33,181 nt of DNA from an uncultured Prevotellaceae bacterium (lineage in GTDB: Bacteria > Bacteroidota > Bacteroidia > Bacteroidales > Muribaculaceae). The stretch is from NCBI GenBank assembly GCA_900320055.1, contig ONQS01000025.1:1-33181 (forward strand), read 5' to 3'. The notes under the pieces are model-generated. The model was not told the DNA's origin. It saw only the letters and a list, made by a program, of their open reading frames with translations, and ran no database searches. The position numbers were made by a program, and so were the translations under genes. How positions within the stretch are numbered: the first letter of the stretch is position 1; each line of letters starts with the position of its first letter. This document shows, piece by piece, positions 1 through 33,181 of the stretch.

Positions 1-21
1 AAAGCGGAAGAATTGTTTCAT
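1..21 (-). CDS. Start of a gene leaving the window (N-terminus MKQFFRF)
   Basis: A minus-strand ATG at 21..19 opens a frame (MKQFFRF) that runs off the left end. It lies about 55 bp downstream of a TACCTTTG promoter on the same strand, and the only earlier ATG in that leader closes after ten codons. The short basic and aromatic start resembles the N-terminus of membrane-anchored proteins such as Bacteroidetes SppA, but seven residues cannot identify a family. Confidence 0.4.
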
Positions 22-79
22 TGCCTTAAGTATTAGCAGTTAATATCCGTTGATAGAAACATTGATTTCAATTGACCCA

Positions 80-87
80 CAAAGGTA
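80..87 (-). promoter_or_regulatory. -7 promoter element TACCTTTG reading left
   Basis: On the minus strand this reads TACCTTTG, a perfect match to the Bacteroidetes -7 consensus TAnnTTTG. It would drive the gene whose ATG is at position 21, giving a leader of about 50 nt. It lies downstream of the tRNA terminator, so it starts a separate unit. Confidence 0.55.
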
Positions 88-140
88 ATAAAGTATTTCT
101 AATTTTCATCATCGGTTTGCTCAATTCCCTTATATCCGAC

Positions 141-172
141 AAAAAACGGCCGGCTGCGCGGGCAGTCGGTCG
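141..172 (-). terminator. Rho-independent terminator after tRNA-Phe
   Basis: Read on the minus strand, an 11-bp GC-rich stem (arms 162-172 and 147-157, loop CCGC, two A-C mismatches) is followed directly by six T (146-141). It lies 17 bp past the tRNA 3' end and fits an intrinsic terminator for the tRNA transcript. Confidence 0.55.
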
Positions 173-188
173 CTTCGTGTTTTTGATG

Positions 189-260
189 TGGTACCTCCGG
201 GGATCGAACCAGGGACACGCGGATTTTCAGTCCACTGCTCTACCACTGAGCTAAGGTACC
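189..260 (-). tRNA. tRNA-Phe (anticodon GAA)
   Basis: The minus strand folds as a full cloverleaf. The acceptor arm GGTACCT pairs with AGGTACC, and position 189 gives the discriminator A. The D arm is TAGCTCAGTGGTAGAGCA, the anticodon loop CTGAAAA carries GAA, and the T arm contains GGTTCGATCC. CCA is not encoded. The anticodon assigns it to phenylalanine. It is a solitary tRNA with its own TATCTTTG promoter 16 bp upstream and a terminator just downstream. Confidence 0.96.
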
Positions 261-275
261 TTTCAAAAGCGAGTG

Positions 276-283
276 CAAAGATA
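276..283 (-). promoter_or_regulatory. -7 promoter element TATCTTTG for tRNA-Phe
   Basis: Minus-strand TATCTTTG matches TAnnTTTG exactly and ends 15 bp before the first tRNA base, leaving a very short 5' leader. Confidence 0.7.
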
Positions 284-324
284 CGGCGACTTTTTGACGT
301 GACCAAATTTTTCGGCAGATTTTT

Positions 325-2076
325 TTAAAAATCTTTTTTGACGGGCCTATCTTGAACACACAAAGTCATGCCCTGCGGATGGTATAGGGCGAACCATCGG
401 TTCTGCCACACAAGGCGGTAGCCATGGGTCGCGATAAAGCGGTTCAGGGCATCCATCTTGTCGCGGGTCATGAATTTATCCTCATGGGGATACGCCTGCA
501 GATAGTCGTCGCTAGGCTCGCTCCAGTAGGGGCCCAGGTTGTTGAACTTCTGCCGCACGATAGCCGGCAGATTCTCCCCTAGCGCATCCAAGCGCAATGC
601 CAAAGCCTGCGCGCTGAGCAGTTCGGGCCACGAGCAGCCTATGGCAGGCAGTGTGCCCGTCATGTGGTTAATCATCGGTATGCTGCCGTAACACAACAGC
701 GTATCACCCTCATCCACAAACTGCATCAATTGGGGCAACGTCTCGTTGATGATGCGGGCACGGCCTGGTGTGGTGTGTATGCCCTCGGCGCCACTTACCG
801 CGTAGATACCCGCCGTCTTGTACCACAGGTGCCCACCATCAAAGTAGGCGCCCACCGACCAAGTCTGCAGCAGTCCCACCGCGATAAATGCCAGAGGCAG
901 GATGAGGTTGTCCCGGCGTTGCCACAGTATTGCCGCCATGGGAGCCGCCATCCATGCGATAATGCCGCCATTGTTGGTCGCGCCATCGCTGCCCAACGGG
1001 AACACCAGCAGCATCAGCAGGCCCAGCCATGCCGCGATGGCCCGGTTACCGCCTTGCTTATAAATAATGTATATCGAGCCCGTCACACACATCACCCACA
1101 GCGGGTGCATGATGTGGGACTGATGCCACATGAAGTAGAGAGCCGCACAGGCCACGAGAAGCAAGCCGCAATAGCGCAGCAGCGTCTGGCGGACATAACG
1201 GCTAAGCAGCCACACCAGTGCCCATAGCAGGAACATCTTGGCACCCACCAGCAGGCACTGCCCATAGAATCGCAGCATTCCCATCACCATGCCACCGGCA
1301 TTATGACTGGCCGCACCGCTGCTGCCAGTGGCTATCCCCACCAGGTCGGCCATATTCTGCCTGAAGATGTCCCAATGCCCTAGGGCCATCATCAGTCCGA
1401 TGACGGCCACTATGCCAGCAACGATGCCAAGGGTCATCACGCCACTCTGCCGCCAACAAGCGCCCCATGTGCGGTCACGGTCATGCACACGGGCCAGTAA
1501 CGGCATGGCCACAAGAGCCACTGCCAGCACATTGGGAATCCGCGTGAAGGCATTTATGCCTACCAGCAGACCCGCCAACAGCAAGTGATGCCAACGCGCG
1601 CGCGTCAGTCCCGTGAATGTCAGCACCAAGGCGGCAACCCAGAGCAGCACGCTCATCAGGTCGTTGTTGAACGTGTAGGGAAACGCCACCAGCGACGCCA
1701 CCACCATCAGGAAGCCCCCGATTACGGCCGTAGCAGGCAGCACACGCCACAGGGCCCATGCCAGCAGTGCCATCACACCCACATTGCACATCACGCCAGC
1801 CAAGCGCATCACCAGCCACTTGCCGGTCTCGGGCAGGGCGGCATTGAGGGCGCCACCGGCCACACCGCTCAAGTAGTACATGAAGTTATACTCTACACTT
1901 GAGGGAGCCTTGAATATATTGTCATAGAAGGTGAGGTAATATCCAGTGTCGCACAAATCCACGCCAAACAGGGCTATCACCGCTTGCCATAGCGCCAGCA
2001 GCACCACGGCCACTGTCACCGAAGCGCCATAGTGGCCATCGAGCCACCGCCTGATATGTTGCAGACACTGTATCAT
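325..2076 (-). CDS. Polytopic membrane protein, GT-C glycosyltransferase-like
   Basis: A 583-residue protein with about ten hydrophobic helices spread over residues 18-410, followed by a soluble C-terminal domain (about 411-583). The first membrane segment is followed by a loop with acidic residues (GVDLCDTGYY, D40 and D43). This is the place and type of the catalytic acidic residue in GT-C enzymes that use lipid-phosphate sugar donors, so a lipid-linked sugar transferase is a fair inference, not an identification. The ATG at 2076 was chosen because a TACCTTTG promoter lies only 7 bp upstream. The open frame continues beyond it but would place the start upstream of the promoter and inside the divergent DUF2851 gene. 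That spacing implies a leaderless or nearly leaderless mRNA. No neighbour suggests a defined glycan pathway. Confidence 0.7.
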   Translation of the reverse strand: MIQCLQHIRRWLDGHYGASVTVAVVLLALWQAVIALFGVDLCDTGYYLTFYDNIFKAPSSVEYNFMYYLSGVAGGALNAALPETGKWLVMRLAGVMCNVGVMALLAWALWRVLPATAVIGGFLMVVASLVAFPYTFNNDLMSVLLWVAALVLTFTGLTRARWHHLLLAGLLVGINAFTRIPNVLAVALVAMPLLARVHDRDRTWGACWRQSGVMTLGIVAGIVAVIGLMMALGHWDIFRQNMADLVGIATGSSGAASHNAGGMVMGMLRFYGQCLLVGAKMFLLWALVWLLSRYVRQTLLRYCGLLLVACAALYFMWHQSHIMHPLWVMCVTGSIYIIYKQGGNRAIAAWLGLLMLLVFPLGSDGATNNGGIIAWMAAPMAAILWQRRDNLILPLAFIAVGLLQTWSVGAYFDGGHLWYKTAGIYAVSGAEGIHTTPGRARIINETLPQLMQFVDEGDTLLCYGSIPMINHMTGTLPAIGCSWPELLSAQALALRLDALGENLPAIVRQKFNNLGPYWSEPSDDYLQAYPHEDKFMTRDKMDALNRFIATHGYRLVWQNRWFALYHPQGMTLCVQDRPVKKDF

Positions 2077-2083
2077 GAAGTGA

Positions 2084-2091
2084 CAAAGGTA
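2084..2091 (-). promoter_or_regulatory. -7 promoter element TACCTTTG, leaderless configuration
   Basis: Minus-strand TACCTTTG is followed by 7 nt and then the ATG of the membrane protein. Transcription normally starts a few bases after this element, so the start codon would be at or next to the mRNA 5' end. Confidence 0.7.
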
Positions 2092-2197
2092 GAAAAAAAA
2101 CGCTGTATGGCAACCGTAGGATAGCATTTTTTGGCCCATTATTGCCGATGACACGGAAAAAAGCAGTAAATTCGCTCGTTGATTGACTGAGCGCGAT

Positions 2198-3478
2198 ATG
2201 GAAGCACTGCTGCAATACATCTGGCAACACAAGTTGTGGCTAAGCGAGGACATGGTGACCAACGACGGCCGCCGTGTGCGCGTGATTGATCCCGGACTAC
2301 TCAATACCGACTCAGGGCCCGACTTCTTTAACGCCAAGGTCGAAATCGACGGACACACCTGGGTGGGCAACGTTGAGATACACGTGCGCGCCAGCGACTG
2401 GCGGCGCCATCACCACGACACCGACCCGGCCTATGACAGTGTGGTCCTGCACGTGGTCGAGAAGGACGATGCCCCCGTCTACCGCTCCAACGGCGAACTC
2501 ATCCCGCAGGTAGCCCTGCAAATCTCACACCGCTTCAACGAAAGTTATGACCGGCTGGTCAATGCCACTGTGGAACTGCCATGCGCCGCACGGCTCAACG
2601 AGGTGCCCCGGCTCACCGTCACCGAGTGGATCGAGGCGCTCGCCTTTGAACGCCTCCACTCCAAGGTGGACCGCGTGCGCGACCTCTATGACCGCTACCA
2701 TGGCAGCTGGGAAGACATCTGCTACGTGATGCTGGCCAGGACCTTGGGCTTTGGCATCAACAACGACGCGTTTGAGCGGTTGGCCCGCGCCACACCGCTG
2801 CGCCTGCTGCACAAGCACAGCGACTCCATCCTGCAGGTCGAGGCGCTGCTGTTTGGCCAAGCGGGGCTTCTCAACGGCGCGTATGACGACGATGCCTACT
2901 ACCGCCAACTGACCCGCGAATACGCTTTTCTGGCCAATAAATTCTCGTTGCACCCCATTGAGGGCACGGCATGGCGCCTGTTCCGCAGCCGGCCGCAGAA
3001 CTTCCCCTTCCGCCGCATCGCCCTGCTGGCCCAGTTTGTCCACGGCGGGTTCAATCTGATGAACGACATCGTTGAGGCCAGCGACACCAAGGCGCTGCGC
3101 AAGTTGTTTGACATCGAGTTGAGCGGCTACTGGACGACACACTACTCATTTGGCAAGCCATCGCCAAGCGCTGGGCGAGCATTGACGGGCAGCAGCGTCG
3201 ACATCGTGCTCATCAACACCGTCGCCCCACTCTACTATGCCCGCGGCGAGATGACCGACGATTACTCGATGACCGACCGCGCCATCGCCCTGCTCGAGGA
3301 TATCCGCCCCGAGCGCAACAGCATCGTCGCCATGTTTCAGAACGCCGGCATCAAGTGTGACGATGCACTCACGAGTCAAGCCCTAATACAACTGCGACGT
3401 AACTACTGCGAAGCCCGCAAGTGCATCTACTGCCGCTTGGGCCACCGATTGCTCGCCACCGACGCCCGACAGCAATAG
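2198..3478 (+). CDS. DUF2851 family protein
   Basis: A 426-residue cytoplasmic protein of the DUF2851 family, which is widespread in Bacteroidetes and of unknown biochemical function. Recognisable features are the start MEALLQYIWQHKL, the central stretch around LNTDSGPDFFNAKV and GNVEIHVRASDW (nuclease-like in appearance, my inference), and the conserved C-terminal cysteine cluster CDDALTSQALIQL...YCEARKCIYCRLG. The latter has four cysteines that could bind a metal or an iron-sulfur cluster. The ATG at 2198 was preferred over an in-frame TTG at 2183 because family members begin at this motif. No clean TAnnTTTG is visible upstream; TAAATTCG near 2167 is the closest. The gene is divergent from the GT-C-like gene and convergent with the PBP gene. 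Confidence 0.88.
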   Translation: MEALLQYIWQHKLWLSEDMVTNDGRRVRVIDPGLLNTDSGPDFFNAKVEIDGHTWVGNVEIHVRASDWRRHHHDTDPAYDSVVLHVVEKDDAPVYRSNGELIPQVALQISHRFNESYDRLVNATVELPCAARLNEVPRLTVTEWIEALAFERLHSKVDRVRDLYDRYHGSWEDICYVMLARTLGFGINNDAFERLARATPLRLLHKHSDSILQVEALLFGQAGLLNGAYDDDAYYRQLTREYAFLANKFSLHPIEGTAWRLFRSRPQNFPFRRIALLAQFVHGGFNLMNDIVEASDTKALRKLFDIELSGYWTTHYSFGKPSPSAGRALTGSSVDIVLINTVAPLYYARGEMTDDYSMTDRAIALLEDIRPERNSIVAMFQNAGIKCDDALTSQALIQLRRNYCEARKCIYCRLGHRLLATDARQQ

Positions 3479-3513
3479 GCAACAATCTGGCCAGCGTCAT
3501 CACCCCATTACAC

Positions 3514-3566
3514 ACCAACGGGCAGCCACGGATCGCACTTTTAAGGATTCGTGGCTGCTCGTTGGT
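3514..3566. terminator. Long hairpin between convergent genes
   Basis: Arms 3514-3530 and 3550-3566 form a 17-bp stem with a single G-U pair and a 19-nt loop. It lies 35 bp after the DUF2851 stop and 23 bp after the end of the convergent PBP gene. There is no strong T tract on either side, so it is best read as a bidirectional transcription barrier or 3'-end stabiliser. Confidence 0.6.
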
Positions 3567-3589
3567 ATGGATGAACTATGCTTGAGCGG

Positions 3590-6022
3590 TTAGATGCTGT
3601 CGGGCAGAGTTGCCGGTTCAGAGCCGAGTTTCTCGTTGGGATCGATGTCGTCGGTAAGCGGGATGGTTAAGTCGACACTATCTTCGGCCAGCAGTGTTGA
3701 GTCAAACTCCTCGACCTGACCCAGAGCAGAGCAGCCCGAGTAGAGTTCGGCATCGATAGGCTCCTTGGCTGGCTGGAACCGCTGATGGTAATGCTTGAAC
3801 TGCGGATCACTTAACACCAGTTGCAGGAATCGGCCACAGATGGGCAATGCCGTGCGGCTGCCCTGTCCCAATGCACCCCAGCGGAAGTGAATCTGGCGAT
3901 ACTCGCCACCCACCCACGCGCCGCACACCAGGCCAGGCGAGACGGCGACAAACCAAGCGTCGGCATGGCGGTTGCTGGTGCCGGTCTTACCGCCCAGGTC
4001 CACATCATAGAGCGGCCGCGTGATATAGCCGTTAAGCGCCATACCCGTGCCACCGGCATCGGTGCGGCAAGCCAGCAGCATCTGCTGCATAAGCCAAGCC
4101 GAGCGGTAGGTCATGGCACGCTGCTGGTGTGACGGGGCCCGATAAATCTCCTTACCGTCACGGTCCACAATGCGGGTAACGATGACGGGGTCGTTGCGCA
4201 CACCATCGTTGACCACCGTGCAATATGAGTTGACCAGTTCCATCAGGTCCACATCACTGGCACCTAGCGACAAAGCGGGCTTGGCATCGAGCGGGGACTT
4301 GATGCCCATGTCGCGCGCCAATTGGGCAATCTCGGCGAAACCGACCTCGGCACCCACCCTCACGGTCACGCTGTTGATACTCTGGGCGAACGCGGCACGC
4401 AGCGTCATGTCAGCGCCCGAGAAGGTGCCGTTGGCGTTAGTGGGGCGCCAGTGCTCCAATTCGTGCTTCTCCTCGTTATAGACCAGGGTGTCGATATACT
4501 CGTCGGGCCTGCGGTCGCATGGCACGAGTCCACGCTCCATAGCAGCGGCATAGACAAAGAGTTTGAACGTGGAGCCCGGCTGATGCTTAGCACGCACCTT
4601 ATCATACTTCCAGGTATCGAAGTCCACATCGCCCACCCAAGCCTTGACATGGCCGTTGCTGGGTTCCATGGCGATGAAGCCGCAGTGCATAAAGTGCAGC
4701 ATGTAGCGCACCGAGTCCATCGAACTCATCTCCATATAGAGCGAATCGTTGACATAATCAAACAGATGCACCATGTGGGGCTGGTTCATATAGTAGTTGA
4801 CCGAGTCGAGGTCGTTGGGGTAGCGTGCCAGCAACTCATGATAGATGGGTGTGTTGCGGGCTTTATCCTCGACAAAGTTGGCAATGGGCTGGTTGTTCTC
4901 GTCGAGCCAGCAGTCCTTATCTCCCCAGTGATTTTTGAAATTCTGCTGCACGACCTTCATCTTCTCGCTCACTGCCTGTTCGGCATACTCCTGCATGCGC
5001 GAGTCGAGTGTAGTGTAAATTTTGAGTCCATCGCGGTCCAGATCCAGTTTCAGTCCCCGTGCCTGAGCGATATCCTCAATCTCACGAGCCACAGCCTCGC
5101 GGAAGTAGGGTGCCACGCCGTCGTAATTGGTTTCGAGCGTGTATTTCAGGTCGATGGGTAACGACGACACCGAGTCATATTGCTGCTTGGTGAGGTCGCC
5201 ACGCTCCATCATGTTTTTGAGCACCTGGTTGCGACGTCTGAGGCTGTTCTTGGGATTGATGCGGGGGTTGTAGGTGCTGGTGGCCTTGAGCAGTCCCACA
5301 AGCACGGCACTCTCTTCGAGCCTAAGGTTACGCGGAGTGGTCTTGAAGTAGGTGTTGGCGGCCGTCTTGATGCCATAGGCATTGCTGCCAAAGTCCACCG
5401 TGTTGGCATACATCTCGAGGATTTCCTTCTTGCTATAGAAGATCTCGAGTTTGGTGGCGATAATCCACTCCTTGCTCTTCATGATGAGCATCTTCACGCC
5501 AGGGATGTAGCCCAGCAATCCCGTCGAGTAGTCGCTGCGGGTGCGGAACATATTTTTCACCAACTGCTGCGTAATGGTGCTGGCGCCGCGGGGCCGACCG
5601 CGCAGCACCATATCTTTGAAGGCCGCTCCCAGTCCTCCAAAGTCTATGCCATGATGCTGGTAGAAGCGCTCGTCCTCGGTATCAATGAGCACCTGGAAGA
5701 ACTGAGGGTTGATCGAGTCATAAGGCACCGGCGTGCGGTTCTCGTCATAGTACTTACCGATGGTCTTGCCGTCGGCGCTATACAGATAACTGGCCTCGGG
5801 GTTGCGGGGGTGCATGATGCTGTGGGTGCTCGGTGACTTACCGAAGAGCCACAGGAAGTTGATATCCACCGCAATCAGGTAGATCAGAAACAGCACGATA
5901 AACGTGCCTAATCCCGCCAGGGTCTTAACCCACCAGGGCCGTCCCCTATACAATCCCTTGTACCACACCTTGAAGCGGTGCCAGTTGCGTGTGATGATAT
6001 TTCCGGTTGTTTTATTGTTCAT
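3590..6022 (-). CDS. mrcA: Class A penicillin-binding protein (PBP1a-like)
   Basis: A bifunctional peptidoglycan synthase that polymerises lipid II and cross-links stem peptides on the outer face of the inner membrane. The 810 residues show a cytoplasmic N-terminus and a membrane anchor at about 34-53. The GT51 domain has the catalytic motif EDERFYQHHGID (E116), the ASTITQQLVKN motif (about 147-157) and EIFYSKKEILEMY (193-205). The transpeptidase domain has SxxK at S484-K487, SxN at S548-N550 and KTGT at 679-682. All catalytic residues are present and the length is normal for the family. The C-terminal 50 residues are acidic and low in complexity. It lies 46 bp downstream of the GT2 gene on the same strand, probably co-transcribed from the promoter at 6851-6858. 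Assignment to mrcA/ponA rather than a paralogue is by overall architecture only. Confidence 0.95.
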   Translation of the reverse strand: MNNKTTGNIITRNWHRFKVWYKGLYRGRPWWVKTLAGLGTFIVLFLIYLIAVDINFLWLFGKSPSTHSIMHPRNPEASYLYSADGKTIGKYYDENRTPVPYDSINPQFFQVLIDTEDERFYQHHGIDFGGLGAAFKDMVLRGRPRGASTITQQLVKNMFRTRSDYSTGLLGYIPGVKMLIMKSKEWIIATKLEIFYSKKEILEMYANTVDFGSNAYGIKTAANTYFKTTPRNLRLEESAVLVGLLKATSTYNPRINPKNSLRRRNQVLKNMMERGDLTKQQYDSVSSLPIDLKYTLETNYDGVAPYFREAVAREIEDIAQARGLKLDLDRDGLKIYTTLDSRMQEYAEQAVSEKMKVVQQNFKNHWGDKDCWLDENNQPIANFVEDKARNTPIYHELLARYPNDLDSVNYYMNQPHMVHLFDYVNDSLYMEMSSMDSVRYMLHFMHCGFIAMEPSNGHVKAWVGDVDFDTWKYDKVRAKHQPGSTFKLFVYAAAMERGLVPCDRRPDEYIDTLVYNEEKHELEHWRPTNANGTFSGADMTLRAAFAQSINSVTVRVGAEVGFAEIAQLARDMGIKSPLDAKPALSLGASDVDLMELVNSYCTVVNDGVRNDPVIVTRIVDRDGKEIYRAPSHQQRAMTYRSAWLMQQMLLACRTDAGGTGMALNGYITRPLYDVDLGGKTGTSNRHADAWFVAVSPGLVCGAWVGGEYRQIHFRWGALGQGSRTALPICGRFLQLVLSDPQFKHYHQRFQPAKEPIDAELYSGCSALGQVEEFDSTLLAEDSVDLTIPLTDDIDPNEKLGSEPATLPDSI

Positions 6023-6068
6023 GTCTCGTAGTTTCGGGTTAGTGTCGATGAGTTAACTGCTGGTCAGA

Positions 6069-6824
6069 TCATTGCCGGTTGGCGCTTCCCTTCCAGCGGC
6101 GCTTGAGGTAACGTGGGATGAAACTCAGGTGCATCACGATGGTGGTCCACACGCCATAGTGGTGACACATGATCCTGAAGCGTTCCCACAGCGAGGCCCG
6201 ATGGTGACGGGTGGTCATGCCGTCGGCCAGATAACTGATGATGGGCTCACGCCCAGCATAGGCATTGGCCGGAGAATTTTTCAGCACCCTGATGCACCAA
6301 TCATAATCCGAACTCAGCCGATATTTCAGGTCGTATTCAGGCACCAGGTCGCGGCGTGCCACGAAGGCCTGATGGCACACCACCATGCCTCGGGCCATGC
6401 TGGCTGCCGTCAGCCGCTTGGGGGCGGTCAGATGCCTCTTGCCCACCACTTGGCGGTTGCTGTCGACCAATTGGGTTTGGCCATAGATCACACCAGGGTC
6501 GTCTGCCGTGAGCAGAGCCAAGCGCGCCAGGACGGTATCGTCGGCAAAGGAGTCGCCAGCATTCAGAAAGATCAGGTAGCGGCCTCGGGCCCTGGCAATG
6601 CCCTTGTTCATCGCGTCATACAAGCCCTGATCAGGCTCGCTGAACACGCGCAACGATGCGATCGACGCCTGCTTGACGATGGCAAGCGTGTCGTCGGTCG
6701 AGGCGCCATCGATAATGAGCATCTCATAGTCACTGCTCGTCTGGCGGCGCACACTATCCAATGTTGCGCCCACCGTCTGGGCAGCATTCCAGGTGACGGT
6801 TATGATTGAAAATAGAGGGTTCAT
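6069..6824 (-). CDS. GT2 family glycosyltransferase (WcaE-like)
   Basis: A 251-residue GT-A fold enzyme that would transfer a sugar from a nucleotide donor. Visible motifs are the N-terminal strand FSIITVTWNAA, the donor-binding IIDGASTDDT (D39), EPDQGLYDAMNKG (63-75), the metal-site equivalent FLNAGD (D91) and SSDYDW (171-176). There are no membrane helices, so it should act at the cytoplasmic face. The pattern is that of short WcaE-like GT2 enzymes from capsule or exopolysaccharide clusters, although no such cluster is visible here. The ATG at 6824 was chosen over an in-frame TTG at 6833; a TAATTTTG promoter lies 26 bp upstream. It is first in a probable two-gene unit with the class A PBP. 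The substrate is not predictable. Confidence 0.88.
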   Translation of the reverse strand: MNPLFSIITVTWNAAQTVGATLDSVRRQTSSDYEMLIIDGASTDDTLAIVKQASIASLRVFSEPDQGLYDAMNKGIARARGRYLIFLNAGDSFADDTVLARLALLTADDPGVIYGQTQLVDSNRQVVGKRHLTAPKRLTAASMARGMVVCHQAFVARRDLVPEYDLKYRLSSDYDWCIRVLKNSPANAYAGREPIISYLADGMTTRHHRASLWERFRIMCHHYGVWTTIVMHLSFIPRYLKRRWKGSANRQ

Positions 6825-6850
6825 GCTTAGCAATAACGGTTTATTGGACG

Positions 6851-6858
6851 CAAAATTA
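6851..6858 (-). promoter_or_regulatory. -7 promoter element TAATTTTG
   Basis: Minus-strand TAATTTTG matches TAnnTTTG and lies 26 bp before the GT2 start codon. It probably drives both the GT2 and the PBP genes. Confidence 0.65.
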
Positions 6859-6926
6859 TAGTTTTTTGCCGAACTTTACAATCAAACGACCATTTTTTAC
6901 GTTCATTATTTAAAATAATAAGTATT

Positions 6927-7424
6927 ATGATGTCTTTTTTCAAGCATTCTACGATTGTGGCAGCCCTGATGCTGCTGTTGACTGCGGCTTCGGGCTGCGA
7001 CCATATCGACAACAAGACGATACCGCGCTTCTCGGTACGCATCGACCTGGGCAGTTATGCCCTATGGAACACCTATGGCGTGAGCGGCATGGGGCAGTTC
7101 CGCATCTTCAACCGTGAGAAAAACGTGCCCAGCAATTTCCCCTTCAACGTCAACACTTACACCGGCTATGGCGGCGTGCTGCTCATCATGGGCATTGATA
7201 GCCCTCTCGCCTATGACATGGCATGCCCGGTCGAGATCAGTCCCGAAGTCACCCTCTCGATGGATGCGAGCAACTTCGAGGCTGTGTGCCCCAGATGCGG
7301 CTCCCGATTCAACCCTCTGACAGGCGACGGTGGTCCCGTGAGCGGGGTTGCCATCAATAACAAGGTGGGTATGAGACAGTATCATGTCTACCCCAGCAAT
7401 GGGGGCTATGTAATTGCCAACTAA
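6927..7424 (+). CDS. Rieske-like exported lipoprotein with altered ligand motifs
   Basis: A 165-residue protein with a signal peptide ending in ASGC (lipobox Cys24), so it is probably lipid-anchored. The mature part resembles a Rieske-type small beta domain: ACPVE at 99-103, then VCPRCGSRF at 120-128, then a GG-PVSGVA segment and a final HVYPSNGGYVIAN strand. Classical Rieske [2Fe-2S] proteins use C-x-H and C-x-x-H. Here both histidines are replaced, giving C-x-E and C-x-x-C. The protein could bind zinc or an unusual cluster, or have lost metal binding. The start is the first of two tandem ATGs (6927, 6930). It is a single gene, divergent from GT2, and closed by a strong terminator at 7450-7485. 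No TAnnTTTG is evident upstream. Function unknown. Confidence 0.75.
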   Translation: MMSFFKHSTIVAALMLLLTAASGCDHIDNKTIPRFSVRIDLGSYALWNTYGVSGMGQFRIFNREKNVPSNFPFNVNTYTGYGGVLLIMGIDSPLAYDMACPVEISPEVTLSMDASNFEAVCPRCGSRFNPLTGDGGPVSGVAINNKVGMRQYHVYPSNGGYVIAN

Positions 7425-7449
7425 CCTGACTCTTAATAACAAATACCTG

Positions 7450-7485
7450 TTTCCTGCTGTGCTTGCAGCAGGAAATTTGTTTTTT
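7450..7485 (+). terminator. Rho-independent terminator
   Basis: A perfect 10-bp stem (7450-7459 with 7466-7475, loop TGCTTG) is followed by TTTGTTTTTT. It lies 25 bp after the lipoprotein stop codon and is a textbook intrinsic terminator. Confidence 0.9.
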
Positions 7486-7532
7486 GGGGCAACAAAAAGT
7501 CACAAGACGTATTATTATTTAATATTTTTCGT

Positions 7533-7540
7533 TATCTTTG
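7533..7540 (+). promoter_or_regulatory. -7 promoter element TATCTTTG for the LRR gene
   Basis: TATCTTTG matches TAnnTTTG and lies 72 bp upstream of the LRR protein ATG, giving a leader of about 65 nt. Confidence 0.7.
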
Positions 7541-7612
7541 CAAATCGATTCAGGTTTTGCATCCTTTATCTGTATTGTTTGTACATTAATCTTTAAAAAT
7601 TGCAATAACATT

Positions 7613-9784
7613 ATGAAAAAAACTGTACTACTTCTTCTGTTGCTTGTAATGACAATAGCGGCACAGGCAGCAACCGATTACAACTTCTATGTGGGTGGCG
7701 TGAGGGTCACCAGTGACAACTGCAGCAACATCACGGGCAGCAACATCACCAGCGGCACCGCGGTGTTCACCCCGAGCGACAACACGTTGACGCTGACCAA
7801 TGTCACCATTACACGCACGGGTACCGACAACCGCGCCATCCAGAGCGACCGTGAGGGCTTGATCATCAAATGTGTAGGCACCAACACCCTGAGCGCTTCG
7901 TCGTCATCGGTCATCCGCTTCAACAAGAAAGGCTCAATTGTCGTGGCCAGCGGTACGACCACCGTCACCGGTGGCACCGAAGGTGGCGTATACAGCAACA
8001 ATGTGGGGGTTACCGTCATGGGACCCGGCAAGCTGATTGTGAAGTCCACAAACGACAAATACGGCTTTGAGGGCAAGGGCACAAGCAGCTCGAGCACGCT
8101 GATCTTTAAAAATGTCACGGTCGAGGCATCGGGCAAGAAGGGCGCCATCTATGACTGGGCCAGTGTCTATTTTTACCCCGACACCCACGTCACCCTCAAG
8201 GCCACCAACGACAGCAATTATCCTGTAGCATGGAACATTGAAGATTGGCCATGGGACGAAGAGGCTATTCTCGCACCATGGGGTGCCTATTACAGTATAT
8301 CTGCCAAGTGCATCATGTATAACGGCAGCCCGCTCTATGACAAGGACGTTTTTATCTCCGATAACTATGGGTTATTGCTCAATTACCGTAATTTCCCCGA
8401 TGAGAACTTCCGCAACTACCTGCTCTCACTTTATCCCAAGGGATACTTGACAAAAGAAGAGCTCCAGGCTCGCACCAGCCTTTACGTCAACGGAGAGAAC
8501 ATCAACCACCTTTCCGGAATTCAGCTTTTCACCGCACTACGGGTGCTGGACTGCTCCAACAACAATCTCACCTCGCTAAACTTGACAGGCCTCGACAACC
8601 TGATGTCGTTGCGTTGCCTGAACAACAAGTTCACAACCCTGACAGTATCAGGCTTGCCTAAGTTGACCACCATGGATGCATCGGACAACACATTACTCAC
8701 GACGCTCAGGTGTAATAACAACATCTTGACAGATCTCTACGTCAACAGATGCACCCAACTGCAGGAGATCGATTGCAGCGGCAACGATTTGACCTCGCTC
8801 GATGTGACACAGTGCACACTGCTCAAGCAGTTGTATTGCAATAACAATCAGATTCAGAGGCTCAACCTTGATGGATGCACTCAACTCGAGACGCTGAATT
8901 GCCAGTATAATAACCTGATGACATACACCTTGACCGGCAAGACCAAGCTCAAGAACCTGTATATCGATCACAACGAGTTCTTGCAAACGCTCAATTGCTT
9001 TAACAATGCGTTGATAAATTTCACTTTCTCGGGCTGTAACAGCTTGCAGTACCTGGATTGCCATGGCAACGCGCTCACTGCAATACCGGCCGGCACCGGC
9101 GTGCCACAGCTGCGATACCTCTATTGCCAGAACAATGCCCTCACCTTCATCAGTGTTCCTGACGACTTGCAGACACTGGACTGCAGCAACAATCGGCTCA
9201 CTGAACTCAACTTGATGAACCAGACCCTGTTGGCGTCGTTGAAGGTCGCTGGCAACACCTCATTGACAACCCTCAAATGCAATAACTGCGCACTGACTAT
9301 GCTTGACGTCACGGGCTGTACCCAGCTACAGAGGCTCTATTGCCAGATGAACCGACTGACGTCGCTTGACATCTCGACATGCACGCAGCTCAAGGAGTTG
9401 AAGTGTTACCGCAACAACATCGGGCAGGCAGCCATGACCACACTCGTCAACGGACTGGTCAACCGCAACTCGACGACTACCGGAACACTCGACGTGCTGT
9501 ATGACCGCGATGAGCAAAACGTGTTTGACAACGCTCATGTCACTGCTGCCCGCGCTAAAAACTGGAAGCCCTACAAGTACAGTGGCTCAAACTGGGTTGA
9601 AATCACGGCGACCCAGATTGGGGACGTGAACGGCGACGGCAGTGTCAACATCAGCGACGTGACCTTCCTGATCGACCTGCTGCTTAGCGGCACGGCTACC
9701 CCCGGTGCCGATGTCAACGGTGACGGCAGTGTCAACATCAGCGACGTGACCTTCCTGATCGACCTGCTGCTTAGCGGCCATTAA
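7613..9784 (+). CDS. Secreted leucine-rich-repeat protein with two C-terminal dockerin modules
   Basis: A 723-residue exported protein. Residues 1-20 are a signal peptide (MKKT, a run of Leu, cleavage after AQAA). Residues 21-290 are a Thr/Ser/Asn-rich beta-type region of no clear family. Residues about 300-605 hold roughly sixteen leucine-rich repeats of the form LxxLxCxxNxLTxLxLxxCTQ, about 21 residues each, with three shortened units near 10 residues. Residues about 669-723 are two type I dockerin-like modules, each with a calcium-loop pattern DxNGDGxVNxxD followed by VTFLIDLLLSG. Dockerins normally dock to cohesins or act as calcium-stabilised modules. The LRR type resembles BspA-like surface adhesins of gut Bacteroidales, so host or glycan contact at the cell surface is an inference. 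The ATG at 7613 was chosen because it opens the signal peptide. It is monocistronic. Confidence 0.88.
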   Translation: MKKTVLLLLLLVMTIAAQAATDYNFYVGGVRVTSDNCSNITGSNITSGTAVFTPSDNTLTLTNVTITRTGTDNRAIQSDREGLIIKCVGTNTLSASSSSVIRFNKKGSIVVASGTTTVTGGTEGGVYSNNVGVTVMGPGKLIVKSTNDKYGFEGKGTSSSSTLIFKNVTVEASGKKGAIYDWASVYFYPDTHVTLKATNDSNYPVAWNIEDWPWDEEAILAPWGAYYSISAKCIMYNGSPLYDKDVFISDNYGLLLNYRNFPDENFRNYLLSLYPKGYLTKEELQARTSLYVNGENINHLSGIQLFTALRVLDCSNNNLTSLNLTGLDNLMSLRCLNNKFTTLTVSGLPKLTTMDASDNTLLTTLRCNNNILTDLYVNRCTQLQEIDCSGNDLTSLDVTQCTLLKQLYCNNNQIQRLNLDGCTQLETLNCQYNNLMTYTLTGKTKLKNLYIDHNEFLQTLNCFNNALINFTFSGCNSLQYLDCHGNALTAIPAGTGVPQLRYLYCQNNALTFISVPDDLQTLDCSNNRLTELNLMNQTLLASLKVAGNTSLTTLKCNNCALTMLDVTGCTQLQRLYCQMNRLTSLDISTCTQLKELKCYRNNIGQAAMTTLVNGLVNRNSTTTGTLDVLYDRDEQNVFDNAHVTAARAKNWKPYKYSGSNWVEITATQIGDVNGDGSVNISDVTFLIDLLLSGTATPGADVNGDGSVNISDVTFLIDLLLSGH
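9635..9778 (+). repeat. Perfect 57-bp direct repeat coding for the twin dockerin modules
   Basis: Positions 9635-9691 and 9722-9778 are identical over 57 bp, offset by 87 bp (29 codons). The flanking codons for the same DVNGDG motif differ at synonymous sites (GTGAACGGC versus GTCAACGGT). The identical core therefore points to recent duplication or gene conversion. Confidence 0.9.
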
Positions 9785-9839
9785 CCACCTGGTTGCACCC
9801 TCGCAATTTTCACGATTGTTCCACGGCTAATCGCATCGA

Positions 9840-9924
9840 TTTGCCCGCCCCAATGGGGGCAAAAATCACTTTTTTCATAAAAACGGCCTTGCCGATTGCA
9901 TTTTGCAATTCGGCGAGGCTTTTT
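9840..9924 (+). terminator. Two hairpins ending the LRR transcript
   Basis: A first small hairpin (TTTGCCC 9840-9846 with GGGCAAA 9857-9863) is followed by an A/T-rich stretch. The main terminator is a 15-bp stem (9886-9900 with 9904-9919, one bulge, one G-U) followed by TTTTT at 9920-9924. The remaining gap to the NlpC gene (about 9925-10134) is AT-rich and I see no gene in it. Confidence 0.8.
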
Positions 9925-10134
9925 ACTTCACTCGGAGACCAGTTTTTGTAGCAAAAATTCAAAAAATAAATCTTATAGGATGCCATTTAATGTTAAAAAG
10001 TGTAAACTTTTTCATTTTTTATTTCCAATATTTAAACAATGCGACACGCCGCGAGCCACTATTATAAGGGATTTTGCGTGGAACAATCAATCCAAAACGG
10101 CGATTTTGCAAAATGTTTACAAGTGTTTAAAGGG

Positions 10135-10166
10135 TTTGGTCGGTGGGGGCGGATGATGTAACTTTG
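10135..10166 (+). promoter_or_regulatory. -33/-7 promoter for the NlpC/P60 gene
   Basis: TTTG at 10135-10138 and TAACTTTG at 10159-10166 are separated by 20 bp, a full Bacteroidetes-type promoter. The ATG follows 103 bp later, so the mRNA has a long leader. Confidence 0.7.
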
Positions 10167-10269
10167 CATCAGCAAACCAGGACGCACGGCCTTGAAATCG
10201 TTCTTAATGGCCCTTAACGAAGCGATCACCGCGAGTGTGAAACCTTCCAGTCCACAAAAACAGAAATTT

Positions 10270-10803
10270 ATGAGTTTTATCTTTAGTAAAATACGTTTAG
10301 CAGCATTATTCATCCTCATTGTCACTACTTTGACGGGCTTTACCGCCCAGGCTCAGCAACTCTCTTCACGCAAGCATGGCACCGTGCTCGAGCAACTCGA
10401 GCAGAACAGCCGCAACAGCATCGTTGACCAAGTCATCAATTACGCATACCGCTTCCGTGGCACCCCCTATCGCTACGGTTCGTCTTCACCCAAGGGCTTT
10501 GACTGCTCGGGATTTACCAGTTACGTGTTCAAGCGCTTCGGCATCAATCTGGACCGCTCCTCAAGGGGCCAGATATTTGATGGTGTGCGCGTCAAGAAGA
10601 ACGACCTGCAACCTGGTGACCTGGTGTTCTTCCAGGGCCGTTCAGGCCGTGGCGGCGTGGGCCACGTGGGCATCGTTACCCGTGTCAATGCCGACAACAC
10701 CTTCCACTTCATCCACTCGGCCTGCAGCAGCGGTGTGACCGAGAGCAAGAACACCGAGGCCTATTACAGCCGCCGCTACGTGGGAGCCTGCAGGGTGCTG
10801 TAA
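10270..10803 (+). CDS. NlpC/P60 family cell-wall peptidase
   Basis: A 177-residue exported cysteine peptidase of the C40 family, which cuts peptidoglycan stem peptides, typically gamma-D-Glu-diamino acid bonds. A signal peptide covers about residues 1-28 (ending TAQA). The catalytic triad is visible: Cys79 in FDCSGFTSYV, His132 in GVGHVGIV and His149 in FHFIHSA. The region GTPYRYGSSSPKG before the nucleophile is typical. It is a minimal single-domain form without SH3 domains, like the Spr/MepS type. The ATG at 10270 was chosen because it opens the signal peptide; in-frame TTG (10192) and ATG (10207) codons lie upstream. It is monocistronic, with its own promoter and terminator. Confidence 0.92.
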   Translation: MSFIFSKIRLAALFILIVTTLTGFTAQAQQLSSRKHGTVLEQLEQNSRNSIVDQVINYAYRFRGTPYRYGSSSPKGFDCSGFTSYVFKRFGINLDRSSRGQIFDGVRVKKNDLQPGDLVFFQGRSGRGGVGHVGIVTRVNADNTFHFIHSACSSGVTESKNTEAYYSRRYVGACRVL

Positions 10804-10844
10804 TTGCCCATCGACAAGCATCAGAAATCCATAAGCCATATCGC

Positions 10845-10883
10845 GAGCGCTTTCCTGCCAGACAGGAAGGCGCTCGTTGCATT
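10845..10883 (+). terminator. Rho-independent terminator after the NlpC gene
   Basis: A 13-bp stem (10845-10857 with 10863-10875, one G-U, loop CCAGA) is followed by GTTGCATTTT. The arms carry GAGCGC and GGCGCTC. Confidence 0.75.
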
Positions 10884-10924
10884 TTAGTCCAACACTTTTT
10901 TTTTGCCATGTGGCGCATTATTAG

Positions 10925-10932
10925 TAAGTTTG
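10925..10932 (+). promoter_or_regulatory. -7 promoter element TAAGTTTG
   Basis: TAAGTTTG matches TAnnTTTG and lies 23 bp before the ATG of the esterase gene. Confidence 0.65.
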
Positions 10933-10955
10933 CGCCAATCAAAACTACTGCCGAC

Positions 10956-12281
10956 ATGATTTTCATCCGATTCACCCTACTATGGCTATGTGCCGCCATC
11001 GCCCTGAATGTGGCAGCCGGCCACACGCTCATCGATGGCACGCTCGACAAGTCGGACTACTATGGGGGCACCACGCATGCCTTCCAGGTCTATGTACCCG
11101 ACCAGTACGACGGTAAGCGCCCTGCAGCGCTGTATGTGGGCCTCGACGGCGTGCTATGCCATGCCCCCGAGGTCATGGACTCGCTCATCGCCGCCGGCAA
11201 GATGCCGGTGACCATCGGCGTATTCCTGCAGCCAGGCGTGGTCAAGGCCAACGACGGCACAGTGCTGCGCTATAACCGCTGCTACGAGTTTGACTCCACA
11301 AGCGGCACGTTTGCACGTTTTCTCGAGGAGGAGGTGCTGCCCGCCGTGGAGCAGATCAAGACCCCGCGCGGTAAGCCCATCCGCCTGTCGCGACGCCCTG
11401 GCGACAGGATGATCTTCGGCCTGAGCAGCGGCGGCATCGCGGCCTTTAACGCGGCATGGCACCGTCCTGACCTGTTTGGCAAGGTGTTTACCGGCGTGGG
11501 CACCTTTGTGGCCATGCGCGGCGGCAACGACCTGCACGCCCTGGTCAGGAAGACCGAGCCCCTAGCCCTGCGCGTGTACATCCAGGACGGCAGCAACGAC
11601 GCGTGGAATCCGCTCTTCGGTCACTGGTATGAGGGCAACCAGATGCTGGCCAGCGCCCTGCAGTTTGCGGGCTATGATGTGCAATGCGACTGGAGCGACG
11701 GGGGCCACAACGTGACACGCTCCACCGAGATTTTCCCGCATGTGATGGAGTGGATGTGGCGAGACTGGCCCGCACAACCCGTACCGGGCAAGACACAGAA
11801 CAACTTCCTGCAAGCCCTGCTGGCCGATGACGACAATGGCTGGACCCGCATCAGCGGCGGTGTGGACAAGCGGCCCGTGACGCGAGTCATCTATCCCGAC
11901 CTGACCACTATGGCATGCACGCAGGGCGAAGACGAGAACTTTGTCTGGCAGTATATCCTGCAAGACAGCCACCTGACCTGCGGCGAGCCCTTCTACTGGC
12001 TGCACAACGACGACCCCTCCGAGCCGCTGAGGGTGAGAAGCATCACCTTTGACAGCAACGGCAACCTGTGGGCCGCTACCAGGATGGGCATCCAAATCTG
12101 TGACCAGAACGGCCGCGTGCGCGCCATCCTGCGCCTGCCACTGGGATGCTCGCCAGTCAACGAGATCATCATCGGCAACGGTACGGTCACCCTAAGCACC
12201 GAAGATGCCACATGGCAGCGGCGCTTCAACGTCACCGCACCCATGCCCGGAGTGCGCCCCCCCAGCCAGGGACAGGGATAG
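10956..12281 (+). CDS. Exported esterase (alpha/beta hydrolase, esterase D-like) with C-terminal SMP-30-like segment
   Basis: A 441-residue exported hydrolase. Residues 1-22 look like a signal peptide. Residues about 35-275 are an alpha/beta hydrolase of the putative-esterase family (as in feruloyl and enterochelin esterases). The nucleophile elbow is GLSSG (Ser157), the probable acid is in DGSND (D211 or D215), and the base is His251 in DGGHN. Residues about 310-428 resemble part of an SMP-30/gluconolactonase beta-propeller (VRSITFDSNGNLWAATRMGI). That segment is too short for a whole propeller, so it may be an accessory domain or truncated. A role in removing esters from plant or host polysaccharide is inferred from the family, not shown. 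The ATG at 10956 lies just downstream of the promoter and opens the signal peptide. Confidence 0.82.
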   Translation: MIFIRFTLLWLCAAIALNVAAGHTLIDGTLDKSDYYGGTTHAFQVYVPDQYDGKRPAALYVGLDGVLCHAPEVMDSLIAAGKMPVTIGVFLQPGVVKANDGTVLRYNRCYEFDSTSGTFARFLEEEVLPAVEQIKTPRGKPIRLSRRPGDRMIFGLSSGGIAAFNAAWHRPDLFGKVFTGVGTFVAMRGGNDLHALVRKTEPLALRVYIQDGSNDAWNPLFGHWYEGNQMLASALQFAGYDVQCDWSDGGHNVTRSTEIFPHVMEWMWRDWPAQPVPGKTQNNFLQALLADDDNGWTRISGGVDKRPVTRVIYPDLTTMACTQGEDENFVWQYILQDSHLTCGEPFYWLHNDDPSEPLRVRSITFDSNGNLWAATRMGIQICDQNGRVRAILRLPLGCSPVNEIIIGNGTVTLSTEDATWQRRFNVTAPMPGVRPPSQGQG

Positions 12282-12355
12282 AGGCCAAAACGCCCAATCC
12301 CTGGCCGACGGCTCAAAAAATGGTGGTTGACGGCCCAGAACTGAAAACTTATTTC

Positions 12356-12363
12356 TACCTTTG
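12356..12363 (+). promoter_or_regulatory. -7 promoter element TACCTTTG for the RelA/SpoT gene
   Basis: TACCTTTG matches TAnnTTTG and lies 28 bp upstream of the ATG at 12392, inside the 110-bp gap after the esterase gene. Confidence 0.72.
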
Positions 12364-12391
12364 TAATCTGAATCAAAACGCTGGATCACTC

Positions 12392-14617
12392 ATGAAGCAG
12401 AACAACAATATGACACCCGAGATGGAAGACCAGATGATCGAGATGGCTTACCAGAACCTGTTGAACGGCTACCTGTCGAGCAACCACCGCAAGAAGGTGG
12501 AGATCATCGACAAGGCCTTTAAGTTTGCGCGCGACGCCCACAAGGGCATACGCCGGCGCTCTGGCGAGCCCTACATCATGCACCCGCTGGCCGTGGCCAC
12601 TATCGTGAGCCAGGAGATCGGCCTGGGCTCGACCAGCATCAGCGCGGCCCTGCTGCACGATGTGGTCGAGGACACAGACTACACTGTCGAGGACATCGAG
12701 GCACAATTCGGCAAGAAGATCGCCCGCATCGTGGACGGACTGACCAAGATTTCAGGCGGCATCTTCGGCGACAAGGCGTCGCTGCAAGCCGAGAATTTCC
12801 GCAAACTGCTGCTGACCATGAGCGAGGACATCCGCGTCGTGCTCATCAAGATGGCCGACCGCCTGCACAACATGCGCACCCTGTCGTCGATGCCCGTGGG
12901 CAAGCAATACAAGATCGCCGGCGAGACGCTCTACATCTATGCGCCGCTGGCCCACCGCTTGGGACTGTATGCCATCAAGACCGAACTCGAGGACCTGAGT
13001 TTCAAATACAATCATCCGGCCGAGTACAAGCGCATCACCGACCAGATTGCCGCCAGCGAGGAGAGCCGCAACGAGTTGTTTGCCCGCTTCTCGGCCCCCA
13101 TCCGCGAGCGTCTGGACAACATGGGCCTCAAGTATGAGTTCAACACCCGCGTCAAGTCGTGCTACTCGATTTGGAACAAGATGCAGAACAAGCACATCCC
13201 CTTTGAGGAAGTGTATGACCTGTATGCCGCCCGCATCGTGTTTGAGTGCGACGACGAGAGTGCCGAGAAACGCATCTGCTGGAACATCTATAACGAGATC
13301 ACCGAGGTCTATGCCAAGCATCCCGACCGCGTGCGCGACTGGCTCACCACGCCCAAGGTCAACAAGTACCGCGCGCTGCACGTGACCGTGATGGGTCCCG
13401 ACGGCAACTGGGTCGAGGTGCAGATACGCAGCCGCAAGATGGACGACATCGCCGAGCGCGGATTTGCCGCTCACTGGAAATACAAGATCGGCGAGGGCGA
13501 GGAGGAGGATGAACTGGCCGCTTGGCTCAGCACCATCACCGACATCCTGAAGGATCCCGAGCCCAATGCCATCGACTTTCTGGACACCATCAAGTTAAAC
13601 CTGTTTGCCAGCGAGATTGTCGTGTTCACCCCCAAGGGTGAAGCCATGACGCTGCCCAAGGGGGCGTCGGTCCTCGATGTGGCATTTATCCTGCACACCG
13701 ACTTGGGTACCCACTGCATCGCCGGCAAGGTCAACCACAAACTCGTGCCGCTATCCTACAAACTGTCGAGCGGCGACCAGGTCGAGATTCTCACCAGCAA
13801 CTCCAACACGCCCAAGCGTGAGTGGGAGAAATTCCTGATCACCGCCAAGGGCAAGACACGCCTCAGGGCCGCGCTGCGCCATGAGCGCCGCCAGATCATT
13901 GAGCAGGGCGAGAGGCGGTTTATGGACTTCCTGAGCGAGCACAACATCCAGTTCAGCAACGAGGTGCTCTCACAAGCCATCACCCGGCAGCGCATCGCCA
14001 ACAAGGAGGAACTCTTCTTCCTGATCGGCAACGGCGAGATCGCGCTCAACGAGGATCTCGTCAGCCGCAAGCCCGAGGGCTCACGCGTCACCTGGTGGCG
14101 CCGCAACCCCTTCAGGGGCAAGGAGGTGCCCAAACCGACGACCCACGAGGCCACCACCGCCATCGACACCAAGGCCATCTACCGCCTTACCACCCGCGAC
14201 GGCAAGAGCAACTACATCATTGCCGACTGCTGCCACCCCATCCCGGGCGACGACGCCGTAGGATTCCTTAACGATGCCGGCCAGGTCGTCGTCCACAAGA
14301 TGGATTGCCCCACGCTGGCGCGCCTCAAGGCCAGTTACGGCTCACGGCTGCTGCAGACCCAGTGGGAAGACCACACCGACCGCTTCCAGGCCAGCATCCA
14401 CATCGAGGGCATCGACCAGAAGGGCATCCTCCAGTCGATTGTCAACATCATCTCGACCAACATGTCCATCAACATGAAGCAGATGAATGTCACCGCCAAC
14501 CAGGGCGTGTTTAACTGCGACCTGGACGTGCTCGTGGGCGACGCCTCGGTAGTCACCAGCCTGTGCCACGAGATCAAGAAGGTGAAGGGCGTCAACACCG
14601 CCAACCGCGTCAACTAG
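12392..14617 (+). CDS. spoT: Bifunctional (p)ppGpp synthetase/hydrolase (RelA/SpoT family)
   Basis: A 741-residue Rel/SpoT enzyme that makes (p)ppGpp from GTP or GDP plus ATP and hydrolyses it. The HD hydrolase domain (about 35-190) keeps R55, H64, H89-D90 and D156, all the metal-site residues of the family. The synthetase domain (about 235-360) keeps D276 (YDLYAARIVF), Y326, H330 and E342 (WVEVQIRS), so both activities look intact. A TGS domain (about 408-470), a helical region with a conserved CC (ADCCHPIPGDD, 611-621) and a C-terminal ACT domain (665-741) follow. The usual NGYxSxH motif reads NKYRALH, with Lys replacing Gly. The ATG at 12392 is placed by the promoter at 12356. The c-di-AMP phosphodiesterase-like gene follows 47 bp downstream and is probably co-transcribed. 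Confidence 0.95.
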   Translation: MKQNNNMTPEMEDQMIEMAYQNLLNGYLSSNHRKKVEIIDKAFKFARDAHKGIRRRSGEPYIMHPLAVATIVSQEIGLGSTSISAALLHDVVEDTDYTVEDIEAQFGKKIARIVDGLTKISGGIFGDKASLQAENFRKLLLTMSEDIRVVLIKMADRLHNMRTLSSMPVGKQYKIAGETLYIYAPLAHRLGLYAIKTELEDLSFKYNHPAEYKRITDQIAASEESRNELFARFSAPIRERLDNMGLKYEFNTRVKSCYSIWNKMQNKHIPFEEVYDLYAARIVFECDDESAEKRICWNIYNEITEVYAKHPDRVRDWLTTPKVNKYRALHVTVMGPDGNWVEVQIRSRKMDDIAERGFAAHWKYKIGEGEEEDELAAWLSTITDILKDPEPNAIDFLDTIKLNLFASEIVVFTPKGEAMTLPKGASVLDVAFILHTDLGTHCIAGKVNHKLVPLSYKLSSGDQVEILTSNSNTPKREWEKFLITAKGKTRLRAALRHERRQIIEQGERRFMDFLSEHNIQFSNEVLSQAITRQRIANKEELFFLIGNGEIALNEDLVSRKPEGSRVTWWRRNPFRGKEVPKPTTHEATTAIDTKAIYRLTTRDGKSNYIIADCCHPIPGDDAVGFLNDAGQVVVHKMDCPTLARLKASYGSRLLQTQWEDHTDRFQASIHIEGIDQKGILQSIVNIISTNMSINMKQMNVTANQGVFNCDLDVLVGDASVVTSLCHEIKKVKGVNTANRVN

Positions 14618-14664
14618 CAGCCACACATCAACACCATCAGCCCGCGGGGCCATTAGCAAGCATT

Positions 14665-16746
14665 ATGAAAACAAAAAACAATACTGTCATTATCCTGGTG
14701 ATGCTGTTGCTGTCGATCGTCCTGATTGCCACAGCACTGTTTTTCAGCCGCGAGAATTACCGCATCTACAGTTTTGAAGTGGGAAAACCCTGGCTGCACT
14801 CTAGGCTGGAGTCCAATTTCGAGTTTGACATCGAACTCGACGAGGCCACACGCAAGCACCTCACCGACAGCGTGAACCAGAACTTTGCCAAGATTTACAC
14901 CCTCGACCGCAAGAAGGGCGACCAGCAACTGGCCCTGCTCACCCGGGCCCTACACGGACGCACCGGCAGCGATGCCCTGTTGCACGCCGTGACCACTCTC
15001 TACAACAACGGCATCGTCGACAACGACGCGGCCAACGACATCCGTTCCGGCAAGCAACTGAGGTTTATGGTGGGCAACAACGAGTTGCAGGTGGTGGATG
15101 CCAGCAACATGAAGACCATCCGCCAAGCCTATGCCTGGCTCACCGACTCGCTGAGCGACAACGTGGCCCTGCAAGAGGCCCTTAAGGGCATTGACATCAG
15201 CAACTACCTCGTGCCCAACATGATGATCGACACCGAGGAAAACGAGAAATGGATGGGCGAAGACCTGCGCCATGCTCTGCAATCACCCGGCACCATACAG
15301 CAGGGCGAAGTCATCATCACGCGCGGCGAAATCGTCACGCCCCGCAAGGCTGCAGCCATCGAGAGTTACCAGAACGAGTTGCAACGCCGCAACAAGCAGC
15401 GCAACGTCGACGAGGGCCTCAATCTGCTCGGGCAGATCATGATTGTGGCTATCATCATGCTGGCGTTCTACTTCTTTATGCGCCTGCTGCGCAACCATGT
15501 GTTCAGCAGCCTGCGCCGCATGGTGTTCCTGATCACGTTCATCACCATCTTTGTCATCGCTGTGCTGCTACTGGTCAAGTTCAAGTACAGCTTGCTCTAC
15601 GTCATCCCATTCGGGCTGGTGCCCATCATCGTCTCGTCGTTCTTTGACGACCACACGTCGTTCTTTGTTCACATCGTCACGGTTCTCATCTGCTCGCTTG
15701 TCGCCAGCAGCCACCAGGCCGAGTTCATCATCATGCAGTTCTTGGCGGGCATCATCGCCATCGTGTCGGTCAAGGAGTTGACCAAGCGCACCCAACTCGT
15801 GCAGTGCGCCGCCTTCATCTTCCTGGCCTACTGCATCACCTATGTGGCCATGACGCTCATCAGCGAGGGCGACTTCGACAAGGTGGACAAGTTCTACTTC
15901 GCCTACTTCCTGATCAACTGCGTCATCCTCTCGTTTGCCTTCCTGATCATCCCCATTGTGGAGAAAGCCTTCGGCTTCACCTCGTCGATGACCCTGCTCG
16001 AACTGGCCGACATCAACAACCCGCTGCTGCGCCAACTGTCCACCAACTGCCCCGGCACCTTCCAGCACTCGCTGCAAGTGGCCAACCTGGCCGGTGAGGC
16101 CGCGCTCAAGATCGGCGCCAACATGCAGTTGGTGCGCGCCGGTGCCCTCTACCACGACATCGGCAAGACCAAGAATCCCGCCTTCTTTACCGAGAACCAG
16201 ATCGGCGAAAATCCCCACGACCACCTGGTACGCCCCGAGGACAGTGCCAAGATCGTCATCGACCATGTCACCAACGGCCTCAAGATTGCCGAGGACGCCG
16301 ACCTGCCCAAGGTCATCAAAGACCTCATCGCACAGCACCACGGCAAGGGCGTGACGCGCTACTTCTACTACAAGGCGCGTGAGGCACACCCCGACGAGGA
16401 GATCGACAAGACACCCTTCACCTATCCCGGTCCCAACCCGCAGACCAAGGAGGCCGCCATCCTTATGATGGCCGACGCCTGCGAAGCCGCCACCAAGAGC
16501 CTCAACGACCACAGCGAGGAAGCCATTGCGGCCATGGTGGGTCGCATCATCGACACGCAGGTCACCGAGGGGCTCCTGCGCGAGGCGCCCATCAGTTTCC
16601 GCGACGTGGAGACCATCAAGCGGCTGTTTGTGGAGCGGCTGCGCACGGCCTACCATGCCCGCGTGTCCTATCCCAGCGACGTCAAGCAAGACACCGCCGG
16701 CAGCGGCAGCGATGACGCATCATCAAGCGAAGCCGAGGCAAATTAA
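14665..16746 (+). CDS. pgpH: 7TMR-HD membrane protein, c-di-AMP phosphodiesterase PgpH-like
   Basis: A 693-residue inner-membrane protein with the PgpH architecture. It has an N-terminal helix (about 8-27), a periplasmic 7TMR-HDED domain (about 30-255), a bundle of about seven helices (256-440), and a cytoplasmic HD domain (about 460-660) with QHS (His468), YHDIGK (His497-Asp498) and QHHG (about 557-560). PgpH proteins of Firmicutes hydrolyse c-di-AMP, and this assignment rests on shared architecture. The C-terminal 25 residues are Ser/Asp/Glu-rich and probably disordered. It follows the RelA/SpoT gene by 47 bp with no promoter seen between, so the two second-messenger enzymes are probably co-expressed. 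The heptamer array at 16796-16886 begins 49 bp after its stop. Confidence 0.9.
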   Translation: MKTKNNTVIILVMLLLSIVLIATALFFSRENYRIYSFEVGKPWLHSRLESNFEFDIELDEATRKHLTDSVNQNFAKIYTLDRKKGDQQLALLTRALHGRTGSDALLHAVTTLYNNGIVDNDAANDIRSGKQLRFMVGNNELQVVDASNMKTIRQAYAWLTDSLSDNVALQEALKGIDISNYLVPNMMIDTEENEKWMGEDLRHALQSPGTIQQGEVIITRGEIVTPRKAAAIESYQNELQRRNKQRNVDEGLNLLGQIMIVAIIMLAFYFFMRLLRNHVFSSLRRMVFLITFITIFVIAVLLLVKFKYSLLYVIPFGLVPIIVSSFFDDHTSFFVHIVTVLICSLVASSHQAEFIIMQFLAGIIAIVSVKELTKRTQLVQCAAFIFLAYCITYVAMTLISEGDFDKVDKFYFAYFLINCVILSFAFLIIPIVEKAFGFTSSMTLLELADINNPLLRQLSTNCPGTFQHSLQVANLAGEAALKIGANMQLVRAGALYHDIGKTKNPAFFTENQIGENPHDHLVRPEDSAKIVIDHVTNGLKIAEDADLPKVIKDLIAQHHGKGVTRYFYYKAREAHPDEEIDKTPFTYPGPNPQTKEAAILMMADACEAATKSLNDHSEEAIAAMVGRIIDTQVTEGLLREAPISFRDVETIKRLFVERLRTAYHARVSYPSDVKQDTAGSGSDDASSSEAEAN

Positions 16747-16795
16747 TGCCCACCCCGATACAATAAAATGCGCGCCCCACGTGTTAGTATTATAG

Positions 16796-16886
16796 TGATT
16801 AGTGCTTAGTTGTTAGTCATTAGTGATTAGTTGTTAGTGATTAGTGATTAGTTGTTAGTCATTAGCGGTTGGTGATTAGTGATTAG
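16796..16886. repeat. Heptamer array A, 13 units of TNNTTAG
   Basis: Thirteen gapless 7-bp units: TGATTAG (6), TTGTTAG (3), TCATTAG (2), TGCTTAG and a degenerate CGGTTGG. The TTGTTAG unit is the exact reverse complement of CTAACAA in array B, so A and B form a large imperfect inverted repeat around a 24-bp spacer (16887-16910). It lies in the 325-bp gap after pgpH. Confidence 0.9.
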
Positions 16887-16910
16887 CGAGCATCAGCATT
16901 CTTGCTGCAA

Positions 16911-17066
16911 CTAAAAACTAACAACTAAAAACTATACAACTATACAACTAACAACTATACAACTATACAACTATACAACTATACAACTAAAAACTATACA
17001 ACTAAAAACTATACAACTATACAACTAAAAACTATACAACTAAAAACTAACAACTAAAAACTAAAA
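16911..17066. repeat. Heptamer/octamer array B upstream of the membrane protein gene
   Basis: Twenty full units and one partial unit with no gaps: CTAAAAA (7 full and one partial CTAAAA), CTAACAA (3) and CTATACAA (10). The array ends 5 bp before the ATG at 17072, so it forms the whole leader of that gene. No TAnnTTTG is visible between pgpH and this ATG. Confidence 0.92.
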
Positions 17067-17071
17067 CGCGC

Positions 17072-17563
17072 ATGATTATCCTGTACCGCATATTGTTCGG
17101 CATCGGCATCGCTTGCCTTGTGGCAGCAATCGCCCTTGTGCTACGGCCCCGTTGGGTCGCCGCCGTGCCCGCCTATGCCGGTCTGTGTCTCATGCACTGG
17201 AGTTACTATATCGACGTGCCGACGGTCACCTTCGCCTTCTGGGGCATTGCCACCCTCATCACCGTGGGACTCTTCTACCTCTCGCCCAGCGGCGAGCCCG
17301 ACGGCCACCGCTCCAGCAACCTCTATGTGGGATTCACCGCCATGGCAGGCGGCATGCTTGGCATCCTGCTTGCACCGCGCATCATGGTGCTCGGCGTCAT
17401 CCTTGGCGCCGCCATGGGTCAACTGGCCTATAGCCGCACGCCGGCAGGCCGCTGGATGCTGTCGCCATCGATCCTCTTCTGGCGATATTTTGCCGCCAAG
17501 TGCCTGCCCGCCATCGTCGCCATCGCCATTGTGTGCATCGCCATCATGGGCCTCGTCATCTAA
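17072..17563 (+). CDS. Small polytopic membrane protein, function unknown
   Basis: A 163-residue hydrophobic protein with about five transmembrane segments (roughly 4-24, 29-47, 51-71, 88-125 with a Gly/Ala-rich small-residue pattern, and 142-162). A charged loop GEPDGHRSSN lies between helices 3 and 4. I do not recognise a family with confidence; the Gly-rich packing is reminiscent of DUF456-like proteins but that is only a resemblance. The start ATG lies 5 bp after repeat array B. The stop codon TAA lies inside the first CTAACAA unit of array C. No function can be assigned. Confidence 0.75.
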   Translation: MIILYRILFGIGIACLVAAIALVLRPRWVAAVPAYAGLCLMHWSYYIDVPTVTFAFWGIATLITVGLFYLSPSGEPDGHRSSNLYVGFTAMAGGMLGILLAPRIMVLGVILGAAMGQLAYSRTPAGRWMLSPSILFWRYFAAKCLPAIVAIAIVCIAIMGLVI

Positions 17564-17625
17564 CAACTAAAAACTAAAAACTACACAACTAACAACTAAC
17601 AACTACACAACTAACAACTACACAA
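17560..17625. repeat. Heptamer/octamer array C overlapping a stop codon
   Basis: Nine gapless units: CTAACAA (4), CTAAAAA (2) and CTACACAA (3). The first unit contains the TAA stop of the preceding membrane protein gene. The array ends 12 bp before the ATG of the DUF4919 gene, so it fills almost the entire intergenic space. Confidence 0.9.
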
Positions 17626-17637
17626 GCATACATCCCA

Positions 17638-18363
17638 ATGAAACATATCCTCATCACCATCCTTATCGCCATCACAGCAGTGGCATCGTGCTGGGCTCAG
17701 GCACAACAGGTGCCCGAGCGCAACCAGCCCAGCAAGTTTGCGATCAAGAAGGTGGACTTCGACCACGTTCGTCAAGTCATCTCCAATCCCAACAACGCCT
17801 ACTACTATCCCAAGTTGATGCGCGCCTATAACAGCAACGACACCACCCTCTCGATCGAGGCCTGGCGCAACTTCTACTATGGTTACACCTTCCAGGAGGA
17901 TTACAACCCTTTCCGCGAGAGCGTCTACAGCAACGTGGTCGAGCAACTCTACTACAAGCAGCCACACTCCCGCGCCGAGTGCGACAGCATCGAGAAGTAT
18001 GCCGAACTGTCGCTCAACGACAACATGTTCGACCTCAACCAGATGAACTTCTACATCTACGTCCTCAAGGAGAAGAAGAAATATGCCCGCGCCGCCGTGC
18101 GGCAATACCGCCTCGACCGACTCATTGCCGCCATCATGTCGAGCGGCAAGGGCACCAAAGAGGAGCCCTGGGTCGTCATCGCTCCCGAGCACGAGTATAA
18201 CATCATCAACTTTTTGGGCTTTGTCGCCACCGAGCACGAGACCCTCGACGGCGGCATCGACTACATCAGGGTTCAGCCCGTGGCGGGCAAGAGCGCCGAA
18301 GGATTCTACTTCGACATCTCCCGCATGATGCAAGTCGCCGCCCTCAAGTTCCCCGACATCTGA
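17638..18363 (+). CDS. DUF4919 family exported protein
   Basis: A 241-residue exported protein recognised as DUF4919 from its overall pattern: a signal peptide, a helical TPR-like body (AWRNFYYGYTFQEDYNPFRES, YAELSLNDNMFDLNQMNFYIYVL), then KGTKEEPWVVIAPEHEYNIINFLGF and a final EGFYFDISRM. The signal peptide could be cleaved by signal peptidase I after AQA, or be lipidated at Cys18 in the lipobox-like VASC; the sequence does not decide. The family has no known function and is found in Bacteroidetes. It follows the small membrane protein with only array C between them, so the two are probably one operon. Confidence 0.8.
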   Translation: MKHILITILIAITAVASCWAQAQQVPERNQPSKFAIKKVDFDHVRQVISNPNNAYYYPKLMRAYNSNDTTLSIEAWRNFYYGYTFQEDYNPFRESVYSNVVEQLYYKQPHSRAECDSIEKYAELSLNDNMFDLNQMNFYIYVLKEKKKYARAAVRQYRLDRLIAAIMSSGKGTKEEPWVVIAPEHEYNIINFLGFVATEHETLDGGIDYIRVQPVAGKSAEGFYFDISRMMQVAALKFPDI

Positions 18364-18406
18364 TTCCATACCCAACTCCTCACTCTCCACCTCTCTCCAC
18401 CATTAA

Positions 18407-18505
18407 CACCACACAGCCCATGAGCAGGAAATACTCACACGAGCCTACATCTACAAGGGATCCGTCATGGAAGAACTCGGCCACCCCGACAGCGCCATGC
18501 AATGA
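18407..18505 (+). pseudogene. Relic of a TPR-protein gene
   Basis: A 32-codon stretch between in-frame stops at 18404 and 18503 encodes one good TPR-like helix pair, with the core LTRAYIYKGSVMEELGHPDSAM. This is the pattern seen in TPR-containing regulators of Bacteroidales. No start codon, upstream domain or downstream repeats are present, so it looks like a leftover fragment of a larger gene. Confidence 0.5.
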
Positions 18506-18859
18506 GTCAAAATCCGTGTAATTCGCATTGGCCTCGCAGGGCTTGGGCGGGGCCGCTATATCATTACAAAATCCGTTGTACTAAATCGCTGATTGTCAGA
18601 CAAGATTTCTTATTGCAAAACGCTCACGCGGAATACAGGATCTGCAGCGGCGCCACATCATCCAACTAGTCGACGACCATCACGAGAATGAACCGCCACA
18701 GGTCTGGCAGGCATCGGTCTGGCAGGAGGTTGTCAGAGTTGTTCAAGTTGTCTTTGATCATGGCATAGCAGGGCGTTTCGCTGCGGTAATTTGTCCTGCA
18801 TATCACTATAAGGGTGGTCAATTATTGTTTTTTAATGGATGGGATTGGAATTATTTGAT
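18506..18859. other. Gene-poor stretch
   Basis: About 350 bp with no convincing gene on either strand. It contains a short tandem GGTCTGGCAGG duplication (about 18701-18727) and a 31-codon minus-strand frame ending at 18666 that does not match anything I recognise. Together with the TPR relic it looks like decayed former coding DNA. Confidence 0.5.
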
Positions 18860-18867
18860 TACCTTTG
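18860..18867 (+). promoter_or_regulatory. -7 promoter element TACCTTTG
   Basis: TACCTTTG matches TAnnTTTG and lies 21 bp before the first ATG of the acyl-CoA ligase gene. Confidence 0.72.
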
Positions 18868-18888
18868 CACTCATAATCCCGTAGCACT

Positions 18889-20553
18889 ATGATGAAGGAA
18901 AACCTGATCAAGATTTATGAGCGCAGTTTCATCGACAACTGGGAACTGCCAGCACTGACTGATTACAATACAGGCGAGACACTGACCTATGGCGACTTTG
19001 CCCGCAATATCGCCAGGCTGCACATGCTGTTTGACGGCTGTGGCGTGAAGGCTGGTGACCGGATCGCCCTTATCGGTAAGAACATTCCCAACTGGCTGAC
19101 GGCCTTTATGGCCACCATCACCTATGGCGCCGTGATCGTGCCCATCCTGCAGGAGTTTAATCCCGCCGACGCGCAGCACATCATCAACCATAGCGAGGCC
19201 ACGATGCTGTTTATCAGCAAGAGCATCTGGGAGAACCTGGAGTTTGACAAGATGCCGCGCGTGCGCGCCGTGTTCCAGATCGAGGATATGTCGCTCGTGG
19301 CCGAGAAGGAGGGCGACAATGTTGCCACCCAAGCCATGGCCGGTCTGGATGCCGCCTTTGCCGCCAAATACAGTCAAGGCTTCTACCGCAACGACATCCA
19401 CTATCCCGAGGTGCCTAACGACGCCCTAGTCGAGATCAACTACACGTCGGGCACGACGGGCTTCAGCAAGGGCGTGATGCTCACGGCCAACAATCTGGCC
19501 GGCAACGTCGTGTATGGCATCAACTCGGGCCTGCACTACCGCGGCTCGCGAGGTCTGGCCTTCCTGCCGCTGGCACATGCGTTTGGCTGCGCATTCGACA
19601 TGCTCACGCCGCTGGCTGTGGGCTCGCACATCACCCTGCTGGGCCGTATTCCCTCACCCAAGATTCTGGTCAAGGCCATGGCCGAGGTCAAGCCCAATCT
19701 GGTGCTCACCGTGCCCCTGGTGCTTGAGAAGATCTATGCCAAGATGATTGTGCCCATGATCAGCAAGGGTGCTCTGCGCTGGGCGCTGGCTGTGCCCTAT
19801 CTGGACAAGCGCATCTATAGCCAGATACGCAACAAACTCATCGAGGCCTTCGGTGGCGAGTTTGAGGAGGTGATCGTGGGCGGTGCCCCGTTCAACGCCG
19901 AGGTCGAGGACTTCCTGTACAAGATCAAGTTCCCCTATACCGTGGGCTATGGCATGACCGAGTGCGGCCCGCTCGTGAGCCACACGCCGTGGCGCGAGTT
20001 TGTGCCCCATAGTGCCGGGCGCATCCTGCCAGGCATCATGGAGTGCAAGATTCTGAGCGACGATCCCGAGAACGTGCCTGGCGAAATCTGCGTGCGCGGC
20101 GAGAACGTGATGCAGGGCTACTTCCACAACACCGAGGCCACCGACAAGGTGCTGCACGACGACGGCTGGCTGCACACGGGCGACATGGGCACCCTCAATG
20201 CCGATGGCACATTATTTATAAGGGGACGCCTCAAGACGATGCTCCTGAGTTCGAGCGGACAGAACATCTACCCCGAGGAGATCGAGGCCAAACTCAACAA
20301 TATGCTCTACGTGAGCGAGAGCCTCGTGGTGATGCGCGAAGGCAAACTCGTGGCACTCGTCTATCCCGACTATGACGCCATGGACCAGTTGGGTGTGACC
20401 CGCGACAAACTGCCGGGCCTGATGGAGGACATCCGCACCGAACTCAACAAACTCGTGGCACCCTATGAGCGCATCGCCAAGATTCAACTCATCGCCACCG
20501 AGTTTGAGAAGACTCCCAAGCGCAGCATCAAGCGCTACCTCTACAGCAACTGA
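18889..20553 (+). CDS. AMP-dependent acyl-CoA ligase (long-chain fatty acid-CoA ligase type)
   Basis: A 554-residue enzyme of the adenylate-forming family that activates a carboxylic acid, probably a fatty acid, to its acyl-CoA via an acyl-AMP. The P-loop-like motif NYTSGTTGFSKGVMLT starts near residue 184. The A5 motif GYGMTECGP (about 355-363), the A7 region DDGWLHTGDMG (about 424-434), GRLKTMLLSSSGQNIYPEEIE and the C-terminal Lys in KTPKRSIKRYLY are all present, so it looks active. It has no signal peptide and is cytoplasmic. Two tandem ATGs (18889, 18892) follow the promoter. It is monocistronic, with a terminator at 20612. Chain-length preference cannot be read from the sequence. Confidence 0.92.
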   Translation: MMKENLIKIYERSFIDNWELPALTDYNTGETLTYGDFARNIARLHMLFDGCGVKAGDRIALIGKNIPNWLTAFMATITYGAVIVPILQEFNPADAQHIINHSEATMLFISKSIWENLEFDKMPRVRAVFQIEDMSLVAEKEGDNVATQAMAGLDAAFAAKYSQGFYRNDIHYPEVPNDALVEINYTSGTTGFSKGVMLTANNLAGNVVYGINSGLHYRGSRGLAFLPLAHAFGCAFDMLTPLAVGSHITLLGRIPSPKILVKAMAEVKPNLVLTVPLVLEKIYAKMIVPMISKGALRWALAVPYLDKRIYSQIRNKLIEAFGGEFEEVIVGGAPFNAEVEDFLYKIKFPYTVGYGMTECGPLVSHTPWREFVPHSAGRILPGIMECKILSDDPENVPGEICVRGENVMQGYFHNTEATDKVLHDDGWLHTGDMGTLNADGTLFIRGRLKTMLLSSSGQNIYPEEIEAKLNNMLYVSESLVVMREGKLVALVYPDYDAMDQLGVTRDKLPGLMEDIRTELNKLVAPYERIAKIQLIATEFEKTPKRSIKRYLYSN

Positions 20554-20611
20554 CAGATGCGTCACAGTGATGACGGCTTTGGGTAGGAGCCGCATATGGT
20601 TAACAAATTTT

Positions 20612-20648
20612 AACGGATGCCGCTAATGCGGCGTCCGTTTCTTTTTAT
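20612..20648 (+). terminator. Rho-independent terminator after the acyl-CoA ligase
   Basis: Arms 20612-20623 (AACGGATGCCGC) and 20628-20639 pair over 12 bp with one G-U around a TAAT loop, followed by CTTTTTAT. Confidence 0.85.
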
Positions 20649-20756
20649 ATTTGACTATCAGTTACTTACAACGTCACCCCGAAGCATCTTTCCCACAAAA
20701 TCAAAAAAAGTTGATAAAAAAAAATCAAAAAAAGTTTGCAGGTGAGAAATTTGTTA

Positions 20757-20764
20757 TAATTTTG
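20757..20764 (+). promoter_or_regulatory. -7 promoter element TAATTTTG
   Basis: TAATTTTG matches TAnnTTTG and lies in a very A-rich region (20695-20755) that could act as an UP-like element. The lipoprotein ATG follows 55 bp later in an AT-rich, unstructured leader. Confidence 0.65.
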
Positions 20765-20819
20765 CAGCGATTTTAACAACAGAAAATTATTGTTTTATTA
20801 TTTAAAATTACAGAAGAAA

Positions 20820-21044
20820 ATGAAGAAGTTAGTTTTAGCTCTTGCTGTTATCGCTAGCGTTAGCATGATTTCATGCACCAACAATGCCGAGCAGGCCACC
20901 GAGGCTGCTGAGGACACCACCGCCGTTGTTGAGGAGGTTGTAGATAGCGCCGCTGCTGTTGTTGACAGCGCTGCTGCCGTTGTTGATAGCGCTGCTGCTC
21001 CCGCTGAGGAGGCTGCTCCTGCTGAGGCTCCCGCTGCTGAGTAA
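20820..21044 (+). CDS. Small Ala/Glu-rich lipoprotein with VVDSAAA repeats
   Basis: A 74-residue lipoprotein. Residues 1-18 are a signal peptide with lipobox MISC (Cys19). The mature part is low-complexity: three tandem VVDSAAA heptads, encoded by 21-bp repeats at 20937-20999, then an Ala/Pro/Glu-rich tail. A helical or extended tether from the membrane is a reasonable guess; no enzymatic domain exists. Alanine is coded mostly by GCT rather than the GCC usual in the neighbouring genes, and valine mostly by GTT. The ribosomal L32 gene in this window has a similar GCT/CGT bias, which suggests high expression. It has its own promoter and a strong terminator. Confidence 0.85.
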   Translation: MKKLVLALAVIASVSMISCTNNAEQATEAAEDTTAVVEEVVDSAAAVVDSAAAVVDSAAAPAEEAAPAEAPAAE

Positions 21045-21072
21045 GCACAAGAGTTTACAACAAGAACGTTTG

Positions 21073-21111
21073 AAGTTGTTCCCGCCGTTAGGCTCGAGCA
21101 ACTTTTTTTTT
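21073..21111 (+). terminator. Terminator after the small lipoprotein gene
   Basis: An imperfect stem (AAGTTGTTC 21073-21081 with GAGCAACTT 21096-21104) runs into a tract of nine T (21103-21111). Confidence 0.75.
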
Positions 21112-21170
21112 GCATACATGCCGTCTCACCCGAGAATGACTGGGGCGGCATGAGAGAGGCCTGACATCAA

Positions 21171-21210
21171 GGGAGAGCCCGGAAACAAATCCAGGCTCTC
21201 CCTTGTTTTT
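21171..21210 (+). terminator. Second hairpin terminator between convergent genes
   Basis: GGGAGAGCC (21171-21179) pairs perfectly with GGCTCTCCC (21194-21202), extended inside by GGA/TCC, and is followed by TTGTTTTT. It lies 34 bp beyond the nagB stop and probably blocks transcription between the convergent units. Confidence 0.75.
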
Positions 21211-21243
21211 CTAATCGACTCTAGTGCCCCGTGGCAGCGAGGG

Positions 21244-22053
21244 TCACAGCAGGCTATCGGGATCCAGGTTGGCGCTCTCGATATCCTTGAAGTAGCGATA
21301 GGTGCCCACCTTGAGTTCCTCGACGGCCGTCTCGTCGGCGATGATGACAGCATGAGGATGCATCTGCAGGGCGCTCAGGGTGCACATGTGGGACACCCCA
21401 CCCTCGACAGCCTGCTGCAAGGCGCGGGCCTTGTTGTGGCCATTGACGATAATCATCACCTCGCGCGCATCCATCACAGTGCCGACGCCCACGGTGAGGG
21501 CCGTCTTGGGCACCTTGTTCAGGTCGCCGTCAAAGAAGCGGCTGTTGGCGATGATGGTGTCGCGCGTCAGGGTCTTCTGGCGCGTGCGCGAGGTCAGCGA
21601 TGAGCCAGGTTCGTTGAAGGCGATATGCCCGTCAGGCCCTACTCCGCCCATAAACAGGTCGATGCCGCCAACGGCCTGAATGCGGGCCTCGTAGTCGGCA
21701 CACTCCTGCGCCACATCGGCAGCGTTGCCGTTCAGGATGTTGACATGCTCGGGCTTGATGTCGATGTGCGAGAAAAAGTTGTTCCACATAAACGAGTGGT
21801 AACTCTCGGGATGCTCTTCGGGCAGGTTGCAGTACTCATCCATGTTGAAGGTGATCACATGCTCAAAGGACACTTTGCCAGCCTGGTTCATCGCGATGAG
21901 TTCGCGGTACATGCCCAGGGGCGAACTGCCCGTGGGACATCCCAGCACAAAGGGTTTGTCGGCCGTGGGACATGCTTCGTTGATACGCTTGGCCACATAG
22001 TGGGCGGCCCACTTCGATACATTCTCGTAATCCGGTTGGATGATCAGTCTCAT
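21244..22053 (-). CDS. nagB: Glucosamine-6-phosphate deaminase
   Basis: A 269-residue cytoplasmic enzyme that converts glucosamine-6-phosphate to fructose-6-phosphate and ammonia, the last step of amino-sugar catabolism. The catalytic residues fall at the same positions as in E. coli NagB: Asp72 (FNMDEY), Asp141 and His143 ([12 protein letters not shown]) and Glu148. The phosphate-binding [12 protein letters not shown] (38-49) is intact, and the length matches the family (about 266). The ATG at 22053 gives the canonical start [10 protein letters not shown]. No nagA or other amino-sugar gene is adjacent. It is divergent from surE with facing promoters 33 bp apart. Confidence 0.97.
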
Positions 22054-22091
22054 AATAATGCAGATTTTGTTGAGTTTTGTCTTTGATAAAG

Positions 22092-22099
22092 CAAAGTTA
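22092..22099 (-). promoter_or_regulatory. -7 promoter element TAACTTTG for nagB
   Basis: Minus-strand TAACTTTG matches TAnnTTTG and lies 38 bp upstream of the nagB ATG. Its -33 region overlaps the opposing surE promoter. Confidence 0.72.
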
Positions 22100-22132
22100 G
22101 TCAATTTCTTCCAATTCTCGATAAAAAAGTTG

Positions 22133-22140
22133 TAACTTTG
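22133..22140 (+). promoter_or_regulatory. -7 promoter element TAACTTTG for surE
   Basis: TAACTTTG matches TAnnTTTG and lies 27 bp before the surE ATG, back to back with the nagB promoter. Confidence 0.72.
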
Positions 22141-22167
22141 CGCCTAAAATCAGCAAAACAGACCCAG

Positions 22168-22950
22168 ATGGACAACAATAGGCCACTCATACTCATCAGT
22201 AACGACGACGGTTATCACTACAACGGCATCAAGTCGCTCATCAAGGTGGCGCAGCGCTATGGCGACGTGTTTGTCGCCGCACCTGCCGAGCACCAGAGCG
22301 GCAAGTCGAGCGCCATCACACTGGACCGTCCCGTGAGGGCCCACCTGCAGGAACAACGCGAGGGCTTCACCGCCATGGAAATCTCGGGCACCCCGGCCGA
22401 TTGCGTGAAACTGGCCATCAGCCAACTCATGCCTGACCGCCGCCCCGACCTGGTGCTGGCTGGCATCAACCACGGCTACAATATGGGTATCAGTTCGCTG
22501 TACAGCGGCACGATGGCCTGCGTGTATGAGGGCATCATGCATGGTGTCCCCTCGGTAGCGTTCTCCTATGGCTTGTACGGCCGCGACACCGACACCGACG
22601 TGTGCATCCCCATCGTGGAAAAGGTGCTGCAACGGGTGCTGCGCGACGGGCTGCCCCAGGACGTGTGCCTGAACGTGAATATCCCGCCCATGACCGACGG
22701 GCGGCAAGTCAAGGGCCTGAAGGCCACCATCAGCGACCTGGGCCGCTGGGTCAACGAGTGGGAAAAGCGCACCCACCCCATGGGCGGCGACTACTACTGG
22801 ATGACGGGCGAGTATGAGATGCTCGACGAGCATGACGACCGCACCGACATGTACTGGCTGCGCCGCGGCTATGCCACCGTCACCCCATGCCACATCGACC
22901 AGACCGACCACGACTCGGTCGACAGGATCGCCCGCATGCTGGAGCAGTGA
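22168..22950 (+). CDS. surE: 5'-nucleotidase SurE
   Basis: A 260-residue metal-dependent nucleotide phosphatase of the SurE family, which removes phosphate from 5'/3'-nucleoside monophosphates in the cytoplasm. Metal and active-site residues are intact: Asp13-Asp14 in [10 protein letters not shown], Ser44 in [11 protein letters not shown] and Asn101 in [10 protein letters not shown]. The D13-to-S44 spacing of 31 equals that in E. coli SurE. The ATG at 22168 was chosen because it follows the promoter and gives the usual short lead-in to ISNDDG. The gltX gene follows 53 bp later without a visible promoter, so co-transcription is likely. Confidence 0.95.
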
Positions 22951-23003
22951 CATCACAACAGGACAACAATTCAATAACAAAACAATACAATCAGTATAAT
23001 AAC

Positions 23004-24542
23004 ATGGAACGAAGAGTAAGAGTTCGCTTTGCGCCTTCACCCACGGGCCCGCTGCACATCGGCGGCGTGCGCACAGCGCTGTATAACTACCTGTTTGCCC
23101 GCCAGCACGGCGGCGACATGATCCTGCGCATCGAGGACACCGACAGCACCCGCTTTGTGCCCGGTGCCGAAGCGTATATCAACGAGGCCCTGCAATGGCT
23201 GGGCATCGGTATCGACGAGGGCGTGAGGGAAGGCGGCAACTATGGCCCCTACAAGCAGAGCGAGCGCCGCGACCTGTACCGCAAGCACATGCAGCAACTC
23301 GTGGATGCTGGACGCGCCTACTATGCCTTTGACACCCCCGAGGAACTCGAGGCCAAGCGTCAGGAGATCAAGAATTTCCAGTACGATGCCCGCACACGCG
23401 GCATGATGCGCAACTCACTCTCACTGCCCGCCGACGAGGTCAAGGCCCTCATGGACAAGGGCGAGAAGTGGGTGGTGCGTTTCCTGATCGAACCCGACCA
23501 GGACGTCGTGGTCCACGACCTGCTGCGTGGCGACGTGACCATCAACTCGTCGATCCTCGACGACAAGGTGCTCTACAAGAGCGCCGACGACCTGCCCACC
23601 TATCACCTGGCCAACATCGTGGATGACCACCTGATGGAGGTCTCACACGTGATCCGCGGCGAGGAGTGGCTCCCCAGCGCCCCCCTGCACGTGCTGCTGT
23701 ATCAGGCCTTCGGGTGGGAAGAAAGCATGCCCGCATTTGTCCACCTGCCGCTGCTGCTCAAGCCCGACGGCAAGGGCAAACTCAGCAAGCGTGACGGTGA
23801 CCGTCTGGGCTTCCCCGTGTTCCCTCTCGACTGGATTGACCCCAAGAGTGGCGAGCGCTCCAGCGGCTATCGCGAGGCAGGCTATCTGCCCCAGGCCGTG
23901 GTCAACTTCCTGGCCCTGCTGGGATGGAACCCTGGCGACGACCGTGAGATCTTCTCAATGGACGAGTTGATCCAAGAGTTCTCGATCGACCATTGCTCAC
24001 GCAAGGGCGCCAAGTTTGACTTCGAGAAGGGCAAATGGTTCAACCACGAGTACCTCATCAACATGGAGGACAGCCAACTGGCAGAGATGTTCAAGCCCGT
24101 GCTCGAGCAGCATGGCGTGAACACGGCCGGCTTCAGCGACGACTACATCACCCGCGCCGTGGCACTGGTCAAGAGCCGTGCCAACTTTGTGGGCGACTTG
24201 TGGGAACAGGCAGGCTTCTTCTTCGTGCGCCCGACCACCTACAGCGAGAAGGACATCCGCAAGCGCTGGAAGGCCGAGACACCCGAACTCATGCGCCAAC
24301 TGGCCGCCCTGCTCGAAACCACCGACCTGAACGACGCCCAAGCCAGCGAAGCCGTGGTCATGGACTGGATCGACAAGAACGGCTACCACAAGGGCAACGT
24401 GATGAACGCCTTCCGCCTGACCGTTGTGGGCGAGTGCCGTGGCCCGCACATGTTTGACATCACCCGCCTGCTGGGACGCGACGAGACGCTCGCCCGCCTC
24501 AACGCCGGCATCGCCAGCATCCAGTTGCCCGCCGATGCGTAA
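23004..24542 (+). CDS. gltX: Glutamyl-tRNA synthetase
   Basis: A 512-residue class I aminoacyl-tRNA synthetase that charges tRNA-Glu. The HIGH-type signature is in [12 protein letters not shown] (10-21), the KMSKS-type loop reads KLSKR at 259-263, and RIEDTDSTR (42-50) is the usual glutamate-pocket element. The length is standard. The leader (22951-23003) is A/C-rich and unstructured with no Shine-Dalgarno sequence, the usual Bacteroidetes situation. The stop codon at 24540-24542 overlaps the start of the outer-membrane protein gene by 8 bp. Confidence 0.97.
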
Positions 24543-25623
24543 CTGGCTATTAGCCATATTGACCCTACTGACAGCCATTCCGCCTCTTGCCGCCCAGGAG
24601 GTGGAATGGAGTGTCGACGCCAGTGTGCTGGCCAACAACCGCGAGGGCGGAGAAGATCAGTTCACTCCCGACCAGACCTTTATCTTCACCCGTCTGGCGC
24701 CCGAGTTAGGCGTCTCGATGATGGACGGCCGCCACGTGCTCAAGGGGGGCATCGTGTGGTATCAGCCCATGATCGACGACATGAGCGGCTACAAGATTCT
24801 CCCCACCCTCTATTACCGCTACAATAGCGACAACGGTTGGCACCTGACGGCCGGCATGATGCCGCGCTCGCTCATGGTCAACCGCATGCCCCGCTACCTG
24901 TGGAGCGATTCGCTCAACTACTGCCAGCCCAACATCAGGGGCGTGATGGCACAGTATGTCGTGCCCGCCGGCTATGGCGAAATCGCCGTCGACTGGCGAC
25001 AGATACAGACCGAGCATCAGCGCGAGGCCTTCACCATCATGGTCAACAACGACTGGCAGGTAGCAGGCCCCTTCAGGCTAGGCGGACACGTGCAATATAG
25101 TCATCTGGCTATGAGCCGCAACCATAACGACGACCAGCACGTCAACGACGACCTGGTCATCAACCCCATGGCATCGGTCGACCTGTCACACCGCACACTG
25201 CTCGACTCGCTGCGCTTCTCGGCAGGAGCCATCATCGCCATGGAGCGCGACCGCAGCGACGACCGTTGGCACAAGCCGGCAGGATTTGTCGCCACAGCCA
25301 CCGCACGCTGGCGCTGGCTGCAACTCGACGAGACCTTCTACACCGGCCAGAGGCTTATGCCGCTGCTGCCCAAATTCGGCAGCCGGCTCAATCTGGGCGA
25401 CCCCTACTTTGACAACAAGACATATAGCCGCACCGATCTGATCCTGCACGTCGTGAGCAACCGCTTTGTGGACCTGTCGGCCTCACTGACCCTCCACGCC
25501 AGCGAGCGCACCACGGGTTTCTGGCAGCAGATCGCATGCCGCTTCTATCTGGACAGCAACCTGTGGAATCGCCGCCACGATCATGACTACCTCAAGAGCG
25601 GCCGCCTGCAACAAACCTTCTAA
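24535..25623 (+). CDS. Outer-membrane beta-barrel protein, function unknown
   Basis: A 362-residue exported protein. The signal peptide is [21 protein letters not shown]. The mature part alternates short amphipathic strands with many aromatic residues ([34 protein letters not shown]) and ends in Phe (RLQQTF), the usual C-terminal signature of proteins assembled by the Bam machinery. No enzymatic motif is recognised. The ATG at 24535 overlaps the end of gltX by 8 bp, so translation is probably coupled. The waaA gene follows 23 bp later. Adjacency to Kdo transferase is compatible with an envelope role, but no specific function can be claimed. Confidence 0.75.
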
Positions 25624-25646
25624 CCGACTAAACACCACCGCCCGAT

Positions 25647-26879
25647 ATGGACCCGATATACAACCTAGGCATAACCACCTACCGCAACGCAGTGAGAATT
25701 GCCGCTGTGCGTAATCCCAAGGCTAAACTGATGCTGCGCGGACAGCGCCGCTGTATCCGCACCCTGCAGCGCAAACTTGACCCCGCCGGCGGCTACATCT
25801 GGGTACACGCCTCATCGCTAGGCGAGTTTGAGCAGGGACGCCCGCTCATCGAGAAGATCAAGCGCGAGCAGCCCGGCGCACGCATCCTGTTGTCGTTTTT
25901 CTCGCCCTCGGGCTATGAGGTGCGCAAAAACTTCAGCATGGTCGAAACCGTGGTCTACCTGCCCTTTGACCTGCCCTCCAACGTCAAGAAATTCCTCGAC
26001 ATCGTCAAACCGTCGATGGCCATCTTTGTCAAGTACGAGTTTTGGGGTAACTATCTGGCAGCCCTCAAGCAACGCGGCATACCCACCTACATCATCTCGG
26101 CCATCTTCCGTCCCGGGCAGATCTTTTTCAGACCCTGGGGCGGCATGTTCCGCAAGATGCTCAAGTGCTTCGACACCCTGTTTGTGCAGAACGAGCAGTC
26201 GCGCGAACTGCTGGCCGGCATCAGCATCGACAACGTGGTGGTGGCAGGAGATACCCGATTTGACCGCGTGGCCGACGTGCGCTCTGCCGCACGCGAGTTC
26301 CCGCTGGTAGCCAAGTTTGTGGAGCGCTCACGCTTCACGCTGGTCATGGGCAGTTCGTGGCCTCCCGACGAGGATCTGGTGATTCCCTACTTCAACACTC
26401 ACCGCGACATGAAACTCATCATCGCGCCCCACGAGTTTGACCGCCACCGGCTGCACGTGCTCATGTCCAAACTTTCTCGTCCCGCCCGCTTCTACAGTGA
26501 GGCTACCCCCCAAAACATCGAGAAGGCCGACTGCCTGATCATCGACAGTTTCGGCCTCCTGTCATCGCTCTACCGCTATGGACAGGCAGCCTATGTGGGT
26601 GGCGGATTCGGCGCCGGCATCCACAACATCAACGAGGCCGCCGTCTACGGCATTCCCGTCATCTTTGGTCCCAAGCACAACAAGTTTCAGGAGGCCAAGG
26701 ACCTCATCGCCGTCGATGGCGCGATGAGCATCCACGATGCCGACAGTTTCTCGGCCGCCATGGACCCCCTGCTTGAGAATGAGCCCCTGCGGCTGCAATG
26801 CGGCAAGTCGGCCGGCGACTACATCGAGTCCCATCTGGGCGGCACCCAACTCATCTATGACGCGATCTTCGGCAAGTAG
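25647..26879 (+). CDS. waaA: 3-deoxy-D-manno-octulosonic acid (Kdo) transferase
   Basis: A 410-residue GT30 enzyme that transfers Kdo from CMP-Kdo to lipid A precursor at the cytoplasmic face of the inner membrane, an early step of LPS core assembly. The catalytic motif HASSLGEFEQGRPL gives Glu60. KYEFWGN (129-135), the central SAIFRPGQIFFRPWG (151-165) and the GGGFGAGIHNINEAAVYGIPVIFGP nucleotide-sugar segment (about 316-340) are all present. The N-terminal helix serves as membrane anchor or association site. It is third in a probable gltX-OMP-waaA unit with short gaps. Whether it adds one or more Kdo residues cannot be read from sequence. Confidence 0.95.
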   Translation: MDPIYNLGITTYRNAVRIAAVRNPKAKLMLRGQRRCIRTLQRKLDPAGGYIWVHASSLGEFEQGRPLIEKIKREQPGARILLSFFSPSGYEVRKNFSMVETVVYLPFDLPSNVKKFLDIVKPSMAIFVKYEFWGNYLAALKQRGIPTYIISAIFRPGQIFFRPWGGMFRKMLKCFDTLFVQNEQSRELLAGISIDNVVVAGDTRFDRVADVRSAAREFPLVAKFVERSRFTLVMGSSWPPDEDLVIPYFNTHRDMKLIIAPHEFDRHRLHVLMSKLSRPARFYSEATPQNIEKADCLIIDSFGLLSSLYRYGQAAYVGGGFGAGIHNINEAAVYGIPVIFGPKHNKFQEAKDLIAVDGAMSIHDADSFSAAMDPLLENEPLRLQCGKSAGDYIESHLGGTQLIYDAIFGK

Positions 26880-27003
26880 TCCCCAAACCGCACTCCACAA
26901 GCGCCACAGCCACGCGGCAACGAGGCCTGGCACACAAGCCAAAAGAAGAAAGCCTGAGCAAAAAAAAAACGCCAAAAACGTTGAATATTAGCGGGAAATG
27001 TTA

Positions 27004-27011
27004 TACCTTTG
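27004..27011 (+). promoter_or_regulatory. -7 promoter element TACCTTTG for yceD-rpmF
   Basis: TACCTTTG matches TAnnTTTG and lies 26 bp upstream of the yceD ATG. Unusually for this window, AGGAG directly precedes that ATG, at a spacing too close for a normal Shine-Dalgarno sequence. Confidence 0.72.
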
Positions 27012-27037
27012 TGGCGCTTTAACGAAAATTTCAGGAG

Positions 27038-27583
27038 ATGGTAGATGCTTTGAAGTTGAAACTCAAGACGTTACCGTTTGGCACTCACACGGTTGAGTGT
27101 CATCTCGATGAGTCGTTTTTTAACCTCGATGAGCAATCCGAAGTGCGCCATGCCGACGTCGATGTCACCCTCAAAGTGACCCGCAAGAGCGAGAGCACAT
27201 ACCACCTGGAGATCGCGTGTGACGGCACAGTGACCATTCCCTGCGACCGCTGCTTGGACGATCTGGATTTGCCGGTGGAAGTCGACTATAGCCTGAACGT
27301 GGAGCAACTGGGCAACGAAGTGGACGACAGCAATGACGACCTCCTGATTGTGCCATCACACTGGCGAGAACTGGATGCCGCACCTCTGGTGCGCGACACC
27401 GTGCTGCTCGCCCTGCCGATGACGCGCACTCATGAGGATCAGCGTGATTGTAACGCCGCCATGCTCGATTTGCTCGACAGCCATCGCGTCGAGGCCGTCC
27501 CCGACGATGATGACGACCAGCAGAGTGAAACAACCGGCACCGACCCCAGGTGGGAGGCGCTTAAAAAACTGAAACAACAATAA
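27038..27583 (+). CDS. yceD: YceD family protein (DUF177)
   Basis: A 181-residue cytoplasmic protein of the YceD/DUF177 family, known in several bacteria to be encoded next to rpmF and linked to 23S rRNA maturation. The zinc-like cysteines C61, C69 and C72 (ACDGTVTIPCDRCLDD), the acidic middle and tail, and the C-terminal DPRWEALKKL typical of Bacteroidetes members are visible. It lies 21 bp upstream of rpmF and is clearly co-transcribed. Confidence 0.9.
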   Translation: MVDALKLKLKTLPFGTHTVECHLDESFFNLDEQSEVRHADVDVTLKVTRKSESTYHLEIACDGTVTIPCDRCLDDLDLPVEVDYSLNVEQLGNEVDDSNDDLLIVPSHWRELDAAPLVRDTVLLALPMTRTHEDQRDCNAAMLDLLDSHRVEAVPDDDDDQQSETTGTDPRWEALKKLKQQ

Positions 27584-27604
27584 CTTTTAAATAACAACAA
27601 GACA

Positions 27605-27787
27605 ATGGCACATCCTAAAAGAAGACAGTCTAAGACTCGTACCGCTAAGCGCCGCACCCACGATGTGGCTGTGGCTCCGACCATCGCTCAGTGCTCCAAC
27701 TGTGGTGCATGGCACGTTTATCACACCGTATGCCCCGAGTGCGGTTACTACCGTGGCAAGAACGTGATGAACAAGGAGGAGGCCTAA
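27605..27787 (+). CDS. rpmF: 50S ribosomal protein L32
   Basis: A 60-residue ribosomal protein of the large subunit. The start MAHPKRRQSKTRTAKRRTHD is canonical. All four zinc-ribbon cysteines are kept (C30, C33, C43, C46), so this is the zinc-binding C+ form rather than the zinc-free paralogue used under zinc limitation. Codons are biased to CGT, GCT and AAG as expected for a highly expressed gene. It follows yceD by 21 bp. Confidence 0.98.
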   Translation: MAHPKRRQSKTRTAKRRTHDVAVAPTIAQCSNCGAWHVYHTVCPECGYYRGKNVMNKEEA

Positions 27788-27881
27788 ATCGCAACACGGC
27801 GATGAGACACGCGACCGCAAGGTAACGGGTCACGACGCCCCGCGATTATAGCAAACGAGATATCCTGAATGGGCTGAATCA

Positions 27882-27979
27882 TTATAACATCATTCAATCT
27901 CATTTGGGATATTGATTTTGAACAAACACCTCTTATTATATATTATAACAGGTTTTAATCTACACGTTATTATTATAAC
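27882..27979. promoter_or_regulatory. Triple TTATAAC motif upstream of fabH
   Basis: The 204-bp gap between rpmF and fabH is AT-rich and contains three copies of TTATAAC (27882-27888, 27943-27949, 27973-27979). The third lies in a near-palindrome GTTATTATTATAAC (27966-27979). No clean TAnnTTTG is present. These could be promoter or operator elements for fabH; the repetition is seen, the role is a guess. Confidence 0.35.
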
Positions 27980-27991
27980 GCTTTCACGCTT

Positions 27992-28975
27992 ATGCTGAAC
28001 GCTAAGATTACTGGCATCGCGTCATACATCCCCGATGACATCCTGGACAACGAGATGCTTTCACGCATGGTGGACACCAACGACGAGTGGATCACCACGC
28101 GCGTCGGTGTCAAGGAGCGTCGCATCCTCAAGAAGCCTGTCGGCTCGTCCTATATGGGCATCCAGGCCGTGAACAAACTGCTCGAGGAGACCGGCACTGA
28201 CCGCAACGACATCGACCTGCTCATCTGCCCCACGTCCAACCCCGACCACCGATTCCCCTCCACGGCATCTATTATCGCTCATGGCGTGGGCATCGAGAAG
28301 AAGTGCTACGCCTATGATATTCAGGCCGCATGCGCCGGATTCCTGGTTGGCCTGTACGAGGCCACAGCCTACATCCGCTCGGGCATATACAAGAAGGTAA
28401 TCGTTGTATCGGCCGAGAAGATGTCCAGCATGGTCAACTACAAGGACCGCGCGACATGCCCCCTGTTTGGTGACGCTGCAGCAGCCATGCTGCTCGAGCC
28501 TACCGAGGAGAACATCGGCGTGATGGACGGCATATTCCATGTCGACGGCTCTGGACTGGAGCACCTGGTCTATAAGGCCGGTGGCTCGGCTCTGCCCGCC
28601 AGTCACGAGACGATCGACGCCGACTTCCACTACGTCTACCAAGAGGGACGCGCGGTATACCGCCACGCCGTCATCGACATGCTCACCTCCAGCCAGGATA
28701 TCATGAAGCGCAACGGACTGACCAACGACAGCATCCAGTGGTTTGTGCCTCATCAGGCCAACCTGCGCATCATCGAGGCCGTCGGAGCACGCCTCAACAT
28801 AGACGAGAAGAAAGTGCTGGTCAACATCCAGCAGCGCGGTAACACCAGCGCCGCCAGCATCCCCTTGTGTCTAGACGAGAACAAGCATCGCCTCCACAAG
28901 GGCGACAAGATGGTCCTCACCGCATTCGGCGCAGGATTCACCTGGGGCGCCCTCTACCTCATCTGGTCGCTGTAA
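27992..28975 (+). CDS. fabH: 3-oxoacyl-ACP synthase III
   Basis: A 327-residue KAS III that condenses acetyl-CoA (or a branched primer) with malonyl-ACP to start fatty-acid synthesis. The Cys-His-Asn triad is complete: Cys114 in QAACAGF, His254 in VPHQAN and Asn284 in RGNTSAAS. The end, GFTWGALYLIWSL, is typical. In many bacteria the order is yceD-rpmF-plsX-fabH; here plsX is absent from the gap, which is too short to hold it. An AT-rich region precedes the start; era follows after a hairpin. Confidence 0.96.
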   Translation: MLNAKITGIASYIPDDILDNEMLSRMVDTNDEWITTRVGVKERRILKKPVGSSYMGIQAVNKLLEETGTDRNDIDLLICPTSNPDHRFPSTASIIAHGVGIEKKCYAYDIQAACAGFLVGLYEATAYIRSGIYKKVIVVSAEKMSSMVNYKDRATCPLFGDAAAAMLLEPTEENIGVMDGIFHVDGSGLEHLVYKAGGSALPASHETIDADFHYVYQEGRAVYRHAVIDMLTSSQDIMKRNGLTNDSIQWFVPHQANLRIIEAVGARLNIDEKKVLVNIQQRGNTSAASIPLCLDENKHRLHKGDKMVLTAFGAGFTWGALYLIWSL

Positions 28976-29060
28976 TGGCTCGTGACGCTGTGTCGCGGCC
29001 TTTGCCGCTGCGATGCCAGCACGACCAGGCGCCCGATTGAGTGTGAAGACAATCATCAAC

Positions 29061-29106
29061 GAAGCATCACTACTCATCATTGCACCGGCAAGAGTAGCGA
29101 TGCTTC
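29061..29106 (+). terminator. Hairpin between fabH and era
   Basis: Arms 29061-29075 (GAAGCATCACTACTC) and 29092-29106 form a 15-bp stem with one A-C mismatch and a 16-nt loop, followed by TTGAATAACC. Without a T tract it is a weak terminator or an mRNA-processing/attenuation site between fabH and era. Confidence 0.45.
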
Positions 29107-29138
29107 TTGAATAACCGACCCGGCCCAATCAACCACGA

Positions 29139-29159
29139 CTAACGACAAACGACAAAAAA
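29139..29159. repeat. Degenerate heptamer trio upstream of era
   Basis: Three gapless 7-bp units, CTAACGA, CAAACGA and CAAAAAA, end 12 bp before the era ATG. They resemble the CTAACAA/CTAAAAA units of arrays B-D and may be a decayed or early form. Confidence 0.5.
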
Positions 29160-29171
29160 CCATACGCAACA

Positions 29172-30053
29172 ATGCATCGAGCAGGATTTGTTAACATAGT
29201 GGGAAACCCCAATGTGGGAAAATCGACCCTGAGCAACCGCCTGGTGGGCGAGCGCCTGTCCATCATCACCAGCAAGGCACAGACCACGCGCCACCGCATC
29301 ATGGGCATCGTCAATGGAGAGGACTATCAGATCGTCTTCAGCGACACCCCTGGCGTGCTCAAACCCAAGTTCCGCCTCCAGCAGAGCATGCTGGAATACT
29401 CGACCGGCGCCCTGGTCGATGCCGACGTGCTGCTCTATGTCACCGATGTGATCGAGAGCCCGACCAAGAATCAGGACTTCCTCGACAAGGTCGCCAAGGA
29501 GCAGATACCCATCCTGCTGATCATCAACAAGATCGACCTGCTGAAAGGCAACGACGACCTCATGCGCATCATCGACCAGTGGAAGCAACTCCTGCCCAAC
29601 GCCGAGGTGTTCCCGACCAGCGCCCTGGAGAACTTCAACGTCGACAACATCATGAAGCGCATCGTCGAGTTACTGCCCGAGTGCCCGCCCTACTTCGGCA
29701 AGGACGCCCTCACCGACCGCAGCAGCCGCTTCTTTGTCACCGAAATCGTCCGCGAGAAGATCCTACTCACCTATGACAAGGAAGTACCCTATGCCACACA
29801 GGTCATCGTCGAGAAGTTTGACGAGAGCGACAAGGCCATACACATCATGGCCGTCATCTATGTCGAGCGCGATAGCCAGAAGGGCATCATCATCGGCCAC
29901 CAGGGCAAGATGCTCAAGCGCGTAGGCACCCTCGCACGCAAGGACATCGAAACCTTCTTTGACAAGAAAGTCTTCCTCGAACTCTACGTCAAGGTCGAGA
30001 AAGACTGGCGCAACCAAGAGAACAAACTCCGCGCCTTCGGCTACATCGAGTAA
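29172..30053 (+). CDS. era: GTPase Era
   Basis: A 293-residue essential GTPase that binds the 3' end of 16S rRNA and helps 30S subunit maturation. The GTPase motifs are G1 GNPNVGKS (11-18), switch I SKAQTTRH (34-41), G3 DTPG (58-61) and G4 NKID (119-122). The C-terminal KH domain contains GIIIGHQGKMLKRVG, the RNA-binding loop. The length is normal. The leader is the A/C-rich heptamer-like stretch with no Shine-Dalgarno sequence. The der gene follows 57 bp later on the same strand. Confidence 0.97.
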   Translation: MHRAGFVNIVGNPNVGKSTLSNRLVGERLSIITSKAQTTRHRIMGIVNGEDYQIVFSDTPGVLKPKFRLQQSMLEYSTGALVDADVLLYVTDVIESPTKNQDFLDKVAKEQIPILLIINKIDLLKGNDDLMRIIDQWKQLLPNAEVFPTSALENFNVDNIMKRIVELLPECPPYFGKDALTDRSSRFFVTEIVREKILLTYDKEVPYATQVIVEKFDESDKAIHIMAVIYVERDSQKGIIIGHQGKMLKRVGTLARKDIETFFDKKVFLELYVKVEKDWRNQENKLRAFGYIE

Positions 30054-30073
30054 TAAAAGCCAAGGACAAAAGA

Positions 30074-30108
30074 CTAACAACCAAGGACTAACAACTAAAA
30101 ACTAACAA
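30074..30108. repeat. Heptamer array D upstream of der
   Basis: Five gapless 7-bp units: CTAACAA, CCAAGGA (degenerate), CTAACAA, CTAAAAA and CTAACAA. The array ends 2 bp before the der ATG and uses the same units, in the same orientation, as arrays B and C 13 kb away. Confidence 0.85.
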
Positions 30109-30110
30109 TA

Positions 30111-31424
<1,314 letters not shown>

Positions 31425-31450
31425 CATATCTACTGACTACATCTTGGATA

Positions 31451-31485
31451 GTCGCCAGGAAATATTTCCTGGCGGCTAATCTTTT
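31451..31485 (+). terminator. Rho-independent terminator after der
   Basis: A near-perfect palindrome (31451-31476, core GCCAGGAA/TTCCTGGC at 31454-31461 and 31466-31473) is followed by TAATCTTTT. Confidence 0.82.
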
Positions 31486-31581
31486 GACCCATAATGACTT
31501 ATCGATTATTGCAAGTTGTTTATCTGGCATTTTTATTCAAAAAAATGCCCCAAAAGTTTGGCGGGTTTCAAAAGTTCTTAT

Positions 31582-31589
31582 TACCTTTG
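31582..31589 (+). promoter_or_regulatory. -7 promoter element TACCTTTG without a normal gene downstream
   Basis: TACCTTTG matches TAnnTTTG exactly, in an AT-rich context after the der terminator. The next ordinary gene starts at 31921 and has its own promoter at 31878. This element therefore drives a short separate transcript. Confidence 0.65.
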
Positions 31590-31595
31590 CAACCA

Positions 31596-31736
31596 GAAAC
31601 AACAATACAGAAAATAATCGTATCACTTTTCATAAGTTTGAATGTTATAATTAGGGCAACAAACAATAAGAACATATATACTTGAATTTTGGTTATGAAG
31701 ATGGTGTGCTTTTGTGAAAAAGCGCACTTTCGCTTT
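31596..31736 (+). ncRNA. Candidate small RNA between der and the coiled-coil gene
   Basis: The predicted transcript starts shortly after the TACCTTTG element (about 31596). It ends at a 10-bp hairpin (31704-31713 with 31718-31727, loop GTGA, one G-U) followed by TTTCGCTTT. The resulting RNA would be about 140 nt, AT-rich at the 5' end and without a long frame. No known RNA family is recognised. A 48-codon frame (31695-31841) overlaps its 3' part and offers an alternative reading. Confidence 0.4.
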
Positions 31737-31841
31737 ATATATACCCGCACTTGCTACATCACGACACATCCCATATACAGAAAAACAAAACCGGACATTA
31801 ATTTGGCGGCGCTTCAACAAGGCTCAAATAAAATAGGATAA
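31695..31841 (+). CDS. Candidate small protein, 48 residues
   Basis: An ATG at 31695 opens a 48-codon frame starting MKMVCFCEKAHFRF and ending DINLAALQQGSNKIG. It is Cys-, Arg- and Tyr-rich at the start and has no signal peptide or known domain. The upstream TACCTTTG promoter and AT-rich leader would allow expression, but the hairpin at 31704-31727 lies inside its first codons. It may be chance, a small protein or a repeat-derived frame. Confidence 0.25.
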   Translation: MKMVCFCEKAHFRFIYTRTCYITTHPIYRKTKPDINLAALQQGSNKIG

Positions 31842-31877
31842 TTTTGGCATTGTGCTGAGGCTTGAACAAATTTTTAC

Positions 31878-31885
31878 TATCTTTG
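31878..31885 (+). promoter_or_regulatory. -7 promoter element TATCTTTG
   Basis: TATCTTTG matches TAnnTTTG, with TTG at 31862-31864 as a possible -33 element, although the spacing is short. It lies 35 bp before the coiled-coil protein ATG. Confidence 0.68.
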
Positions 31886-31920
31886 CCCATCATTATTAAC
31901 GACATTATCCTGGTAACACT

Positions 31921-32622
31921 ATGAACAAGATCAAACTGCTGGTCATCGCCATGACCGTCATGCTCATCGCAGCAGCATCGCCAGCCGCCAGCGCACAGAG
32001 CGCCCAATCCGTACAACAACTCGAGAAAGACATCGAGCAGCACGAGAAGAACATCAAGGAAAAAGAAACGTCGATCAAGGACTTAGAGGAACGCATCGAC
32101 AGCCTGAAGTCTCAACTCAAGGACCTCGAGAACCAGAAGAAGACTCTCGAGAAAGACCTCAAGGCCGAAATCAAGACCCGCAAAGAGAAATTCGTCACAC
32201 GCGACGAACTCGTCTATGACCAGGAAATCGCCGATGTGCTCTACAGCCCCTACAACAAGAGCGACATCGACGAGGCTCTCGAGAGTTTCGAGGGCATGGA
32301 GACCAAAGACGTCATCAAGCACAAAGAACTCGTGCAGAAGTATGGCGAGTACACCAAGGACCTCAAGGAGTTTATGGAGAAGTTCAAAAAGCAACTTGCC
32401 GAGAACCGATGGAAATATGTCTCATCGTCGAGCGACCTGTACAAGAAGTTCGAGAAAGGGCTCAAAGGCACCAAGTACTGGAAAATTTATAACAAGAAGG
32501 AGAAAAACGAGAGCATCGACTATCTGGACCGCGTCATGGACAAGATCATGATGTTCAAGAACGACGGCCTCAAGAGCGAAGCCCAGTTCAACGAATGCCT
32601 CAACATGCTCTACGCCAACTGA
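31921..32622 (+). CDS. Exported coiled-coil protein, function unknown
   Basis: A 233-residue protein with a signal peptide (MNKIKLLVIAMTVMLIAAASPAASA, cleavage near residue 25). A long coiled coil follows at about 29-90 with regular heptads (QLEKDIEQHEKNIKEKETSIKDLEERIDSL). After that comes a Lys/Glu-rich helical region (about 95-233) without recognised motifs. The lack of an anchor or barrel suggests a soluble periplasmic helical protein. I do not recognise the family. It is monocistronic, with its own promoter and a large hairpin terminator. Confidence 0.75.
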   Translation: MNKIKLLVIAMTVMLIAAASPAASAQSAQSVQQLEKDIEQHEKNIKEKETSIKDLEERIDSLKSQLKDLENQKKTLEKDLKAEIKTRKEKFVTRDELVYDQEIADVLYSPYNKSDIDEALESFEGMETKDVIKHKELVQKYGEYTKDLKEFMEKFKKQLAENRWKYVSSSSDLYKKFEKGLKGTKYWKIYNKKEKNESIDYLDRVMDKIMMFKNDGLKSEAQFNECLNMLYAN

Positions 32623-32651
32623 TAGCCACAGATCAATACTACCGCCCATAG

Positions 32652-32742
32652 CACCTGCCAATGCCGCCCTGTCGTCCACGCAATACGGCCACGACTACTA
32701 CGGCATTGGCAGGTGGCTCATCACAATAGCGGGCCCTTTTTT
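32652..32742 (+). terminator. Hairpin and terminator after the coiled-coil gene
   Basis: A perfect 15-bp inverted repeat (CACCTGCCAATGCCG 32652-32666 with 32701-32715) encloses a 34-nt loop. Fifteen bases later GCGGGCCC runs into TTTTTTA (32737-32742). The outer GCCC near 32644 could extend the stem with GGGC at 32731. Confidence 0.65.
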
Positions 32743-32787
32743 ATTTGTCTGTATCATAGTTCGTGGAATCGTATTCAAAAATTGTTG

Positions 32788-32795
32788 TATCTTTG
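32788..32795 (+). promoter_or_regulatory. -7 promoter element TATCTTTG for hsdM
   Basis: TATCTTTG matches TAnnTTTG and lies 24 bp before the hsdM ATG. Confidence 0.7.
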
Positions 32796-32819
32796 TGGGA
32801 CACATAAACCACAAGGACA

Positions 32820-33181
32820 ATGATAACAGGAGAAATCAAGAATAGAATAGATAGTATTTGGGACACCTTTTGGACCGGTGGCATCACCAATTCAATCACC
32901 ATTCTCGAGCAGATGACCTATCTGTTCTTTATGAAGATGCTCGACGATGCACAGCGCACCAAGGAAGCCAATGCCAACGCTATGGGTGTGGCAGTGTCTG
33001 AGCCGACTATCGGCTATGGGTCGTGGCACAATCCTGAGACTGACCGCAACGTCCCCTACGAAGACCTGCGATGGAGCACGTTCAAGAACTATGACCCCGA
33101 GACGATGTACCGCATCGTCAGCAAGGACGTGTTTGTGTTCATCAAGAACCTGAGCAGCGGCAAGGAGTCGGCCTACAGCCG
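32820..33181 (+). CDS. hsdM: Type I restriction-modification DNA methyltransferase subunit HsdM (5' part)
   Basis: The gene is cut by the window end, so only 120 codons are present. They encode the helical N-terminal HsdM domain. After MITGEIKNRIDSIWDTFWTG comes GGITNSITILEQMTYLFFMKMLDD, the diagnostic opening of type I methylase subunits, then a helix-rich region with DLRWSTFKN. HsdM binds S-adenosylmethionine and, with HsdS, methylates adenine in a bipartite target; the catalytic NPPF/Y lies beyond the window. The ATG at 32820 is 24 bp after a TATCTTTG promoter. hsdS and hsdR are expected further right. Confidence 0.9.
   Translation, partial: MITGEIKNRIDSIWDTFWTGGITNSITILEQMTYLFFMKMLDDAQRTKEANANAMGVAVSEPTIGYGSWHNPETDRNVPYEDLRWSTFKNYDPETMYRIVSKDVFVFIKNLSSGKESAYS

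Follow-up and report, generated by a model that had tools for sequence, protein, structure and literature searches.

Cyanobacterial STRR (short tandemly repeated repetitive) sequences are intergenic tandem heptamers and MITEs are gene-less inverted-repeat elements; IVP (PF05635) is the four-helix-bundle protein encoded in the intervening sequences (IVSs) of 23S rRNA. In Coxiella, the sections of PMC4990558 considered here describe an IVS in which the IVP ORF lies between inverted complementary, stem-forming ends, with tandem heptamers just before the ORF; they refer to earlier suggestions that IVSs are what remains of transposition or of mobile elements, and report no detectable effect on growth apart from rRNA fragmentation. 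TAACTGA direct repeats are described in Beggiatoaceae, Cyanobacteria and five Bacteroidetes (MacGregor 2015, PMC4679880, in the parts examined), those of Beggiatoaceae being mostly in sense orientation and a few bases from the start codons of genes of unrelated function. The same parts of that paper report a patchy phylogeny with no transfer mechanism evident, propose a translational role and raise, as an alternative, a repeat-binding protein acting as a mobile element. Heptamers close to start codons have thus already been published with a suggested role in translation, for TAACTGA. IVP has also been found between cas genes and treated as a CRISPR-Cas-associated function (PMC3936711, as excerpted), and PMC10910872 names the protein once in the portion considered. 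No published link of IVP or GxxExxY genes to intergenic tandem arrays was found in open-licence PMC titles and abstract beginnings, a scope that does not prove its absence.

We have analysed a 33,181-nt stretch of DNA (the window) in which short-unit arrays are located between protein genes and not in a 23S rRNA gene. Array A (16793..16886, minus strand; TRF, sequence and unit counts) is an antisense, left arm with minus-strand units of CTAACAA and others (CTAATCA, CTAATGA). A spacer evident in the sequence (16887..16907) separates it from array B (16908..17067, plus strand; TRF, to 17063, sequence and unit counts), a sense, right arm composed of the 7-mers CTAAAAA/CTAACAA and the 8-mers CTATACAA. 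The pair lies downstream of a 7TM-HD hydrolase gene (14665..16746, plus strand; Pfam PF07698/PF01966, own gene call), the start codon of which is uncertain as the frame is open from 14563. Array B is followed by gcgc and the ATG at 17072 of a 163-aa gene (17072..17563, plus strand), whose product was termed a membrane protein in the preliminary description and has no family match in Pfam or NCBIfam. Array C (17560..17625, plus strand, sense; TRF and sequence), consisting of CTAACAA/CTAAAAA units and the 8-mers CTACACAA, ends 12 bp before the ATG at 17638 of a DUF4919 gene (17638..18363, plus strand; Pfam PF16266, E 2.4e-56) and, as had been noted, contains the stop codon of the preceding gene, the TAA at 17561-17563 being inside its first unit. 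Array D (30069..30108, plus strand; TRF and sequence), a short, partly degenerate sense array, ends 2 bp before the ATG at 30111 of der (30111..31424, plus strand; NCBIfam TIGR03594). The gaps originally given for C and D therefore stand, and B does adjoin its ATG, at 4 bp and not the 5 bp given. A degenerate ACGACAA trio (29135..29156, plus strand; TRF) upstream of era (29172..30053, plus strand; NCBIfam GTPase Era) had been counted as a fourth array; it reads ACGACTA/ACGACAA/ACGACAA, lies 15 bp from the ATG at 29172 and is a weak case that was left out of the array set because it contains no phased CTA units. With at most 2 mismatches, the CTAAMAACTAAMAA pattern has 25 overlapping matches in the window (19 on the plus strand and 6 on the minus strand, in array A) against 0.24 expected, and none of 100 shuffles reached 25.

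The arrays appear to be end pieces of a small, probably mobile element related to the inserts of rRNA genes, not a purpose-built switch for protein production. Specifically, we hold it rather better than an even chance that they are arms of IVP-type inverted-array elements, mostly gene-less and intergenic. A complete element would consist of an antisense (TTNTTAG)n array, an optional small ORF encoding the PF05635 IVP and a sense (CTAANAA)m array, the 3' ends of both arrays pointing outward. As no IVP gene was found in the window, the window arrays would be gene-less members. Membership is assigned with good confidence to A+B, which has complementary inverted ends, and is likely, to a lesser degree, for C; for D it is a tentative assignment that could well be wrong, C and D both being single arms that have no such ends.

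The genome to which the window belongs was sampled over 822,078 bp (31% of the genome) in 55 stretches, 30 of which were centred on array matches, the others being contig starts. This sample contains 63 intergenic arrays in 50 regions, 39 with a single orientation and 11 with both. In all 11 of the latter, A+B included, the antisense array precedes the sense array. The arms are predicted to pair in RNA, folds of the 11 paired regions having z values of -4.0 to -11.1 (40 shuffles each) compared with means of -2.8 in 30 array-free gaps and -1.8 in 32 single-orientation regions; for A+B the predicted fold, in which the arms pair, is -79.7 kcal/mol (z -6.8). One of the folded pairs encloses the IVP gene and another, L058, is situated between divergent genes with an apparent tRNA inside, as judged by eye. 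The two arms also differ in vocabulary: in each of the 11 pairs, 8-mers of the form CTAYACAA are found in one arm and not in the other, and CTAAGAA/CTAAAGA are confined to the arm without the 8-mers in 10 of 11. On the contig strand the 8-mer arm is the left one in 5 pairs and the right one in 6; read from the locus data, it is on the start side in 7 and on the stop side in 3, with one pair between divergent genes. The architecture, its fixed polarity and the differing arm vocabularies, both ways round, are direct observations in the loci examined.

The same architecture is observed around IVP genes. Over the whole genome there is one strong IVP gene (E 4e-40), which sits between antisense and sense arms and constitutes one of the 11 paired regions. 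Of 61 genomes around that of the window, 50 carry PF05635. Among 80 IVP loci, a non-random set comprising the best match per genome plus the next best among the matches listed, the flanks are matched inverted repeats (score at least 16) in 53, compared with 4 of 300 control genes, 4 of 300 pairs taken from different elements and 4 of the same 80 loci in direct orientation; the remaining 27 have no clear inverted match. All IVP copies with inspected neighbours lie between other genes and not in the 23S rRNA gene. At the yidC|TM2 site, inverted arms are present in 5 of 5 congeners with IVP and in 0 of 24 without it (p 8e-6), two of the 24 scoring 15, just below the cut-off of 16 (1 of 30 loci was dropped at each of two sites in this comparison). 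The stretch between IVP and the right arm, promoter-like by eye, is also found in IVP-free congeners, and thus the element at yidC|TM2 is no neat one-piece insertion. Arms of one locus resemble each other more than they resemble orthologous arms in 35 of 42 loci, 7 showing the opposite and several groups differing little; the associated p of 1.5e-5 is optimistic because the 42 loci are related. Strictly concerted change of the arms at yidC|TM2 was dropped, as L190 has GTGTTAG on the left and CTAAAAC/CTAAGAC on the right. An unsystematic look at the loci examined revealed neither a target-site duplication nor a transposase, and we know of no transposase partner for IVP-type array elements.

Comparison with congeners used the 30 best-matching loci per search and was made at the level of species. 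Among the 25 comparable congeners, none has the A+B pair and none a sense array at the C site, with 24 having -4 to 44 bp at that position and one an antisense array (4 of 29 congeners were dropped here, the upstream gene not being recovered). At the era|der junction, at least 3 phased sense units occur in 20 of 27 congeners (2 of 30 loci dropped, era not found) against a mean of 2.3 and a maximum of 6 in 200 shuffles, and in L201 and L207 the units at the der junction are AACTGATAACTGA-like.

The preliminary description had suggested that the arrays could be modular, expandable translation-initiation leaders, forming an unstructured, A-rich 5' UTR and tuning expression through the number of copies, a reading which we now regard as unlikely although a leader effect survives in part. 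Its expectation that array-to-start distances depart from random placement was borne out in the sampled genome: the array end is within 20 bp upstream of a start codon, in sense, in 27 of 63 arrays, compared with a mean of 11.9 when both position and orientation are randomised (p 0.0002) and of 20.0 when orientation is kept (p 0.0026), gene starts being our own calls and not those of Prodigal. Where the flanking genes point the same way, regions with a single orientation are sense in 28 cases and antisense in 5, the arrays are A-rich and G-poor like leaders in this genome, and the conserved era|der units are as expected of leaders. Bacteroidetes, as described in the parts of PMC6847099 considered, are without SD sequences and mRNA structure tunes their initiation. 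Arrays C and D are indeed predicted to be unstructured (0 and -1.8 kcal/mol, respectively); the pairing predicted between B and A, however, means that B does not qualify as an unstructured leader. The leader reading further overlooks half of the pattern, the sense arrays adjoining starts and the antisense arrays adjoining stops in a fixed two-arm order that is common to IVP flanks. Orientation had been described as always sense, but array A is antisense, as are 15 of the 54 arrays flanked by same-direction genes, 39 being sense. Under a stricter array definition, the sample as a whole has 45 sense and 11 antisense arrays, with 5 more between divergent genes, 1 between convergent genes and 1 at an edge. 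Arrays lying equally often downstream of genes, inside genes or in antisense had been named as evidence against a leader role; 0 of the 63 in the sample are inside genes, partly because the units carry stop codons in every frame, whereas antisense arrays at stops do exist. Nor does a leader role account for the pairing of B with A or for the lack of A+B and of a sense C array in congeners.

Local expansion by replication slippage of CTAANAA-like seeds in A-rich leaders, with no element involved, is similarly improbable. The units are in phase, each 7 or 8 bp long, and seed-like words are present in array-free congeners (CTAACAG upstream of TM2 and CTAAGAACTGAAA upstream of DUF4919 in L251), as slippage would have it; however, an identical 23-mer mixing 7- and 8-mers is found in 10 regions, suggesting that units were probably dispersed and not grown afresh, and slippage is also at variance with antisense arrays, with arm vocabularies that differ both ways round and with the association of arms with IVP at yidC|TM2. 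It is very unlikely that the arrays are host-selected intercistronic sites of RNA processing or binding, whether hairpins cut by RNase III or targets of a repeat-binding protein of the kind MacGregor raised for TAACTGA, and yet processing may hold in addition to the element reading. All 11 paired regions have strong predicted folds, RNase III cuts the IVSs of rRNA where their ends pair (PMC4990558, in the sections considered) and, since arms match best within loci, pairing may be selected; against this, the A+B and C sites are not conserved among congeners, and the IVP gene and the two-way insertion are left unexplained. A promoter role was dropped, no -7/-33 motif being seen in the units on informal inspection.

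If the arrays are arms of IVP-type elements, the element would move, gene-less copies perhaps being served in trans by IVP, and RNase III would cut its hairpin, as happens to the IVSs of rRNA, permitting low-cost residence inside operons. Sense arms could persist upstream of starts because A-rich, G-poor RNA suits initiation in Bacteroidetes, and a position before ATGs would follow from arms that point outward, the shortness of gaps in operons and selection that keeps arrays out of genes. Counting against the element are the presence of one strong IVP gene genome-wide versus 50 array regions in 31% of the genome, the predominance of one-orientation regions (39 of 50), the 28:5 sense excess, unexpected of a symmetric element unless selection acts, and the 27 of 80 IVP loci without a match. 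IVP and array counts are only weakly related among 24 congeners (Spearman 0.37, p 0.08), and IVP dosage as the driver of array number was dropped. The era|der units fit long-lived leaders or local growth equally.

With respect to described systems, the 23S rRNA IVS is similar in having an IVP ORF between inverted complementary ends together with heptamers (PMC4990558, in part), but many ends observed here are short-unit arrays that vary in sequence between elements, gene-less pairs exist, and the inspected IVP copies are located between other genes, often in operons. TAACTGA repeats are likewise tandem heptamers, intergenic, mostly sense and start-proximal, whereas the unit here is CTAANAA and PMC4679880, in the parts examined, makes no link to IVP. 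The supposition that TAACTGA arrays usually flank IVP was dropped, as 110 loci yielded one complete IVP gene (L333), flanked by TCAGTTA/TAACTGA arms in inverted orientation, and one weak 42-codon fragment; random ORF placement within 400 bp of a TAACTGA array occurs in 17%, and thus L333 proves nothing alone. PF05635 is present in 21 of 24 TAACTGA genomes, but it is similarly common in genomes around the window's (50 of 61), and its lack in 3 of the 24 also counts against the element. The evidence linking IVP-type arrays to the TAACTGA repeats of the literature is thus no more than suggestive. STRR sequences are also tandem heptamers between genes, but units found here on plasmids of cyanobacteria, such as GGGAACA and GGGAGTA, are arranged as inverted arms on either side of IVP genes, and 6 of 10 plasmid IVP loci (10 of 29 records) pass the inverted-flank cut-off. 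IVP copies in cas loci occur twice at cas6|cas4, with inverted flank scores of 26 and 24, and at cmr2|cmr3, with a score of 14, below the cut-off; the flanks of the two cas6|cas4 copies, being inverted, suggest insertion, not a CRISPR-Cas function. As in MITEs, gene-less copies outnumber the gene-bearing copy and the ends are inverted, but the ends here are tandem arrays of variable length.

More broadly, and with somewhat less than even confidence, there may be a widespread class of small mobile elements, in Bacteroidota and Cyanobacteria among other groups, whose ends are inverted, expandable arrays of 7-8 bp units in place of fixed terminal repeats, with arms changing together, whose cargo is IVP, a GxxExxY nuclease-like gene or none, and which insert between operon genes, being the source of CTAANAA, TAACTGA (Beggiatoaceae) and STRR repeats. 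This would provide one explanation for start-proximal heptamers with a patchy phylogeny and no evident transfer mechanism (MacGregor 2015), and would also cover IVP genes of unknown role in rRNA and cas operons and perhaps cyanobacterial short tandem repeats. Movement of IVP elements becomes testable through comparison of arms, empty sites and copies with and without the gene, and a start-proximal repeat need not be a regulatory leader. GxxExxY insertions at pyrG|yidC were dropped as a further case, inverted ends of at least 16 being present in 6 of 11 and 1 of 14 gene-free sites also passing. The tree built in the analysis rests on few columns and has many open forks, and IVP scores are below the cut-offs for Avd (32.2 of 40 for PF22296 and 36.7 of 80 for NF033474). 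IVP dN/dS, which counts in favour of the element reading, is 0.04-0.15 in 10 of 12 pairs, with several dS values above 2 (saturated) and 2 pairs not computable.

The tandem arrays of 7–8 bp units in the window comprise array A (16793–16886), which is antisense, and arrays B (16908–17067), C (17560–17625) and D (30069–30108), in which CTAANAA reads on the sense strand, the pattern being matched 25 times compared with 0.24 expected by chance. Arrays B, C and D end 4, 12 and 2 bp, respectively, before ATG codons, the placement from which the preliminary description proposed that the arrays are modular, expandable translation-initiation leaders whose copy number tunes expression. The trio preceding era, grouped there with the arrays, is a distinct, weaker repeat. 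As contig 51, the window belongs to a 2.63 Mb draft genome in 73 contigs, in which an array 19-mer occurs in 154 copies compared with none for the same 19-mer read backwards. Among the 40 relatives searched, this 19-mer is present in 12/24 congeners, at 1 to 70 copies each, and in 1/16 genomes of other families, uneven counts indicating that the number of 19-mer copies differs sharply from species to species. A 21-bp tandem repeat is also present in the window at 20937–20999, within a small ORF (20820–21044) whose product appears by eye to be alanine-rich and lipoprotein-like.

Placement relative to genes was investigated in 822,078 bp, consisting of 55 fetched stretches of this genome plus the window, with genes called by a simple codon model and arrays defined as at least four CTA or TAG words phased at 7–8 bp. 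The 63 intergenic arrays are distributed as 39 sense and 15 antisense in same-direction gaps (p 0.0015), 7 in divergent and 2 in convergent gaps; a stricter definition gave 45 sense, 11 antisense, 5 divergent, 1 convergent and 1 at a stretch edge. Arrays inside genes were absent from this sample, a result partly forced by the stop codons in the units. Sense arrays ending within 20 bp before a start number 27/63, compared with means of 11.9 when position and orientation are randomised (p 0.0002) and 20.0 when orientation is kept (p 0.0026). Thus, start-proximal placement is real, but it is only half of the pattern: sense arrays lie a median of 11 bp from the start codon and antisense arrays, in an equally sharp mirror image, a median of 3 bp from the upstream stop.

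The sample contains 50 array-bearing regions, and in all 11 of those with both orientations the antisense array precedes the sense array. The 3' ends of both arrays therefore point outward, which is by itself sufficient to place CTAANAA ahead of start codons and TTNTTAG behind stop codons. Strong RNA folding is predicted for all 11 regions (z −4.0 to −11.1, 40 shuffles each), whereas 30 array-free gaps average z −2.8 and 32 single-orientation regions average −1.8; the predicted fold of the inverted pair A+B in the window reaches −79.7 kcal/mol (z −6.8). The arms also differ in vocabulary, with CTAYACAA 8-mers restricted to one arm in 11/11 pairs and CTAAGAA/CTAAAGA to the opposite arm in 10/11, the exception being A+B, in which CTAATCA/CTAATGA take their place. 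The 8-mer arm is on the left in 5 pairs and on the right in 6; an element whose two ends differ and which inserts in either orientation would be expected to leave such a record. The two vocabularies show clearly at L081:189–558, where a long pair enclosing no gene, (TTGTGTAGTTGTTAG)n / (CTAAGAACTAAAGA)m, stands head to head.

At the junction of yidC with a TM2-type gene, one two-orientation pair of this genome encloses an ORF (L086, G000:C45:3971–4288) matching PF05635, the 23S rRNA intervening-sequence protein (IVP), with an E value of 1.8e-40. NCBIfam names the product 'four helix bundle protein' and a sequence search found two solved structures, 2gsc and 2rld. This is the sole match over cut-off in this genome, accompanied by four weaker matches, and PF05635 was found in 50/61 genomes, this genome included. 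A second tandem array, of GTCTTTAAG/GTCCTTAAG type (L089), is located near one weak match (C19:35076). Flanks of 250 bp on either side of the IVP gene were compared, the downstream one as its reverse complement, at 80 loci, 70 from this genome and others and 10 from cyanobacterial plasmids. An inverted match of at least 16, taken as the cut, was observed at 53/80 loci (6/10 on plasmids), controls giving 4/300 for mismatched pairs, 4/300 for other genes of this genome and 4/80 in direct orientation. By eye, short tandem arrays make up many of these flanks, the unit varying between elements and including TTTTTAG/TCCTTAG, TTTTCAG/TTGTCAG, GTTTTAG/GCTTTAG, GGGAACA and GGGAGTA. Four plasmid IVP genes (L160, L161, L162, L167) lie at nrdB–nrdA, cas6–cas4 (twice) and cmr2–cmr3 junctions and score 31, 26, 24 and 14, respectively, the last below the cut. 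Related IVP insertions at L112, L135, L137, L140, L144, L145, L146 and L151 apparently adjoin a tRNA gene by eye and carry arms of GTTTAGAGTTTAGGG-type units, which are similar to plant telomere repeats.

Filled and empty sites were distinguished in congeners. The yidC–TM2 junction carries an IVP gene in 5/29 genomes (this genome and four congeners), with inverted arms in 5/5 of these compared with 0/24 of the remainder (p 8e-6), two of which score 15, just below the cut. At pyrG–yidC, the IVP gene is present in 4/29 genomes, always with arms, and a GxxExxY gene (PF13366, PD-(D/E)XK superfamily) in 11/29, with inverted ends in 6/11; 1/14 sites with neither gene passes the cut, and this genome has a gene-less sense array there. 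The A+B pair is absent from all 25 comparable congeners: 24/25 have a plain 39–93 bp spacer and the remaining one (L240) has 269 bp with, by eye, inverted repeats of another unit (GGTTAAAG... / ...CTTTAACC type) and no IVP match. Similarly, the C site spans −4 to 44 bp in 24/25 comparable congeners, an antisense array of another unit occurring in one (L243). At the D site, at least three phased sense units of variable sequence occur in 20/27 congeners, compared with a mean of 2.3 in shuffles, and an antisense arm lies ahead of them in L221 and L225; here, local growth or long retention explains the array as well as an element does.

Similar repeats have been described. The cited passages of MacGregor (PMC4679880) report TAACTGA heptamers near start codons in Beggiatoaceae, and also in Cyanobacteria and five Bacteroidetes, and propose a translational role, the transfer mechanism not being evident to the author. 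When public genomes were scanned for runs of three TAACTGA units, at least 110 loci were detected, among them one full IVP gene flanked by TCAGTTA and TAACTGA arms in inverted arrangement on a Nostocales contig (L333:7154–7981) and one weak IVP fragment adjoining an array (L355). PF05635 is present in 21/24 TAACTGA genomes searched, one Parabeggiatoa being among the three lacking it, and IVP loci of these genomes have inverted flanks in 19/30 cases compared with 3/300 mismatched pairs; seven TAACTGA units follow a Microcystis IVP locus (L379). A link between IVP-type arms and TAACTGA repeats is suggestive, not proven. In Coxiella, PMC4990558 describes an rRNA intervening sequence whose inverted ends are cut by RNase III and whose S23 ORF is preceded by heptamer repeats.

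The two arms tend to change together: in 14 groups of IVP insertions with common flanking sequence (42 loci), arms within one locus match each other better than arms of sister loci in 35/42 loci. Purifying selection on IVP genes is strong, with dN/dS of 0.04–0.15 in the 10/12 pairs for which it could be computed, dS being saturated in some. Arm pairing, or copying between the two arms, is therefore probably maintained.

On the most likely reading, an element with such arms would insert between genes, its arms would pair in the transcript and, by analogy with rRNA intervening sequences, would probably be cut. The gene-less copies, more numerous than the gene-bearing copy, could be mobilised in trans. 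Sense arms may be retained near starts because, being A-rich and G-poor, they resemble the leaders of this genome (A 0.40 and G 0.14 in leaders, A 0.55 and G 0.03 in arrays). What survives of the leader proposal is the 28:5 excess of lone sense over lone antisense regions, but antisense arrays at stops and the two-arm architecture lie outside it.

Inverted flanks were also observed at GxxExxY loci, in 18/30 cases compared with 2/300 mismatched pairs (loci noted were L402, L405, L408, L409, L411, L414, L417, L419, L426 and L430–L459). These genes occupy pyrG–yidC, the site of the IVP gene in other species. Inverted arms may thus accompany more than one protein. By eye, GxxExxY flanks are often longer repeated words rather than 7–8 bp arrays.
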